Part shown: one piece after another, positions 1 to 64,000 of the stretch
Position numbering within the stretch: position 1 is the stretch's first letter
How the letters are laid out: each line of letters starts with the position of its first letter
From: Mycolicibacterium mucogenicum DSM 44124
Lineage (GTDB): Bacteria > Actinomycetota > Actinomycetes > Mycobacteriales > Mycobacteriaceae
Direction: 5' to 3'
DNA: 64,000 bases
Assembly: GCF_005670685.2 (NCBI RefSeq)
Contig: NZ_CP062008.1
Location: forward strand, 62,001 to 126,000
Notes under the pieces: model-generated
The model's input: only the letters and a program-made list of their open reading frames with translations
The model's database searches: none
Told to the model about the DNA's origin: nothing
Position numbers and translations under genes: made by a program

Positions 1-1323
1 GCGGTCATCGTCTGCCTCGGTGCCGCGATGCTGGCGTACTTCAAACCGCAAGGCAAGCGGGGTGGCGACTCGCTGCTCGTCGACCGCAGCACCAACCAGC
101 TGTACGTGGTGATGCCCGGGGGTTCTGGGCAGATCCGTCCGGTCTACAACCTGACATCGGCGCGGCTGGTTCTCGGCCACACCGGTGAGCCGCAGGTCGT
201 CAAGCCTGCGGAACTCGCCAAGATGCCCAAGGGCCAACCCATCGGCATCCCCGGTGCGCCCTATGCGACGCCGATCAACGGCACGTCGGGCACCTGGTCG
301 GTGTGTGACACCGTCACCAAGCCCGAGAGCGTCACCCCGACCGTCGAAACCTCGGTGCTGGTCGAGCCGGTGGTCCTCAGTGGCGGCGTCGCGCCCATCC
401 GCCCGGATCAGGGCGTGCTGGTCAAGTACCAGGACAAGACCTGGCTCATCACCAAGGACGGTCGGCATGCGATCGACCTGGCCGACCGCGCGCTGACCTC
501 CGCCGTGGGAATTCCGGTCGGATCGAAGTCGGCGCCCATCTCGTCCGGCCTGTTCAACGCACTGCCGAACGTCGGCCCCTGGGCACTGGCCCCGATCCCG
601 GCCGCGGGCGCGCCAAACAGCGTCGGCCTGCCGCCGAATCTGGTCAACGGCACGGTGTTCCAGACGGTCACCGACAACAGTAAGCAGCAGTACGTGGTGC
701 TGCCCGACGGCGTCGCGAAGGTCAACGACACCACGGCGGCCGCACTGCGCGCCACGAACTCCTACGGGCTGATCTCGCCGCCGTCGGTGGAATCCAGCGT
801 CGTCGCCAAGATCCCCGAGCAGACCTACACCTCACCTCTGCCGGCGAAGCCCATGACCATGCTGTTGCCGCAGGACGATCCGACGGTGTGCTGGGCATGG
901 CAGCGCGAAGCCGGCGACCAGGGTGCCAAGACCACAGTGATCGTCGGTCGGCACCTGCCGATCCCGCCGAGCTCGATGGGCAACGGCATCAAGCAGATCA
1001 GCGGCGACGCCACCGTCTACATCGACGGCGGCCAGTTCATCCGGCTGCAGTCCCCGGACCCGCGGTACGGCGAGGCCCAGTACTACGTCGACGCCCAGGG
1101 CGTCCGGTATGGGATAGCCAACGACGACACCGCGAAGGCCCTCGGGCTCAGCGGCGCCGTCACGGCGCCGTGGCAGGTGGTCGGTCTGCTGATGGAAGGG
1201 CCGGTGCTGTCGAAGGAGGCGGCGCTGCTCGAGCACGACACGCTGCCGGCGGATCCGAAACCGCGGAAGGTGGGCGGCGGCAACGAGGCCGCGGCTCCGC
1301 CGCATCCGGGAGGTGCGTCATGA
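1..1323 (+). CDS. eccB1: ESX-1 membrane core component EccB1 (5' end missing)
   Basis: The frame is open from base 1, so the N-terminus lies outside the window. The first visible residues ([16 protein letters not shown]) are the end of the single transmembrane helix; the remaining ~420 residues are the periplasmic domain. The text [35 protein letters not shown] and SPDPRY matches what I recall of M. tuberculosis EccB1 closely, and the C-terminal [16 protein letters not shown] is also EccB1-like. EccB is one of the four membrane-core proteins of type VII secretion systems, with most of its mass in the periplasm. It overlaps the next gene, eccCa1, by ATGA. An internal ATG at 28 exists but would remove the membrane helix, so it is not the true start. 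Confidence 0.96.
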
Positions 1324-3557
1324 CAACCAAGAAGTTCACCCCATCGATGAAGCGCGGTCCGCGCCTGACCCCGGGTGAGATCAACGTGACGCCGCCCGAC
1401 GACCTGGGCATCGAGATCCCCGCGTCCGGCATGCAGAAGGCGATGCCGTACGTCATGGGTGGCGGCATGCTCGGGATGATCGCGATCATGATCTTCACCG
1501 GCGTTCGTCAGCTGTCGCCGTACATGCTGATGATGCCGCTGATGATGATCATGGGCACCGTCGGCTACATGGCCAGCGGCGGTGGCGGCGGCAAGAAGGT
1601 GCCGGAGATCAATGAGGACCGCAAGGAGTATCTGCGGTACCTGGCCGGCCTGCGGACCCGCGTGACATCGTCGGCCGACGCGCAGGTCACCTTCTTCAGC
1701 TACCACGCGCCGCATCCCGAGGACCTGTTGTCCATCGTCGGCACCCAGCGGCAGTGGTCGCGCAGCGTCAGCGGCAACAACGCCGATTTCTTCATGGGTG
1801 CCCGCATCGGCATCGGCGCCCAGGCGGCGGTCGACCGGTTGCTCAAGCCGAACATCGGGTCGGACCTCGCGGGCCCGATGGCCGCGCCGCAGGCGCACCT
1901 GGAACCAGTCAGCCACATGTGGGTGACCAAGTTCCTGCGCACCCACGGTCTGGTGCACGACTGCCCGAAGCTGGTGATCCTCAAGAGCTACCCGACCATC
2001 GCAGTCGGTGGTGATCCGGAAGGGTCGCGCGGTTTGCTCGCCGCCATGATCTGTCATCTGGCGGTCTTCCATCCGCCGGACCTGCTCCAGATTCGCGTCC
2101 TGATGGACGATCTCGACGATCCCGATTGGGCGTGGCTCAAGTGGCTGCCCCACGTGCAGAGCCAGACCGAGTTCGACGATGCCGGACCCAAGCGCCTGGT
2201 GTTCACCAAGCCGGACGGGTTGGCCGATCTGACGGCGCGCGGTCCGCACAGCGCCGACGCACCGCCTTCCGGTCCCTACGTGCTGGTGGTCGACCTGACC
2301 GGCGGCAAAGCCGGCTTCCCGGTCGACGGCCGCGCGGGCGTCACCGTCATCACCAAGGGCAACCACCGGTCCGGCTACCGCATCAAGGTCAACCCCGACG
2401 GCTCATGTGAGGACCGCACGGCGTCCCAGCCATGGCGTGAGGTCACCACCGTGACCGACTCGGTGACCCCGACGTCGGCCGGTCGGTTGGCGCGCAAGCT
2501 CGCGGGCTGGTCCATCACCGGCACGATCATCGACAAGGGCACGCGCGTCCAGAAGAAGGTGTCGAGTGAATGGCACCACCTGGTTGGTGCCCGCTCGGTC
2601 GAGGAAGTGACGCCGCGGCGGTGGCGGATGTACTCGGATACGGATCAGGACCGGTTGCGGATTCCGTTCGGCCACCAGCTCAAAAATGGCGAGATCATGC
2701 ATCTCGACATCAAGGAGGGCGCCGAGTTCGGTGCCGGTCCGCACGGCATGCTGATCGGTACGACGGGTTCCGGTAAGTCGGAATTCCTTCGTACCCTGAT
2801 CCTTTCGCTCGTCGCGACGCACCATCCGGATCAGATCAACCTGCTGCTGACCGACTTCAAGGGTGGTTCGACCTTCCTGGGTATGGAGAAGTTGCCGCAC
2901 ACCGCGGCCGTCGTCACCAACATGGAAGAGGAAGCCGAACTCGTCGGCCGCATGGGCGAGGTGCTCACCGGTGAGCTGGACCGGCGGCAGAACATCCTGC
3001 GTCAGGCCGGTATGCAGGTCGGCGCGGCCGGTGCGCTGTCGGGCGTCGCCGAGTACGAGAAGTACCGCGAGCGCGGGGCCGATCTGCCGCCGCTCCCAAC
3101 GCTTTTCGTCGTCGTCGACGAGTTCGCGGAGTTGCTGCAGAACCACCCGGACTTCATCGCACTGTTCGACCGCATCTGCCGCGTGGGCCGGTCGCTGCGC
3201 GTGCACCTGCTGCTGGCGACGCAGTCGCTGAACACCGGCGGTGCCCGCATCGACAAACTGGAGCCGAACCTGACGTACCGAATCGCGTTGCGTACCACCA
3301 GCTCCGCCGAATCCAAGGCGGTGATCGGTACGCCCGAGGCGCAGTACATCACCAACAAGGAGAGCGGCGTCGGCTTCCTCCGGGTCGGCATGGAGGATCC
3401 GGTCAAGTTCAAGAGCATCTACACCGGCGGCACCTATGTGCCGACGGCAGCGGAGAACGACGACGGTGACGACGCGCCGCGAGTGGTGGCGCAGAACAAC
3501 TTCCGGATTCGCCCGTTCACCGCGGCGCCGATGGCAGATTCGGGGATCGGGCGATGA
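1320..3557 (+). CDS. eccCa1: ESX-1 secretion ATPase subunit EccCa1
   Basis: 745-residue FtsK/SpoIIIE-type ATPase subunit. Two hydrophobic, Met-rich transmembrane stretches occur near residues 40-85 ([17 protein letters not shown] and [19 protein letters not shown]), followed by a cytoplasmic region and an ATPase domain with Walker [10 protein letters not shown] near residue 480 and a Walker B-like strand [13 protein letters not shown]. The start ATG at 1320 overlaps the eccB1 stop (ATGA) and gives a protein of the same size as M. tuberculosis EccCa1. It pairs with EccCb1, encoded next with another ATGA overlap. The two together equal the single EccC of other ESX systems; the split is typical of ESX-1 and supports the assignment. 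Confidence 0.97.
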
Positions 3558-5299
3558 CGAACACCGAGCAGCGCGCGCTGCGTGAAGTGGTGCTGAACCA
3601 GCTGACGACCGGTGAGAGCCGCGCATACAAGATGTGGCTGCCGCCGCTGCTGGATCCGATGCCGGTCAACGAACTGGTGGAGCGCGACCAGCGGGCCCCG
3701 CTGCGCTTCGGCCTCGGCATCATGGACGAACCGCGTCGCCACAAGCAGGAAGTGTGGGGCATCGACACGTCGGCGGCCGGCGGCAACATTGCGGTCGGCG
3801 GTGCGCCGCAGACCGGGAAGTCGACGTTTCTGCAGACGCTGGTGCTGTCGGCGGCCGCGACCCACTCCCCCCGCCAGGTGCAGTTCTACTGCGTCGACCT
3901 CGGTGGTGGTGGCCTGATGTACCTCGAGGACCTGCCGCACGTCGGCGGCGTCGCCACCCGTTCCGAACCGGACCGAGTGCAGCGCGTTGTTGCGGAGATG
4001 AAAGCCGTTCTGCGGCAACGTGAATTGACCTTCAAAGAGCTCCGTATCGGGTCGATCGCCAGTTACCGGCAGTTGCGTGAAGATCCGAATCATCCGGCGT
4101 CGCAGGATCCGTTCGGTGACGTCTACCTGATCATCGACGGCTGGCCGGCATTCATCGGTGAGTTCCCGGACCTCGAGCCGGTGGTCCAGGACCTTGCCGG
4201 TCAGGGCCTGGCGTTCGGTGTGCACGTCATCATCTCGACGCCGCGCTGGACGGAGCTGAAATCGCGCGTCCGCGACTACCTGGGTACCAAGGTGGAGTTC
4301 CGCCTCGGTGACGTCAACGAGACGCAGATCGACCGCATCACCCGTGACATCCCGCCGAACCGCCCCGGTCGGGCGGTGTCGATGGAGAAGCACCACCTGA
4401 TGATCGGCGTGCCCCGCATGGACGGCGTGCACAGCGCGGACGACCTGGTGCCGGCCATCACGGCGGCCGTCGACCACATCGCGTCGCTGCACACCGATAT
4501 GGCACCGCGGGTTCGCGTGCTGCCCGAGCGGATCTACCTGCACGAACTCGACCCCAACCCGCCCGGACCGGAGAACGACTACCGGACCCGCTGGACAGTG
4601 CCGGTGGGTGTGCGCGAATCCGACCTCTCGGTGGCGTACAACCACATGTACAACACACCGCACCAGCTCATCTTCGGTGCGCCGAAGTCGGGCAAGACCA
4701 CCATTGCGCACGCGGTGGCGGAGGCGATCTGCAAGCGCAACAGCCCCGATCAGGTGCGGTTCATGCTGGCGGACTTCCGCTCGGGCCTGCTCGACGCGGT
4801 GCCCGAGACGCACCTGCTCGCGGCTGGTGCCATCAACCGCAACATCGCCGCCTTGGAAGAGTCCATCAAGGCGCTGGCAGTCAACCTGAAGAAGCGGTTG
4901 CCGCCGCCGGACCTCACCACGTCGCAGTTGCGCACGCGCTCCTGGTGGAGCGGTCCGGACGTCGTACTTCTGGTGGATGACTGGCACATGATCGTGGCGG
5001 CCAGCGGTATGGGGTCGCCGATGGCGCCATTGGCTCCGCTATTGCCGGCCGCTGCCGATATCGGTCTGCACATCATCGTGACGTGTCAGATGAGTCAGGC
5101 GCACCGTTCGACGATGGACAAGTTCGTCGGAACGGCCTACGGCGCCGGAACGCCGACGATGTTCCTCTCAGGCGAGAAATCGGAGTTCCCGTCGAGTGAG
5201 TTCAAACTGCGGCGCAGGCCCCCTGGCCAGGCACTTCTGGTCTCACCGGACGGTAAGGAGGTCATCCAGGCGGCCTATGTTGATCCGCCCGCGGAATAA
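3554..5299 (+). CDS. eccCb1: ESX-1 secretion ATPase subunit EccCb1
   Basis: 581-residue cytoplasmic protein with two FtsK/SpoIIIE ATPase domains: Walker A motifs GAPQTGKST near residue 89 and GAPKSGKTT near residue 376, each followed by a hydrophobic Walker B strand ([18 protein letters not shown]). In ESX-1 the last ATPase domain binds the C-terminal export signal of EsxB. The start overlaps eccCa1 by four bases, consistent with translational coupling. Length is close to the M. tuberculosis protein (591). Nothing looks damaged. Confidence 0.97.
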
Positions 5300-5470
5300 G
5301 TGTAGGTGACCCCCCAAAACCCTCGGTAGTATCTGTTTCAGACGTTCAGCAACGCTAAACGCCCGCTGATCGGCAAAGGGGGAACGGGGGTTCCGTGGGG
5401 ATCTTCATTTCGTTTCTGTGCCGTCCGCACAATTCCATACCGCGATCTTGAATTGGTAAGGAGAAAAGAA

Positions 5471-5767
5471 ATGCAGCCTTTGCAGCACGAAGAGGGCGCA
5501 ATCGGCGTCGGCACCCAGGTTGTCGCCAACGGTGCCCGTGGACTGGCGACCGGCACCACCACGCTGTCGGAGGCCAGCGCGCTGGTTCCCGCAGGTGCGG
5601 ATGAGGTGTCGATGCAGGCCGCCATGGCTTTCGCCGTCGAAGGCGTCGAGGTCATGGGCATCAATGCCTTCGCTCAGGAAGAGCTGGCGCGCGCCGGCGC
5701 GGCGTACGTCGAGGCAGCGGCCATCTACGAGGCCGCCGACGTGGCCAGCGCCGCGACCTTGATCTAG
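5471..5767 (+). CDS. pe35: PE family protein PE35
   Basis: 98-residue PE protein, the usual partner of the PPE gene that follows. The segment LVPAGADEVSMQAAMAF is typical of PE domains, and YEAAD near the C-terminus fits the type VII export signal YxxxD/E. The N-terminus MQPLQHEEG lacks an obvious Pro-Glu pair. The ATG at 5471 is chosen because it follows a purine-rich ribosome site (AAGGAGAAAAG) and matches family length; an in-frame upstream start at 5453 would add six residues. It begins after a 171-base non-coding gap behind eccCb1, which probably holds a promoter (TAGTAT at 5327 is a possible -10), so the PE/PPE/esx genes may have their own transcript. Confidence 0.93.
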   Translation: MQPLQHEEGAIGVGTQVVANGARGLATGTTTLSEASALVPAGADEVSMQAAMAFAVEGVEVMGINAFAQEELARAGAAYVEAAAIYEAADVASAATLI

Positions 5768-5809
5768 TCGGTGCAAGACCGAATCGTCTGAGTCTGAGGA
5801 CAGCAAGTT

Positions 5810-7138
5810 ATGGTTGCCCTTCCCGCCATGCCGGCGATGTTCTACGGAGCGTTTCCGCCGGAGGTGAACACAGGCCGACTGATGGCCGGCGCAGGTCCTG
5901 CGCCGATGCTGCAGGCGGCCGCAGGGTGGGAGGCGTTGGCTGTCTCGCTCGAGGCGCAAGCGGCCGAGCTTGCGGCCAGCTTGACGGAGCTGAGCGCGAA
6001 CTGGTCGGGGATGGCGAGTGAACGCGCCATCTCGGCAACCATGCCGATGGTGACGTGGTTGCACACCACGGCCATTCAGGCCCAGAAGCGCGCTATGCAG
6101 GCGTTGGCTCAGGCGGAGTCGTACACCTTGGCACTGACGACGACGCCGCAGTTGCCCGAGATCGAGATGAACCACGTCACGCACGGCGTGCTCGAGGCCA
6201 CGAATTTCTTGGGCATCAATACGGTGCCCATCGGCTTCAATGAGGCGGACTACGCGCGCATGTGGGCGCTGGCGGGCTCGGTGATGGAGACATACCAGGC
6301 CGAGACCACCACGAACACGCTGTTCGAACCGATTCTGCCGGCCAAGCCCATTGTGATGCCGGGCGTCGCCGAGGCGACCTCGGCGGCCGTAATCGCGCAA
6401 ACCGCGATGGGGGTGTCGGAGGCGGCGGTGCGCAACATGGTAATCGCGCAGGTCGCCGCACAGTCGGCGATCGAGGATGCGGCGCTGATGGCGGGAAATG
6501 CCGCGTCGCAGGCCAATTTCGCGGCAGGGCGCGCGCAGAATCAGGTGTCCAAAGCGGAGTCGGCGGTGCAACGCTCAAGTGAGCAGCAGGACAAAGGGCA
6601 GCAGGGCGCCCAGATGATGATGCAGGTGGTGTCACAGGTCGGTTCGCAGGCAGCACAGCTGCCACAGCAGCTCGGCCAGCTGATTACGCAGCCGGTTCAG
6701 CAGTTGAGCCAGCCGATGCAACAGGTGACGCAGATCTTCAGTCAGCTGGGCAGCAGCTTCGGTCAGAACAACGGGCCGCAGATCGGCTTGATGGGTGCGA
6801 GCCCGTTCTCCAACCATCCGCTGGCGGGTGGCTCGGGCGCGACATCGGGTGCCGGCTTGGTGCGCGCTGCCTCACTGCCCGGCATGGGCGGTTCCGCACC
6901 GCGGACGCCGCTGATGGCCTCGCTGGTCGGTGGCCTCGGCGGGCCCCCGACTGCTTCGCTCGAGGCGGGCGCGGCGGCGGGTGCGACGGGCGCAGGTAAG
7001 GCGCCGGTGAGCAGTGCTGGCGGGGCCGGCGGCGGAATGCCCGGGCGCAAAACAGAGAAGGGCGGAGGGACGAGGGAGGCCCTCAAAGCCCCCGGGGTTC
7101 TGGTTCAGGACCTCGACGACGATGACGACGACTGGTGA
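5810..7138 (+). CDS. ppe68: PPE family protein PPE68
   Basis: 442-residue PPE protein. The N-terminus has FPPEVNT and RLMAGAGPAPMLQAAAGW, followed by a WSG turn near residue 65, as expected of the PPE helical hairpin. LEATNFLGINTVPI and the C-terminal SPFSNHPLAGGSG and TPLMASLVGG segments are PPE68-like. The middle is Gln-rich (residues ~265-325), and the protein ends in an acidic run, DLDDDDDDW. It should form a heterodimer with PE35 and be exported, or act at the cell envelope, with the EsxA/EsxB pair. It is longer than M. tuberculosis PPE68 (368), mainly from an Ala/Gln-rich insertion. Confidence 0.95.
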   Translation: MVALPAMPAMFYGAFPPEVNTGRLMAGAGPAPMLQAAAGWEALAVSLEAQAAELAASLTELSANWSGMASERAISATMPMVTWLHTTAIQAQKRAMQALAQAESYTLALTTTPQLPEIEMNHVTHGVLEATNFLGINTVPIGFNEADYARMWALAGSVMETYQAETTTNTLFEPILPAKPIVMPGVAEATSAAVIAQTAMGVSEAAVRNMVIAQVAAQSAIEDAALMAGNAASQANFAAGRAQNQVSKAESAVQRSSEQQDKGQQGAQMMMQVVSQVGSQAAQLPQQLGQLITQPVQQLSQPMQQVTQIFSQLGSSFGQNNGPQIGLMGASPFSNHPLAGGSGATSGAGLVRAASLPGMGGSAPRTPLMASLVGGLGGPPTASLEAGAAAGATGAGKAPVSSAGGAGGGMPGRKTEKGGGTREALKAPGVLVQDLDDDDDDW

Positions 7139-7223
7139 GTTGTCGCGTCACACAAAGGCTTTCCGGCCCAGGGGGGTCGGCAAGGACTCGCCATTCCCGT
7201 GGTGAGGACACAGGAAATAGAAA

Positions 7224-7230
7224 AGGTGAT
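7224..7230 (+). promoter_or_regulatory. Strong ribosome binding site of esxB
   Basis: AGGTGAT lies five bases before the esxB ATG and is a seven-base contiguous match to the complement of the 16S rRNA 3' end. It is stronger than most sites in this window and fits the high expression known for EsxB/EsxA. Confidence 0.7.
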
Positions 7231-7235
7231 CCAGC

Positions 7236-7541
7236 ATGACGAGCATGAATACAGATACCGAGGTCCTCGCCTCAGAGGCAGCGAACTTCGACCGTATCGC
7301 GGGCGAGCTGAACGGTGTCAAGACCCACGTCGACGCGGTGGCAGGCCAGTTGGCGACGCACATGAAGACGCCGGAGGCCGGCATGGCTGCGCAGGCCGCA
7401 CTGACGCGGTTCGACGAGGCCATGACTCAGCAGCTCAAGGAGCTGGCCGACATCTCCGCCAACATCCAGACCGCGGGCGTGCAGTACGCCGCGGGCGACG
7501 CTGACAGCGCTTCTTCGCTGTCGAGCCAGATGCAGCTCTAG
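7236..7541 (+). CDS. esxB: EsxB (CFP-10) type VII substrate
   Basis: 101-residue helical-hairpin protein, the CFP-10 partner of EsxA. Segments SEAANFDRIAGEL, AAQAALTRF, LADISANIQTAGVQY and the C-terminal LSSQMQL align with CFP-10. YAAGD near residue 87 supplies the YxxxD/E export signal recognised by EccCb1. The position of the usual W-x-G turn reads HMKTPEAG, so the tryptophan is absent; as I recall, M. smegmatis CFP-10 also lacks it. It directly precedes esxA. Confidence 0.96.
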   Translation: MTSMNTDTEVLASEAANFDRIAGELNGVKTHVDAVAGQLATHMKTPEAGMAAQAALTRFDEAMTQQLKELADISANIQTAGVQYAAGDADSASSLSSQMQL

Positions 7542-7598
7542 TCAGACGCTGCTCTACATCAACCACTGACTACAACGACTTAGAAGCGGAGAAGACAA

Positions 7599-7883
7599 AT
7601 GGCACAGGAGTGGAATTTTGCCGGCATCGACGGTAGCGCGGGCGACCTGCACGGCGCCGTGAACACGACGCAGGGTCTGCTGGACGAGGGCAAGGCCTCG
7701 CTGGCGAAGCTGGCCTCCGTGTGGGGCGGCTCGGGTTCGGAGGCCTACCAGGCTGTCCAGCAGCGGTGGGACAACACCGCCATGGAGCTGAACAACGCGC
7801 TGCAGAGCCTCGGGCACGCCGTCAGCCAGGCCGGTGGCGACATGCAGTCCATCGAGCACGGCGTCACCGGCAGCTTCGGCTGA
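7599..7883 (+). CDS. esxA: EsxA (ESAT-6) type VII substrate
   Basis: 94-residue WXG100 protein with the canonical WGG turn at residues 42-44 ([19 protein letters not shown]), as in ESAT-6. [12 protein letters not shown] at the N-terminus and [23 protein letters not shown] at the C-terminus align with EsxA of other mycobacteria. It forms a 1:1 complex with EsxB and is co-secreted through ESX-1. Its gene is 57 bases after esxB, with a purine-rich site (AAGCGGAGAAG) before the ATG. Confidence 0.97.
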
Positions 7884-7906
7884 GCGATCCGCACGAGGCA
7901 GCGCGG

Positions 7907-7946
7907 GAGGTGGGCAGGTCGGCGTAGGGTCGACTCTGCCCACCTC
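7907..7946 (+). terminator. Hairpin between esxA and espI
   Basis: Perfect 11-base arms GAGGTGGGCAG and CTGCCCACCTC enclose an 18-base loop. There is no clear U-tract. The position, directly after esxA in a 106-base gap, suggests partial termination or protection of the esxBA mRNA 3' end. Confidence 0.6.
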
Positions 7947-7989
7947 ATGTGCGTTACAGGTGTAATCCCCACACAATCGAGAGGTACTC

Positions 7990-9384
7990 ATGTCCGCCGA
8001 CTATGACCGGCTTTTCAACAACTCGCCGGGCCAGGCCGACAACGAGGAAGCCACGCGAACCGTCGACCATGCGACCCTTGCTGCCGCCGCGCAGATGTCT
8101 GCTTCCGCGGCCGCTGCCTCGGCTGCAGGGGCCGAATCGCCGTCGGGCCCGCCCGTTGCCGGCCAGCCACAGCAGCCGCCGGGCCTGGTCCCGCCGCCGC
8201 GGCCGTCCGAGGTGACGACTCAAATGCCGCCTACGCCACCGCAATTCATGCAGAACGGCCTCATGCGCTCGCCGCAGGGCGCGCCGATGGCCGGCGCGCA
8301 GTACGAGCAGCCGCAACACGCGCCGATGATGATGCCGCCCCCACCGCGGCACATGCAGCCGCCGCCGCAGCACTACGCCATGGATCCCCAGGCCGACATG
8401 CAGTGGACCGAGCAGCACATGCCGGATCAGACGTCGGCCGCCACCATCGGCGACCACCGCGCCATCGACGCGCTGTCTCACGTGGGCGTGCGGGCCGGGG
8501 TGAAGATGCCGTCGCAGCGTGGTTGGCGCCACGTGCTGTACCTGCTGACGCGCATCAACCTGGGCCTGTCGCCCGATGAGCTCTACGAGTTGGACCTCTA
8601 CACCCGGATTCGACGTAATGCCCGCGACTCGTACCAGATCGGTGTGCTGGGGCTGAAGGGCGGCGTCGGCAAGACGGCCGTGACCGTCACCCTGGGCTCC
8701 GTCATGGCAAAGGTCCGCGGCGACCGAATCCTGGCTGTCGACGCCGATCCGGACGGCGGCAACCTGGCCGACCGGGCCGGCCGGCAGTCGGCCGCGACCA
8801 TCTCGGATCTGTTGTCCGACAAGGAACTTGCGCGCTACAACGACATCCGCGCGTATACCAGCATGAACGCCTCCAACCTCGAGGTGCTGTCGTCGGCCGA
8901 GTACAGCGTCGCGCGCCGCGACTTCAACGAAGAGGACTGGTCGGCTGCGGTCAAGATCGTCTCGCAGTACTACAACCTGGTGCTCGCCGACTGCGGCGCC
9001 GGGTTGTTCCACCAGGCTTCGCGCGCGGTGCTTTCTACCGTGTCCGGTTTGGTAATCGTGGCCAGTGCCTCGATCGACGGTGCCCGCCAGGCTGCGGTGA
9101 CAATGGACTGGTTGCGCCAGAACGGATATCAGGATCTCCTGGGCCGGGCGTGTGTGGTCATCAACCACGTGACGCCGGGCAAGACCAACATCGACGTCGA
9201 CGACCTGGTGCAGCAGTTCGAGCGGCACGTGCCGGCCGGCCGCGTCGTCGTACTGCCGTGGGACAAGCACATCGCCGCCGGTTCCGACATCCAGTTCGAC
9301 CTGCTTGGCAAGACCTACCAGCGGCGCATCACCGAACTGGCTGCGGCACTGTCCGACGACTTCGACAGGCTCGAGCGCCGGTGA
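7990..9384 (+). CDS. espI: ESX-1 associated ParA/MinD-like ATPase EspI
   Basis: 464 residues. The first ~160 are Ala/Pro/Met-rich and low complexity; the rest is a ParA/MinD-type P-loop ATPase with the deviant Walker A GLKGGVGKTAV near residue 220, the switch AVDADPDGGNLAD, and DCGAGLF. EspI sits between esxA and eccD1 in ESX-1 loci and has been linked in M. tuberculosis to regulation of ESX-1 secretion at low ATP. It is shorter than the M. tuberculosis protein (666), the difference being in the proline-rich N-terminus. It overlaps eccD1 by four bases (GTGA). Confidence 0.93.
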   Translation: MSADYDRLFNNSPGQADNEEATRTVDHATLAAAAQMSASAAAASAAGAESPSGPPVAGQPQQPPGLVPPPRPSEVTTQMPPTPPQFMQNGLMRSPQGAPMAGAQYEQPQHAPMMMPPPPRHMQPPPQHYAMDPQADMQWTEQHMPDQTSAATIGDHRAIDALSHVGVRAGVKMPSQRGWRHVLYLLTRINLGLSPDELYELDLYTRIRRNARDSYQIGVLGLKGGVGKTAVTVTLGSVMAKVRGDRILAVDADPDGGNLADRAGRQSAATISDLLSDKELARYNDIRAYTSMNASNLEVLSSAEYSVARRDFNEEDWSAAVKIVSQYYNLVLADCGAGLFHQASRAVLSTVSGLVIVASASIDGARQAAVTMDWLRQNGYQDLLGRACVVINHVTPGKTNIDVDDLVQQFERHVPAGRVVVLPWDKHIAAGSDIQFDLLGKTYQRRITELAAALSDDFDRLERR

Positions 9385-10925
9385 CCGCATCGGCCGGCCC
9401 CGCAACCGCTGCGCCCGCCGCGGCAGCTGACAATCCGACAAGGCAGTCGACCACCCGGGTCACCATCCTGACCGGTCGGCGCATGACCGACCTGGTGCTC
9501 CCGGCGTCGACGCCGATCGAGACCTACATCGACGAGACGGTCAACGTCCTCGCCGATCTGCTCGACGACACCCCGGCCGACGTGCTGGCCGGGTTCGACT
9601 TCAAGGCGCAGGGTGTCTGGGCGTTCGCGCGTCCGGGGTCGCCGCCGTTGAAGTCCACCGAGTCGCTCGACGACGCCGGGGTTGTCGACGGTGCCCTGCT
9701 GACCTTGGTGTCGGTGAGTCGGACCGAACGCTACCGGCCGCTGGTTGAGGACGTCATCGACGCCATGGCGGTGCTCGAAGAGTCCCCGGAGTTCGACGGC
9801 GCCGCGCTGAAACGGCTTGTCGGACTGGCCATCCCGGTCGCGACGCTCGCAGTCGCCGGTGCGTCGTTGTGGTCGTGGTCGCAGTCCGGCCACGGTTGGT
9901 GGTGGCCGGTCGCGCTCGGTCTGTTGGGCGCGCTGGTGTTGGGCGGCAGCTTCGTCGCCAAGAGCCGCTACGACAACGTGGATCTGTCCGAGAGTCTTCT
10001 CGTGGCGTCGTTGCCGCTGTTGGGTGGCGCGGCCGCATTGGCGGTTCCGCTACCTCGAGGCATCAACGACATGGGTGCGCCGCAGCTGGCCGGGGCGGCG
10101 GCGGTGATTCTGATCGTCGTGCTGGCGACCCGCGGCGGGCCGCGCAAGCGTGCCGTGGTGGCAGCTTTCCTGGCGGTCATCGCGGCCGCGGTGGCGGGCG
10201 CCGCCATCGCTTACGGATATGGCGGGGCGTCGTGGGTTCCCGCCGGTGCCGTCGCGCTCGGACTGATCGTCGTGACCAACGCGGCGAAGCTCACGGTCGC
10301 GGTGGCGCGGATCGCGCTGCCGCCGATCCCGGCCCCGGGTGAGGTCATCGCGAACGAGGAACTGCTGGATCCGGTTGCCGCGCACAGCGATGTCATCGAC
10401 GAAGAGTCGGCGACATGGCGCGCGATCATCGATTCGGTGCCTGATTCCGCGGCTCGCCTGACCGAACGCAGCACGCTGGCACGACAGCTGTTGATCGGCT
10501 TCCTGAGCGCCGGTGTCACGGTGCTGACCTACGGCGCCATCGCGATCGTCGTGCAGGGACACTTCTTCGTGCACTCGCTGATCGTCGCGGGACTTGTGAC
10601 GGTCATCTGCGGCTTCCGTTCGCGGCTGTATGCCGAACGGTGGTGCGGCTGGGCACTGTTGGCGGCGACGGTGGCCATCCCGACCGGCGTGATGATCAAG
10701 TTGGTCTCCTGGGATGCCGACAGCGCCTGGCTGGCGATCGTGCTGTACGTGGGGCTCGCGGTGGTCGCGCTGATCACGGTCGGCGCGACGGACGGCGTCG
10801 GCCGCGTGTCGCCGGTGACGAAGCGGATACTGGAGCTGACCGACGGTGCGGCGATTGCCGCGGTGATTCCGTTGCTGCTGTGGATCGCCGGTGTTTACGA
10901 CAACATCCGGAACATCCGGTTCTGA
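9381..10925 (+). CDS. eccD1: ESX-1 membrane channel component EccD1
   Basis: 514 residues: a ubiquitin-like cytoplasmic N-terminal domain (about 25-110, TTRVTILTGRRMTDLVLP) followed by many hydrophobic helices to the C-terminus, which fits the 11-helix EccD family. The GTG start at 9381 overlaps the espI stop and keeps the whole N-terminal domain. EccD dimers line the inner membrane part of the secretion complex. This gene ends the first ESX-1 transcription unit; a hairpin follows it. Confidence 0.95.
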   Translation: MTASAGPATAAPAAAADNPTRQSTTRVTILTGRRMTDLVLPASTPIETYIDETVNVLADLLDDTPADVLAGFDFKAQGVWAFARPGSPPLKSTESLDDAGVVDGALLTLVSVSRTERYRPLVEDVIDAMAVLEESPEFDGAALKRLVGLAIPVATLAVAGASLWSWSQSGHGWWWPVALGLLGALVLGGSFVAKSRYDNVDLSESLLVASLPLLGGAAALAVPLPRGINDMGAPQLAGAAAVILIVVLATRGGPRKRAVVAAFLAVIAAAVAGAAIAYGYGGASWVPAGAVALGLIVVTNAAKLTVAVARIALPPIPAPGEVIANEELLDPVAAHSDVIDEESATWRAIIDSVPDSAARLTERSTLARQLLIGFLSAGVTVLTYGAIAIVVQGHFFVHSLIVAGLVTVICGFRSRLYAERWCGWALLAATVAIPTGVMIKLVSWDADSAWLAIVLYVGLAVVALITVGATDGVGRVSPVTKRILELTDGAAIAAVIPLLLWIAGVYDNIRNIRF

Positions 10926-10937
10926 CGGGTCCGTTTG

Positions 10938-10969
10938 GGTCGCGCGGCCTGTGACACCGCCGCGCGACC
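10938..10969 (+). terminator. Hairpin after eccD1
   Basis: Perfect 10-base arms GGTCGCGCGG and CCGCGCGACC with a 12-base loop, starting 12 bases after the eccD1 stop. It lacks a U-tract but marks the boundary between the ESX-1 core and the inserted block. Confidence 0.55.
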
Positions 10970-11025
10970 GGCCTGTCGGCGCCCGTACCGTGTCTTGGGT
11001 AGTCAATTTCTAGGGAGTCCACGAT

Positions 11026-12126
11026 ATGTCCGAAAATCACGAGGCCGGCCCGGCGAGTGAGCAGCCGCCGACGGCCGGTGATCTCGAGGAGAAGACCCAG
11101 TTCGTCGATCGGTCGGCGTTCCAGTCGCCGACCGCAGCCGCTCCGGGGACGGGCGACCAGACCCAGGTCGTTCCCTCGACCGCAGCCGCCCCCGAGACGG
11201 GTGACCAGACTCAGGTCGTTCCGCCGACCGTCGCGGCCCCCCAGTGGCAGCCGCCGCAGCCTCCCGTCGCGCCGAACCCTTACGGCCAGCAGGTGCCGCC
11301 CGCGGCCCCGCAGTGGCAGCCGCCGCAGCCGGGCTATCAGCCGCCGCAGCAGCAGTTCGGCCAGCCCGGAGCGCCGGTGCCACCGCAGCCTGAGCAGCCG
11401 TGGAATCCGGCAGGTGCGCCCGTCCCGCCGCCCCCGCCCGGGTTCGGCGCTCCGACCTACGGTGCCCCCGGGTTCGGCGCTCCGGGTTTCGGTGCTCCGG
11501 TCCCGCCGGGATTCGGTCCGGGCGGCGCCCAGCCTGGTTTCGGCGCGCCCCAGCCCGGTGGCTACCCCGGCCCGGGCGGACCGCAGTTCGGCGGACCGGC
11601 CGGTCCGCAGCAGACGCCGGTCGACATGGCCAAGTCGCTGCTCACCAAGGGTGATTCGTTCATCTTCCGGTTGATGACGCGCGGTGTCCGCGGCGAGCTG
11701 ATCCAGCAGCCGTGGTTCCAGAACATGCGGAACAACCCGCAGGGTTCCAACCAGTTCGTCTATCTCGGCTACGGCGGAGCGGTGCTGATCGGGTTGTTCC
11801 TGAGCCTGTTCGGTGGCATCGGATCGCTCATCGCCAGCGTGGTCTGGCTCGGGTTGGCCTACTGCTTCCTGGCCCTCGGCACGAAGCTGGCCGCGCAGTT
11901 CGTGGCCTACGGGATTTGCGGTGTGGGTGCCGTGGCAAGCCTGCTGGGTCTGTTGTTCGGCATCATCGGCCTGGCGGGAGTGAGCAGCAGCCCCTACATC
12001 AGCGGTAGCCTCACGGCGATGCTGATATTGGCTGTGGTGATCAACGGTGTCATCGCAGTTGTTCTGGGCTACATCGGAATTCAGGTCCACAAGGGTATTC
12101 AGAAGATCGCTACCGGTCAGTTCTGA
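11026..12126 (+). CDS. Proline-rich membrane protein with three TQ phospho-motif repeats
   Basis: 366 residues, not recognised as a named family. The N-terminal ~205 residues are Pro/Gln/Gly-rich and cytoplasmic in style. Near the start they carry three similar acidic-TQ sites: EKTQFVD at residues ~22-28 and DQTQVVP twice (~45 and ~62), inside a tandem repeat (PxTxAAPxTGDQTQVVP). TQ sites with V at +3 resemble phosphothreonine peptides bound by FHA domains. A phenylalanine/glycine repeat (GFGAP) follows. The C-terminal ~160 residues hold about four hydrophobic helices. A two-FHA transporter is encoded two genes on and a Ser/Thr kinase nearby, so I infer a phospho-scaffold. It starts 100 bases after eccD1 with site AGGGAG. 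Confidence 0.8.
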   Translation: MSENHEAGPASEQPPTAGDLEEKTQFVDRSAFQSPTAAAPGTGDQTQVVPSTAAAPETGDQTQVVPPTVAAPQWQPPQPPVAPNPYGQQVPPAAPQWQPPQPGYQPPQQQFGQPGAPVPPQPEQPWNPAGAPVPPPPPGFGAPTYGAPGFGAPGFGAPVPPGFGPGGAQPGFGAPQPGGYPGPGGPQFGGPAGPQQTPVDMAKSLLTKGDSFIFRLMTRGVRGELIQQPWFQNMRNNPQGSNQFVYLGYGGAVLIGLFLSLFGGIGSLIASVVWLGLAYCFLALGTKLAAQFVAYGICGVGAVASLLGLLFGIIGLAGVSSSPYISGSLTAMLILAVVINGVIAVVLGYIGIQVHKGIQKIATGQF

Positions 12127-12138
12127 CGGCCCGATGAT

Positions 12139-12172
12139 GAACGGTGCACCCTGACATCGGGGTGCACCGTTC
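12139..12172 (+). terminator. Hairpin after the TQ-repeat membrane protein gene
   Basis: Perfect 13-base arms GAACGGTGCACCC and GGGTGCACCGTTC with an 8-base loop, 12 bases after the stop codon. It probably acts as a terminator or mRNA 3' end. Confidence 0.7.
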
Positions 12173-12226
12173 GCTGTTCTGGAGCTGCCGGCAGGCCATA
12201 GTCTGGACCGAACGTCAGGGGGCACG

Positions 12227-13705
12227 ATGACAGGCGATTTCGGATTGCGGGTGATACGCGGAACGGCGCTGCGACGTTCGGTGGCGGTATGCGCGGTGAC
12301 GCTGCTCGCCGGTTGTGCGCCGACCGTCGCCGGCACCGCGGTGTCGCCTGTCAACGACCCCTTCCACGTCGCCGACCTCCCGGCCAAGGATGGTCCGAGT
12401 GGGTTGCGCGACAACGCGCCCGCAGCGGTCGGCAAGGTGCAGAACACCAACAACAGCGACGTCGACCGACTGGCGTTGCAGGCGATCAACGACATCGCCG
12501 AGTACTGGCAACACGACTACAGCGCATCGGGTTTGAAGGGCTCGTTCAAGCCCATCGAGAAGTTCCTGTCGTACGACGCTCGCGATCGGAACAGTCCGGA
12601 GGCGTGCGAAGAGGACACCGCCGGGCTGGTGAATGCCTTCTACTGCCCCAGTGAGAAGCTGATGGCCTGGGACCGCGGCATCATGGTGCCGACCGGGCGA
12701 AAGTACTTCGGCGACGTCTCAGTCGCCGGTCTGATCGGGCATGAGTACGGCCACGCGATCCAGTACATGGCGAAGCTGGTGACCCGCAGTACGCCCGTCA
12801 TCGTCCGTGAACAACAGGCCGACTGCTTTGCCGGCGCGTATCTGCACTATGTCGCGGCCGGTGATTCCAAGCGGTTCATGATGAGCACCGGCGACGGCCT
12901 CAACCATGTGCTCGCCGGACTGATCACCGTCCGGGACCCAACGCTGGGGCCGCACGACGACGACATGCTCACCGACGGCCACGGCACCGCGCTGGACCGG
13001 GTCAGCGCGTTCCAGCAGGGCTTCACCGTCGGACCGCAAGCCTGCGCGGCCATCGATCTGAACGACATCAAACAGCGCCGCAAGGGCCTGCCGATGGAGC
13101 TCGAAGATGAGCCGACGGACGACGATCACCGGTCCGCCGACCTGCCCATCGACAAGGACACGATCGGCACCCTGGTCGAGTTGCTCGGGGTGATCTATTC
13201 CCCGAAGCAGCCCCCGAAGCTGACATACGGTCCGGCGAAATGCGATACCTCGCAAGGTGATTCGCCTGCTTCATACTGTCCGTCGACGAACACGATCTCG
13301 GTGAACCTGCCCGCCCTGCAACAGATCGGCACACCGGCTGACATGGCCGAGAAGACTCTGATCCAGGGCGACAACACGGCGTTCTCGATCGTCGTGTCGC
13401 GGTACATGATGGCGCTGGAGAACCAGCGTGGAGTCAAGCTGGACGACCCGACGGCCGCGTTACGCACAGCCTGCCTGACCGCGCAGGCCCAGCGTCAGAT
13501 GGCCAAGCCGCATGACCTGCCCAGTGGTGCCAGCCTGCAGTTGACCGCCGGTGACCTGGACAAGGCCGTCGCCGGGCTGCTGACCAACGGATACGTCGCC
13601 ACGGCGGTCGATGGGCAGGGTGTGCCGGCCGCGTTCACCCGGATCGCGGCGTTCCGGGCCGGGCTGGCCACCGACGACGAGGGCTGCTACAAGCGCTACC
13701 AGTGA
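12227..13705 (+). CDS. Lipoprotein zinc metalloprotease (LpqM-like)
   Basis: 492 residues. A signal peptide ends in the lipobox LLAGC near residue 27, so it should be anchored outside the cytoplasmic membrane. The catalytic HExxH-type motif is HEYGH (near residue 174), followed ~22 residues later by EQQADCFAGAYLHY, which supplies the third zinc ligand as in the neutral zinc metallopeptidase (YpfJ/LpqM-like) group. The second half (from ~310) looks like a degenerate repeat of the fold without the motif. LpqM of M. smegmatis, a lipoprotein of this type, is needed for conjugal DNA transfer, a process tied to ESX-1; whether this protein does the same is inference. It ends 13 bases before the FHA-ABC gene. 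Confidence 0.85.
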   Translation: MTGDFGLRVIRGTALRRSVAVCAVTLLAGCAPTVAGTAVSPVNDPFHVADLPAKDGPSGLRDNAPAAVGKVQNTNNSDVDRLALQAINDIAEYWQHDYSASGLKGSFKPIEKFLSYDARDRNSPEACEEDTAGLVNAFYCPSEKLMAWDRGIMVPTGRKYFGDVSVAGLIGHEYGHAIQYMAKLVTRSTPVIVREQQADCFAGAYLHYVAAGDSKRFMMSTGDGLNHVLAGLITVRDPTLGPHDDDMLTDGHGTALDRVSAFQQGFTVGPQACAAIDLNDIKQRRKGLPMELEDEPTDDDHRSADLPIDKDTIGTLVELLGVIYSPKQPPKLTYGPAKCDTSQGDSPASYCPSTNTISVNLPALQQIGTPADMAEKTLIQGDNTAFSIVVSRYMMALENQRGVKLDDPTAALRTACLTAQAQRQMAKPHDLPSGASLQLTAGDLDKAVAGLLTNGYVATAVDGQGVPAAFTRIAAFRAGLATDDEGCYKRYQ

Positions 13706-13718
13706 GGAGAGTGCATTC

Positions 13719-16700
13719 GTGAGCTCCGTCCCGCCGCTCATCGTGACGCTCGGCGGCGCCATGTTCACCTTCCCGCCCGGCAAGGAGGTCACCGTCGGCC
13801 GCGGCGAGGCCTCGGACGTCAGAATTCCTGACGCCGGCCCTGGCGCCAAGCACGTGGTCTCCCGGTTGCATCTGATCATCAGGGTGGACCCCGGTGTCGG
13901 TCAGTGGGTGGCAATCGACAAGTCCCGCAACGGAATCTTCGCCAACCGGACCCGCGTGCCGTCGGCCGTCATCAGTGACGACCTCGTGCTGGCCGTCGGA
14001 GTTCCCGACGGGCCGCAGCTCCACTTCCGCACGGCCACCCAGGTCATTCCGGTCGCCAAGTACCGGCAGCCACCGGCGCAGACGGCGCCCCCGCGCCCGA
14101 CGCAGCCGATCCCTCAACCGCCACGGCCGGTTCCGCAGCCGCCGCCTGCACCGCCGCGCCCGCCTGTGCCTGCTTCCCAACGCTCCTCGGGGCCGCCCAC
14201 CGGCGCCGTCACCATCGGGCGGCATTCGACAGCGACCATCAGAGTCGACGATTCGCTGGCCTCCCGGATCCACGCCTACCTGATGCCCGCCCCGACCGGA
14301 ACCCAGTTGTACGACAACGGTTCGGGCAACGGCACTTTCGTCAACGGTCACCGCGTCGAGGCGGTCACGCTGCGTCCCGGGGACGTCATCACCGTCGGCA
14401 ACACCGACCTGGTGTTCACCGGCGGTACCGCGGTCCAGTCGCGGCAGACGGTTGCGACCGGTGGCATCGAGGTACGCCAGGTCGGCCTCGCCATCGAGGG
14501 CCACCAGCTGCTGACCAACGTGGCGTTCGACGCTCGGCCCGGCACTCTTACGGCGGTGATCGGCCCGTCGGGCGCAGGCAAGTCGACGTTGATCAGGCTG
14601 CTCGGCGGCGTCACCAAACCCACGTCCGGGCAGGTCACCTTCGACGGACACGACGTGCACGCACATTATGCGTCGTTGCGGTCGCGGATCGGCATGGTGC
14701 CCCAGGACGACGTCGTCCATCGGCAATTGACTGTCAGCCAGGCGTTGAACTATGCCGCCGAACTCCGGTTACCGCCCGACACGAGCAAGGATGATCGCCA
14801 CGCGGTGGTGGAGCGGGTGCTCGCTGAGCTCGAGCTCACTGCACATCGCGACAAGAGAGTGGACAAGCTTTCGGGCGGGCAGCGCAAGCGCGCTTCGGTG
14901 GCGCTCGAATTGCTCACCGGCCCATCCCTTTTGATCCTCGACGAACCCACGTCAGGTTTGGACCCGGCGCTGGACCGACAGGTCATGCAGATGCTGCGCC
15001 GATTGGCCGATGCCGGGCGCACGGTGCTGGTGGTGACGCACTCGCTCACCTACCTGAACACGTGCGACCAGGTGCTGCTGCTTGCGCCCGGCGGCAAGAC
15101 GGTCTACGCGGGGCCGCCGCAAGCGGTCGGATCAGCGATGGGTACCCAGGACTGGGCGGACATCTTCGCCTGGGTCTCGGCCAATCCCGACGCGGCGCAT
15201 GCGGTGTTCCTGCAGAACAATCCAGCCGCCAACCGACCGGCCGCGCCGCCGGAACCCGCCGGCCCGCTCGGCGCCCCGGCCCGCACCAGTACCGGCCGTC
15301 AAATGCTCACCGTTGCGCGCCGGCAGTTGCAACTGATCTTCGCCGACCGGATCTACACCAGCTTCTTGTTGCTGCTGCCGTTCATCCTGGGCGCGATGTC
15401 GCTGATTGTGCCGGGGGACACCGGATTCGGGGTGGCCACGGTGGGCCACTCCCCCAATGAACCGAACCAGTTGCTCATCGTCGCCAACATCGCGGCAGTG
15501 TTCATGGGGACCGCGCTGACGATCCGTGATCTGGTTGGCGAGCGCACCATCTTCCGCAGGGAGCAGGCGGTCGGGTTGTCGGCCGCCGCGTACCTCTCTG
15601 CCAAAATCGTTGTCTACAGCGTATTTACCGCCATTCAGACAGCGATCGTGGTCGCGATCGTGGTGATCGGCAAGGGTGCGCCCACCCAAGGGGCATTGCT
15701 GTTGGGCAGCCCGACCCTGGACTTCTATGTGAGTCTGACTGTCGCAGCCATCGTTTCGGCAATTCTGGGTCTGCTGCTGTCCTCTCTGGCGCGGTCCAGC
15801 GAGCAGATTCTTCCGATGCTCGTCGTCGTCATCATGTTGTCGATCGTGTTCTCCGGCGGCATGATTCCTGTCACCGGACGTGTCGGCCTGGATCAGGCGT
15901 CGTGGTTCCTGCCGGGGCGGTGGGGTTTCGCCGCGTCTGCGAGCGTGGTCGACCTGCTGAAGATCGCCCCACTCATGTCGGTCGACGATCAGCTGTGGCA
16001 CCACGAATTGCGTTGGTGGGCGCTGGATATCGGTGTGCTGGTGCTGCTGGGCGCAGTTGCCGGGTTCGTGGTGTACCGCCGGCTTCGGCTGCCGGGTGGC
16101 GGCGCTGAATCGGGTGCGCCGAAAGCAGCGATGATCGTGGGCGCCGTGGTCCTGGCGGTGGGGTTTGTGGCCGGTATGACGTACCTGACCCGCGACTCCG
16201 GAAACCGGCCGACGCAACCGACGGCACCCGCTGCGGTACCCAAAGCGGCTCCCCCGGGGCACCGCATCGATCTGGCGAACCTGCTTCCAGACGGCAAGGC
16301 GGTGAGCGTTGTCATGCAGTCGCCGCCGATGGCGACCGCGACCATCGTCACCGCGGAAACTCCACGGGGTGGAACGGCCACTCCCCCGCCGTGCGCCGGT
16401 GTCGCGGACGCGGGCAGCGCCACGACCGTCGTCCCGGGCTTCACCGGGATGTCGGGTATGGAACTGCACAACCCGGCGGACCCGAACGCATGGGTCGTCG
16501 CATATGCGATTGGCTACCCGGGGCCCCAAGCAGCAGAACGGATCCCGGCAGCAGCGATGTGGGCGGGATGTGCGAATACGGCCATTACGTTCGCGGCCGA
16601 CGGCCGGCCGCCGCGGCAACTGGTCGTTGGTGCGGTCACTTCCGACAAGGGCACTGTGACCGCGGAGTTCACCGAACCGGGGCGCAGCTGTCAGCACGTG

Positions 16701-16805
16701 CTGACCACCAAGGCCGATGTGGTGGTCGATGTGCTGGCGTGCAGCCCGGGCGGCGGCACTCAGGCAGCGGAGCTGGCCAAGCAGATCGCTGACAAAGTCA
16801 GCTGA
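13719..16805 (+). CDS. FHA-FHA-ABC transporter fusion with extra C-terminal sensor-like domain
   Basis: 1028 residues with the Rv1747-type architecture plus an extension. FHA domain 1 spans about residues 5-105 (VTVGRGEASDVRI, SRLHL); a proline-rich linker follows; FHA domain 2 spans ~160-245 (VTIGRHSTATIRV, SRIHA, NGSGNGTFVNG). The ABC domain has Walker A GPSGAGKST at ~282, signature LSGGQRKR at ~384 and Walker B LLILDEP at ~404. An ABC2-type membrane domain covers ~540-790. Rv1747 ends near here, but this protein has one more helix (~803-824) and a ~200-residue exported domain with four cysteines, similar to the lipoprotein encoded next and to the PknH-type sensor. GTG at 13719 is chosen because it gives a complete first FHA domain. 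Likely controlled by threonine phosphorylation; the exported substrate is unknown. Confidence 0.9.
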   Translation: MSSVPPLIVTLGGAMFTFPPGKEVTVGRGEASDVRIPDAGPGAKHVVSRLHLIIRVDPGVGQWVAIDKSRNGIFANRTRVPSAVISDDLVLAVGVPDGPQLHFRTATQVIPVAKYRQPPAQTAPPRPTQPIPQPPRPVPQPPPAPPRPPVPASQRSSGPPTGAVTIGRHSTATIRVDDSLASRIHAYLMPAPTGTQLYDNGSGNGTFVNGHRVEAVTLRPGDVITVGNTDLVFTGGTAVQSRQTVATGGIEVRQVGLAIEGHQLLTNVAFDARPGTLTAVIGPSGAGKSTLIRLLGGVTKPTSGQVTFDGHDVHAHYASLRSRIGMVPQDDVVHRQLTVSQALNYAAELRLPPDTSKDDRHAVVERVLAELELTAHRDKRVDKLSGGQRKRASVALELLTGPSLLILDEPTSGLDPALDRQVMQMLRRLADAGRTVLVVTHSLTYLNTCDQVLLLAPGGKTVYAGPPQAVGSAMGTQDWADIFAWVSANPDAAHAVFLQNNPAANRPAAPPEPAGPLGAPARTSTGRQMLTVARRQLQLIFADRIYTSFLLLLPFILGAMSLIVPGDTGFGVATVGHSPNEPNQLLIVANIAAVFMGTALTIRDLVGERTIFRREQAVGLSAAAYLSAKIVVYSVFTAIQTAIVVAIVVIGKGAPTQGALLLGSPTLDFYVSLTVAAIVSAILGLLLSSLARSSEQILPMLVVVIMLSIVFSGGMIPVTGRVGLDQASWFLPGRWGFAASASVVDLLKIAPLMSVDDQLWHHELRWWALDIGVLVLLGAVAGFVVYRRLRLPGGGAESGAPKAAMIVGAVVLAVGFVAGMTYLTRDSGNRPTQPTAPAAVPKAAPPGHRIDLANLLPDGKAVSVVMQSPPMATATIVTAETPRGGTATPPPCAGVADAGSATTVVPGFTGMSGMELHNPADPNAWVVAYAIGYPGPQAAERIPAAAMWAGCANTAITFAADGRPPRQLVVGAVTSDKGTVTAEFTEPGRSCQHVLTTKADVVVDVLACSPGGGTQAAELAKQIADKVS

Positions 16806-16817
16806 CGGAAGGATCAG

Positions 16818-17519
16818 ATGAACCTCTGGCGTACTGGAATGCTCATCGGCGCCGTAGTCGTTGTGGCGGCGGGTTGTTCGGTTACTGACCGGAAGGTCTC
16901 GGGCACGGCCACGACGGCCGCGGGCACTGCTTCCCCGACGACGTCGACGTCAGCTGTCGCCAAACCGATCGATGATGCCGGCCTGCCGAAGTTGTTGGCC
17001 TCGGCCGCCGACATCAGCGACCTGGTGGGCGTCGCCATGACGCCGGAGGCGATCTTCAGGAAGCCGGATACCAAGCTGAGAGTGGAACCGATTCGCTGCC
17101 TCGAAGCGGTCATGCCGGCGCTCAACACCATTGGGTACTACAGCCGAACGGGTTTCGCGGGGCAGCTTCTTCATGGGGATCACCATGCGCAAGTCGTGCA
17201 GGCGGTTGCCGCGTTTCCCACAGATGCGGAGGCGGTGGACTTTCGTGAGGCGACCACCCGACACTGGCGGTCGTGTCAGAACCAGCAGGCGACCGTCACG
17301 GGCGGTCAGGCGCCCCTGACGTATGCATTGGACAGAGTTGAATTGGTCGATTCGGTCGCGAGCATCCCGGTGTCGGGGATGGCCGGCGATGGGGCCCGAG
17401 TCCCGTGTCAGCACGCGTTGGGTGCGCGCAGGAACGTGATCATCGATGTGCGGGTGTGCGCTCCGAATGTTGGGAACAAGGGGCGCGATCTGGTGGCGAA
17501 GATCGCGGCGGGCCTCTGA
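16818..17519 (+). CDS. Lipoprotein with PknH-like sensor domain
   Basis: 233 residues with lipobox VAAGC at residue ~19. The mature part carries four cysteines in the contexts IRCLEA, WRSCQNQ, VPCQHAL and VRVCAPN. The last two align with SCQHVL and LACSPG of the domain that ends the preceding FHA-ABC protein, so the two domains are paralogous within this locus. The fold resembles the extracellular sensor of the kinase PknH. The start ATG at 16818 has the site GGAAGGA and lies 12 bases after the transporter gene, so the two are probably co-transcribed. The ligand is unknown. Confidence 0.85.
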   Translation: MNLWRTGMLIGAVVVVAAGCSVTDRKVSGTATTAAGTASPTTSTSAVAKPIDDAGLPKLLASAADISDLVGVAMTPEAIFRKPDTKLRVEPIRCLEAVMPALNTIGYYSRTGFAGQLLHGDHHAQVVQAVAAFPTDAEAVDFREATTRHWRSCQNQQATVTGGQAPLTYALDRVELVDSVASIPVSGMAGDGARVPCQHALGARRNVIIDVRVCAPNVGNKGRDLVAKIAAGL

Positions 17520-17520
17520 C

Positions 17521-19557
17521 TCAGCGGATGACGCTCATCAGCGGAACAAAGTTGGCGTTGAGATACTCGGTAGCTAGGTAACCGCCGGGATCAGCAAGTG
17601 CCGAAACGCTATTAGGGTCGTCCACGATGATCATCGATCCCCGGTAGGCAGCCAATTGGTAGGGAAGTCCAGCTGCCCCGCCGTTACCGGCGGCCTTGTC
17701 GGTGCGCACGACTACCAACACTTCACTGTGAATCAGGAACAATTTGCCCAGGTCTGGCATCGACCGGGTTGAACTGCTGTCACCTGACTTGCGACGCAAG
17801 TCGGGGTCGTAGTTCAAGCCGAGCGAATTGAGATAGTCCGCCGCATTGGATGGTGTCAGGGTCTGAGAGACACCGTCGTCCGACACGTGGATCACCTGGA
17901 CGCTCTTCCCTGCAGCCCGCGGATTCTGGTTCTTCAGATCGGTCTGCTGGGACGACACCTGGTCGATCAGGGTGTCGGCGTCCTTGTCACGGCCGACGAT
18001 CTTGCCGATCCATTTGAGCTGGGTCTGCCAGTTCCATGCTCGGCTGGTGTCTTTCGGCTGCGTCACGGTCGGCGCGATCGCTGCGAGGCGCTGGTAGGTC
18101 GCGTCGTCGATGTCGCCGGTCGCAATGATGACGTCGGGTTTGGCGGCCTGAATGGCGCTGGTGTCGATGAAGCCGACGGTGTCCTTGACCGAGGGGTTTC
18201 CGGTGATCTTGGACTGCAACCACGAGGGCAGGGACGTACCTGCGCCGGCGATCGCCACTGGTTGCAGACCGAGCGACAGCACGGCGTCGGCGTCGCCGGG
18301 GCCCAGGGCGGCGACAGCTGTTGGCGCCTTTGTGATTTCAGTGGTGCCGTGGGCGTGGGTGAATGACTGCGCGGTGTACGCCGGGGCGCCGGGCTTGCTG
18401 GTCAGCATGATGGAGGCGACGACCGCGATGACGGTGATCACGGCGGCGACCGCGGTACCGATGACCAGTCGACGCTTGCGTGAACTCTTCTGTGGAGCAG
18501 CGGGAGGATGGGGTGCCGCCATCTGGCCAGGCAGAGGGCCACGTGGCGGGGCGGGCGGGTAAGGACCGCTGAACTGTCCGCTCGGGTAAGTCAGCACGCC
18601 GCTGGGTGGTGTCGGCTGACGCGGCGACCATGATTGCGGCCCCGGCCCCTGCCTCGGTCCCGGCGGCAGCAGCTGGCCGGGTGGCTGTGGCGCCGGGCCA
18701 GTGTTCGTGACGGCGGCAGTGGCCGCGGCCGCGAATTCCCGCGCAGTCTGGTAGCGGGCGTTGGGGTCCTTGGCCATGCCGCGGGCGATGACTTCGTTCA
18801 GCGCCCACGGCAGGTGGGGCACGCGGTCAGTGACGCGGGGGATTTCTCCTGTCACGTGTGCCGCGGCGATCGCGGCAATACCGCCGGGGAGTCCCCCGTA
18901 CGGCGTCCGGCCGGTGAGCAGTACGAAGAAGCTGCACGCCAGAGAGTAGACATCGGCACGCGAATCGACGTGCTGCCCGCTCAGTGCCTCGGGCGGGGCG
19001 TAGGCGATGGACGCCATCACCGAGCCGTCTGTGGTCAGGTGCGCGGCGTCGTCGAAGGCGCGAGCAATTCCGAAGTCCGCCAGGAAGACTCGTTCTTCAT
19101 CGCCGGGATCTTCGGCGCTGGCCAGCAGAAAGTTGGCGGGCTTGACGTCGCGGTGCATGATGCCGCGCCGGTGCGCGTAATCGAGGGCCTTTGCGACTTC
19201 GGTGATGATGCGGGCTGCCCGTGTGGGTGACATCCGCCCGGACCGGACTTCCTGGTCGGCGTCGGTACCCGCGACGTACTGCATGGCGATCCACAGCTGA
19301 CCCGCCTCGGTTTCGCCGCGGGAGTAGACGGCGACGATGTTCGGGTGGTCGAGGGTGGCGGCTACGTTGGCTTCGCGGAGGAAGCGCTCCCGGAACTGGC
19401 CGTCGCCCTGGATGGAAGTGGTGAGGACCTTCAGGGCGTCGCTGCGGGGCAGCTGTGGGTTCTTGGCTTTGTAGACCACGCCCATGCCGCCAACACCGAG
19501 GACGGATTCGATGGTGTAGCCGGCGACGATGTCGCCGGGGTTGAAGGTCGATGTCAT
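17521..19557 (-). CDS. Receptor Ser/Thr kinase with siderophore-binding-protein-like ectodomain
   Basis: 678 residues. Residues ~1-285 are a PknB-type kinase with glycine loop LGVGGMGVVY, catalytic HRDVKPAN, DFG, and activation-loop threonines in TTDGSVMASIAYAPPE. A Pro-rich juxtamembrane linker (~290-355) leads to one helix (~361-384, VIGTAVAAVITVIAVVASIML). The outside part (~390-678) resembles FecB/FepB-type periplasmic binding proteins for iron-siderophores: HGTTEITKAPTAVAALG, DADAVLSLGLQPVAIAG, TSAIQAAKPDVIIA, YQRLAAIAPTV, and a long central helix. I know of no described mycobacterial kinase with this ectodomain. It may sense a siderophore or a related small ligand. It follows a lipoprotein gene by 10 bases and ends one base from the convergent lipoprotein gene. 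Confidence 0.92.
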   Translation of the reverse strand: MTSTFNPGDIVAGYTIESVLGVGGMGVVYKAKNPQLPRSDALKVLTTSIQGDGQFRERFLREANVAATLDHPNIVAVYSRGETEAGQLWIAMQYVAGTDADQEVRSGRMSPTRAARIITEVAKALDYAHRRGIMHRDVKPANFLLASAEDPGDEERVFLADFGIARAFDDAAHLTTDGSVMASIAYAPPEALSGQHVDSRADVYSLACSFFVLLTGRTPYGGLPGGIAAIAAAHVTGEIPRVTDRVPHLPWALNEVIARGMAKDPNARYQTAREFAAAATAAVTNTGPAPQPPGQLLPPGPRQGPGPQSWSPRQPTPPSGVLTYPSGQFSGPYPPAPPRGPLPGQMAAPHPPAAPQKSSRKRRLVIGTAVAAVITVIAVVASIMLTSKPGAPAYTAQSFTHAHGTTEITKAPTAVAALGPGDADAVLSLGLQPVAIAGAGTSLPSWLQSKITGNPSVKDTVGFIDTSAIQAAKPDVIIATGDIDDATYQRLAAIAPTVTQPKDTSRAWNWQTQLKWIGKIVGRDKDADTLIDQVSSQQTDLKNQNPRAAGKSVQVIHVSDDGVSQTLTPSNAADYLNSLGLNYDPDLRRKSGDSSSTRSMPDLGKLFLIHSEVLVVVRTDKAAGNGGAAGLPYQLAAYRGSMIIVDDPNSVSALADPGGYLATEYLNANFVPLMSVIR

Positions 19558-19567
19558 CGTGGTCCGA

Positions 19568-20770
19568 CTATTTCGCAGTCAGTAGCAGATACTGGGAGGC
19601 CATTCGTTGTGTGGCGTCGAATGGCTGCAGCGATGCCGCCGTGTACACCCATCGGTCCAGAGCTGCCGCGCAGGAGTAAATCCGCGCCTTGACGTCCGCT
19701 GAATCGATGGATTGGCACTTCGCGGAGGGGAGGCCGGGCACGCTCGGACCGGGTTCGGTGGGATTCGTACCGTCGGGTTCGCCGAACTTCTGCGCGAGCT
19801 GTGTCGCGGCGTCGGCGTCCTTGGCTCGGTAGAGGTGAGTGCCGCGGACCGAGATGACGTCCACGCCGGCCGCGGTCAATGCCGCCGACGCTCGGATCGG
19901 GTCGTCGTCGTAATGAACGATGCCGCGAGGTCCCCACAAGCCCTGATTGCCCCTGTGTTCTTTCGTGGGCACGGTCCGTCTCAGCAGCCCGTCGGGATCG
20001 GTCGGCATGGTGGCGAACTGCGCTGGATCAGTTGGGTGGAAGCCGTCGATCCGGGCGGCCTGCAGGTCCAGTGCCTTGGCGATCAGTTGTGTTGCCGTGT
20101 CGAGGGTTTTGTCACTGTTCGCGTATTGGTATAGGACGTACGGGCCGTGTGGTGTGTAGGCGGTGACCGTGAATCTGCCGTCGAACAATGTGGACTGGTG
20201 CGCCAAGGCCTCTGGGTGGCCTGGAATCGGTATCGGCTGATTGGGTGAGGCTCGATCTATTGTCGGGGCCTGCGCGGAGAACTGGCGGACGGCGTCGTTG
20301 GCCAGGTCTGCTGTTGGGAAACGCAACACGAGATTCACCAATCCGTTGGTGTGATCCGCGCCGCGAGTTGTTCCCCGAGCGGAGCCGAACCCGTTGATGA
20401 ATTGGTGGTCGTTGGCAATCTGCACCATGGGGCGTTCGACGCTGATCAGGCCTGCGGCGTCGAGGTAGAGGCCGGTCACGTTGATACCGATGTTGGTCAG
20501 AGTGGAATCGACCTCCCACGGCCCCACTACGAAGTCAGCGAGACGTTCTGCGTCGATGATCCGCCCGGTTTCGGCTTCTTGCTTGAGTGCAGGCCCCGGC
20601 TTGGGTGCCGTCGGGTAGTTGCCCGGGTTCAGCAGGCTGACGAGGGCATCGCCCGGCTTGAACGACGGGTCCTTGGTCGCATCGCCGTTCGTCACCGTCG
20701 TGCAGCCGGCCAGCAGTGACACTGCGGCAGTTGCGGCGGCCAACCTGGCGATCTTCATGACGCTCCCCAT
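19568..20770 (-). CDS. Lipoprotein of unknown function
   Basis: 400 residues with a signal peptide and lipobox LLAGC (C at ~23). The mature protein looks like two similar halves of ~170 residues, each with a stretch reading like FPTADLANDAVRQF or AKDADAATQLAQKF, and resembles actinobacterial lipoproteins of the DUF7373 kind (recalled, not checked). A second in-frame ATG at 20758 also has an upstream GGGGAG site, so the start is uncertain by four residues. It is encoded between espL (91-base gap) and the receptor kinase (10-base gap), so it may act with the kinase, for example as a ligand-binding partner; that is inference. Confidence 0.75.
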   Translation of the reverse strand: MGSVMKIARLAAATAAVSLLAGCTTVTNGDATKDPSFKPGDALVSLLNPGNYPTAPKPGPALKQEAETGRIIDAERLADFVVGPWEVDSTLTNIGINVTGLYLDAAGLISVERPMVQIANDHQFINGFGSARGTTRGADHTNGLVNLVLRFPTADLANDAVRQFSAQAPTIDRASPNQPIPIPGHPEALAHQSTLFDGRFTVTAYTPHGPYVLYQYANSDKTLDTATQLIAKALDLQAARIDGFHPTDPAQFATMPTDPDGLLRRTVPTKEHRGNQGLWGPRGIVHYDDDPIRASAALTAAGVDVISVRGTHLYRAKDADAATQLAQKFGEPDGTNPTEPGPSVPGLPSAKCQSIDSADVKARIYSCAAALDRWVYTAASLQPFDATQRMASQYLLLTAK

Positions 20771-20861
20771 CGTCTCCCCGGACTGCGCAACTCCGCGAGG
20801 CGCTGCACAGTGACTCTTCGCGAACTGTACGCACTCGAGCGTCTGAGCGCGTCAGCCGGCG

Positions 20862-21200
20862 CTACGGCTGGGCGGGCGGATTACTGGCCGTGATCTCGGC
20901 GACCAGCTCGTTGAGGCGGGCCCGGTCGGCGTCGATGGACTCGGTGGCCTTCGCGGTCGCGTTGCCCAAGGCCTCATTGATCCGGGCTTCGACGGTGTCC
21001 GCGCCGAGGCGCAGCAGCCCGTCTTCGATGAACAGATCCGTCAGCCAGTGGTGGCCGTTGAGGGTGACCTCGACGGTCTTGGCTTCGTCGGTCGCGGTGA
21101 ACGATTCGGTGTTCATCTTGGCGAGCTGCTCGTCCATGACCGACTGCAGGCGCTGGGCCTGCTGGAGAACCGCAGCGACCTCGGGGTGCATCTCGATCAT
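20862..21200 (-). CDS. espL: EspL, YbaB/EbfC-like ESX-1 protein
   Basis: 112 residues, small and acidic, with the YbaB/EbfC arrangement of two helices flanking a strand segment (VEVTLNGHHWLTDLFIEDGLL). In ESX-1 loci EspL is encoded beside espB and is needed for the stability of other Esp proteins. The start overlaps the espB stop by four bases (ATGA), indicating translational coupling. Confidence 0.88.
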   Translation of the reverse strand: MIEMHPEVAAVLQQAQRLQSVMDEQLAKMNTESFTATDEAKTVEVTLNGHHWLTDLFIEDGLLRLGADTVEARINEALGNATAKATESIDADRARLNELVAEITASNPPAQP

Positions 21201-22777
21201 TTGGTGTCCTTCTTGTCATCGATCTTGGTGCGACGCCGGTGTCCGATGACGCCGTCGGTGAAGGCGCGGTCCTCCGTGTACAGGACCTCATCGGGCGACA
21301 GATTCGGGTTGCGCTTCTTTTCCTTGCCGCCTTCGCGGCCACCGCCGTGGCCACCCATACCGCCACCCATGCCGCCGCCCATACCGCCGCCACCGACCGG
21401 TGGGCGGCCCGCGGCCTGGCTGGCGCCGCCGGCTGCCGCACCACCAGCGCCCACCGCAGGTGCGACGGCTGCCGGCTGCATGGGCTGGCCGCCCAAACCG
21501 CCGCCACCGCCACCGGATCCGCCGCCTGCACCGCCGCCGGCGGACGCCGGGCTCACGCTGGGACCGTCGGGCAGGCTCGGCATCTCCGGCTTGTCGCCGC
21601 CCAAGCCGCCGGGCATCCCCCCGCCCGGTGAACCCTGTCCGGATCCGCCCGACGGTGAGCCGCCACCGGAAGGTGAACCGCCAGAAGGTGATCCACCGCC
21701 CGCGGGCTTCTGCTCACCAGCAGAAGCCGGGCTGACGCTCGGCGATTCCGGCATCGACGGCGTCGCACCGCTCGGCGCCCCGCCGCCCGGGGTCCCGCCG
21801 CCACCGGACGGCCCACCACCGCCAGGTCCTTGGGGCGCACCCGTGCCCTGGCCGTCTTTCTTCGCCACATCCCCCGGCTTGACGGCAGGCCAGGCGTTCG
21901 ACCCAAAGTTGGGTGGTGGCGGCGTCACGAGGGAACGGATCGTCGCCTGTTGTGCGTACTTGGCCCGCACGGTGTCGGATTCCTGCTGCTTCGTGGCGTG
22001 GCCGGTGAAGAAGTCGTATGCCGCTTGCCCGACTGTCGCGAGCACGCTGGCATTCTCGTAGTCCGCCACGTCCTGCATGCTGGGGTGCTCGGGTCGTCTG
22101 CCGCCATGGATCGCGGACAGGTCCATGGCCTGGATGGCCAGGTTGTTCGCCGCCTGGGCCATCGCCGTCAGCCACGTTGAGTAGTCCTTCAGCGCATTCT
22201 CTGCCGCTTCGGCAGCATCGCCTTCCCATTCGACGCCGGCCATATTGAACTTGCTGTTCAGTTCGGCCAGCTTCGTCACCACTCCGACCATTTGTGTGCC
22301 GAACTCGATCATCGAGGTGCCCTGGTCACCGCTGTTGATCTGCTTAGCGGCTACTTCCCAATCCATGCCGGGGTTACTGGGGTGCGATTCGGCCCCGCCG
22401 AGCGATTCGAGCATCCAGGGCAAGCTGCCGACCGGGTCTGCGGGCGCCGGTGCCGGGGGCAGATTGGGGGTGATGGGTGCACCTCCGCCAGCGCCGAGCT
22501 TGGTGGCATCGATGCCCGACTTCCCGGCCGCGTCGGCGGCGTCGTAGGCCGCGGCGGCCGCCCGCAGGCAGGCGGCCAGTCGTCGATTTTGAGCGCGCCC
22601 GGCCTTGAATGCGGCGTCGAGCTGCTGCAGGTTGTTCTTGAGGAAATTGGTGGCGTCCTGCGCGATTGCCAACTCGCATGGCGCTGTGGGTGCCGGCGGC
22701 AAGGTCGGCAGATCTACGTCAACTTCAGCTGCCTTGGCGTTCAGCGTCTCCGAGGAGACTTTCAGTTTTCCAGCCAT
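21197..22777 (-). CDS. espB: EspB, secreted ESX-1 substrate
   Basis: 526 residues. The N-terminal ~290 residues fit the fused PE-PPE-like fold of EspB: TAPCELAIAQDATNFL, YDAAD (the YxxxD/E export signal) near residue 80, and the W-x-G turn VEWEGDAAEAAE near ~183. The rest is a Gly/Pro/Ser-rich low-complexity tail with repeats such as PSGGGSPSGG. The C-terminal LYTEDRAFTDGVIGHRRR matches the EspB C-terminus, which is the part cleaved by MycP1 in M. tuberculosis. EspB forms ring-shaped oligomers outside the cell. It is encoded 14 bases after eccE1. Confidence 0.93.
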   Translation of the reverse strand: MAGKLKVSSETLNAKAAEVDVDLPTLPPAPTAPCELAIAQDATNFLKNNLQQLDAAFKAGRAQNRRLAACLRAAAAAYDAADAAGKSGIDATKLGAGGGAPITPNLPPAPAPADPVGSLPWMLESLGGAESHPSNPGMDWEVAAKQINSGDQGTSMIEFGTQMVGVVTKLAELNSKFNMAGVEWEGDAAEAAENALKDYSTWLTAMAQAANNLAIQAMDLSAIHGGRRPEHPSMQDVADYENASVLATVGQAAYDFFTGHATKQQESDTVRAKYAQQATIRSLVTPPPPNFGSNAWPAVKPGDVAKKDGQGTGAPQGPGGGGPSGGGGTPGGGAPSGATPSMPESPSVSPASAGEQKPAGGGSPSGGSPSGGGSPSGGSGQGSPGGGMPGGLGGDKPEMPSLPDGPSVSPASAGGGAGGGSGGGGGGLGGQPMQPAAVAPAVGAGGAAAGGASQAAGRPPVGGGGMGGGMGGGMGGHGGGREGGKEKKRNPNLSPDEVLYTEDRAFTDGVIGHRRRTKIDDKKDTK

Positions 22778-22791
22778 CTACTTGCTCCCCC

Positions 22792-24177
22792 TTACTTCTC
22801 CAGCGCCATCTGGAACCGGCTCTCCTCGCGCGGGTTGATCAGCTGGATCGGCAGCTGACGGTGGCGCGGGGTGTCGATAAAGTTGTGGCGCAACAGAATT
22901 CGTGAAATACCCGGGTGTGGACCGAGGTAGGTGGTGGCATTGGGCCATGCCACCTTCGGGACATTCCCGATCCGGGCATTGATGAATCCCGCGAATTCCT
23001 TGAACTGCGGTGCCAGGGTGACGACAGCGCCGGCGGCCGCCGAGCGCACCACGAACTGGGTGAACACGTGCGCGTCGCCGAGGTTGATCGTGGAGTCGAC
23101 GTTGTCGAACGGCATGTACACCGGGTAGCGGTCGGCCGTCTCCCCCACCAGCACACCGGCCGAGCCGATCGGCAGTTCGTAGTGCCGGTCGGTGATCGGG
23201 CTGAGCCCCTCCAGCGCGGCGCGCTGTCCACCGAACAGACACGAGAAGCCGCGCGGCGTCGTCGGCGTCGCCAGCGTCGTCAGCAGTACAGTTGCCGTCG
23301 GCGCTTGACCCGGCTTCACCCGGACCCGGGTGATCGTGTGGTCGGCACGGGCCGACCACCACATGTTGGGCCCGCCGGGTGCCGAGTAGGCCGCGGTAAA
23401 TGTGCTGCGGCCCTTGATGGTTGACCAGGTCTCGCGCTCGAAGCTGATCGCGGTTGCCCGGTCGTACTCCTCGAAACTGCGGGCGGGGCGGGCGTCGATG
23501 CCGTGGCTGGCCAACTGGTCGGCAATGCGGGTGGTGGTCGCCACCAGGTAGCCGGCCAGGCCGGCGACCCCGGTACCGCGGCGCAGGGCCGACCGGCGGG
23601 TCTCGTCGGGGTTGGCGCGCAACACGATCCAGGTCCGCCGATTGGCGGGCGCGGCGTAGGGGCCGACCACCTGCTCGTACAGCGCGACGACACTCGACGG
23701 GGCGGTCTTGCCGACGCGGTAGCCCGCCGAGACGATGTCCGCCTCGAGATCCGGTCCGTGCGCCGCGAGCAACTGCTCCACCAGTCGGGTGTCGAGGTTG
23801 TCGTCGGTGAAGGCCTCGCCGTTGACGATCACTGTCGGGGTGAACGAGCGCGGCACCAGTTCGACAACCGAGACCAGGTGGTCACCCAGCCAGCGCACCG
23901 CGACGTGGTCGCCGGGCATGACCGTCGCGCCGACGGCCGGCTCCGAGGGAGCCGGCGGGGCCACCTTGCGCCGGCGCTGCCAGGCGAACATCGCGGCGAT
24001 CCAGCCCGTCAGCCGCCGTCCGCGGATGGCGAGGACCGAGAACAGCGCGATCAGGACACCCAGGGTTATCCCGAGCCACAGCAGGTCGAAATGCATGCAC
24101 AGCAGTACGACCGCGGGCACCAGCGTCGCGGCCCACAGCAGGTGCCCCGTGGTGAAGCGGAACCCGAAGTGCCTCAT
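22792..24177 (-). CDS. eccE1: ESX-1 membrane component EccE1
   Basis: 461 residues. Two adjacent N-terminal helices (about 10-50, LLWAATLVPAVVLLCMHF and WLGITLGVLIALFSVLAI) are followed by a soluble domain, the usual EccE layout. EccE lies at the periphery of the ESX membrane complex. ATG at 24177 overlaps the mycP1 stop by four bases, giving a mycP1-eccE1-espB-espL operon in the same order as M. tuberculosis Rv3883c-Rv3880c. Confidence 0.93.
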   Translation of the reverse strand: MRHFGFRFTTGHLLWAATLVPAVVLLCMHFDLLWLGITLGVLIALFSVLAIRGRRLTGWIAAMFAWQRRRKVAPPAPSEPAVGATVMPGDHVAVRWLGDHLVSVVELVPRSFTPTVIVNGEAFTDDNLDTRLVEQLLAAHGPDLEADIVSAGYRVGKTAPSSVVALYEQVVGPYAAPANRRTWIVLRANPDETRRSALRRGTGVAGLAGYLVATTTRIADQLASHGIDARPARSFEEYDRATAISFERETWSTIKGRSTFTAAYSAPGGPNMWWSARADHTITRVRVKPGQAPTATVLLTTLATPTTPRGFSCLFGGQRAALEGLSPITDRHYELPIGSAGVLVGETADRYPVYMPFDNVDSTINLGDAHVFTQFVVRSAAAGAVVTLAPQFKEFAGFINARIGNVPKVAWPNATTYLGPHPGISRILLRHNFIDTPRHRQLPIQLINPREESRFQMALEK

Positions 24178-25526
24178 CGGCGCCTCAGCGCACGGCGAGT
24201 CACCGCACCGAGGCCGAGCAGAATGATCAGCGCGGCACCGGCCACGACGACCATGGTGATGGGTCCACGGTCTGGCGGCGGGATGTACACCGGCGGCGGG
24301 ATGCTCTTGACCTGGTAGGGCGCCTGCTTGGGGCCGGCGGGAACGTCCCACGTCAGCGCCGCCACCGGATCGATGACACCGGCACCGACGTAGTTGTCCA
24401 CTCCCCCACCGGGGTGCCGCGCCGTCGCCGTGATGCGGGTGACGATCTGTGCGGCGGTCAGGTCGGGGAAACGCTGCCGCAGCAGGGCCGCCAGACCCGA
24501 GACGTAGGCCGCGGCGAACGACGTGCCGTTGATGGGGATGGGGCCGTCCTGCCCGTTGAGCCCATTGACCGGATTGCCGTCGTAGCCCAGCGCGGTGGCG
24601 CCTTCGGCGGGTGCGGCGGCGCCCACCCAGGGGCCGGACATCGAGAAGTTGCTCGGCTGGCCCTGCGGCCCGATGCCGCCGACGGTCAGCACCAGCGGCG
24701 AGTACCAGGCCGGCGAGACGATCGTCTGCACCTGCTTCCAGCCCCGCGGATCCGACGGCACGCTGACGTCCGGCGGCGGGTTCTGGTTGCAGTCCTGGCC
24801 GGTGTTGCCGGCGGCCACGATGACCACGGCGTTCTTGACGTTCACCGCGTAGGCGATGGCCGAGCCGACGCCCGTCTCGTTGATGGCCCGGGTCACCTTG
24901 TAGCAGGCGGCTTCCGAAATGTTGATGACCTGCGCGCCCAGGTTCGCCGCGTGCACGATGGCGCGGGCCAGGCTGCGCAGCGAGCCGGCGGTCTGGGTGG
25001 TGTTCGGATCGTTGGGATCGCTGCGAGAGTCCTTCGGCTGGAATGCCTCCGAGGTCTGGCGCAGCGACAGGATGCGGGCTTCGGGGGCGACGCCGATGAA
25101 CGCGTCCGTCGGCGCCGGACGGCCGGCGATGATCGACGCGGTCAGCGTGCCGTGGGCATCGCAGTCCGACAGGCCGTTGCCGCCCTTGTCGACGAAGTCG
25201 CCGCCGGGCTCGGCGGGGACCCGCGGCGAGGCGTTCACACCGGTGTCGATGACGGCGACGGTGACGCCGGCTCCCGTCGCGAACTTCTGCGCCTCGGCGA
25301 GGTGCAGATAGTCGGCCGCCCACGGCTTGTCGGCGAAGTTCGTGTTCGGCAGCACAGTCGGCGCGGAGCAGATCTTGCGCTGCTCCATCGGCTGATCGGG
25401 GCCGGTGTCGTCGGGCGGGACGGCACCGGGGTCGATCGCCGGCGGTTCGATGGCGAGTGCGGGCGGGGCGCTGGCGACAGCCAGCAGCAACGCGGCAGCT
25501 ACGGCGGCTAGACGACGCACGAGCAA
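24174..25526 (-). CDS. mycP1: Mycosin-1, membrane-anchored subtilisin-like protease
   Basis: 450 residues. A signal peptide (LAAVAAALLLAVASAPPALA) is followed by a subtilase domain with the triad Asp in VAVIDTGVNASPRVP, His in DCDAHGTLTASI and Ser in NGTSFAAAYVSGLAALL, then a C-terminal helix (ITMVVVAGAALIILLGLGA) that anchors it with the protease outside. MycP1 cleaves EspB and stabilises the ESX-1 complex. The frame opens with TTG at 25526; a GTG at 25520 gives MRRLAAVAAALL and is an equally good start. The first gene of the minus-strand ESX-1 operon. Confidence 0.95.
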   Translation of the reverse strand: MLVRRLAAVAAALLLAVASAPPALAIEPPAIDPGAVPPDDTGPDQPMEQRKICSAPTVLPNTNFADKPWAADYLHLAEAQKFATGAGVTVAVIDTGVNASPRVPAEPGGDFVDKGGNGLSDCDAHGTLTASIIAGRPAPTDAFIGVAPEARILSLRQTSEAFQPKDSRSDPNDPNTTQTAGSLRSLARAIVHAANLGAQVINISEAACYKVTRAINETGVGSAIAYAVNVKNAVVIVAAGNTGQDCNQNPPPDVSVPSDPRGWKQVQTIVSPAWYSPLVLTVGGIGPQGQPSNFSMSGPWVGAAAPAEGATALGYDGNPVNGLNGQDGPIPINGTSFAAAYVSGLAALLRQRFPDLTAAQIVTRITATARHPGGGVDNYVGAGVIDPVAALTWDVPAGPKQAPYQVKSIPPPVYIPPPDRGPITMVVVAGAALIILLGLGAVTRRALRRR

Positions 25527-25713
25527 CCGCCCCCACCATGGGGACGACCGCTCGTGATGTTCCGAGTCCCCCGTGACATTTTTCCCGCTACGACACCGCC
25601 GCGAACCGCGATGCCCTCCCCATACGCATGTAGCACGAATTCATACTAGTGGTGCGTAGTGGGGGCTCTGTGCGCTTTCTGTGGCTGCTGGGAGTGACCC
25701 CGAGCCGGGCGCG

Positions 25714-25971
25714 TCAGGCGTCGAGGTCCTGTGCCACCAGGTCAGCGACGGTTGCCAGGGCGGTTTCGTCCTCGGAGGCCACCGTCACCTGCGCTCCGTT
25801 GCCCGCCCCGAGCGTCATGATCATCAGTGCCGAGCCGGCGTCCACGGGTTCTCCACCGTCGACAGCCAGGGTGACCTGGGCACCGGAATTGATGACGGCC
25901 TCGGAGATGACGGCTGCCGGACGGGCGTGCAGGCCGATGGCGGATCCGACGGTGACGGTCTTGCTGGGCAT
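25714..25971 (-). CDS. ptsH: Phosphocarrier protein HPr
   Basis: 85 residues, full-length HPr. The phospho-accepting histidine is in GLHARPA (residue 15), and the serine region reads SALMIMTLGA. It receives phosphate from enzyme I (encoded at 29914) and passes it to the EIIA domain of FruA. It is the last gene of the fru operon, 45 bases after fruA. Confidence 0.96.
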   Translation of the reverse strand: MPSKTVTVGSAIGLHARPAAVISEAVINSGAQVTLAVDGGEPVDAGSALMIMTLGAGNGAQVTVASEDETALATVADLVAQDLDA

Positions 25972-26016
25972 TGCTTCTCCTTGTGATTGTTGGGTTGGTT
26001 GCTTGTTCGGGACGTT

Positions 26017-28032
26017 TCAGCTGCCGGCCGGCTGCAGAGCCGCGGTGGTGTCGACCGGCGGAAGCGACCGGCCCGCGCTCTTGGCGGCGATCACCGCGAG
26101 CGCACTGCAGACAGCGCCGACGACGACGGCCACCACGAACCAGATGAGGTTGCCGATGGCGAAGAAGACGAAGATGCCGCCGTGGGGCGCCTTGGACGTC
26201 ACGTCGAATGTCATGACCAGGGCGCCGGTCACCGCGCCGCCGAACATCATCGACGGGATGACCCGCAGCGGATCGGCGGCGGCGAATGGGATGGCGCCTT
26301 CGCTGATGAAGCACGCGCCGAGAAGCCATGCGGCCCGGCCGTTTTCGCGTTCGGGCTCGGTGAACAACCGGGGCCGGACGGCCGAGGCCAACGCCATGGC
26401 CAGCGGCGGCACCATTCCGGCGGCCATGACGGCGGCCATGATCCGCAGCGATGCGACGTCGGTGATGTTCAGCCCGGCGGCGGCGAAGGAGTAGGCGGCC
26501 TTGTTGACCGGTCCGCCCAGGTCGAAGCACATCATCAGGCCGAGGATGACGCCCAGCAGGATCAGTGAGCTGCCGGACATGCTGCCGAGCCAGTGGGTCA
26601 GCCCGGAGGTGACGGCGGCCAGCGGACGGCCCAGCAGCAGGAACATCGACAGGCCGACGATCAGTGAGGCGCCGAGCGGGATCACCACCACCGGCATGAG
26701 GCCGCGGAACCACTGGGGCACTTTGAACGAGCTGATCCACAGGGCGGCGAACCCGGCGATGAGACCGCCGACGATACCGCCGATGAATCCGCCGCCCACG
26801 GTGACGGCCACCGCGCCCGCGGTGAATCCCGGTGCGATGCCGGGACGGTCGGCGATGGCGAAGGAGATGTACCCGGCGAGCGCGGGAACCAGGAAGCCGA
26901 AGGCCAGTCCACCCAAGGTGAAGAGCACGGCGCCGAGGTACTGCATCAGCCCGCCCGCCGGCAGGTTGGTCAGCGAGTTGGTGGTCGCGATGATGTGTGC
27001 GAGCGAATCCGATTGTCCGGCCGGCTTGTTGGCGATCTCATATCCCGCGAACAGGAAGCCCAGCGCGATCAGCAGGCCGCCGGCCGCCACGAACGGGATC
27101 ATGTAGCTGACGCCGGTCAGCAGGATCTGGCGCAGGCGCGTGCCCCAGCCCAGCCCGCCGCGAGTATCGGTGGCGGTGGCCGCGGCGGTCTCGCCCTGGA
27201 CCCGGGGGGCCTGCGGATCCTTCGCCGCGGCAACGGCTTCGGCGATCATGGTGTCGGGTTCGTTGATCGCCCGCTTCACGCCCGATGCGACGACGGGCTT
27301 GCCGGCGAAGCGCTGCTTGTCCTTGACGCCGACATCCGTGGCGAAGATGACGGCATCGGCGGCGGCGATGGTTTCGGCCGAAAGCGGGGTGGACCCGGAC
27401 GAGCCCTGGGTTTCGACGCTGAAGTCCACCCCGGCGCGGTCGGCGGCCAGTTTCAGGGCGTCAGCGGCCATGTAGGTGTGGGCAATTCCGGTGGGACAGG
27501 CCGTGATCGCGATGATCGAGGCCGCGGGCGCCGCTTCGGCAGCAGGTGCGGCGGGAGCCGGCGCCGCGGGTGCGGCTGCCGGTACGGGGGTGACCACGCT
27601 TTCGACGAGTTCGACCACTTCATCGGCGGTGCCCGCGGCACGCAGTTGTTCGACGAAGTCCTTGCGCACCAGCGCGCGGGCCAGGCTCGACAGCAGCTTC
27701 ATGTGTTCGGCGCCACCGGAATCCGGTGCCGCGATGAGGAACGCGAGGTCGGCGGGGCCGTCAGGCGCACCGAACGGGACCGCGGGCGCCAGGCGGGCGA
27801 AACCGATCGTCGGTTCGTCGACGTGGGGCGACCGGCAATGCGGGATCGCGATGCCGCCGGGAAGCCCGGTGGCCGACTGGGCTTCGCGCGCCAGGGCGGC
27901 CTCGACGAGTCCGTCTCCGTTGGTGGCGCGTCCGGTTGCGGCCATCCGGGCGGCCAGCAGTTCGATCACATTCTGCTTGTCGGGGCCGGCGTCGACGTCG
28001 AGTGCGACGAGGTCCGAGGTGATGATCGGCAT
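26017..28032 (-). CDS. fruA: Fructose PTS permease EIIABC (FruA)
   Basis: 671 residues with the domain order EIIA (about 1-150, phospho-His in GIAIPHCRSPH), an Ala/Pro linker, EIIB (~170-275, active Cys in ITACPTGIAHTYMAADAL) and EIIC (~300-655, many hydrophobic helices, e.g. GVSYMIPFVAAGGLLIALGF). It imports fructose as fructose-1-phosphate. It lies 25 bases after fruK, which makes the next enzyme. Complete; no HPr-like domain is fused, which explains the separate ptsH. Confidence 0.96.
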   Translation of the reverse strand: MPIITSDLVALDVDAGPDKQNVIELLAARMAATGRATNGDGLVEAALAREAQSATGLPGGIAIPHCRSPHVDEPTIGFARLAPAVPFGAPDGPADLAFLIAAPDSGGAEHMKLLSSLARALVRKDFVEQLRAAGTADEVVELVESVVTPVPAAAPAAPAPAAPAAEAAPAASIIAITACPTGIAHTYMAADALKLAADRAGVDFSVETQGSSGSTPLSAETIAAADAVIFATDVGVKDKQRFAGKPVVASGVKRAINEPDTMIAEAVAAAKDPQAPRVQGETAAATATDTRGGLGWGTRLRQILLTGVSYMIPFVAAGGLLIALGFLFAGYEIANKPAGQSDSLAHIIATTNSLTNLPAGGLMQYLGAVLFTLGGLAFGFLVPALAGYISFAIADRPGIAPGFTAGAVAVTVGGGFIGGIVGGLIAGFAALWISSFKVPQWFRGLMPVVVIPLGASLIVGLSMFLLLGRPLAAVTSGLTHWLGSMSGSSLILLGVILGLMMCFDLGGPVNKAAYSFAAAGLNITDVASLRIMAAVMAAGMVPPLAMALASAVRPRLFTEPERENGRAAWLLGACFISEGAIPFAAADPLRVIPSMMFGGAVTGALVMTFDVTSKAPHGGIFVFFAIGNLIWFVVAVVVGAVCSALAVIAAKSAGRSLPPVDTTAALQPAGS

Positions 28033-28057
28033 GGGTGTTCCTTTTGAATAGAACGGA

Positions 28058-29035
28058 TCAGAGGTGGGCGGAGGCGGACGTGACCGCCTGGACCTGAACG
28101 GCTTTCACGTCGAGCTGGTCGGGGCCGGGCAGTGCGGAACCCGGCAGGGCGGCAGCGGCGCTGCCGTACGCGACGGCCGTCTGCAGCCGCTGCGCCGGCG
28201 CGGCGCCGGCGATGGTGGCGGCGAGGTAGCCCGCGAGCGACGCGTCTCCCGCGCCGACGGTACTGCGCGGCACGATCGCCGGGGCCGTGGCTGCCCAGGT
28301 CCCGTCACGGTCGACCAGGACCGCACCCGCGCCGCCGAGCGTGACGAGCACGGTGCCGGCGCCGCGGTCGACGAGTTGCCGCGCGGCGGACACCACGGGC
28401 AGTGGATCACCTTGCGCGGCAGCTTCTTCCAGTTCCGGTGCGGAGCGGCCGGTCAGCCAGGCCAGTTCCTCGGAGTTGGGCTTGATGAGGTCGGGTGCCG
28501 CGGTGCCGAAGGCTTCGGCCAGGGCGGTGAGCGGACGTTCGGAGGTGTCCACCGCGACGCGGCACGGCAGGGCCGCCAGTCGGGCCACAATGTCGGCGTA
28601 CCAGTCGTCGGGCACCCCGGGTGGCAGCGATCCGGACAGCACCATCCAGGTTGCCCCCGCCGCGTGATCGCAGACGGCGGCGGTCAGGGTCGCCAGGGCG
28701 GCGGCATCCAGGTGGGCCCCCGGTTCGTTGAGTTTGGTTGTGGTGCCGTCTTTTTCGGTGATGGTGAGGTTGCTGCGCACGGTGCCCGGGATGGCGATGT
28801 TGTGGAATGGCACGCCGCGCGTCGTCAGCCCCGTCAGGATCGGATCGTGGTCGGCGGCCGGCAGCAGCGCGAGGGTGTCGACACCGTTCTGGGTCAGCGC
28901 GCGAGATACGTTGACCCCCTTGCCTCCTGGCTCGGTGGAGACGGGGGTGAGGCGGTGCACCGCTCCCCTGGTCAGCGGCTCGTCGAGCGTGACGGTGCGG
29001 TCGAGGCTCGGGTTCAGGGTGACGGTGACGATCAT
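28058..29035 (-). CDS. fruK: 1-phosphofructokinase
   Basis: 325-residue PfkB-family sugar kinase. It has the N-terminal VTLNPSLDRTV, GGKGVNVSRAL and the C-terminal catalytic GAGD motif (STVGAGDASLAGYLAA). It phosphorylates fructose-1-phosphate to fructose-1,6-bisphosphate, joining imported fructose to glycolysis. The ATG overlaps the end of the regulator gene by four bases. Confidence 0.95.
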   Translation of the reverse strand: MIVTVTLNPSLDRTVTLDEPLTRGAVHRLTPVSTEPGGKGVNVSRALTQNGVDTLALLPAADHDPILTGLTTRGVPFHNIAIPGTVRSNLTITEKDGTTTKLNEPGAHLDAAALATLTAAVCDHAAGATWMVLSGSLPPGVPDDWYADIVARLAALPCRVAVDTSERPLTALAEAFGTAAPDLIKPNSEELAWLTGRSAPELEEAAAQGDPLPVVSAARQLVDRGAGTVLVTLGGAGAVLVDRDGTWAATAPAIVPRSTVGAGDASLAGYLAATIAGAAPAQRLQTAVAYGSAAAALPGSALPGPDQLDVKAVQVQAVTSASAHL

Positions 29036-29811
29036 GATTCGCTCTCCGCGCAGATGACGTCGACGCCGGCGTCGATGAGCTCCTGGCGCTCGTGGGGGCG
29101 GATGTCGGTGTCGGTGACGACGGTTCGAACGGCCGACAGCGGCGCGAAACTGACCAGGTCTTCCCGGCCGAATTTGCTCGAATCCGCTGTCACCACAACG
29201 TGGTTGGCGCAGTGGACCATGGCACGCTTGATGGCGGCCTCGTCGCTGTCCGGGGTGGAGAAGCCGTGCCGGACGCTGATGCCGTTGGTACCGAGGAAGG
29301 CGACGTCGACGCGCAGGGAGTCGAGTGTCCGCAGGGCCTGCTCCCCCACCACGGCCTGGGTGAGGCTGCGCACGCGGCCGCCCAGCAACTGCAGGGACAC
29401 CGTTGGGTTGGACGTCAGCTTCGCGGCGGCGGGAATGGAGTTCGTGATGACGACGAGGTCGCGGTCGGTGGGGATGAGCTCGGCGATGCGGGCGGTGGTG
29501 GTGCCGGCGTCGATCAGCACCGTCCCGCCGGTGGCGGGCAGCAGGGCGACGGCTGCGGCCGCGATGGCGGCCTTCTGCTGTGTCTGGGTGGAATCGCGCT
29601 GGACGACGCCCTGCTCGACGAGGTGCAGCGTGCGGGCCGGTACCGCTCCCCCGTGCACGCGCCGGATGACACCGGCCTTGTCGAGGACGTCGAGATCGCG
29701 GCGGACGGTTTCAGTGGTGACGTCGTAGGCCTCGGCCAGGTCGTTGACCGAGGCGCGGCCGTCGGCGAGGACTCGCGCGGCGATGGCTTGCTGCCGCTCT
29801 TCCGCGTACAT
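29032..29811 (-). CDS. fruR: DeoR-family regulator of the fructose operon
   Basis: 259 residues. The N-terminal DeoR helix-turn-helix (SVNDLAEAYDVTTETVRRDLDVLDKAGVIRRVHGGA) is followed by the sugar-phosphate sensing domain (TVLIDAGTTTARIAEL, VITNSIPAA, DVAFLGTNGIS). It is the first gene of fruR-fruK-fruA-ptsH and is divergent from ptsI, so it probably represses both units and responds to fructose-1-phosphate. GGAGG stands four bases before the ATG. The symbol is by role, not certain. Confidence 0.9.
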   Translation of the reverse strand: MYAEERQQAIAARVLADGRASVNDLAEAYDVTTETVRRDLDVLDKAGVIRRVHGGAVPARTLHLVEQGVVQRDSTQTQQKAAIAAAAVALLPATGGTVLIDAGTTTARIAELIPTDRDLVVITNSIPAAAKLTSNPTVSLQLLGGRVRSLTQAVVGEQALRTLDSLRVDVAFLGTNGISVRHGFSTPDSDEAAIKRAMVHCANHVVVTADSSKFGREDLVSFAPLSAVRTVVTDTDIRPHERQELIDAGVDVICAESES

Positions 29812-29878
29812 GGCCCTCCAATTGTGTGGGAATCCATCCGGTTCGATCTTTGTATTGTTTGTTTTACGCTTGGATGTG

Positions 29879-29906
29879 TTGACTTGTCAACGGTTCGGAG
29901 TAATCT
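29879..29906 (+). promoter_or_regulatory. Predicted leaderless promoter of ptsI
   Basis: TTGACT (29879-29884), a 16-base spacer and TAATCT (29901-29906). The -10 ends seven bases before the ptsI ATG at 29914, and there is no ribosome site, so transcription probably starts at the ATG. TTGACTTGTCAA over the -35 is a near-perfect palindrome and a possible operator. On the other strand an AT-rich stretch (29851-29870) precedes fruR. Confidence 0.65.
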
Positions 29907-29913
29907 ACATCAC

Positions 29914-31641
29914 ATGAGCCAGACATTTGTGAGCCCGTCGCCAAGGGTCGTCGACGTGGAAACCAGCAGTGCCCCTGTAGTCCTTCGCGGAGTGCCCGCC
30001 GTCGGCGGAGTGCGGTACGCGCCGGTGCTCTGGCCGGGTGCCCGCCCCGCGCCGGAGGCCGACGACAGCGCCGCTGAGCTGGAAGAGCCGGAACGGGCGG
30101 GGGAGCGGGAACGCTTCGCGGCGGCCTCGTCGGCGGTCGCGGACCGGCTGCGGTCCCGGGCGGCCAAGGCGACCGGGGCCGCGGCGGAAGTGCTGACCAC
30201 GACGGCGACGCTCGCGCAGGACCGGGCCTGGGCGGCGGCGACGGAGAAGCGCATCGCCGACGGCATGTCCGCCGTGCGCGCGGTCGTCGCGACGGCGGAC
30301 CAGTTCGTCGAGATGTTCACCCGCATGGGCGGACTGATGGCCGAACGCGTCGCCGACCTCAGGGATATCCGGGACCGGGTGATCGCGGATCTGCGTGGCC
30401 TTCCCGAGCCGGGAGTGCCGGTGCCCGACGTGCCGTCGGTGCTGTGTGCCGAGGATCTGGCGCCCGCCGATACCGCCGGGCTGGACCCCAACCTGGTGGT
30501 CGCGTTGGTGACCAGCCTGGGTGGGCCGACCAGCCACACCGCGATCATCGCCCGTCAGCTGGGCATCCCGTGTGTTGTGGCCGTTTCCGGGTTGGAGAAG
30601 GTGCAGCCCGGGACGATGGTGCTGGTGGACGGCACCAACGGCACCGTGGAGATCGAACCCGACGCGACCGTGGCCGCCGCGGCCGTGGCCCAGGCGCGCC
30701 GCGAGGCCGATCTCGCCGACAGCTGGCGTGGTCCGGGCGCCACCGCTGACGGACATCAGGTGGCGGTGCTCGCCAACGTGCAGGACGGTGCCGCGGCACA
30801 GGCGGCGGCCGAGACGCCGGCGGAGGGCATCGGTCTGTTCCGGACCGAATTGTGCTTTCTGAATCGGGATCTCGAACCGACCGTCGACGAGCAGGCGCAG
30901 ATCTACGGGGACGTGCTGGCCGCGTTCCCGGGGCGGAAAGTGGTGGTGCGCACCCTGGACGCCGGTTCGGACAAGCCGCTGCGCTTCGCCGGGCATGCCG
31001 ATGAGGCCAATCCGGCGCTGGGCGTCCGCGGCATCCGTATCGCGCAGGGCAATCCCGAACTGCTGACCCGCCAACTGGAGGCCATCGCGGCTGCGGCTGA
31101 GGCGACCGGCCAGAGCCCGTGGGTGATGGCGCCGATGATCGCGACGCCTGCGGAGGCGAAAGCCTTTGCGGCGCAGGTGCGGTCCTTCGGTCTGACGCCC
31201 GGCGTGATGATCGAGGTGCCCGCCGCGGCGTTGTTGGCCGACCGGATTCTGCGGCACGTCGACTTCCTGTCGATCGGTACCAACGATCTGACGCAGTACA
31301 CGATGGCGGCGGACCGGATGTCGGCCGACCTGGCGACGCTCAGCGATCCCTGGCAGCCGGCGGTGCTGGCGTTGGTGCACGCGGCGGCGAAAGCGGGTGC
31401 CGAGCAGGGCAAGCCGGTCGGTGTGTGCGGGGAGGCCGCGGCCGACCCGGCGCTGGCGTGTGTGCTCGTCGGGCTGGGTGTGACGTCGCTGTCGTCGGCG
31501 GCTGCCGCGGTGCGCGCGGTCGGCGCCGCGCTGGCCGGGGTGACGCTGACGCAGTGCCGGGCGGCCGCGGAAGCGGCACTGGACGCCGAGTCCTCGGAGG
31601 AGGCCCGTAGCGCGGCGCTCGCTGCACTGGCAACGCATTGA
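29914..31641 (+). CDS. ptsI: PTS enzyme I (phosphoenolpyruvate-protein phosphotransferase)
   Basis: 575 residues. The phospho-histidine is in GGPTSHTAIIARQLGIPCVV (~residue 205). The PEP-binding barrel has GIGLFRTELCFL, VVVRTLDAGSDKPL, GVRGIRI, MIEVPAAALLAD and SIGTNDLTQYTMAADR, and the catalytic cysteine is in VGVCGEAAADP. It starts the phosphate relay to HPr and FruA. ATG at 29914 is taken because the promoter fits and the N-terminus has the expected length. It is transcribed away from the fru operon. Confidence 0.95.
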   Translation: MSQTFVSPSPRVVDVETSSAPVVLRGVPAVGGVRYAPVLWPGARPAPEADDSAAELEEPERAGERERFAAASSAVADRLRSRAAKATGAAAEVLTTTATLAQDRAWAAATEKRIADGMSAVRAVVATADQFVEMFTRMGGLMAERVADLRDIRDRVIADLRGLPEPGVPVPDVPSVLCAEDLAPADTAGLDPNLVVALVTSLGGPTSHTAIIARQLGIPCVVAVSGLEKVQPGTMVLVDGTNGTVEIEPDATVAAAAVAQARREADLADSWRGPGATADGHQVAVLANVQDGAAAQAAAETPAEGIGLFRTELCFLNRDLEPTVDEQAQIYGDVLAAFPGRKVVVRTLDAGSDKPLRFAGHADEANPALGVRGIRIAQGNPELLTRQLEAIAAAAEATGQSPWVMAPMIATPAEAKAFAAQVRSFGLTPGVMIEVPAAALLADRILRHVDFLSIGTNDLTQYTMAADRMSADLATLSDPWQPAVLALVHAAAKAGAEQGKPVGVCGEAAADPALACVLVGLGVTSLSSAAAAVRAVGAALAGVTLTQCRAAAEAALDAESSEEARSAALAALATH

Positions 31642-31675
31642 CCAGCGGATTTCGGTCGCACTAGCACCCGGAATT

Positions 31676-31695
31676 AATCGGACCGTAGTCCGGTT
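31676..31695. promoter_or_regulatory. Inverted repeat before the pirin gene
   Basis: AATCGGAC, CGTA, GTCCGGTT: seven of eight arm positions pair. A TATAGG at 31695-31700 follows directly and sits five bases before the pirin ATG, so the repeat could be an operator next to a leaderless start. Confidence 0.4.
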
Positions 31696-31704
31696 ATAGG
31701 TGAC

Positions 31705-32679
31705 ATGCCTGCTATCACCGCTGACACGATCAGCTTGCCGCGTATTGCTTCCGCTGCGCCGAGTGACACTGAACGCCCGGTGCGGTCCATCACCACCGGC
31801 CCCCGTGGCTATGAGGGCGAGGGTTTCCCGGTGGTCCGAGCTTTCGCCGGGGTCAGTCCGGCCGACCTCGACCCGTTCGTCCACCTGGACCAGATGGGTG
31901 AGGTCGAGTACGAACCCGGTGAACCGAGGGGCACCGATTGGCACCCGCACCGCGGGTTCGAGACGGTGACCTACATGATCGACGGCCGCTTCGCGCACCA
32001 GGACTCCCATGGTGGCGGCGGTCTGATCACTGACGGCGCCACGCAGTGGATGACCGCCGGGTCGGGCATCCTGCACATCGAGACGCCGCCGGCCGAACTG
32101 GTCGAGAGCGGTGGCCTGTTCCACGGCCTGCAGCTGTGGGTGAACCTGCCCAAGAAGGACAAGTTCGCCGCCCCCAGGTACCAGGCCATCGAGGGCACCG
32201 ATGTCACGCTGTTGTCCTCGGACGACGGCGGCGCGCTGGTGCGCGTCATCGCTGGCGAGATCGGCGACGCCAAGGGTCCGGGCGGCACGCACACGCCAAT
32301 CACCATGGCGCACGCGACAATTGCACCCGGAGCGCGCCTCGACCTGCCGTGGAACCGCAAGTTCAATGCGCTCGTCTACATCCTGTCCGGACGCGGCACC
32401 GTCGGGCCCGTCGGCCACCCCATCCACCAGGGCCAACTCGCGGTGCTGGGGCCGGGGGACCGGATCACCGTCGCTGCCGACGAAGGCCAGGACTCCAACC
32501 GGCCCGCGCTCGAGGTGCTGTTGCTCGGCGGTCAGCCGATCCGGGAACCGGTCTTCCACTACGGGCCGTTCGTGATGAACTCCAAGTCGGAGCTCATCGA
32601 GGCCTTCGAGGACTTCCAGTCCGGCAAGTTCGGCACCATTCCGCCGAACGCGTTGAAGCCGCACCGCCCCGGGCACTGA
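31705..32679 (+). CDS. Pirin family protein
   Basis: 324 residues with the bicupin pirin fold. The N-terminal cupin holds the metal ligands in WHPHRGFETVTYMIDG and the later HIETPP, and HGLQLWVNLPKKDKFAAPRYQ is the pirin core. The C-terminal cupin includes the FNALVYILSGRG segment. Pirins bind iron and some have quercetinase activity; the substrate here is unknown. The stop codon overlaps the edge of the convergent FUSC gene. Confidence 0.92.
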   Translation: MPAITADTISLPRIASAAPSDTERPVRSITTGPRGYEGEGFPVVRAFAGVSPADLDPFVHLDQMGEVEYEPGEPRGTDWHPHRGFETVTYMIDGRFAHQDSHGGGGLITDGATQWMTAGSGILHIETPPAELVESGGLFHGLQLWVNLPKKDKFAAPRYQAIEGTDVTLLSSDDGGALVRVIAGEIGDAKGPGGTHTPITMAHATIAPGARLDLPWNRKFNALVYILSGRGTVGPVGHPIHQGQLAVLGPGDRITVAADEGQDSNRPALEVLLLGGQPIREPVFHYGPFVMNSKSELIEAFEDFQSGKFGTIPPNALKPHRPGH

Positions 32680-34866
32680 TCACGCCGGCGCGGCGTCCGG
32701 ATAAAGCAGCTCCAGCTCGCCGAGGCTGGCGGCGACGGTCACCAGAGGCAGCGCGGCCTCGACCGACAGGTTTCCGCCGCCGGCCTCGGCGCGCAGCGCG
32801 AGCACGAAGTCGTCACTGATGGGTGTGAGCGCTGCGGCATCGGCGTCTTCGGAGCCCATGATCCGGGCGCAGATCGACGCGGTGTGCGCTTCGAGGACCT
32901 CTCGGGCGGCCCGATACGGGGCCAGGGGCGGCGGGACGACGTCAGCGATCAGGTCGGCCGCCGCCCGCAACCGGACCGTCTGATTGGCGGCCCGGACCAC
33001 CGGCGCCCGCAGCTCCGTGGCCCCGCTGCTCTCCGAAAGAAAGTGGCGCACGGCATCATCCACGGTCCGGGAGGCCGTCAACGCGTCGAAGCTCAGGGCG
33101 TGCACGCGGTCGGTGGCGGCCTCGGAGGCGCCGCGGGTCACGCGCCGCACGGCCGCGGTCAGATACCGGGTGCCGGCGAGGCGCGCCGATTCCAGCGTGC
33201 GCTGGACGACCGCCGCCGACCCGCGCGGCCACAGCAGCAGCGACACCACGATGCCCACCGCGGCGCCGACCAACACGTTCTCGAGTCTGATCAGCCCGAC
33301 GCGCCAACCGGCCGGGCTGATCAGGTTGTAGATGGTGAGCACCAGCATGGTGAACATCGCCTGGCCCGCCACGAACGAAAACACATCGGGCACATAGGCA
33401 GAACCGAACGCCACGATCGGGAGGACGAACCACAGCAGGACCGGGTTCGCGCCGATCAGATGGATCACCACGGTGCCGAGGAGGAATCCGATCGCGGTGC
33501 CGCCGACGGCGCGCAACACGCGGGTCCCGGTGGTCAGCGCGCTGCTGCGCAGTACCGACAGCGATGCCATGGCGATCCAGAAACCGTGCTGCAGGGGGAA
33601 CAGGTGGACGACGGCCACCGCCACGGCCAGCCCGATGCCGGTGCGAAGGCTGTTCTGCACCACCACCGCTCGCGTCGCGACGAACCCCGAGGGGATGGCT
33701 GACACGGCCTGGGATTCGGACAGCACCCGGTCGAAGTTCCCGGCCACCGGCAGACGTCGCCCGAGAACGCGGGCCCACACCGGCCGGGCGTCGGCGTCGG
33801 CCGCGAGTCCGATGACGCGGCCGGTCGCCCCGATACACGCCGAGAAGGTGCGCAGCCGCAACAGCTTTCGGCCCGTCGCGACGGCCAGCAGGTCGTCGGG
33901 TTCGGCCCGGATCAGCTCGATGTCCTCGCGGTAGCGCCCGCGGGTGGCGGCCCGGTGCGCGGTCAGGGCGTCGGCCAGGTCGGCGCGGTAGCGATCGCGG
34001 CCCTCGGCGCGCGGGGTGCTCAGCACCCGGGCGCAGTCGTTCAGTACCCGGATGGCCGGCTCACGCGTCTCGGCGAGCAGGGAGCCGGTGGCGTCGGTGG
34101 CGCGGTCGCACAGCCAGCGCAGGTCGTCGACGACCCGTACCAGGGCGCGGCTGCCCGCGGTCAGGCCGACCGGGCGGAAGTCGGCACCGAGGAAGTTGTC
34201 GCCCAGCACCTCCATCGCATCGGACAGCTCTTGTGCCGTCGCGGACCCCTCGAGCCGGGCCGCCAGGAGGCGGCACACCTGCGCGGCGTGCTTGCGCAGG
34301 TCGTCGTGATGCGTGGGCGGCAACAGGAACAGCGCGGCCGGGACGGCAATGGCCCAGGCGACGGCCCAGCCGAGCAGCCGGTCGGGGACAGGCCCGGCGG
34401 GCGTGCACACCGGCAGGACGAACGTCATCAAGGTGGAGCGCTGGCCGGCGGCGATGATCTCGCTGAGGACGCCCGAGAACGTCACCAGCAGCCCGATGGC
34501 GAACATCGCCGGCACCGCCAGCCACGGATGCGGCGACAGCAGCGTGCCCAGGGTGATCAGGACCGCGCCGTTGAAGCCGAGCCCGGCATAGGCCAGCGCC
34601 CGCGCCGGCCGGTTACCGGGGAAATCCACCACGACAAGCAGCGCGACCGCACCGAAGATGGCGAACATGGTCGTCTGCGACCTGCTGCCGACTGCGGTAC
34701 CGACTGCCAGTCCGGCGATCGCGACGACCGGGAGCACCACACCAGCGCGGGTCGCGCGCCGGAGTGCGTCGTACTCGGGGTCCTTGTCGCGCAGCCGGGT
34801 GACGAGCTGCTCCCGGCGCAACGCCGGCGACTCTCGCGACACCACGCCCGCCATGGCGCCCAACAT
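32680..34866 (-). CDS. FUSC-family membrane protein
   Basis: 728 residues from ATG 34866 (34854 is a second possible start). Two sets of about six hydrophobic helices (residues ~45-190 and ~390-520) each precede a soluble helical domain, the layout of fusaric-acid-resistance/aromatic-acid exporter (FUSC) proteins. The second set includes TGTRVLRAVGGTAIGFLLGT, the FUSC core. Likely an exporter or permease of small aromatic or acidic compounds; no substrate can be told. It is divergent from the TetR gene at 35112, which may regulate it. Confidence 0.85.
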   Translation of the reverse strand: MLGAMAGVVSRESPALRREQLVTRLRDKDPEYDALRRATRAGVVLPVVAIAGLAVGTAVGSRSQTTMFAIFGAVALLVVVDFPGNRPARALAYAGLGFNGAVLITLGTLLSPHPWLAVPAMFAIGLLVTFSGVLSEIIAAGQRSTLMTFVLPVCTPAGPVPDRLLGWAVAWAIAVPAALFLLPPTHHDDLRKHAAQVCRLLAARLEGSATAQELSDAMEVLGDNFLGADFRPVGLTAGSRALVRVVDDLRWLCDRATDATGSLLAETREPAIRVLNDCARVLSTPRAEGRDRYRADLADALTAHRAATRGRYREDIELIRAEPDDLLAVATGRKLLRLRTFSACIGATGRVIGLAADADARPVWARVLGRRLPVAGNFDRVLSESQAVSAIPSGFVATRAVVVQNSLRTGIGLAVAVAVVHLFPLQHGFWIAMASLSVLRSSALTTGTRVLRAVGGTAIGFLLGTVVIHLIGANPVLLWFVLPIVAFGSAYVPDVFSFVAGQAMFTMLVLTIYNLISPAGWRVGLIRLENVLVGAAVGIVVSLLLWPRGSAAVVQRTLESARLAGTRYLTAAVRRVTRGASEAATDRVHALSFDALTASRTVDDAVRHFLSESSGATELRAPVVRAANQTVRLRAAADLIADVVPPPLAPYRAAREVLEAHTASICARIMGSEDADAAALTPISDDFVLALRAEAGGGNLSVEAALPLVTVAASLGELELLYPDAAPA

Positions 34867-35111
34867 TAATTTGGCTGACGTCGCAATGCCCCGGCAACAA
34901 CACGCCTGTGGCCGCGGTGTTTCGCAGAGGCCGGCACACCGGCGGTCGTTCCTGGCCGGGCTACCGAACGGCGCCGGCCCGCGGCCGGGAACCGCACGCC
35001 GTGCAGCTTTCGGTTGTTGACAGATCTGCAAGTTTGCTGGAAGAAGCAATTTCGACGGCTGTCCCGCGCATACGAGCAGGGTCGGGCCGAGATCTATGGC
35101 ACAATTTGACG

Positions 35112-35747
35112 ATGCCGTACATCGCCACCCGTGGCCCGGGTCGCCCTCCCGCGGCGAAGGCGGCCGAAACTCGTGAGCGCATCCTGCGCGCCGCACGCGA
35201 GGTTTTCAGTGAACTTGGTTACGACGCAGCAACATTCCAAGCCATTGCGATCCGCGCGGATCTGACGCGCCCAGCGATCAATCACTACTTCGCGAACAAG
35301 CGCGTGCTCTACGGCGAGGTCCTCGATCAGACCAACGCCATGGTCGTCGCTGCGGGCCGTCGCCGGGCCGAGGAGGAGACCACCTTCATCCGGCGCCTGT
35401 CGTCGTTTTTCGTCGCCGCCATCCAGGCCGACTCCGAGGACCGGTCCGCTGCCGCGTTCCTGGTGACCTCGATCCTCGAGGCGCAGCGACATCCCGAACT
35501 GCGCCAGGAGGAACACGACGCGCTCGTGGCCTCCCGTGACTTCGTGACCTGGGCCGTCACCGACGCCATCGAACGCGGTGAACTGGCCGTCGACACCGAG
35601 GTGTCCACGGTGGTGGAGATGCTCATCGCCGTGATGTGGGGCATGGGGTTCTACGCCGGGTATGTCGGCAGCCACCAGGAGCTGACCGCCGTCATCGAGC
35701 GGCTCGAACTATTGCTGGCCAACAAGCTGTGGCAGGTCACCGAATAG
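35112..35747 (+). CDS. TetR-family regulator (Rv0144-like)
   Basis: 211 residues. The N-terminal helix-turn-helix is typical (TRERILRAAREVFSELGYDAATFQAIAIRADLTRPAINHYFANKRVLYGEV); the C-terminal domain binds an unknown ligand. ATG at 35112 gives MPYIATRGPGRPPAAKAAET, a usual mycobacterial TetR beginning; an upstream in-frame start would add 68 residues of unlikely sequence. It precedes a TIGR00027 methyltransferase gene, an aldehyde dehydrogenase and an SDR as in M. tuberculosis Rv0144-Rv0148. Confidence 0.9.
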   Translation: MPYIATRGPGRPPAAKAAETRERILRAAREVFSELGYDAATFQAIAIRADLTRPAINHYFANKRVLYGEVLDQTNAMVVAAGRRRAEEETTFIRRLSSFFVAAIQADSEDRSAAAFLVTSILEAQRHPELRQEEHDALVASRDFVTWAVTDAIERGELAVDTEVSTVVEMLIAVMWGMGFYAGYVGSHQELTAVIERLELLLANKLWQVTE

Positions 35748-35765
35748 ACCGGCATCAGCTGGTAG

Positions 35766-36707
<942 letters not shown>

Positions 36708-36728
36708 TCGAGACCGGTTGACTCTTCA

Positions 36729-36748
36729 AACCAACCGGCTGGTTGGTT
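36729..36748. promoter_or_regulatory. TetR-type operator palindrome before the aldehyde dehydrogenase gene
   Basis: AACCAACC-GGCT-GGTTGGTT: perfect 8-base arms around 4 bases, 40 bases before the ATG at 36789. Its core at 36731-36746 matches 13 of 16 bases of the element at 58564-58579. Confidence 0.7.
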
Positions 36749-36788
36749 AGGATTCCGGTGTTGCCTGGCTCACGTAAGGACGTTCGTC

Positions 36789-38189
36789 ATGACCCTTGAT
36801 TCAGCGGTATCCGTCGGCCACACGGCTGCCGATATCCCGGCGGTCGTCGCCGGTCTTCGCAAGACCTTCGCCACCGGGCGCACCCGCGACCTGCAGTGGC
36901 GCAAACGTCAGCTGCTGGCGCTGGCCCAGGCGATGGAGGAGAACGAAACGGCCATCGCCAAGGCGCTGGAGGCCGATCTCGGCCGCAAGCCCTTCGAGGC
37001 CTGGCTCGCCGACAGCGTCGGCACCATCGCCGAGGCGAAGGACGCCGCCAAGAACTTGCACAAGTGGGCGAAACGTCGCTACCGCCTGCTGGAGCGCTCG
37101 CAGCTGCCCGGCCGCGGCTGGGTCGAGTACGAGCCCTACGGCACGGTGCTGATCATCGGCGCCTGGAACTTCCCGTTCTACCTCACGCTGGGCCCGCTCG
37201 TCGGTGCCATCGCCGCGGGAAACACGGTGGTGCTCAAGCCTTCAGAGTTCGCTCCGGCCTCGTCGCGGCTGATGGTGGAGCTGGTCGAGAAGTACCTGGA
37301 CACCTCGGCCATCGCCGTGATCGAGGGCGACGGCATGGTCAGCCAGGAGCTGATCGCGCAGGGCCTGGACCGCATCATGTTCACCGGCGGCACCGAGATC
37401 GGCAAGAAGATCATGGCGGCCGCAGCCGAGCACCTGACGCCGGTCACGCTGGAACTCGGCGGCAAGAGCCCGGTGATCGTCGCGGCCGACGCCGACATCG
37501 ACGTCGCCGCCAAGCGCATTGCCTTCGCCAAGGTGATCAACTCGGGCCAGATCTGCGTCGCGCCGGACTACGTGGTGGCCGAGAAGCCCATCCGCGACGA
37601 GTTGGTCGCCAAGATCCGGGACGCCGTCGTGGCGTTCACCGCCGACGACGCCGACGGCCTGCCGATCGTCACCGAGCGGCAGTTCAACCGGCTCAGCAGT
37701 TACCTCGGCACCGGCGGCGACGTCGTGACCGGGGGCGGCACGAACCCGGCGCGGCTCACCATGCAGCCGACCGTCGTGGTCGACCCGCCGCTCGACGCAC
37801 CGGTCATGACCGAGGAGATCTTCGGGCCCATCCTGCCGGTGATCACCGTCGACTCGCTCGATGACGCCATCGCGTTCGTCAACGCCCGGCCCAAGCCGCT
37901 GGCCGCGTACCTGTTCACGAAGGCCAAGGCCGTCCGCGAACGGTTCATCCGTGAGGTCCCGGCCGGCGGCATGCTGGTCAACCACCTGATCTTCCAGGTG
38001 TCGACCGCGCGCCTGCCGTTCGGCGGCGTCGGACCGTCCGGCATGGGCGCCTACCACGGCCGCTACGGCTTCCTGGAGTTCAGCCACGCGAAGTCGGTGA
38101 TGACCAAGCCGACGCGGCCCGACCTGGGCAAGCTCATCTACCCGCCGTACACCGACAAGGCGTGGAAGATCGCGCGCAAGTTCTTCTAG
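36789..38189 (+). CDS. Aldehyde dehydrogenase (Rv0147-like)
   Basis: 466 residues of the class-3 type. It has the catalytic Asn region (IIGAWNFPFYLTLGPLVGAIAAGN), NAD loop FTGGTEIGKKIM, the general base in TLELGGKSPVIV, the catalytic cysteine in SGQICVAPDYV, and EEIFGPILPV. It oxidises aldehydes, often long-chain, to acids with NAD(P). The C-terminus is extended in the manner of membrane-associated ALDH3. It heads a run with the SDR and quinone oxidoreductase genes and is likely controlled by the operator at 36729. Confidence 0.95.
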   Translation: MTLDSAVSVGHTAADIPAVVAGLRKTFATGRTRDLQWRKRQLLALAQAMEENETAIAKALEADLGRKPFEAWLADSVGTIAEAKDAAKNLHKWAKRRYRLLERSQLPGRGWVEYEPYGTVLIIGAWNFPFYLTLGPLVGAIAAGNTVVLKPSEFAPASSRLMVELVEKYLDTSAIAVIEGDGMVSQELIAQGLDRIMFTGGTEIGKKIMAAAAEHLTPVTLELGGKSPVIVAADADIDVAAKRIAFAKVINSGQICVAPDYVVAEKPIRDELVAKIRDAVVAFTADDADGLPIVTERQFNRLSSYLGTGGDVVTGGGTNPARLTMQPTVVVDPPLDAPVMTEEIFGPILPVITVDSLDDAIAFVNARPKPLAAYLFTKAKAVRERFIREVPAGGMLVNHLIFQVSTARLPFGGVGPSGMGAYHGRYGFLEFSHAKSVMTKPTRPDLGKLIYPPYTDKAWKIARKFF

Positions 38190-38303
38190 AGATTGCAGAC
38201 CCGGCGGCACGGCGGTCAGCCGGTCGCCGTATACACAAGGGGTGGCCCCACCCGAAAATAGATTGGGCGGGCTGTTCCATTTCTGTTCCATGAGAGGAAA
38301 CCC

Positions 38304-39167
38304 ATGCCCGGAGTGCAGGATCGCGTCATTGCCGTCACCGGAGCCGGAGGCGGCCTGGGTCGTGAATACGCGCTGACGCTGGCCCGCGAAGGCGCCTGTG
38401 TCGTGGTCAACGACCTCGGCGGCGCCCGCGACGGCACCGGCGCCGGCCACAACATGGCCGACCAGGTCGTCGACGAGATCAAGGCCGCCGGCGGCCGCGC
38501 CGTCGCCAACTACGACTCGGTGGCCGAGGCCGAGGGCGCCGAGAACATCGTCAAGACCGCGATCGACGCGTTCGGCAAGATCGACGGTGTGGTGTCCAAC
38601 GCGGGCATCCTGCGCGACGGCACCTTCCACAAGATGACCGCCGAGCAGTGGGACATCGTGCTCAAGGTGCACCTGTACGGCGGCTACAACGTCATCCGCG
38701 CCGCCTGGCCGCACTTCCGCGAGAACGCCTACGGCCGCGTCGTGGTCGCCACCTCGACCAGTGGTCTGTTCGGCAACTTCGGTCAGGCCAACTACAGCGC
38801 CGCCAAGCTGGGGCTGGTCGGCCTGATCAACACGCTGGCCCAGGAAGGCGCCAAGTACAACATCAAGCTCAACGCCGTCGCACCGATCGCCGCGACCCGC
38901 ATGACCGAGGACATCGTGCCGCCGGAGGTCTTCGCGAAGCTGTCCCCGGAGTACGTGGCACCGGTCGTGGCGCAGCTGTGCAGCGAAGAGCTGCCCGAGA
39001 CGGGGTCGATCTTCATCGTCGGCGGCGGCAAGGTGCAGCGCACCGCGCTGTTCCAGAACGACGGCGTCACCTTCGACCATGTGCCCACCGTCGACGAGGT
39101 GGCCGCCAAGTGGGGCGAGATCACCGACCTGTCGGCCGCCAAGGCCGCTTCGTTCGCGCTCGGCTGA
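38304..39167 (+). CDS. Short-chain dehydrogenase (Rv0148-like)
   Basis: 287 residues. NAD(P) motif TGAGGGLGREYAL, NAG at SNAGILRDG, catalytic Ser in VVATSTSGLFG and YSAAK. HKMTAEQWDIVLKVHLYGGY and the C-terminal VGGGKVQRTALFQNDG resemble the dehydrogenase half of peroxisomal multifunctional enzyme type 2, so a 3-hydroxyacyl-CoA substrate is likely. Very close to Rv0148 by eye. It stops three bases before the next gene. Confidence 0.95.
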   Translation: MPGVQDRVIAVTGAGGGLGREYALTLAREGACVVVNDLGGARDGTGAGHNMADQVVDEIKAAGGRAVANYDSVAEAEGAENIVKTAIDAFGKIDGVVSNAGILRDGTFHKMTAEQWDIVLKVHLYGGYNVIRAAWPHFRENAYGRVVVATSTSGLFGNFGQANYSAAKLGLVGLINTLAQEGAKYNIKLNAVAPIAATRMTEDIVPPEVFAKLSPEYVAPVVAQLCSEELPETGSIFIVGGGKVQRTALFQNDGVTFDHVPTVDEVAAKWGEITDLSAAKAASFALG

Positions 39168-39170
39168 TAG

Positions 39171-40142
39171 GTGAAAGCGCTTGTCGCACAGTCGCTGACC
39201 GGCCCATCGGGCCTCGCCTACACCGATGTCGATGACGCCGCAGACCCTTCGGGCAACGCGGTCGTCATCGATGTCGGTGCGGCCGGCGTCTGCTTTCCCG
39301 ACCTGCTGCTGATCCGCGGCGAATACCAGCTCAAGCTTCCACCCGGGTTCACCCCGGGTATGGAGGTGGCCGGTACCGTCCGGTCGGCGCCCGAAAGCTC
39401 CGGTTTCGTTGCCGGTCAGCGGGTTTCGGCGTTCACCATGATGGGCGGCTACGCCGAACGCGCGCTGGCGCTGCCGGACTCGGTGATCCCGACGCCCGAC
39501 GGCTTGGACGACGCCTCGGCGGTCTGCCTGCTCGGGAACTACTACACCATGTACTTCGCGCTGGCCCGTCGCGGCCGACTGCTTGCGGGGGAGACGGTGC
39601 TGGTGCTGGGCTCCGCCGGTGGTATCGGCGTCGCGGCCATCCAGATCGCAAAGGCCATGGGCGCCAAGGTGGTTGCCATGGTGCACCGGGTCGAGGCGCA
39701 GGACTTCGTGGCCTCTGTCGGTGCCGACGTGGTGCTGCCGCTGGCCGACGGGTGGCGCGAGGCCGCGCTGGCGGCGACCGACCGTCGGGGAGTGGACCTG
39801 GTGGTCGACCCGGTCGGCGGCGAGGCGTTCGATGACGCGATCCGGGTGCTGGCCCCCGAGGGCCGGCTGCTGGTACTGGGTTTCGCTGCCGGACAGGGCA
39901 TCCCGTCGGTGAAGGTGAACCGGCTGCTGTTGCGCAACATCAGCGTGGTGGGTGTCGGGTACGGCGAGTTCATCCGTCAGGTGCCCGGTTCCGCCGCGGA
40001 GATCGGGGCGGGCCTGGCCAAGCTGGTCGACGGCGGACTGCGGCCACCGGAGCCGATGCGCTTCGCGTTGTCGGACGGTGCCGCCGCGCTTCAGGCGTTG
40101 GCGGACGGGAAGATTCGCGGCAAGGCTGTCCTGGAGCCGTAA
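39171..40142 (+). CDS. NADPH:quinone oxidoreductase family protein (Rv0149-like)
   Basis: 323-residue zinc-free MDR protein: GroES-like N-terminus (GAAGVCFPDLLLIRGEYQ, PPGFTPGMEVAGTV) and Rossmann domain with VLGSAGGIGVAAIQIAKAMGAKVVAM. The GTG start at 39171 directly follows the SDR stop. Likely reduces quinones or enoyl substrates with NADPH; grouped with the ALDH and SDR genes as in M. tuberculosis. Confidence 0.93.
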   Translation: MKALVAQSLTGPSGLAYTDVDDAADPSGNAVVIDVGAAGVCFPDLLLIRGEYQLKLPPGFTPGMEVAGTVRSAPESSGFVAGQRVSAFTMMGGYAERALALPDSVIPTPDGLDDASAVCLLGNYYTMYFALARRGRLLAGETVLVLGSAGGIGVAAIQIAKAMGAKVVAMVHRVEAQDFVASVGADVVLPLADGWREAALAATDRRGVDLVVDPVGGEAFDDAIRVLAPEGRLLVLGFAAGQGIPSVKVNRLLLRNISVVGVGYGEFIRQVPGSAAEIGAGLAKLVDGGLRPPEPMRFALSDGAAALQALADGKIRGKAVLEP

Positions 40143-40628
40143 GTGAACACCTTGGGAACAGTGCTGGTGGCCCTGGTCATCGCGATCGGCCTGGTCGGCA
40201 TCGTGGTGCCGGTGCTTCCCGGTGGATTGCTCGTGTTCCTGGCGATCGCGGTGTGGGCGGTGGCCGTCCACACCGCGACGTCATGGGTGGTGCTCGGTGT
40301 CGCGGCGGCGTTGTTCGTGGTCGGCGAGGTCATCAAATATCTCTGGCCGGTGCGCCGGATGCGCCGGGCCGACGTATCCACCCGCAGCCTCATCATCGGC
40401 GGAATCCTCGGCATCATCGGGTTTTTCGTGATCCCGGTGCTGGGCCTGGCCCTCGGTTTCGTGCTGGGCGTCTACCTTTCCGAGTACTCGGCCTTGCGGG
40501 ATCCGGGCCGGGCCTGGACGTCGACCAAACACGCCATCAAGGGCGTCGCCCTGGCCATGGGGGTCGAGTTGACGGCCGCGCTGTTGGCCGCGGCGGCGTG
40601 GGTGACGGGATTGGTGGTCGGTAGTTGA
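40143..40628 (+). CDS. DUF456 family membrane protein
   Basis: 161 residues, mostly hydrophobic, with about four or five helices. The beginning LVALVIAIGLVGIVVPVLPGGLLVFLAIAVWA and the glycine-rich GGILGIIGFFVIPVLGLALGFVLGVYLSEY fit the DUF456 family. Function unknown. It starts with GTG on the heels of the oxidoreductase gene and overlaps the next gene by four bases. Confidence 0.85.
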   Translation: MNTLGTVLVALVIAIGLVGIVVPVLPGGLLVFLAIAVWAVAVHTATSWVVLGVAAALFVVGEVIKYLWPVRRMRRADVSTRSLIIGGILGIIGFFVIPVLGLALGFVLGVYLSEYSALRDPGRAWTSTKHAIKGVALAMGVELTAALLAAAAWVTGLVVGS

Positions 40629-41176
40629 CCGCAGCGGGAAGGACTTTCGACGCGTCGGCCGGTGAGCTGCTTCTGCACACCGGCGTCACCGGTACCGCGG
40701 CTCGGATGGGACACCGGTTGACCATCGCGATGAGATCGTGGCGCGCGACCGTCGACGTGGACGGGGACGTACCCACGTCGGTCGAGGTGACCGTCGACCT
40801 GAACTCGCTGGAAGTCCTGACGGGGGAGGGCGGCATGACGCCGCTGTCCGGCTCGGAGAGGACGATGGTGCGCAACAACGCGCTGAAAACGCTGCAGGCC
40901 AAGCGCTTTCCGCAGGCGACATTCCGCTCGTCGGCAATCGAACGGAGCGGCGACGCGTGGCGGCTCACCGGGACTCTGGACCTCGGCGGCCAGAGCCACG
41001 AGCAGACCGTCGTCGTCCACGTGGTGCAGGACGGCGCGGACGTGCAGGTCACCGGCGAGGCGCTGGTGCGGCACAGCGACCATCGCATCAAACAGTTCTC
41101 GATGCTGATGGGCGCGATGAAAGTGGCCGACGAGGTCCGGGTGACACTCGCCGCGCCACCGACGGACCGGACCTAG
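40625..41176 (+). CDS. YceI-like family protein
   Basis: 183 residues of the YceI-like lipocalin-type fold: GMGHRLTIAMRSWRATVDVDGD-like beginning, VDLNSLEVL, NALKTLQAKRFPQATFRSSAIE, WRLTGTLDLGG and HRIKQFSMLMGAMKVADEV. The family binds isoprenoid-like lipids, but no signal peptide is present here. The start is taken at TTG 40625, which overlaps the previous stop; a later start would cut into the first strand. Confidence 0.85.
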   Translation: MTAAGRTFDASAGELLLHTGVTGTAARMGHRLTIAMRSWRATVDVDGDVPTSVEVTVDLNSLEVLTGEGGMTPLSGSERTMVRNNALKTLQAKRFPQATFRSSAIERSGDAWRLTGTLDLGGQSHEQTVVVHVVQDGADVQVTGEALVRHSDHRIKQFSMLMGAMKVADEVRVTLAAPPTDRT

Positions 41177-41982
41177 CCCCTCAGCACCGCGCGCAACCGC
41201 GTCACCTGTTCGTCGGTGACGCCAATGGCGGCAAGGTAATTCGATAGCGAACCGTATTCGGCGTCGACGACGGCCAGGGCCGCGTCCAGGTACTCCTCGC
41301 GGACGCCGAGCACCTCTTCGGTGAGCCGGGCCTCGGCGAACGTCACGACCTCAGCAGTCTCACCGGCCCGGGTCTGGATGGTCTCGAGGATGCCGTCCCG
41401 CAGCTGCGGCACGGCGTCGTTGCTCCGCAGGAAGTCGGTGAGGATCGCGTCGCGATCGATGCCGACGGCCCCCAGCACCGTCGCCACCGTGAAGCCGGTG
41501 CGATCCTTGCCGGCGAAACAGTGCGCGATCACCGGCCGTGCGTCGGCGAGCATCGAAATGACCTGGCGTATCGCAAGATGCGCACCGGGCAGGGTGGGGA
41601 AGCGGCGGTACTCCTCGACCATGAAGCGACCGGCGGCGACGGCGATGTCCTCGTCGTCGGGCTTGGCGGTCATCATCTTCTCGAAGGCGTTCTCGTGCGG
41701 CGCCTCGGCCGTATCGGTGCCTGCCGCGGCGAGCTCGTGGAACGGCAGCAGGTGGATCGCGACGCCGTCGGGCACCTGGCCGGGGCCCCGGCGCTCGACC
41801 TCACGCAGCGACCGGAGGTCCGCGACGTCGGTGATGCCATAGTGCTGCAACGCTTTACGGCCGTCTTCGGCGAGCGCGCTGAGCTCGCTGGAGCGGAACA
41901 GCCGGCCGGGGGCAATGCCCGTCTCCTCGGCCACATCGCGGAAGTTCCAGGCGCCGGCGAGTTCCAGACCAGTGGACCGCAT
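41173..41982 (-). CDS. ptbB: Tyrosine/lipid phosphatase PtbB (Rv0153c-like)
   Basis: 269 residues. The P-loop CX5R motif is HCFAGKDRTGF (~residue 152), as in PtpB of M. tuberculosis, a secreted dual-specificity and phosphoinositide phosphatase. The beginning ELAGAWNFRDVAEETGIAPGRLFRSSELSAL and the lid helix region also match. No signal peptide is visible. ATG at 41982 overlaps the fadE2 stop (TGATG), so the two are coupled as in M. tuberculosis. Confidence 0.93.
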   Translation of the reverse strand: MRSTGLELAGAWNFRDVAEETGIAPGRLFRSSELSALAEDGRKALQHYGITDVADLRSLREVERRGPGQVPDGVAIHLLPFHELAAAGTDTAEAPHENAFEKMMTAKPDDEDIAVAAGRFMVEEYRRFPTLPGAHLAIRQVISMLADARPVIAHCFAGKDRTGFTVATVLGAVGIDRDAILTDFLRSNDAVPQLRDGILETIQTRAGETAEVVTFAEARLTEEVLGVREEYLDAALAVVDAEYGSLSNYLAAIGVTDEQVTRLRAVLRG

Positions 41983-43211
41983 CAGTGACCCAGCGCCGCG
42001 GCCGCCAGTGCGGACTTCTCGCGGCCGAGTTCGGCGCGCGCGATGGTGCGCATGTGCACCTCGTCCGGACCGTCGAACAGCCGCATCGCCCGGTGCCAGG
42101 CGTAGAGCCGCGCCAGCGGGACGTCGTCGCAGATACCGGCAGCGCCGTGTACCTGGATGGCGCGGTCGATCACGTCGCACGCGACCTGCGGGGCCACCGA
42201 CTTGATCTGCGACACCAGCACATGGGCGGCCTTGTTGCCCTGCTGGTCGATGGTCCAGGCGGCCTTCTCACACAGCAGCCGGGCCTGGTCGATCTCGTTG
42301 CGGGACTTGGCAATCGACTCACGCACCACGCCCTGCTCGGCCAGCGGCTTGCCGAACGCGACGCGCTTTTGCACCCGGTCGATCATCAGGGCCAGGGCAC
42401 GCTCGGCGGCGCCGAGGGCGCGCATGCAGTGGTGAATGCGGCCCGGCCCCAACCGGGCCTGCGCGATGGCGAAACCGGAGCCCTCTTCGTGCAACAGGTT
42501 CTCCGCCGGCACCCGGACGTTGTCGAAGACGATCTCGCAGTGGCCGTGCTGGTCCTGCCACCCGAACACCGGCAGCGACCGCTGGATGTCCACACCCGGG
42601 GTATCGGCCGGCACCAGGATCATCGACTGCTGGGCGTGCGAGGCGGCGTCAGGGTTGGTGCGGCCCATGACGATCAGGATCTTGCAGCGCGGGTCGGCGG
42701 CGCCGGTGATCCACCACTTGCGGCCATTGATGACGTAGTCGCCACCATCGCGCAGCATCGTCGTCTCGATGTTGCGGGCGTCCGACGACGCCACCGCGGG
42801 CTCGGTCATGGCGAAGGCGCTGCGGATCTCACCATTGAGTAGCGGATCGAGCCACTGCTTGCGCTGCTGCTCGTTGGCGAACAGGTGCAGGGTCTCCATG
42901 TTGCCGGTATCCGGCGCCGCGCAGTTGATCGCCTCGGGTGCGATCTCCATGCTCCAGCCGGAAATCTCGGCCAGCGGGGCGTACTCCAGGTTGGTCAGCC
43001 CGGACTCCGACGGCAGAAACAGATTCCACAGGCCACGCTTGCGGGCCTCGATCTTGAGTTCCTCGACCACTGGCGGGACCGTGTGGTCCTTCGGGCCCTT
43101 CTCCTCGCGATAGGCGTGGTAGGAGGCCTCGGCCGGCAGCACGAGCTCGGTCATGAACTCGGTGAGCCTGTGCTGGTAATCCTGCGCTTTTGCCGACAAC
43201 GCGAAGTCCAT
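41982..43211 (-). CDS. fadE2: Acyl-CoA dehydrogenase FadE2 (Rv0154c-like)
   Basis: 409 residues, ACAD10/11-type. It has AFAMTEPAVASSDARNIETTM (FAD/substrate site), GRKWWITGA, GRIHHCMRALGAAERAL, AFGKPLAEQG and IQVHGAAGICDDVPLARLYAWHRAMRLFDGPDEVH. These are typical of the FadE2 branch, whose members act on hydroxylated or 4-hydroxy acyl-CoAs in related organisms. ATG at 43211 is chosen by alignment. It lies 23 bases after the conserved hypothetical gene. Confidence 0.95.
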   Translation of the reverse strand: MDFALSAKAQDYQHRLTEFMTELVLPAEASYHAYREEKGPKDHTVPPVVEELKIEARKRGLWNLFLPSESGLTNLEYAPLAEISGWSMEIAPEAINCAAPDTGNMETLHLFANEQQRKQWLDPLLNGEIRSAFAMTEPAVASSDARNIETTMLRDGGDYVINGRKWWITGAADPRCKILIVMGRTNPDAASHAQQSMILVPADTPGVDIQRSLPVFGWQDQHGHCEIVFDNVRVPAENLLHEEGSGFAIAQARLGPGRIHHCMRALGAAERALALMIDRVQKRVAFGKPLAEQGVVRESIAKSRNEIDQARLLCEKAAWTIDQQGNKAAHVLVSQIKSVAPQVACDVIDRAIQVHGAAGICDDVPLARLYAWHRAMRLFDGPDEVHMRTIARAELGREKSALAAAALGH

Positions 43212-43234
43212 GACCGCCACGATAAGCCACTTGG

Positions 43235-43990
43235 TTAGACATGTGGAAGCGCGGCCCACTCCTCGGGAACAACGCGGACGCCACTGAGGTCGATGGCCAC
43301 CATGAGCTCGTCGGCGAGCGGACGGCCGGCGGAGTCACACCGGTAGGCCCGGCGCCGCGTCGGCACCATGATGCCGTCGGCCTCGACGATCTCACTGACA
43401 TAGTGCTGGGCGGCGAACCCGCCGGCGATCTCGACGCGATAGTCATGCCGGCCGATGAGGAAATCGCTGCCGAAGAAGAACTCCTCCTCGCGGCTGTGAC
43501 TGGCGAAGCCATCGGGATAGCGCACCCGTAGACCGCGCCACCGCTCACCGTGATCGAGGACGGGTTCGATTTCGGTGACGTCCATGCCGGGCAGCGCCAT
43601 GAAGAACGGCGTGGTCAGGTACATCCACAACGCGTAGCCGTTGAAGTACGCCCGCTGCAACGGATTCCACGGTGTACTCAGCTCGTGGTCGGCGAAAGAC
43701 GTTCGCGGATCCGTCTGCTCGGCCACCACCCGGCCGTCGAGCTTCTGGATGGCGACGCGCTCGGGGGTGAAGTCGGAGCGTTGATCCGGCGCGCCGAACG
43801 GCTGTACCGACGCCCACTGGCGGTGCGTCGCAACGGACATCCGTCGCGGCACGGGGTCCTGCGGCATTCCTTTGATGCCGAAGAGCTTGCCGCCGGTGAC
43901 GATCGTCGCCTCCACGGAGTGCACGCTGCGCCACCGGTCCAGCCCGCCATGCGCTTCCAATACCGAGCTCAGCAGTTCCGTTGTCATCAT
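43235..43990 (-). CDS. Conserved hypothetical protein
   Basis: 251 residues, not recognised. It begins MTTELLSSVLEAHGGLDRWRSVHSVEATI and continues with beta-strand-rich text (WRGLRVRYPDGF, EEEFFFGSDFLIGRHDYRVEIAGG, HYVSEIVEADGIMVPTRRRAY), a pattern also seen in LolA-like or lipid-binding beta-sheet proteins, though no signal peptide is present. It is the first gene of a unit with fadE2 and ptbB. Intact. Confidence 0.75.
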   Translation of the reverse strand: MMTTELLSSVLEAHGGLDRWRSVHSVEATIVTGGKLFGIKGMPQDPVPRRMSVATHRQWASVQPFGAPDQRSDFTPERVAIQKLDGRVVAEQTDPRTSFADHELSTPWNPLQRAYFNGYALWMYLTTPFFMALPGMDVTEIEPVLDHGERWRGLRVRYPDGFASHSREEEFFFGSDFLIGRHDYRVEIAGGFAAQHYVSEIVEADGIMVPTRRRAYRCDSAGRPLADELMVAIDLSGVRVVPEEWAALPHV

Positions 43991-44191
43991 GGGCCTTTCG
44001 CCGCCGTTGCCTACCCTGCAACACGACCCGTGGCGGCATAGCGTCCGCCGAAGGTGGTCCTGTCGCTACCAGGATTCGCGGGGACGGACTGGCGGGCCGC
44101 GTGCCGGAATGGCGTCGGAGGCTCTGGCGCTGTCTGAGGCGACATCTCCCACTACGGAGCCAGTAGCTCCGGCAACCGAGAGGACCGACCA

Positions 44192-44659
44192 GTGTCCAAC
44201 ATTCGCTTCCAAGCCACCACGTCGGCCACGCCGGAGCAATTCGTCGAAGGCCTCACCGACTTCGGGCCGGGCCGTGAGCAGGTCTTTCCGAACAGCGCGG
44301 ACTCCTAACTCGAGGTGCACTACCTCGTACCCGGCCGTGCCGACGTCACCGAGGGTTCGGGCGGGATCTGGGAACGGCTGACCTATAACTGGACCGACCC
44401 CACCCGGGTGCTGCTGACGACGACCGACTCGAACGTGTTCGGTGGTGCGTCGGGCTATGTCTACACGCTGACGCGGCAGGGCGACGGTACGACGCACGTC
44501 GACCTCGAGATCGTGCGTGAGGGCAAGAACGTCAGGGGCAAGGCGCTGGCGTGGGTGCTGGGCTCCGTCGGCAAGGGCTCGTTACGAAAAGCGTTCAACC
44601 GCAGTGTCCGTGGCATCGAAGCGCGTAGCGGATCTGCCGTACCGCCGAGTGCCAACTGA
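44192..44659 (+). pseudogene. SRPBCC-like protein interrupted by an in-frame stop
   Basis: Reading from GTG 44192 gives SNIRFQATTSATPEQFVEGLTDF and continues to residue 38, where TAA at 44306-44308 interrupts the frame. The same frame then goes on with LEVHYLVPGRADVTEG, GGIWERLTYNW and VYTLTRQGDGTTHVDLEIVREG to 44659. The two parts together form one ~155-residue START/SRPBCC-type lipid or polyketide-binding domain. The simplest reading is a substitution of a sense codon such as TAC (Tyr) to TAA. A 114-residue product from GTG 44315 is possible but would lack the first strand and helix. The next gene, an alcohol dehydrogenase, is 20 bases away. Confidence 0.75.
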
Positions 44660-44679
44660 ATTCGATCAAAGGAATATCA

Positions 44680-45699
44680 ATGTCTACTTATCGCGCCTTT
44701 CAGGTCACCGGCCAGGCCCACTTCGAGCTGGTGGAGCGGCCCCTGCTCGAGCCACCCCCGGGACAGGTTCGCTTCCGCGTACAGAGTTGCGGGGTGTGCC
44801 ACAGCGACGTCCTCGCCGTCGAGGGGCAGCGGCCCGACCCGCACCTGCCTGTCGTACCCGGTCATGAAGCCGTCGGCGTGATCGACGCCATCGGTGCCGG
44901 CGTCACCGGTTGGCAGGTCGGTGACCGCGTCGGCGTCGGCTTCCTCGGTGGCCACTGCGGCGTCTGTGCATCCTGCCGCCGTGGTGATTTCGTCAACTGC
45001 AGCGACCAGCCCTGGTTCGGCACCAACACCGACGGTGGCTATGCCGAGGTCGCGTATGCCCGGGCCAGCGGATTGGTCCGGATCCCCGATGGGATCGACT
45101 CCGTGGCCGCCTCGCCGCTGCTGTGCGCCGGCATCACGACGTACAACGCTGTGCAGCTGGTCCATGCGGCGCCGGATTCGCTTGTGGCCGTGCAGGGTAT
45201 CGGCGGCCTGGGACATCTGGGCGTGCAGTACGCGCACAAGCTCGGCTACCGGGTTGCGGCCATCGCCCGGGGCACCGACAAGGCCGCGCTTGCCGCCGAG
45301 CTCGGCGCGGATCACTACATCGACAGTGCCGCAACCGATCCCGCGGAGGCGTTGCAGGAACTCGGCGGCGCTGAAGCCGTCGTGGCCACAGCGTCGAGCG
45401 GCTCGTCGATGGCGCCGCTGCTGGCCGGACTGAAGCCGCGTGGCCAACTGATCGTCGTCGGTGTTGCCGGAGACCCGATTCCGGTGAACACCGTGGACCT
45501 GGTCACCGCCAGCCGGTCGATCGTCGGCAGCCTCACCGGCACCCCCGTCGAAAACGAGGACGGCATGAACTTCAGTGCCGCGCACGGGGTTGCCGCGATG
45601 ACCGAGGTGCTGCCGTTCGACGAGGCGCCGAAGGCCTACGCGCGCATGATGTCCGGGGACGCGCGTTTCCGCGTCGTGCTCGATATGCAGGACCGGTAG
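44680..45699 (+). CDS. Zinc-dependent alcohol dehydrogenase
   Basis: 339 residues. Catalytic zinc ligands in CGVCHSDVLAVEG and PGHEAVG; structural zinc cysteines in GGHCGVCASCRRGDFVNC; NAD site VQGIGGLGHLGVQYAHKLGYRVAAI. The lone Asp/Ala-rich stretch at ~210 fits NAD(P)-dependent propanol-preferring ADH. The ATG at 44680 is preceded by AAAGGAATATCA. Substrate unknown. Confidence 0.93.
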   Translation: MSTYRAFQVTGQAHFELVERPLLEPPPGQVRFRVQSCGVCHSDVLAVEGQRPDPHLPVVPGHEAVGVIDAIGAGVTGWQVGDRVGVGFLGGHCGVCASCRRGDFVNCSDQPWFGTNTDGGYAEVAYARASGLVRIPDGIDSVAASPLLCAGITTYNAVQLVHAAPDSLVAVQGIGGLGHLGVQYAHKLGYRVAAIARGTDKAALAAELGADHYIDSAATDPAEALQELGGAEAVVATASSGSSMAPLLAGLKPRGQLIVVGVAGDPIPVNTVDLVTASRSIVGSLTGTPVENEDGMNFSAAHGVAAMTEVLPFDEAPKAYARMMSGDARFRVVLDMQDR

Positions 45700-45710
45700 C
45701 CGCGGCGCGA

Positions 45711-46325
45711 TCAGGCCGCGGCAGAGCGGTCGAGGTACGGCGTGATATTGCGCATGGCGCGGGCGACGTAGTCGTCCTTCTCGCCGACGGGTGCCACGTA
45801 GCGCAGGGCTTCGACAGCGGCGTCGACGCCCTCGCTACGGGCGATGAGCCACCCCGCCAGATACGCCGACGACAGGCAGCCGCCGGCCGTCGCGATGCTG
45901 CCCTTGGCGAACAGCGGTTGGTCGAGGACATCGACTCCGGCGGCCTGCACCCAGGGCTTGGTCGTCGAGTCGGTGCACGCCGGAACTCCGTCGAGGAGGC
46001 CGAGTTTGGCGAGCACCAACGTGCCCGAGCACTGCGCAGCCAACAGTTGCCGGGATGGGTCCAGCTTCAGGAGTGCCATCAAGCTCTGGTCGGCGACCAC
46101 CTCGCGCGTCCGGATACCACTGCCGACGATGACCGCATCGGCGGAACACGCCTGCTCCAGGTCGATGTGGGATTCGATGACGACGCCGTTCATCGACCTG
46201 ACGCGGGGGCTCGGGCTGGCGATGGACACGCGCCAATCCGCCTTGCGGACCCGGTTGAGCACGCCCAGTGCGATCAGCGAATCGAGTTCGTTGTAGCCGT
46301 CGAAGGTGAGGATGGCGATGTGCAT
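45711..46325 (-). CDS. DJ-1/PfpI family protein
   Basis: 204 residues of the glutamine-amidotransferase-like DJ-1/PfpI fold. It begins MHIAILTFDGYNELDSLIALGVLNR, and the nucleophile cysteine is in LAAQCSGTLVLAKLGLLDG; TAGGCLSSAYLAGWLI follows, as in isonitrile hydratase-type members. It is divergent from the MocR regulator at 46388, with a 62-base shared control region, and is probably the regulated gene. Confidence 0.88.
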   Translation of the reverse strand: MHIAILTFDGYNELDSLIALGVLNRVRKADWRVSIASPSPRVRSMNGVVIESHIDLEQACSADAVIVGSGIRTREVVADQSLMALLKLDPSRQLLAAQCSGTLVLAKLGLLDGVPACTDSTTKPWVQAAGVDVLDQPLFAKGSIATAGGCLSSAYLAGWLIARSEGVDAAVEALRYVAPVGEKDDYVARAMRNITPYLDRSAAA

Positions 46326-46364
46326 GCTCCGAGCCTAGGATCGCCAATTCAATACGATCAACAA

Positions 46365-46381
46365 ATTGTCATGCATACAAT
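46365..46381. promoter_or_regulatory. Operator overlapping a leaderless promoter of the MocR gene
   Basis: ATTGT-CATGCAT-ACAAT is a 17-base inverted repeat. Its right arm contains TACAAT (46376-46381), a near-consensus -10 six bases before the GTG at 46388, which has no ribosome site. Autoregulation of a leaderless mRNA and control of the divergent PfpI gene are inferred. Confidence 0.6.
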
Positions 46382-46387
46382 GCGGGT

Positions 46388-47722
46388 GTGGGTCGGGCTC
46401 GCTACAAGGCCGTCGTGGATGCGTTGGCGGCAGACATCCGCGCCGGCGTGATCCCTCCTGGCACCAGACTGCCGACCCACCGGGAGCTCGCCGCGCGCGA
46501 AGGACTGGCGCTGGTCACGGCCACCCGCGTCTACGCCGAACTCGCCGAGATGGGACTGGTCAGCGGCGAAGCCGGCCGGGGCACTTTTGTCCGGGAATCG
46601 TCGCTGCCGCTCCGCGACGACGTCTCGGAGCGGGCATTCGCCGACGATGTCGTGGATTTGAACTTCAACTATCCGTCGGTTCCGGGACAGGCCGATCAGT
46701 TGCGAAATGCATTGCGGGGCTTGGCCTCATCGGGTGATCTCGACGCCCTGTTGCGCTACCAGCCCCACGGTGGGCGGCTGCACGAACGAGCTTCGGCCGC
46801 ACTGCATCTGGAGCGACGCGGCCTGAGCGTCCCGGCTGAACGCGTGCTCATCGTCAGCGGCGCGCAGCACGGATTGGCGGTCACCGCGCTGGCGATGCTG
46901 CAACCCGGTGACGTGGTGGCCGTCGATGCCCTCAGTTACCCCGGCTTCAAGGTGCTGGCGCAGGTGCTCCGGCTCGAGATGGCGCCACTTCCGGCCGGGA
47001 ACGAGGGACCCGACCTGGATGCGTTCGAGGAGTTGTGCCGTACGCGGCCGGTCCGGGCGATCTACACCATGCCGACGCTGCACAACCCGCTGGGATGGGT
47101 GACGCCGGCGCCCTGCCGCGAGACCCTCGTCGAGATCGCGCGCCGGCACGGTGTGACGATCATCGAGGACGCGTCGTACGCATATCTGGTCGAGCGACCG
47201 CCCGCGCCGCTGGCGGTGCTTGCCCCGGAACTGACCGTCTACGTGTCGGGGCTGTCGAAGAGCGTGGCCACCGGTCTCCGGGTCGGATTCGTCGTTCCGC
47301 CAGCACAATTCATCGGTGCCTTCGAACGGGCCATCCGGGGGACGACGTGGAACACGCCACCGTTGATCACCGCCATCGCCGCCGGGTGGCTCAACGACGG
47401 CACCGTCACCCGGCTGGAAGCGGACAAGCGAGCCGACGCCCGGCGTCGGCAGGCGGTCGCCCGCGAAGTGCTGTCCGGACTGGACGTCGTGGGCAATCCG
47501 TCGTCGTACTTCCTGTGGCTTCCGCTGCCCGGTGAGGCGCGCGCCGATCAATTGGCGACGGATCTGCTGCGCGAGACGGTATCCGTGTCCACCGCTGAAC
47601 CTTTCGCCATGACCAAGAACCCGCCGCACGCGATCCGGGTGGCACTGGGGTCGGTGGAGATCGACGTGCTGGCCCAGTCACTCGAAACCGTCAAGCGGGT
47701 GATCGACGCTCACACTTGGTGA
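46388..47722 (+). CDS. MocR-type GntR/aminotransferase regulator
   Basis: 444 residues: an N-terminal GntR helix-turn-helix (YKAVVDALAADIRAGVIPPGTRLPTHRELA, ATRVYAELAEMGLVSGEAGRGTFV) joined to a fold-type I aminotransferase domain with the PLP lysine in SGLSKSVATGLRVG, the aspartate in IIEDASYAYLVE and the Asn in HNPLGW. MocR proteins sense PLP or amino compounds. GTG at 46388 is the start that keeps the DNA-binding domain complete. Its 3' end overlaps the convergent hydrolase gene by 32 bases. Confidence 0.92.
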   Translation: MGRARYKAVVDALAADIRAGVIPPGTRLPTHRELAAREGLALVTATRVYAELAEMGLVSGEAGRGTFVRESSLPLRDDVSERAFADDVVDLNFNYPSVPGQADQLRNALRGLASSGDLDALLRYQPHGGRLHERASAALHLERRGLSVPAERVLIVSGAQHGLAVTALAMLQPGDVVAVDALSYPGFKVLAQVLRLEMAPLPAGNEGPDLDAFEELCRTRPVRAIYTMPTLHNPLGWVTPAPCRETLVEIARRHGVTIIEDASYAYLVERPPAPLAVLAPELTVYVSGLSKSVATGLRVGFVVPPAQFIGAFERAIRGTTWNTPPLITAIAAGWLNDGTVTRLEADKRADARRRQAVAREVLSGLDVVGNPSSYFLWLPLPGEARADQLATDLLRETVSVSTAEPFAMTKNPPHAIRVALGSVEIDVLAQSLETVKRVIDAHTW

Positions 47723-48506
47723 CTTGGACAGAGTCGGCGAAGTCCAGGATCATCGCCGCGACGGCGTCCGGGAATTCGACATGCAGCCAATGGCCACCGG
47801 ACTCGATGGTGCGGACGTCTGGCTCACCAAAACGCGAGGCGATGGCGTCGGCAAGCTCGCCGGTGACGAAACCGTCTACGCCGCCGCGGATCACGAGCGC
47901 CGGTCCCGGGAATGCGCTGGTGGCGGGTGCGTCGGCCGCGCCGTCGTTCCACACGTCGACGTAATGGGCGGCGACGCCCGGCACCAGGTGCCTGCCGATG
48001 TCGGTGAGGCGGTCGAGCTGGTCGTCGCTGAGGTGGGGGGATATCGCGGTCCGCGCCGCGCGCTGTGCGATGCTGTCGCCGTCGAGGGCGTGGAACTGCG
48101 CAACCACGTCGCCGGGTAAGTGTGTGCCGCCCAACGGAACTGGAGTGAGTAGCACCAAGCCCGTGACCCGGTCGGGATGCGCGGCCGCGGCCAGCTCGGC
48201 AACCTGCGAACCGAGGCTCTGGCCGACCACGATCACCGGTCCGGTGATGCTGTCGATCAGGGCGCCCGCCTCGGCGGCGAGCGCAGCCAGCGTGATTGCG
48301 CTTGTGTCCCTGGCGGTCTCGGCGCGACGACCGAATTCCGGCAGGTCGTACCGCACCGTCGCGACGTTGTCGCCCAGGCCGTCGATCACGCCATCCCACA
48401 CGGTCAGGTCATCGAGGAAACCGTGAATCAGAAGCACGGTCGGCGCATTCGGGGCGTGAGCCAACGTCCGGACGACGGGAAACTCGATAGGGCACCTGGT
48501 CTGCAT
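47691..48506 (-). CDS. Alpha/beta hydrolase
   Basis: 271 residues. LLIHGFLDDLTVWDGVIDGL (oxyanion region), nucleophile elbow VVGQSLGSQ, acid in the VIRGGVDGF strand-turn and His in ESGGHWLHVEFPD. No signal peptide. Typical of small esterase or C-C hydrolase members; the substrate cannot be told. ATG at 48506 is taken over a longer open frame because it begins the fold correctly. Confidence 0.88.
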   Translation of the reverse strand: MQTRCPIEFPVVRTLAHAPNAPTVLLIHGFLDDLTVWDGVIDGLGDNVATVRYDLPEFGRRAETARDTSAITLAALAAEAGALIDSITGPVIVVGQSLGSQVAELAAAAHPDRVTGLVLLTPVPLGGTHLPGDVVAQFHALDGDSIAQRAARTAISPHLSDDQLDRLTDIGRHLVPGVAAHYVDVWNDGAADAPATSAFPGPALVIRGGVDGFVTGELADAIASRFGEPDVRTIESGGHWLHVEFPDAVAAMILDFADSVQVTKCERRSPA

Positions 48507-48644
48507 GTGCGGCGCTCCTTTCGTCTCGCTGCCGGCACAACATCCACGATGTCGGCACCCGCCGGAGGTATGGGTCACCGCGGTGATCCTGGTACCGGCA
48601 GGGTCAGCCAATCTGGGCCGAATTCGGCAGCGCCAGTCGTTATG

Positions 48645-48656
48645 GGTTCTAGAACC
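48645..48656. promoter_or_regulatory. 12-base perfect palindrome before the truncated oxidoreductase gene
   Basis: GGTTCTAGAACC, 19 bases before the ATG at 48675, in the 168-base gap between divergent genes. It is probably an operator for a regulator not encoded here. Confidence 0.5.
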
Positions 48657-48674
48657 GAGCGGAGGGATGCCGAG

Positions 48675-49334
48675 ATGCCAACAATGCGGGCCGTCGTGGC
48701 GACCAGAATGGGCGAACCGGCCGAGGTCCTGCAGCTGCAGACGCGGCCGATTCCGGAACCCGGCCCCGGCCAGGTGCGGATTCGGGTGACCATGGTGCCG
48801 GTCCACGCCAGTGACCTACACACCGTGCGTGGTCGCTACGGCTTCGTCCCGGAGTTCCCCACCACGCCGGGCATCGAGTCCGTCGGCATCATCGACGAAA
48901 TCGGCAGCGGCGTCGATGGTTTGGCGGTTGGGCAACGCGTCATCACCGCCGGAATCCGGGGCACCTGGCAGGAATACCTCGTCGCCGACGCGGACGTGTC
49001 ACGGGCGCTGGCGCCGGGTGGCGAACTCGTCGTCTACGGCGCGCTGTCGACGCACCGCCAAACGGAGGCCGACAAACTGACCATTCCGATCTTCGCCCGT
49101 TCCCTGATCTACGAGGCCAAGACCGTACGCGGCTTCTGGCTGTTCCGCTGGTTCAACCAGACGCCGAAAGACCGCATGACCGCCACCATCAACCGAACGA
49201 TCCAACTCGTCGACAGTGGCGCCGTGCACGTCCCCGAGGGGCAGCTGATCCCCGTCGAAAACTTCAGCGAGGCAGTCTATTTGGCTGAATCGCCAGCACA
49301 CGGCGGTAAACCGCTGCTGGTGTTCGAATCATAG
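48675..49334 (+). pseudogene. MDR oxidoreductase with its cofactor-binding domain deleted
   Basis: The open frame gives 219 residues against ~330 for this family. The first ~105 residues are a normal GroES-like domain (PVHASDLHTVRGRYGF, GIESVGIIDEIGSGVDGL, GTWQEYLVADAD). The text then jumps directly to VSRALAPGGELVVYGALSTHRQTEADKLTIPIF, which in relatives lies after the Rossmann fold. About 110-120 codons, including the GxGxxG nucleotide-binding site, are missing without loss of frame; the junction is near 48987-48996. The C-terminus is complete. Such a product should not bind NADPH, so I treat it as a decayed gene. It precedes the NTF2-like gene by 16 bases. Confidence 0.8.
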
Positions 49335-49350
49335 AACCGGGAGAAACACC

Positions 49351-49848
49351 ATGACCGCACCAGACGAGCACAAGCTCGAGAACCAAGCCACGCATCTGAC
49401 CTACTACCCGCACTGGCTGGACAACCTCGCCGACGACGTCATCCTGCAGGGTGCCGTGTTCAACGGCGAAGTCCGTGGCGCAGAGCAAGTGGGGAAGATG
49501 CTGAGCTTCGCGCGGAGCCTGTACGCCTACCAGGACTTCCGCTTCTACGGCCGCCGTGGCGATCTCTTCCTGGAGGATTACCAGTCCCGCATCCGAGGCA
49601 CCGAGGTCTACCGTGCCGGCGGGGTGGAGATCTACAACTTCGTCGTCGTGTACTTCAACGAGGCCGGCGAGACCAGCCACCTCGTCATGAACCACCGGCC
49701 ACAGGCTGCGGCCCTGCTGTTCTCGTCGCTGCTGCGCGACCATTTCGGCGATGCCTTCGACCCGAGCATCTTCTATGGCGGCGATCCCGGGCCCGATGCG
49801 CTGGACCACGATCTGTCCCGTGGCGCGTGGCCGGAGTCGAACGGCTGA
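49351..49848 (+). CDS. NTF2-like (SnoaL-type) hypothetical protein
   Basis: 165 residues. The beginning HLTYYPHWLDNLADDVILQGAVFNGEVRGAEQVGKMLSFARSLY and alternating beta text (DFRFYGRRGDLFLEDYQSRIRGTEVYRAGGVEIYNFVVVYFNEAG) suggest an NTF2-like cone fold. No catalytic residues can be named. It is 16 bases after the truncated oxidoreductase gene, with a GGGAGAAA site, and may once have worked with it. A strong hairpin follows. Confidence 0.65.
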   Translation: MTAPDEHKLENQATHLTYYPHWLDNLADDVILQGAVFNGEVRGAEQVGKMLSFARSLYAYQDFRFYGRRGDLFLEDYQSRIRGTEVYRAGGVEIYNFVVVYFNEAGETSHLVMNHRPQAAALLFSSLLRDHFGDAFDPSIFYGGDPGPDALDHDLSRGAWPESNG

Positions 49849-49856
49849 CCAACAGC

Positions 49857-49893
49857 GGATTCCCTCCCCGCGACGACTTCGGGGAGGGAATCC
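49857..49893. terminator. Strong hairpin between convergent genes
   Basis: Perfect 14-base arms GGATTCCCTCCCCG and CGGGGAGGGAATCC around a 9-base loop, nine bases after one stop codon and 13 bases from the convergent gene's stop. Probably a bidirectional terminator. Confidence 0.85.
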
Positions 49894-49906
49894 GGGCTCG
49901 GGGTGG

Positions 49907-50137
49907 TCAGCGGCCCTGCAGTGCAGCCACGCGGTAGATGCCGTGGTGCCAGAGCACGCCGGGCAGCGGCATCCCGGCGGGCGGAGCCGTGATCGACGGG
50001 GTGGCGACGATCGCCGGCGGACGGACGTCGGGTCCGAGGGTCGTGGCGCCGGCGGCGCCGGCCAGGCCGAGTGCCGAGCCGCCGAGAACGCCGGCGGCGA
50101 TGATCGAGAAGCCGAAGCTGCGGGCCGTGATGCTCAT
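49907..50137 (-). CDS. Small secreted protein
   Basis: 76 residues. A signal peptide (FGFSIIAAGVLGGSALGLAGAAGA) leaves a mature ~45-residue protein rich in Pro and Ala, with LWHHGIYRVAALQGR at the end. No cysteines. It is divergent from the response regulator gene. Site GGAGAATTC precedes the ATG. Function unknown. Confidence 0.65.
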   Translation of the reverse strand: MSITARSFGFSIIAAGVLGGSALGLAGAAGATTLGPDVRPPAIVATPSITAPPAGMPLPGVLWHHGIYRVAALQGR

Positions 50138-50343
50138 GTGAATTCTCCTGTGTCAGTAGACGTTTGGTGTCTTGCTCCGGTGTGTTCCGGTGATGACTCA
50201 AGAGTGCCTGGCCGCGGAGCCCGCGGGTATCGGGTAATCGGCCGAGTTGTCGGAGGATTCCCGTGTCCACCGATCGGGGGACACGCAGCCGTCAATTTGC
50301 GATCGGAGTTACTTTTCGCTGGTCGCCGTGCGACGCTGACGGC

Positions 50344-50985
50344 ATGAACGACGAACGGGTTCGCGTGGTGGTGGGTGACGACCACCCGATGTTTCGCGAC
50401 GGCGTCGTCCGCGCGCTGACGGCGAGTGGCGCCATCGAGGTACTGGCCGAAGCCGACGACGGCACGTCGGCGTTGGAGGCGATCCGCACCCACAAGCCTC
50501 AGGTCGCTCTGCTGGATTACCGCATGCCCGGCATGGACGGCGCCGAGGTGGCCGCGGCGGTCGTGCGCGACGGCCTGCCGACCCGGGTCCTGTTGCTCTC
50601 TGCGCATGACGAGGCCGAGATCGTGTACCGGGCGTTGCAGGAAGGCGCGGCCGGCTTCCTGCCGAAGGAGTCGACGCGCAGCGAGCTCGTCAACGCGATC
50701 CTCGAATGTGCGAAGGGCCGCGACGTCGTCGCACCGAGCCTGGCCGCGGGGCTCGCCGGTGAGATCCGGCGTCGCGCCGAGCCGGACGCCCCGGTGCTCA
50801 GCCCGCGCGAACGCGAGGTGCTGCAGCTGATCGCCAAGGGCGCGACCATCCCGACCATGGCCAAGGAGCTGTTCCTGGCGCCATCGACGGTCAAGACCCA
50901 CGTGCAGCGGCTCTACGAGAAGCTCGGGGTCGGGGACCGCGCGGCGGCCGTGGCCGAGGCGATGCGTCGGAAGCTGCTGGACTGA
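50344..50985 (+). CDS. NarL/LuxR-family response regulator
   Basis: 213 residues. Receiver domain with DD at 11-12 (VVVGDDHPMFRDGV), phospho-Asp in VALLDYRMPGMDG, conserved Ser in LLLSAHDE and Lys in FLPKES; LuxR-type helix-turn-helix in LSPREREVLQLIAKGATIPTMAKELFLAPSTVKTHVQRLYEKLGV. ATG at 50344 is chosen by alignment. The sensor kinase gene starts one base after its stop. The divergent small secreted gene is a possible target. Confidence 0.95.
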   Translation: MNDERVRVVVGDDHPMFRDGVVRALTASGAIEVLAEADDGTSALEAIRTHKPQVALLDYRMPGMDGAEVAAAVVRDGLPTRVLLLSAHDEAEIVYRALQEGAAGFLPKESTRSELVNAILECAKGRDVVAPSLAAGLAGEIRRRAEPDAPVLSPREREVLQLIAKGATIPTMAKELFLAPSTVKTHVQRLYEKLGVGDRAAAVAEAMRRKLLD

Positions 50986-50986
50986 C

Positions 50987-52189
50987 GTGAGCCCGACACT
51001 CAGCCGGATCGGGGAGTACCTGGCCGCCGAACCGGTGCGGATTTCCGCCGGACTACGGCTCCCGCTGATCGCGCTGATCGGTGTCCTGGTGTGGATCTGG
51101 GAGGTCGACCACTGGCTGCCCGAGCTGTACGCCGTGATCCTGGGCCTGTATGCCGTCGCCGCGGTGATCTGGCTGGTGGCGGTGCTGCGCGGGCCCGTGC
51201 CGCGCTGGGCGGACTGGGCGTCGACCGGCATCGACCTGGTGGTGATCCTGGCACTGTGCCTGGTGTCCGGCGGCGCGACCGCGGCCCTGCTGCCCGTCTT
51301 CTTCCTGCTGCCCATCTCGGTGGCATTCCAGGACCGGCCGCTGATGACCGCGGCGATCGGGACCCTGACGGCGACGGGCTATCTGGCGGTGTGGATCTTC
51401 TACTCCAAACACGACGACCGCATGGGCCTGCCGAACATGGTCTACACGCACTTCGGATTCCTCGTGTGGCTGGCGGTGGCCACGACCGTGCTGTGCTTCG
51501 TGTTGGTGCGTCGTCAGGAGCGCGTGCAGGCTCTGCAGGAGGTGCGCCGCCAGCTGGTGTCCGAAGCCATGCAGTCCGACGAGCGGCACAACCGGGAGGT
51601 CGCCGAAGGGCTGCACGACGGCCCGTTGCAGACGCTGCTGGCGGCCAGGCTGCAGCTCGACGAGGTCCGGGAGCGGACCCCGGGGCCCGAACTCGACGCG
51701 GTCTACGCCGCGCTGGAAGACACGGCGACGGCACTGCGCTCGACGGTCACCGAGCTGCATCCGCAGGTGCTCGCCCAGCTCGGCCTGACGCCGGCGGTGC
51801 GGGAACTGCTGCGGCAGTTCGAGTCTCGCGGCCGGATCGCGGTGCGCGCCGACCTCGAGGAAGTGGGCAAGCCGGACTCGCAGCAGCTGCTCTACCGCGC
51901 GGCCCGTGAGCTGCTGACCAACATCGGCAAGCATGCCCAGGCCACGACGGTGTCGGTGCGGTTGGGCCGCATCGGCAATCGCATTGTCCTGACCGTCGCC
52001 GATGACGGCGTCGGGTTCGACCCCGCGGTGGTGTCACGGTACGTGGCCGACGGACACATCGGGCTGGGCTCGCTGCTGGCGCGGTTCGACGCGATGGGTG
52101 GGTCGATGCTCGTCGACTCCGCCGGCGGTGGCGGAACCCGGGTGACGGTGACTTCGCCACCCGAGCGCGAGCTGGGGGGCAACAGATAA
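50987..52189 (+). CDS. NarX-type sensor histidine kinase
   Basis: 400 residues. About five or six N-terminal helices (~25-170) with no large outside domain, then a HisKA_3 dimerisation segment with the phospho-His in VAEGLHDGPLQTLLAARLQL (~residue 205), and a HATPase domain with ELLTNIGKHAQA (N box) and VADDGVGFDP (G1), GLGSLLARFDAMGG (G2). GTG at 50987 follows the regulator stop by one base, so the two are coupled. Confidence 0.94.
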   Translation: MSPTLSRIGEYLAAEPVRISAGLRLPLIALIGVLVWIWEVDHWLPELYAVILGLYAVAAVIWLVAVLRGPVPRWADWASTGIDLVVILALCLVSGGATAALLPVFFLLPISVAFQDRPLMTAAIGTLTATGYLAVWIFYSKHDDRMGLPNMVYTHFGFLVWLAVATTVLCFVLVRRQERVQALQEVRRQLVSEAMQSDERHNREVAEGLHDGPLQTLLAARLQLDEVRERTPGPELDAVYAALEDTATALRSTVTELHPQVLAQLGLTPAVRELLRQFESRGRIAVRADLEEVGKPDSQQLLYRAARELLTNIGKHAQATTVSVRLGRIGNRIVLTVADDGVGFDPAVVSRYVADGHIGLGSLLARFDAMGGSMLVDSAGGGGTRVTVTSPPERELGGNR

Positions 52190-52229
52190 TTCGTCGCTGG
52201 GAGTGGGCCCGCGGCGGTAGCGTCGCGCC

Positions 52230-53126
52230 ATGAAACTGCGCATTCTGGTGGGCCTGCTGGTGGCTGCGGTGGTGGCCTTGGTCGTCAACGCCGTGGTGGT
52301 GGCGCACACCAGCCGCGCGGCAGAACCGTTCGCCGGCGGCCACGTGCTCACACTCGACGGCCCAGACCTGAACGTCCGCGAGTACGGGCCGCCCGGTGAC
52401 CGGGCAATCGTTCTGCTGCACGGGTATTCGGCGTCCATCGAGTGGTGGGAAAAGGTCGCCCCGGCACTGGCCGCACATCAGCGGGTGATCGCCGTCGACC
52501 TCGTCGGGCATGGTGGCTCCGAGGCGCCGACCGATGCGGCGCCGTATCACGCCGACGGCCAGGCCGAGGCCGTCCACCGCGCGCTCGAGGCGCTGGGTGT
52601 CCGGCAGGCCGAACTGGTGGGGCATTCGATGGGCGGCGAGGTGGCTGCCGCGTTCGCCACCAAGTACCCGGAAATGGTTGAGCGCGTGGCGGTTTCCGAT
52701 ACCCCGGCCGGCGAGGATCTGGTCGCGATGCCGCTGCTGGGCAGGATGCTGTGCTGGCCCGTCATCGGGCCCGCGCTGGACCGCTTCCGCGGCGTCGACG
52801 CGATCAGTGAAAGCTCGCTGCAGACCGGGTTTGCCGCCGACTACCCCGTTCCGGCGTTGGCATTCCGGTCCTTGAAACAGCTCAATTACGCGGGCGTGTG
52901 TGACTCCAAGGAGCCCGGCCGCCCGGTGGTGGAGACGTTGAAGGGGCTGGGCAAGCCGGTGCTGGTGTTGTGGGGCGACAAGGACGTCCTGACGCCGACG
53001 GCGTCGAACGTCGCGCGCTACACTGCCGCGGGCCTGCCGCCGCACCTCATCGCAGGCTCCGGGCACAGCCCGATGGTCGAGAAGCCGGACCAGTTCCTCG
53101 CAGCGATAGGCGATTTCGTGCGCTGA
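52230..53126 (+). CDS. Membrane-anchored or secreted alpha/beta hydrolase
   Basis: 298 residues. An uncleaved signal anchor (ILVGLLVAAVVALVVNAVVVAH) begins the protein. The hydrolase domain has LLHGYSASIEWWEKV, nucleophile elbow LVGHSMGGEVAAAFA, acid in VLWGDKDVLTP and His in IAGSGHSPMVEKP. Probably faces the periplasm. Substrate unknown. Not clearly linked to the two-component genes 40 bases upstream, although they could be co-transcribed. Confidence 0.9.
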   Translation: MKLRILVGLLVAAVVALVVNAVVVAHTSRAAEPFAGGHVLTLDGPDLNVREYGPPGDRAIVLLHGYSASIEWWEKVAPALAAHQRVIAVDLVGHGGSEAPTDAAPYHADGQAEAVHRALEALGVRQAELVGHSMGGEVAAAFATKYPEMVERVAVSDTPAGEDLVAMPLLGRMLCWPVIGPALDRFRGVDAISESSLQTGFAADYPVPALAFRSLKQLNYAGVCDSKEPGRPVVETLKGLGKPVLVLWGDKDVLTPTASNVARYTAAGLPPHLIAGSGHSPMVEKPDQFLAAIGDFVR

Positions 53127-53162
53127 TGGGTGCCCGGCGGCCCGGGATGGCGCGAGACGCGA

Positions 53163-53234
53163 ACACAACGTCAGGCTGGGAGCGCAGATAACCGTATATA
53201 TGGCTTCAGCGACGCTCTCAGACTGACGTTGTGT
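53163..53234. repeat. 72-base imperfect inverted repeat (REP-like)
   Basis: ACACAACGTCAG (53163-53174) and CTGACGTTGTGT (53223-53234) are perfect complements; the inner halves (GCTGGGAGCG and CGCTCTCAGA) pair at most positions. A short AT-rich stretch (53199-53211) lies in the centre. It sits between convergent genes just before a terminator. It could be a dispersed palindromic repeat or a miniature mobile element. Confidence 0.6.
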
Positions 53235-53244
53235 CGGGCACCGA

Positions 53245-53288
53245 CACGAAAAGGCCTCCAATCCTGATGGATTGGAGGCCTTTTCGTG
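53245..53288. terminator. Strong bidirectional terminator
   Basis: Perfect 20-base arms (CACGAAAAGGCCTCCAATCC and its complement) with a 4-base loop TGAT, ending in CCTTTTCG; an AAAA/TTTT pair gives a U-run on both strands. It separates the hydrolase gene from pntB. Confidence 0.92.
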
Positions 53289-53293
53289 TACTG

Positions 53294-54724
<1,431 letters not shown>

Positions 54725-54759
54725 GAATCCGTTCCAAAGGTTCTTTAGGTCAGCAGGCT

Positions 54760-56282
54760 CTAGCTGCGGGAGAACATGGCCAGCATGCGGCGGGTCACCG
54801 CGAAGCCACCGAAGACGTTGATGCTGGCGAGCAGAATCGCCACGGCCGCCAGGGCGGTGATCGGGGTGTTGTGGTGCCCGATCTGCAGCAGTGCGCCGAC
54901 CACGATGATTCCGGAGATCGCGTTGGTCACCGACATCAGCGGGGTGTGCAGGGCGTGGTGCACGTGCCCGATCACGTAGTAGCCGATCACGATCGCCAGG
55001 GCGAACACCGTCAGGTGGACCTGCAGGGCGGCCGGGGAGGCGGCGATCAGCACGAACAGGACTGCGGCCGCGGCGAAGGTGATGCCCAGACGACGCTGCG
55101 TCGACATCGGCTCCTTGGCCTGCGAGACCACCGGGGTCGCGTCGGCCTTGGCGGCCGGGGCTGCGGAGACCTGCACCGGCGGCGGGGGCCAGGTGATCTC
55201 GCCGTCGCGGACCACGGTCACGCCGCGCTGCACCACGTCGTCGAAGTCCAAGACGACCTGGCCGTCCTTCTCCGGGGTGAGCAGCTTGAGCAGGTTGACC
55301 AGGTTGGTGCCGTACAGCTGCGAGGCCTGCGCGGGCAGGCGGCCGGCCAGGTCGGTGTAGCCGATGATCGTCACGCCGTTGTCGGTGACGATGGCCTGGT
55401 CCTTGACGGTGCCTTCGACGTTGCCGCCGTTGGCTGCAGCCATGTCGACGATCACCGAACCGGGCTTCATCGAGGCCACCATGTCCGCGGTGATGATCCG
55501 CGGCGCGGGACGGCCCGGGATCAGCGCGGTGGTGATGATGATGTCGACGTCTTTGGCCAGTTCGGCGTAGAGCTCGGCTTCGCGGGCCTTGTAGTCGTCG
55601 CCCATTTCCTTGGCGTAGCCCGTCGCGGACACTTCGCCGGCATTGGGGTCGACGGACACGTACTCACCGCCGAGGGAGGCAACCTGGTCGGCGACCTCGG
55701 GGCGGGGGTCGGTGGCCCGCACGACAGCGCCGAGCGATCCGGCAGCACCGATCGCGGCCAGACCGGCGACACCGGCGCCGACGACGAGCACCTTGGCCGG
55801 GGGACCTTGCCGGCTGCGGTGACCTGGCCGGTGAAGAACCGGCCGAACGCGTGGGCGGCCTCGACGACGGCGCGGTAGCCGGCGATGTTGGCCATCGAGG
55901 ACAGCACGTCCAGGGACTGGGCGCGCGAGATGCGCGGCACCGCGTCCATGGCCAGTACCGTGATCGGTCGGGTGGCGAGCTTCTCGACCAGTTCCGGCTT
56001 GAGCCCGGGGGAGATCAGCGAGACCAGGGTGGCGCCGTCTTTGAGAGACGCGATCTCGGCGTCGTCAGGTGCGTTGACCTTCAGCACGATGTCGGCGGCC
56101 CAGGGGGAGCCGATGTCGGCGCCGGCTTCTACATAGGCGGCGTCGGAGAAACTGGACAAGTCGCCCGCGCCGGACTCAACCACTACCGAATAGCCGAGCT
56201 TGATCAGCTGCCCGACAGTTGCAGGAGTGGCGGCAACCCGCGTCTCACCAGCCAGAGACTCGCGGGGAATCCCGATGATCAT
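54760..56282 (-). pseudogene. pntA: NAD(P) transhydrogenase subunit alpha, fused PntAa-PntAb, with a one-base frameshift
   Basis: The protein reads MIIGIPRESLAGETRV, GYSVVVESGAGD and [26 protein letters not shown], up to [10 protein letters not shown], in one frame. It resumes one base away as [33 protein letters not shown] and runs on through the transmembrane part ([18 protein letters not shown]) to 54760. The break falls in a run of five G (55799-55803, plus strand); six would restore [12 protein letters not shown]. So either one base was lost in the genome or the sequence has an indel error. Restored, it is a ~508-residue alpha subunit like that of E. coli; M. tuberculosis has the two halves as separate genes (Rv0155, Rv0156). 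A longer in-frame start lies at 56330. Confidence 0.9.
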
Positions 56283-56366
56283 CGAATCCGATCCGATCTG
56301 TGTTGGTTTGCTTGCAAGAGTCTCCCCCATCCACGTCGGGACGGTGCTCTTGCCCCCCTATACCAG

Positions 56367-56401
56367 TTAGCAATCGCTTATAAATTAGCAGTCGCTCATA
56401 A
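56367..56401. promoter_or_regulatory. Tandem 17-base operator-like repeats upstream of pntA
   Basis: TTAGCAATCGCTTATAA and TTAGCAGTCGCTCATAA, 18 bases apart, identical at 15 of 17 positions, 85 bases before the pntA ATG. Each has half-sites TTAGC and GCTTA/GCTCA with a 4-base centre. Likely paired sites for one regulator. Nothing else is seen from 56402 to 56566. Confidence 0.6.
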
Positions 56402-56566
56402 TGCGACCAAAAGTCCGGTGCCGGGGCGTTGCCTGGATATGTCTACGTCATCCGCACGGATTTGGGTACACAGATTCCGACCGGTGGGATCTCCTGGACG
56501 GCAAACGTCCACTCAGCTCCGACGCGGCCGATCTCCGATCAGGGCTGGACGGTCAGGTGCGACGCG

Positions 56567-57058
56567 TCAACCCGCCGAAGAATTCGACGCCCGGGGCGTA
56601 GCGATCTTGGGGCAGGCGGCCTGCAATTTGTCCGTGGCCTGGGCTACTTTTTTGGAATTATCGACGAACCGCTGAAACCGGACGTCCTCGGGGCCTTTCC
56701 CGGTATCGCGCGCGATATTCGCGAATTCGTCGAATCCAATGGCCCATGAAGTCAAATCGGATTTCAGGTCGGGCGCGGATACCGAATTTGCGGCGCGGCG
56801 GCTTTTATCCGCAAGCGCAGCCCAACGTTCGGGGTCCTCGGCAGCGCCCGGCTGCATGGCCGCGGCATTGCTGGCTTCGCCTACGGCCCGCCAATCCTGC
56901 GCCACATCGGCCACGACGCCGCAATCGGATGCCGACGGAGTGCCAGCGTCGCGGTGCTGTGAAATCCACAGTGCCGCAGCGATTACCGATCCAATTACCG
57001 CGATAGCGACGAGTAGTGCCGCCCGGCGGCGCGCGGGCGTGCGTAAAAGGGTTCTCAT
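56567..57058 (-). CDS. Small membrane-anchored protein coupled to the WXG effector gene
   Basis: 163 residues, not recognised. A basic N-terminus (MRTLLRTPARRRAA) and one helix (LLVAIAVIGSVIAAALWI) are followed by a ~125-residue outside domain, mostly helical (WAALADKSRRAANSV, LTSWAIGFDEFANIARDT, FQRFVDNSKKVAQATDKLQAAC), with two cysteines that could form a disulfide. No lipobox. Its ATG overlaps the stop of the upstream WXG-type gene by four bases, so the two products probably work together; a partner or immunity role is inferred. Confidence 0.75.
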   Translation of the reverse strand: MRTLLRTPARRRAALLVAIAVIGSVIAAALWISQHRDAGTPSASDCGVVADVAQDWRAVGEASNAAAMQPGAAEDPERWAALADKSRRAANSVSAPDLKSDLTSWAIGFDEFANIARDTGKGPEDVRFQRFVDNSKKVAQATDKLQAACPKIATPRASNSSAG

Positions 57059-58185
57059 GGGGCTGACACTCCTGGGCGCTTGGGATTGAGCACTACCTGT
57101 CCGCCGCTCGGTGTGGGTACGTACATCGTGAGCCGTGGGTTATCGGCCTGCGCACGGTAGATATCCTTGATATCGATCGGATGCCATTCACCCAAACCGA
57201 AATTCGGAGTGAAAAAGCCGGTTGAGCTTACGCCGCGACGCACGTGCTCGGCCTCGAAATTATAGTCGACCCATTTTGCTTGATACCATTTCCCATCGCG
57301 CTGCACCCATCGCGTGTGGTCGGGGGCGCCATTGAACGTCTCGCCGGTCAATCGGAATTTGTAATTCTCTTGCATCCGCCACGACGGGTCGACGCCCCAT
57401 CCGTTCGGTGTTTTGCCGACGACGTCCTGGTAGCCAGTGGGTCCGCCCTCGATCGGAGGTTTGATATCGCGATGCCACGGCTTGGGCGGGGTAAATGGTC
57501 CAACCGGCGGTCCGCCGCCGGGCCCGCTCGGGTAGGGCTGCGGGTCGATGTCCCAGCGACCGCCGCCGGGAGCGGAATCGCCCGGCGGTGGCGGATCCCA
57601 CGGATACTGCCACCCCTTGTCATCCATCAGCAGGTCCGGCTTGTTGCCGGGCGAATCGTCGGCCTTGTCGGTTGGTTCCTTGGAGCGGGGCCCCGCTTGT
57701 TTCTGCAGCGCATCGGCAAGGAGGGCGTCGGCGTGGTCGGCTGATTGCCGAATCTTGTCGAGGGACTGCTGAGCCGTGTGCGTCATGTCCTGCACCAGCT
57801 TGCGGGTGGCGGCGGGCAGCGAGGACAGATTCGTCGGCGGCACCGCCCGACTGCTCTTTGCGTCGATAGTGATTCCGTACTGCCCCAGCGTCGACCGCAA
57901 ATCGTTGAGCTGGATCTTTGTCTGCCGAACTTCGTTGGCGGCGGTTTTGGCGGCCGATGCGACTGCCGCCGCATCGCGGCTGTGCTGGTCAAGGCCGTCC
58001 GCTTCCACTTTGGTCCGCTGCTGCGCAGCGCTGGCGCTTGAGCCTTGCCAACTCTCGAACGCTGGCAGATTGCCCAAACACGAGCTGGCCTGAGACGCTG
58101 CATCCGCCCGAGCTGTGCTCGCTGTGCCGACCGCATCGAGCGAGTCCGGGTTCCACTTGTCGATGTCGGCTATCGACAGACCCAC
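57055..58185 (-). CDS. WXG-type type VII substrate with a long unknown C-terminal domain
   Basis: 376 residues. The N-terminal ~165 residues are helical with MGLSIADIDKWNPDSL, LPAFESWQGSSASAAQQ (a W-Q-G turn at ~47), DAAAVASAAKTAANEVRQTK and YGITIDAKSS, the layout of actinobacterial type VII substrates that carry variable C-terminal domains. A Pro/Gly linker (PWDPPPPGDSAPGGG, ~195-245) leads to a ~120-residue C-terminal domain with GWGVDPSWRMQENYKFRLTG, HTRWVQRDGKWYQAKWVDYN and LGEWHPIDIKD. I do not recognise that domain. GTG at 58185 follows GGGGGA. A secreted effector or toxin is a reasonable inference. Confidence 0.8.
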   Translation of the reverse strand: MGLSIADIDKWNPDSLDAVGTASTARADAASQASSCLGNLPAFESWQGSSASAAQQRTKVEADGLDQHSRDAAAVASAAKTAANEVRQTKIQLNDLRSTLGQYGITIDAKSSRAVPPTNLSSLPAATRKLVQDMTHTAQQSLDKIRQSADHADALLADALQKQAGPRSKEPTDKADDSPGNKPDLLMDDKGWQYPWDPPPPGDSAPGGGRWDIDPQPYPSGPGGGPPVGPFTPPKPWHRDIKPPIEGGPTGYQDVVGKTPNGWGVDPSWRMQENYKFRLTGETFNGAPDHTRWVQRDGKWYQAKWVDYNFEAEHVRRGVSSTGFFTPNFGLGEWHPIDIKDIYRAQADNPRLTMYVPTPSGGQVVLNPKRPGVSAP

Positions 58186-58352
58186 AGGACATCCCCCAAC
58201 ACCGTCAACTCCGCGGATACGGCCCCCGCTTACCTACGGTAACTCTCGTCGAGGGGCTCGACCTGCGCTAGTTGTTCGTCTGCACACGCAATTCCGACCG
58301 GTGGGACGCCGCGCGCCAACACACCGGTCGGTGAGGTGGAATTCTCGGGTGG

Positions 58353-58463
58353 TTACACCGGGGGGTACGCCGGGGGCGGGTACACGCCGCGCAGGCCCCA
58401 CGGGACCCAGTTGAAGAAGTACTCGACCTCGTCGCTCGCGTCGTAGTCCGGGCTCGGATCCAT
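58353..58463 (-). CDS. Small protein of 36 residues
   Basis: MDPSPDYDASDEVEYFFNWVP at the start and WGLRGVYPPPAYPPV at the end; aromatic and proline-rich. GGAGG at 58470-58474 stands six bases before the ATG, which supports translation. It sits between the WXG gene and the TetR gene; M. tuberculosis has a small annotated gene (Rv0157A) in the comparable place. Function unknown. The remaining non-coding parts nearby are 58186-58352 and 58464-58563. Confidence 0.6.
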   Translation of the reverse strand: MDPSPDYDASDEVEYFFNWVPWGLRGVYPPPAYPPV

Positions 58464-58563
58464 CAGGTGCCTCCAACCGACAAGCTTGTTACTCGCGAGC
58501 TTAGCTGCTGGGTCCCGGTTGCGAGTGGCGGATCGGTCGTCGATATGCCACGGCATAGACTGG

Positions 58564-58579
58564 CCAACCAGTTGATTGG
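58564..58579. promoter_or_regulatory. TetR-type operator upstream of the TetR gene
   Basis: CCAACCAGTTGATTGG, a near-palindrome 40 bases before the TetR ATG, just after a possible -10 (TAGACT, 58556-58561). It matches the aldehyde dehydrogenase operator core (36731-36746) at 13 of 16 bases. Probably an autoregulatory site. Confidence 0.65.
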
Positions 58580-58618
58580 GTCCCGGGCCGTGCGCCCGGC
58601 TGCATAGAGTGAGCTGAC

Positions 58619-59311
58619 ATGTCCTCAGAGTCGTCGACAAAAGGTTCTGCCACGGGATCGCCCGCGGGGGCCTCGGCTGCGTCGAACGGGTCGAACGGCT
58701 CGTCGCGGCGCGAGGAGTTGCTGGCGGTGGCCGCCAAATTGTTCGCGGCCCGTGGCTACCACGGGACCCGGATGGACGACGTCGCCGACGCCGTCGGACT
58801 CAACAAGGCGACGGTCTACCACTACTACGCCAGCAAGTCGCTGATCCTGTGGGACATCTACAAGTCGACCGCCGACTTCACCGTCGACGCGCTGCACGAC
58901 GACCCGACTGCCTCGGCGCGCGAGACCATCTTCAACTTCACCCGGCGGCTGCTGACCGGCATCGCCAGCGACCTGGAATCCGCGGCGGTGTACTTCCAGG
59001 AGGGGCCGTACATCACCGAATGGTTCACCGAGGAGCAGGTCGCCTACATCCGCAAGGCGGAGACGACCGTCTACGAGCACGTCCGCGACGTCATCGACCG
59101 CGGTATCGCCAGCGGCGAGTTCAACGACTGCGACTCGCATGTCCTCGCGCTGGGCTACATCGGGATGACGCTGGGCGCCTACCGGTGGCTGCGGCCGCAC
59201 GGCCGGCGCACGGCTTCCGAGATCGCCGTCGAATTCAGCACGGCACTGCTGCGCGGCCTGATCCGCGACGAAACGATCCGCACCGAGGACCCCCTCGGCG
59301 GCGGCGCATAG
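58619..59311 (+). CDS. TetR-family regulator (Rv0158-like)
   Basis: 230 residues. After a Ser/Gly/Ala-rich start of ~28 residues comes a clear helix-turn-helix (REELLAVAAKLFAARGYHGTRMDDVADAVGLNKATVYHYYASKSLILWDIY), then a ligand domain. TetR members beside acyl-CoA dehydrogenase genes often sense acyl-CoA esters; the FadE-like gene starts 31 bases after it. Likely controls itself and its neighbour through the operator at 58564. Confidence 0.92.
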   Translation: MSSESSTKGSATGSPAGASAASNGSNGSSRREELLAVAAKLFAARGYHGTRMDDVADAVGLNKATVYHYYASKSLILWDIYKSTADFTVDALHDDPTASARETIFNFTRRLLTGIASDLESAAVYFQEGPYITEWFTEEQVAYIRKAETTVYEHVRDVIDRGIASGEFNDCDSHVLALGYIGMTLGAYRWLRPHGRRTASEIAVEFSTALLRGLIRDETIRTEDPLGGGA

Positions 59312-59341
59312 AACCCGCGATCGAGAGGTGACCGAGGTCCG

Positions 59342-61138
59342 ATGAAATCCCAGCTGCTGTCCCGCCGCGACCTCGACTTCCTCCTGTACGAGTGGCTGAA
59401 GGTCGACCAACTCACCGGCCGCAAGCGGTTCGCCGATCACTCGCGCCAGACCTTCGACGGGGTCCTGGACCTCAGTGAGCAACTGGCCGAACGCTACTTC
59501 GCGCCGCACAACAAGAAGAGCGACGCCAACGAGCCGACCTTCGACGGGCAGACCGTCACGGTGGTCCCGGAGGTCAAAGAGGCGTGGGACGCGTTCGTTG
59601 GCGCCGATCTGATCGGCATGTCGATGGACGAATCGGTGGGTGGCGCGCAGTTGCCTGCCGTCGTCGCGCAGGCGGCGTTCGCCTGGATCGCCGCGGCCAA
59701 CGTGTCGACGTCGGGCTACCTGATGCTGACCATCGCCAACGCGAATCTGCTGACCAAGTTCGGCACGCCCGAGCAGATCGAGACCTACGTCAAACCCATG
59801 CTGGCAGGCCGCTTTTCGGGCACCATGGCGCTCTCGGAGACACAGGCCGGGTCGTCGCTCGCCGACGTGGCCACCCGCGCCGAACCGCGCGGCGACGGCA
59901 CCTACCGGCTGTTCGGGTCGAAGATGTGGATCTCGGGCGCCGAACACGAGATCACCGACAACATCGTCAACCTCGTGCTGGCCAAGCTCCCCGGCGGACC
60001 TCCCGGCACCAAGGGCATCTCGCTGTTCATCGTGCCCAAGTACCTGGTGAACCCCGACGGGTCGATCGGCGAGCGCAACGACGTGGCCATCGCCGGCCTC
60101 AATCACAAGATGGGGCAGCGCGGCGTCACCAACACGGTGCTGAATTTCGGTGATACGCAATTCAATCCGGGTGGCGAGAACGGCGCGGTCGGCTATCTGG
60201 TCGGCGAGCCGCACCGCGGCATCGTCTACATGTTCCAGATGATGAACGAGGCCCGGATGGCCGTCGGCATGGGCGCGGTGGCGCTCGGCTACACCGGCTA
60301 CCTCAAGTCGGTGCAGTACGCGCGGGAGCGGCCGCAGGGCCGCCCGCTGGACGTCAAGGATCCGACGACGCCGCAGGTGCCCATCGTCGAACACCCCGAT
60401 GTACGACGAATGCTGCTGGCGCAGAAGGCCTATGTCGAAGGTGGCATGGCGCTCGGCCTGTACTGCGCGCGGTTGGTGGACGTGCAGCACAGCGCGGAGT
60501 CCGATGCCGAGGCCGACGCGGCCGGCCTGCTGATCGACATCCTGACCCCGATCGTCAAGAGCTGGCCGTCGCAGTGGTGTCTGGAAGCCAACAACCTGGC
60601 GATCCAGGTGCACGGCGGGTACGGCTACACGCGCGAATACGACGTCGAGCAGCATTACCGTGACAACCGGCTTAACCCGATCCACGAGGGCACCAACGGC
60701 ATCCAGAGCCTGGACCTGTTGGGCCGCAAGGTGACTCAGCGAGGCGGGGCGAGCCTGGCGGCGCTGGGGCAGGTCATCGCAGAGACGGTGCGCGCAGCCG
60801 ACGAGTTGGGCGGCGAGGGCGCCGAATTGGCGAGCGCGCTGGATGCGTCGTGGCAGCGACTGGTCGCGGTGACCGGCGGCATGTTCGGCTCGGGCGATAT
60901 TCCCGCGGTGATGGCCAACAGCCACGTCTACCTGGAAGCGTTCGGGCACATCGTGGTGGCGTGGCTGTGGCTGGAACAGTTCGTGGCGTCGGCAGGCAAG
61001 GACGGCGACTTCTACGACGGCAAGCGGCAGGCGACCCGGTACTTCTTCCGATTCGAATTGCCCAAGACCGCACCGCAATTGGACCTGCTCGAGTCGCTGG
61101 ACCGCACGACGCTCGAGATGCGGGACGCCTGGTTCTAG
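59342..61138 (+). CDS. Acyl-CoA dehydrogenase, DmdC-like long form
   Basis: 598 residues, longer than ordinary acyl-CoA dehydrogenases and like the ~600-residue group that includes DmdC. It has MALSETQAGSSLADVATRAEP, GSKMWISGAEHEIT, AMVAVGMGAVALGYTGY-like text and the catalytic glutamate in NPIHEGTNGIQSLDLLGRKV, plus a C-terminal helical extension. It dehydrogenates a (possibly modified or branched) acyl-CoA at the alpha-beta bond. Likely co-transcribed with the TetR gene. It ends in a four-base convergent overlap with the next TetR gene. Confidence 0.93.
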   Translation: MKSQLLSRRDLDFLLYEWLKVDQLTGRKRFADHSRQTFDGVLDLSEQLAERYFAPHNKKSDANEPTFDGQTVTVVPEVKEAWDAFVGADLIGMSMDESVGGAQLPAVVAQAAFAWIAAANVSTSGYLMLTIANANLLTKFGTPEQIETYVKPMLAGRFSGTMALSETQAGSSLADVATRAEPRGDGTYRLFGSKMWISGAEHEITDNIVNLVLAKLPGGPPGTKGISLFIVPKYLVNPDGSIGERNDVAIAGLNHKMGQRGVTNTVLNFGDTQFNPGGENGAVGYLVGEPHRGIVYMFQMMNEARMAVGMGAVALGYTGYLKSVQYARERPQGRPLDVKDPTTPQVPIVEHPDVRRMLLAQKAYVEGGMALGLYCARLVDVQHSAESDAEADAAGLLIDILTPIVKSWPSQWCLEANNLAIQVHGGYGYTREYDVEQHYRDNRLNPIHEGTNGIQSLDLLGRKVTQRGGASLAALGQVIAETVRAADELGGEGAELASALDASWQRLVAVTGGMFGSGDIPAVMANSHVYLEAFGHIVVAWLWLEQFVASAGKDGDFYDGKRQATRYFFRFELPKTAPQLDLLESLDRTTLEMRDAWF

Positions 61139-61752
61139 GCGGGCGCGCCGGTGTTCGTTACCAGCCGAGTCAGGCCGTAGGCAAACTGCCTGTCGCGCGG
61201 GGTGTTTCGCAGCGTTGCCAACCCGGCGGACACGGTCGGATACGACGTGGCGTCAATGGGTCCCCGACCGTTGTCGCGGGATTCGTCCTGGGCGAGCTCG
61301 TAGGCAGCTTGCTCCTCTATGGCGAAGCCCATGACGTAGTACTGCACGGAAAAAGCGACCAAGACGGCTTCGGCCTCGGGCACGCCGGCGGCGAGGGCAG
61401 CGCTGATTGCCGCTTCGCCGAAAGCCAACGTGTTGGGCTGGCGGACGAACGTGCCGGCCAGGACGCGTGCGCCGTCTCGATGTGACAACAATGCCGATCG
61501 CAGCCGGTGTGCGAGCTCGATCAATCGGTCGCTGCCCTGTGCGCCCGAGCCGGTTTCGTCGGCTACCCCGTGGAGCAGGTCGTCGGCGAGCGCGTCGGTC
61601 AGTCCCTGCTTGTTCTCGACGTGCCAATACAGCGTTCCGTGGTTGACGCCCAGCGACGTTGCGAGTTTGCGCATCGTCAGTGCGTCGATGCCGTGCTCCT
61701 CGATGAATGCCCAGGCACCTGCGAGGACAGCTGCTCGGTCAAGACGCGCCAT
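61135..61752 (-). CDS. TetR-family regulator, TetR_C-type
   Basis: 205 residues. The helix-turn-helix reads MRKLATSLGVNHGTLYWHVENKQGLTDALADDLL; the YWHV core and the C-terminal half (LAHRLRSALLSHRDGARVLAGTFVRQPNTLAF, VLVAFSVQYYVMGFAIEEQA) resemble the tetracycline repressor class. ATG at 61752. Divergent from an FAD monooxygenase gene with a perfect palindrome between them, so autoregulation and control of that gene are very likely. Confidence 0.93.
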   Translation of the reverse strand: MARLDRAAVLAGAWAFIEEHGIDALTMRKLATSLGVNHGTLYWHVENKQGLTDALADDLLHGVADETGSGAQGSDRLIELAHRLRSALLSHRDGARVLAGTFVRQPNTLAFGEAAISAALAAGVPEAEAVLVAFSVQYYVMGFAIEEQAAYELAQDESRDNGRGPIDATSYPTVSAGLATLRNTPRDRQFAYGLTRLVTNTGAPA

Positions 61753-61787
61753 CGCCTCCCTTTCCGGTCTCGAGCACGATAACAAGT

Positions 61788-61814
61788 CGATACTTGACCA
61801 TTGGTCAAGTATCG
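61788..61814. promoter_or_regulatory. 27-base perfect palindromic TetR operator
   Basis: CGATACTTGACCA, T, TGGTCAAGTATCG: 13-base arms pair completely around one base, midway between divergent TetR (start 61752) and monooxygenase (start 61876) genes. It overlaps likely -35 elements (TTGACC) on both strands. Confidence 0.92.
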
Positions 61815-61875
61815 TTCTAGCCTGGGCTGGGTCGGACCGGGCGGTGGGCTCGGCCGCGGCCGAAAGGACCATGAA

Positions 61876-63066
61876 ATGTCTTTGGCTGACCATCATTCGG
61901 CCGGTGTCGCCGGCCGCGAAGTGCTGATCTGTGGTGCGGGAATCGCCGGCATCGTCTTGGCGTACCGGCTCACCCGCGGTGGCTTCCGGGTGACCGTCGT
62001 CGAACGGGCACCGGCGTTGCGCCGTGGTGGTAACGCCGTGGACCTGCGCGGACCGGCGGTCGACATCGTTGCCGATATGGGGGTGTACGACGAGCTGCGC
62101 ACGCGCGCGACCGAGCTCGCCGACTTCTATCGCATCGACCCCGCAGGCAACCGCGTTGTCACCATGGCGCCAGAAGTGATCGGCGGCGACATCGAGCTGC
62201 TTAGGACCGACCTCAGCGCCGTCTTGTTCGCCGCGGCACAGGGCGGAATCGCCTACCGCTTCGATGATTCGGTGACGTCGCTCGACGATGCCGGCAGCCA
62301 CGTGGCGGTCACGTTCCAGAGCGGCACGAGCCACGACTTCGACCTGGTCATCGGCGCCGATGGACTGCACTCGCAGACCCGGGCCCTGGCCTTCGGGCCC
62401 GAATCGGACTTCGTGCGGCATCTGGATTGCTACCAAGCGCACTTCACCACCGACAACGTGCTGAATCTCGATCGGTCCGGGTTGTTGCTCAATCGACCCG
62501 GCCGCACCCTCGGTTGCTACAGCGTCGAGCGCAACCGCAAGATCGTCGTCGGCTTGTTCTGCGACTCGCCGGCGGTCCCCTACGACCGAACTGACGCTGC
62601 GGCTCAACAACTTTGGCTCAATGAAGCCTTCGCCGGCATGGGGTGGCGGACCGCGGAACTGCTGGACGGCATGGATCACGCCGACGACTTCTATTTCGAT
62701 TCCGTCGCCCAGGCCGTCGTCGGGCAGCCGCATCGGGGCCGTGTCGCGCTCGTCGGCGACGCTGCCTCCAGCCCGTCGCTGTTGTCGGGAATGGGCGCGA
62801 CATTGGCGATCATCGGCGCCGCGGTGCTCGCCGACGAGCTGACCACCACACCCGATGATCACCTGCGCGCCTTCAACAGGTATCACGAGCGGACGGCCGA
62901 GATGGTCACCCTGAGTCATCAACTCGCACGGGTCTCGCGGGGATGGTTCATTCAGCCCGCGGCCGGAAGTCCTTCCGCCGGAGGGGTATCCGCCGATGAA
63001 CAGTCGGATGCCCTGCGGCAACGCGTTCTCGACGCGGCCAGGGCGGCCGCGCCGGCCCGGGTCTAG
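61876..63066 (+). CDS. FAD-dependent monooxygenase, TetX-like
   Basis: 396 residues of the PHBH/UbiH family: FAD motif LICGAGIAGIVLAYRLTRGGFRVTVVERA, the DG motif DLVIGADGLHSQTR and the GD motif VALVGDAASSPSLLSGMGATLAIIGAAVLAD. The overall text resembles the TetX/rifampicin-monooxygenase group that hydroxylates polyketides and antibiotics. ATG at 61876 has GAAAGGA eight bases before; an in-frame earlier start would read through the operator. Its repressor-like partner supports induction by an aromatic drug or metabolite. Confidence 0.92.
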   Translation: MSLADHHSAGVAGREVLICGAGIAGIVLAYRLTRGGFRVTVVERAPALRRGGNAVDLRGPAVDIVADMGVYDELRTRATELADFYRIDPAGNRVVTMAPEVIGGDIELLRTDLSAVLFAAAQGGIAYRFDDSVTSLDDAGSHVAVTFQSGTSHDFDLVIGADGLHSQTRALAFGPESDFVRHLDCYQAHFTTDNVLNLDRSGLLLNRPGRTLGCYSVERNRKIVVGLFCDSPAVPYDRTDAAAQQLWLNEAFAGMGWRTAELLDGMDHADDFYFDSVAQAVVGQPHRGRVALVGDAASSPSLLSGMGATLAIIGAAVLADELTTTPDDHLRAFNRYHERTAEMVTLSHQLARVSRGWFIQPAAGSPSAGGVSADEQSDALRQRVLDAARAAAPARV

Positions 63067-64000
63067 AACTGCACGATCTGCCGCACCGCGCGGCCGTCGG
63101 CGAGGGCGTCCATGCCGGTGTTGATGTCGTCCAGCGAGATGGTGTCGGACACCAGCTTCTCGACCGGCAGTCGACCCGAGCGCCACAGCTCGACGAAGCG
63201 CGGGATGTCCCGAGCCGGCACGGCCGACCCGAGATAGCTGCCGATCAGCGACCGTCCGTCGGCGACCAATGCCAAGGGCGACACCGAGATTCGCGCGTCG
63301 GGGTGTGGCAGGCCGACCGTGATGGTCTTGCCTCCCGGGGCCGTCATGCCGATGGCGGTCTCGAGGGCCGCGGGGTGACCGGCGGCCTCGATCACCACAT
63401 CGGCCTTGATGTCTCCCGGATCGCTGACGGCGTCGTGCGCACCGAGCGCGCGGGCCTGCTCGAGCTTGTCCGGCAACCGGTCGACGGCGACCACCCGCAC
63501 ATCGTCATGCGCCAAGGCCGTGAGCATCGCGGCCATCCCGACGCCGCCCATGCCGACGATCGCCACCGTCTGACCGGGCTTCGGCCGGCCGGCATTGAGC
63601 ACCGCGCCGCCGCCGGTCAGCACCGCACAGCCGAGCAGTGAGGCGACGACGGGTGGCACGTCGGCGTCGACGGGCACCACAGAACGGCGGTCCACCACCG
63701 CGTGCGTCGCGAAGGCCGACACCCCCAGGTGATGGAGAACCGTTGCACCGCTTCGAGATAGCCGCGTGTCGCCGCCGAGCAGTGTGCCCGCGCCGTTGGC
63801 GGCGCTGCCGGGAATGCAGGGCGCAAGGCCGTCCGTCGCGCAAGACCTGCACTGGCCGCAGCGTGGCAGGAACGTCATGACGACGCGCTGCCCGACCGTC
63901 AAATCCGAAGTGCCGCCGACCTGTTCGACGATCCCGGCCGCTTCGTGACCGAGCAGCATCGGCACCGGGCGAACCCGGTTGCCGTCGACCACAGAAAGAT
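63063..64000 (-). CDS. Zinc alcohol dehydrogenase (Rv0162c AdhE1-like), 5' end missing
   Basis: The frame runs out of the window (LSVVDGNRVRPVPMLLGHEAAGIVE near the edge), so the first ~40 residues are not seen; a GTG at 63992 is internal. Zinc cysteines in RCGQCRSCATDGLAPC, NAD site VAIVGMGGVGMAAMLTAL, then VVIEAAGHPAALETAIGMTAPGG. It matches the class III-like ADH family that includes Rv0162c. It ends in a three-base convergent overlap with the monooxygenase gene. Confidence 0.92.
   Translation of the reverse strand, partial: LSVVDGNRVRPVPMLLGHEAAGIVEQVGGTSDLTVGQRVVMTFLPRCGQCRSCATDGLAPCIPGSAANGAGTLLGGDTRLSRSGATVLHHLGVSAFATHAVVDRRSVVPVDADVPPVVASLLGCAVLTGGGAVLNAGRPKPGQTVAIVGMGGVGMAAMLTALAHDDVRVVAVDRLPDKLEQARALGAHDAVSDPGDIKADVVIEAAGHPAALETAIGMTAPGGKTITVGLPHPDARISVSPLALVADGRSLIGSYLGSAVPARDIPRFVELWRSGRLPVEKLVSDTISLDDINTGMDALADGRAVRQIVQF

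What the first reader, a model, noticed from the sequence alone, without database searches (positions are those of the whole stretch)
17521..19557. Ser/Thr kinase with a siderophore-binding-protein-like ectodomain inside ESX-1
Seen: a complete PknB-type kinase, one helix, and a ~290-residue outside domain whose text follows FecB/FepB-type binding proteins (KAPTAVAALG, DAVLSLGLQPVAIAG, IQAAKPDVIIA). Known: mycobacterial receptor kinases carry PASTA, beta-propeller, PknH-type or other sensors. I recall none with a class III binding-protein fold. Inference: the cell uses it to sense a siderophore or a related ligand and signals to the ESX-1 neighbourhood.
Basis: partly seen in the sequence, partly recalled or inferred. 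Interest (0 to 1): 0.9.

Follow-up and report, generated by a model that had tools for sequence, protein, structure and literature searches.

The report
Sensor kinase tied to type VII secretion
A mycobacterial membrane kinase whose outer part is built like an iron-compound catcher is a relative of an already published kinase, and it belongs to a little-noticed signalling set often found beside protein-secretion (type VII) genes in two bacterial genera.

Summary

The siderophore reading is weak. Pocket residues named for FecB2 are not kept, no IdeR box was found, the genome's only FecCD match lies about 170 kb away, and published hemin inhibition also hit the isolated PknQ kinase domain.

New here:
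- DUF7373 lipoprotein genes lie directly upstream in 71 of 79 Mycobacterium loci and 22 of 22 Nocardia-type loci.
- Type VII secretion core genes lie nearby in 22 of 79 Mycobacterium loci and were shown for 18 of 22 Nocardia-type loci. Here the kinase closes a co-directional mycP1-eccE1-espB-espL-DUF7373-kinase run.
- FHA-HTH neighbours, of the kind PknQ phosphorylates, are relatives of EspM, the ESX-1 transcription factor.

Best reading: a receptor kinase of type VII secretion loci signalling to FHA partners. Its ligand is unknown.

The parts
17521..19557 (-). PknQ-type receptor Ser/Thr kinase, 678 aa
18748..19518 (-). kinase domain, residues 14-270; G-loop GVGGMG, HRDVKPAN and DFG present
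18409..18465 (-). single membrane helix, residues about 365-383
17524..18405 (-). class III binding-protein ectodomain, residues 385-678 (N-lobe, linking helix, C-lobe)
17524..17928 (-). C-lobe (residues 544-678), the half kept by Nocardia relatives; holds the R-T-D...G-rich loop
19568..20770 (-). DUF7373 lipoprotein, commonest partner, 10 bp upstream of the kinase
20862..21200 (-). espL by position (YbaB family), 91 bp upstream of DUF7373, same strand
21197..22777 (-). espB
22792..24171 (-). eccE1
   Evidence: TIGR03923, E 1.4e-77
24174..25526 (-). mycP1 (mycosin)
   Evidence: TIGR03921, E 9.7e-120
16818..17519 (+). PknH_C sensor lipoprotein, convergent with the kinase
13611..16805 (+). two FHA domains + ABC ATPase + ABC2 membrane domain + C-terminal PknH_C; Rv1747-like, likely FHA partner of the kinase
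12227..13705 (+). Zn_peptidase protein with lipobox-like start, recurrent neighbour (25 of 79)
11026..12126 (+). Pro-rich membrane protein with three [DE]xTQ[VF]V motifs; candidate phosphosite scaffold
9453..10925 (+). eccD1
7990..9384 (+). espI-like MinD/ParA ATPase (EspI N-terminal model hit below its cut-off)

Best explanation
This is the chromosomal, ESX-1-embedded form of the PknQ kinase family. The ectodomain (a complete class III binding protein in Mycobacterium, only its C-lobe in Nocardia) works with the DUF7373 lipoprotein encoded just upstream as the outside sensor of a type VII secretion locus. A cue from the envelope or from the secretion system pairs or re-orients the receptors, the kinase domains autophosphorylate, and phosphothreonines recruit FHA proteins. 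In this locus the likely FHA partner is the FHA-ABC exporter, with the TQ[VF]V-rich membrane protein as a likely substrate. In many relatives it is an EspM-type FHA-HTH regulator. SHOWN by computation: the domains, the predicted fold, conserved kinase motifs, linkage to DUF7373, FHA and T7SS genes, and the half-ectodomain in Nocardia. SHOWN in print for a relative: PknQ autophosphorylates, phosphorylates MupFHA and binds it. INFERRED: the DUF7373 contact, the cue, the substrates in this genome, and an effect on ESX-1.
For: DUF7373 directly upstream on the same strand in 71 of 79 Mycobacterium loci and 22 of 22 half-SBP loci, although the window's genome has only 3 DUF7373 matches and 13 kinase matches. 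T7SS core genes in 22 of 79 Mycobacterium stretches: 14 with genes at 71-99% to the window's ESX-1 (one of them, L090, also has a 27% piece), 8 with another type at 30-35%. The eccB-to-eccD1 order is complete in 6 of 6 extended ESX-1 loci. On the kinase tree ESX-1 adjacency by core genes needs 4 changes; with the wider label that adds two loci with only an EspI-like gene it needs 6. In Nocardia 10 of 10 extended loci carry EccC, EccD and EccB matches. pRAW carries both the kinase and a full T7SS cluster, about 24 kb apart. FHA+HTH frame in 45 of 79 loci; a table in the PknQ paper sets MupFHA beside Rv3863 and Rv3863 is EspM. MupFHA phosphosites T123 and T210 resemble motifs in the 11026-12126 product.
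Against: 57 of 79 Mycobacterium stretches show no T7SS core gene; pMUM001 keeps the kinase with none in the 24 kb read, and the pRAW and pMYC1 stretches of about 40 kb show none either. L054, one of the five nearest relatives, has no espB or eccE1 match in the 6.7 kb before espL. The EspM relative of this genome lacks the FHA domain, and the PknQ paper's text says MupFHA has no functional homolog in M. tuberculosis. The phosphosite motif was framed after seeing the window protein; looser forms occur once each in 6 other of 20 window genes, and a strict form also in espB. Linkage is not function; within Nocardia it may be simple inheritance. Within Mycobacterium the N-lobe is at least as conserved as the C-lobe (0.641 against 0.564). 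The C-lobe acid test was inconclusive.
Confidence: 0.53

Rival explanations
1. Siderophore or heme sensor: the ectodomain closes on a ferric siderophore or heme and switches the kinase, as the first reader and the PknQ authors proposed.
For: Closest folds are MhuP/FecB2, PiaA, YfiY, SirA and FecB. Both lobes are kept in Mycobacterium, with W124, W126 and W132 in 75, 71 and 81 of 81 rows. Fe3+ and hemin inhibit PknQ.
Against: FecB2 Tyr39, Trp58, Phe59, Phe131/132 and Arg184 are not kept, and the N-lobe arginine of HtsA/SirA/YfiY is absent in the window protein. Hemin inhibited the isolated kinase domain as well as the full protein. No IdeR box in the window. The half-ectodomain of Nocardia has no cleft. 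No link to an iron-related T7SS was tested.
Confidence: 0.15
2. Two-lobe sensor for a non-iron ligand, for example an envelope fragment or small metabolite, as in other SBP-type kinase receptors.
For: Strongly conserved residues unlike FecB2: D38, T96, D100, Y199, R234, D236. Kinases with Glu/Gln-type binding domains are listed in print.
Against: No ligand was identified here, and the half form lacks one lobe.
Confidence: 0.2
3. Mobile passenger: a plasmid-derived signalling cassette that settled near ESX loci because such loci move with plasmids, with no role in secretion.
For: 19 of 72,556 plasmid records cover at least 80% of the query in one place. The tree needs 4 to 6 changes of ESX-1 adjacency, and 57 of 79 stretches show no T7SS core gene.
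Against: Tight co-directional packing with espL in 5 of 5 nearest relatives and with espB in 4 of 5, and Nocardia linkage shown in 18 of 22 loci.
Confidence: 0.12

Closest known systems
PknQ (MUP011) of M. ulcerans pMUM001, PMC4238996 (passages seen)
   Same: PknB-type kinase, one helix, class III binding-protein ectodomain; DUF7373-type matches upstream (in two pieces); FHA gene in the same locus
   Different: Plasmid-borne; FHA partner is an FHA-HTH protein. The window form is chromosomal, co-directional with espB-espL, and has an FHA-ABC exporter instead. Kinase-domain identity to the window: 57% for pMUM001, 96-97% for the five nearest ESX-1 orthologs
PknF-Rv1747 of M. tuberculosis (PMC3908365, start of abstract in a search listing only)
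   Same: Kinase gene beside an FHA-containing ABC exporter
   Different: The exporter here ends in a PknH_C domain; the PknF ectodomain was not compared
FecB2/MhuP (Rv0265c)
   Different: Pocket residues not kept; fused to a kinase; a kinase-specific C-lobe loop
EspM (Rv3863), PMC7002343 (abstract and passages seen)
   Same: FHA-HTH architecture of regulators in PknQ-type loci; the own EspM relative is 46% identical to the pRAW FHA-HTH protein over its C-terminal part
   Different: EspM is encoded at the 5' end of ESX-1, not next to the kinase; no kinase is named for it in the passages seen

Membership tests
PknQ-type kinase | Hanks kinase domain + one helix + FepB-like ectodomain in that order | tested here: met
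PknQ-type kinase | Same kinase clade as pMUM001 and pRAW kinases | tested here: met
   all 81 SBP-kinase rows, incl. L017 and L018, fall in one group (support 94, not starred) away from 11 own paralogs; PknH_C-like kinases from the same loci nest inside that group
PknQ-type kinase | Phosphorylates and binds a neighbouring FHA protein | not testable with these tools
   published for PknQ; FHA-ABC gene present here
Class III solute-binding protein (Peripla_BP_2) | Two alpha/beta lobes joined by one long helix | tested here: met
   helix 140-160 of the ectodomain
Class III solute-binding protein (Peripla_BP_2) | Acid on the N-lobe for docking to a permease (role recalled) | tested here: not met
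   D/E in 4 of 81 kinases against 24 of 32 stand-alone SBPs
Class III solute-binding protein (Peripla_BP_2) | Acid on the C-lobe for docking to a permease (role recalled) | tested here: inconclusive
   FecB2-type SBPs seem to carry it two positions away
FecB2-type heme/siderophore binder | Tyr39, Trp58, Phe59, Phe131/132, Arg184 | tested here: not met
   aligned residues differ
FecB2-type heme/siderophore binder | Binds heme or ferric siderophore | not testable with these tools
   needs purified ectodomain
ESX-1 locus gene | Inside or beside a complete ESX-1 cluster | tested here: met

The most novel reading that the evidence does not exclude
DUF7373 lipoproteins plus a kinase whose sensor is a whole or half binding protein form the sensory arm of type VII secretion systems in Mycobacteriaceae. 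They read the state of the secretion machine or envelope and report it through FHA domains to exporters and to EspM-type regulators, supplying a missing input for ESX-dependent gene regulation. Nocardia shows that the C-lobe alone suffices, so the receptor may read a protein partner rather than a small ligand.
Probability: 0.3. Interest if true: 0.85.

Novelty: new variant of a known kind. Interest (0 to 1): 0.62.

Why it matters
Stimuli of mycobacterial Ser/Thr kinases are mostly unknown (general knowledge), and how the ESX-1 system acts on its transcription factor EspM is open: PMC7002343 suggests control through EspM's FHA domain, and the passages seen name no kinase. A kinase family tied to T7SS loci in two genera, with an FHA-HTH substrate of EspM type in a relative, makes that question testable. 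The half-binding-protein sensor of Nocardia kinases, for which Pfam reported no ectodomain family in the two scanned, is a clean natural experiment on whether such receptors need a ligand cleft.

Tried and rejected
Rejected: novelty of the architecture (PknQ, 2014). Rejected as evidence for iron sensing: hemin inhibition of PknQ, since the kinase domain alone was inhibited too. Fusions outside the genus: one search covered 150 order genomes and gave 10 matches outside Mycobacterium at E<=1e-20; 8 sit in frames of 331-371 aa, too short for a fusion; of the two longer frames, L175 (616 aa) was read and looks like a stand-alone SBP behind an over-long frame, the other (600 aa) was not read. One Tsukamurella plasmid does match along the whole protein. 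Streptomyces L013 (634-aa frame, first 420 shown) also looks like a stand-alone SBP. C-lobe docking acid: inconclusive. A first strand-naive extraction of stand-alone SBPs was faulty and replaced. Promoter and terminator scan of 17300-23000: no promoter-like site; four terminator-like sites, all on the plus strand, no more than in shuffles; weak evidence. AU test for half + full SBP kinases as one clade once 18 other kinases were added: p 0.219, neither shown nor rejected. DUF7373 fold: no PDB sequence match; its structure prediction never finished.

Rows dropped: L123 (kinase broken into two frames) from alignments and trees. Six of the 83 other genomes with a strong match, and a second place in G214, were not fetched for context. 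L118 and five long-branch paralogs were left out of the second tree. One of twelve other own kinases (L143) was left out of both trees. Five fetched loci (L167, L171, L173-L175) were left out of the stand-alone SBP set. The chance figure for T7SS proximity used an assumed 3% background and is not relied on.

Full report

PRIOR ART. M. ulcerans PknQ (MUP011, 660 aa) is described with a transmembrane region and an extracellular 'FepB-like iron transporter module' (PMC4238996; passages seen). It autophosphorylates, phosphorylates and binds MupFHA, and Fe3+ or hemin inhibits it. But hemin inhibited the isolated kinase domain as well as the full protein, so that result does not show sensing by the ectodomain. 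A 2005 survey lists kinases with a Glu/Gln binding domain (Streptomyces coelicolor) and an ANF-receptor-like domain (Nostoc) (PMC1262709; passages seen). Ten paper searches were accepted; no title or abstract start listed there speaks of this T7SS linkage, and no paper holds the word DUF7373.

FAMILY. 214 proteins match the ectodomain at E<=0.001, 120 of them listed. Of 396 genus genomes, 84 (counted twice by hand from the listing, own genome included) have a match at E<=2.2e-42. Apart from a second piece of the broken G056 gene, the next matches start at E 2.3e-24 and mostly sit in frames of 300-400 aa: a clear gap. On plasmids, 19 of 72,556 records cover at least 80% of the query in one place; pRAW, pMUM001 and pMYC1 are among the 40 rows listed.

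NEIGHBOURS. I fetched 79 loci from 77 of the 83 other genomes with a strong match. A DUF7373 gene lies directly upstream on the same strand in 71 of 79 (76 of 79 anywhere in the stretch); FHA-type hits in 59, PknH_C in 66, FHA-ABC exporter in 17, Zn_peptidase in 25 (ten stretches have under 5 kb on one side). The own genome gives 13 kinase and 3 DUF7373 matches. In the window the minus-strand run mycP1-eccE1-espB-espL-DUF7373-kinase has gaps of 2, 14, -4, 91 and 10 bases, consistent with an operon. Of the five nearest relatives, 5 keep espL-DUF7373-kinase on one strand and 4 also keep eccE1-espB; L054 has no espB or eccE1 match in the 6.7 kb before espL.

TYPE VII SECRETION LINK. NCBIfam names EccB, EccCa, EccCb, two WXG100 proteins, EccE and mycosin in the window, Pfam EccD and EspB. 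T7SS core genes occur in 22 of 79 stretches: 14 have genes at 71-99% to the window's ESX-1 genes (L090 also a 27% piece), 8 have another T7SS at 30-35%. In six genomes extended further, matches to eccB, both eccC halves, the PE- and PPE-like genes, two WXG100 genes, espI and eccD1 all appear. The kinase module lies between eccD1 and espL, or directly after eccD1 in either orientation, or beyond mycP1. On the kinase tree, ESX-1 adjacency by core genes (15 of 81 rows) needs 4 changes, and any T7SS (23 rows) needs 7. My first, wider label (17 rows, two of them with only an EspI-like gene) needed 6, all forced by starred branches. pRAW carries the kinase at 40-42 kb and a full T7SS cluster from 66 kb. 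Against: 57 of 79 stretches show no T7SS core gene.

NOCARDIA HALF SENSOR. Kinases of Nocardia and Antrihabitans match only about residues 150-293 of the ectodomain (hhalign E 4.5e-29), that is, from the linking helix through the C-lobe. They share the loop RTDxxAGxGGxxGLP (strict form in 56, loose form in 80 of 81 Mycobacterium rows; R234, D236, G242 and G246 in 81 of 81), which the two own stand-alone SBPs aligned there lack. Pfam reports no ectodomain family for the two scanned. 67 proteins matched this half ectodomain, 66 of them with a kinase domain. In 22 loci (20 from 20 of these genomes, plus L014 and L015), 22 have DUF7373 directly upstream and 0 have an N-lobe hit. T7SS genes: EccD inside the stretch in 13 of 22; on extending 10 genomes, EccC, EccD and EccB in 10 of 10, MycP and EccE each in 9 of 10. 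Together 18 of 22 are shown and 4 (L210, L212, L220, L014) are not. The kinase trees put half and full forms close: 98* as a group against own paralogs; PknH_C-like kinases from the same loci fall inside the group, so ectodomains were probably swapped within one clade, and the AU test leaves half + full as a clade open (p 0.219).

LIGAND. FecB2 residues named in PMC10553834 (passages) map through the alignment to other residues: Tyr39 to P36 (Pro in 63 of 81), Trp58 and Phe59 to Ala and Gly in the window, Phe131/132 to variable positions, Arg184 to a gap; the N-lobe arginine of HtsA/SirA/YfiY falls at G97/D98. The N-lobe acid that I recall as the permease dock is D/E in 4 of 81 kinases against 24 of 32 stand-alone SBPs; the 8 without it look FecB-like by their sequence, which is my reading. 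The only FecCD match of the genome is about 170 kb away. No IdeR box (consensus recalled) with up to 3 mismatches in 64 kb. Within Mycobacterium the N-lobe is not decaying, so a ligand is still possible.

OUTPUT. FHA+HTH frames occur in 45 of 79 loci. Pfam on pRAW's: FHA 9.5e-13, HTH_3 2.7e-11; on MupFHA: FHA 1.2e-13, HTH_31 5.4e-6, just at the cut-off. The words helix-turn-helix and DNA-binding do not occur in the main text of the PknQ paper. Its Table 2 sets MUP018c beside Rv3863, while its text says MupFHA has no functional homolog in M. tuberculosis. Rv3863 was later named EspM, the FHA-HTH repressor of whiB6 (PMC7002343; abstract and passages). This genome has an EspM relative without FHA at G000:C1:56221-56997 beside a WhiB gene; M. 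smegmatis EspM also lacks FHA. In the window the FHA partner would instead be the FHA-ABC exporter. MupFHA phosphosites T123 (DDATEHI) and T210 (EERTHVL), with a numbering offset of 10 checked on seven residues, resemble EEKTQFV and two DQTQVV in the 11026-12126 product. 16 of 20 related frames (window included) carry such a motif, with at most 0.04 expected each by shuffling; 29 of 52 FHA-HTH frames carry a looser form against 5.2 expected. Caveat: I framed the motif after seeing the window protein, looser forms occur once each in 6 other of 20 window genes, and a strict form also in espB.

VERDICT. Known architecture, siderophore role unproven and weakened, but a cross-genus T7SS-linked signalling module with a half-binding-protein variant that I did not find in print in the searches named above. 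The host is probably a Mycolicibacterium of the aubagnense/mucogenicum kind (inferred from the named ectodomain hits: sp. SMC-18 96%, M. aubagnense 92%). After the recount I lowered the main confidence slightly (0.55 to 0.53) and raised the passenger rival (0.10 to 0.12), because the core-gene label needs 4 changes rather than 6 and L054 lacks espB.

Noticed in passing
G000:C1:56221-56997 and 55582-55929 (L198): EspM relative without the FHA domain beside a WhiB gene, just 5' of the window; M. smegmatis EspM is reported to lack FHA too.
   Followed up: yes
13611-16805: FHA-FHA-ABC exporter carrying a C-terminal PknH_C sensor domain, a sensor fused to the exporter rather than to a kinase.
   Followed up: partly
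11026-12126: Three [DE]xTQ[VF]V repeats in a Pro-rich membrane protein; they look like phosphothreonine sites.
   Followed up: partly
L015, whole stretch: Array of about eight DUF7373 matches around two half-SBP kinases in Nocardia ignorata, near a T7SS locus.
   Followed up: yes
L108, L109, L115-L117, L119-L122: Tandem loci in which a PknH_C-like kinase follows the SBP kinase; the two kinase types intermix on the tree, suggesting ectodomain exchange.
   Followed up: partly
L123; plasmid records H16 and H20: Kinase gene broken or annotated in pieces; left as is.
   Followed up: no
L003, L163-L166, L169, L170, L172: FecB-like stand-alone SBPs also lack the N-lobe acid found in other class III SBPs.
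   Followed up: no
G000:C1:51593-52339: A second kinase gene lies about 10 kb 5' of the window, close to the EspM end of ESX-1.
   Followed up: no
L054:1-6769: A close relative with the kinase module and espL but no espB or eccE1 match before espL.
   Followed up: partly
26017-29811: Fructose PTS transporter, a PfkB-like sugar kinase and a DeoR-like regulator next to mycP1 (read from the translations only).
   Followed up: no
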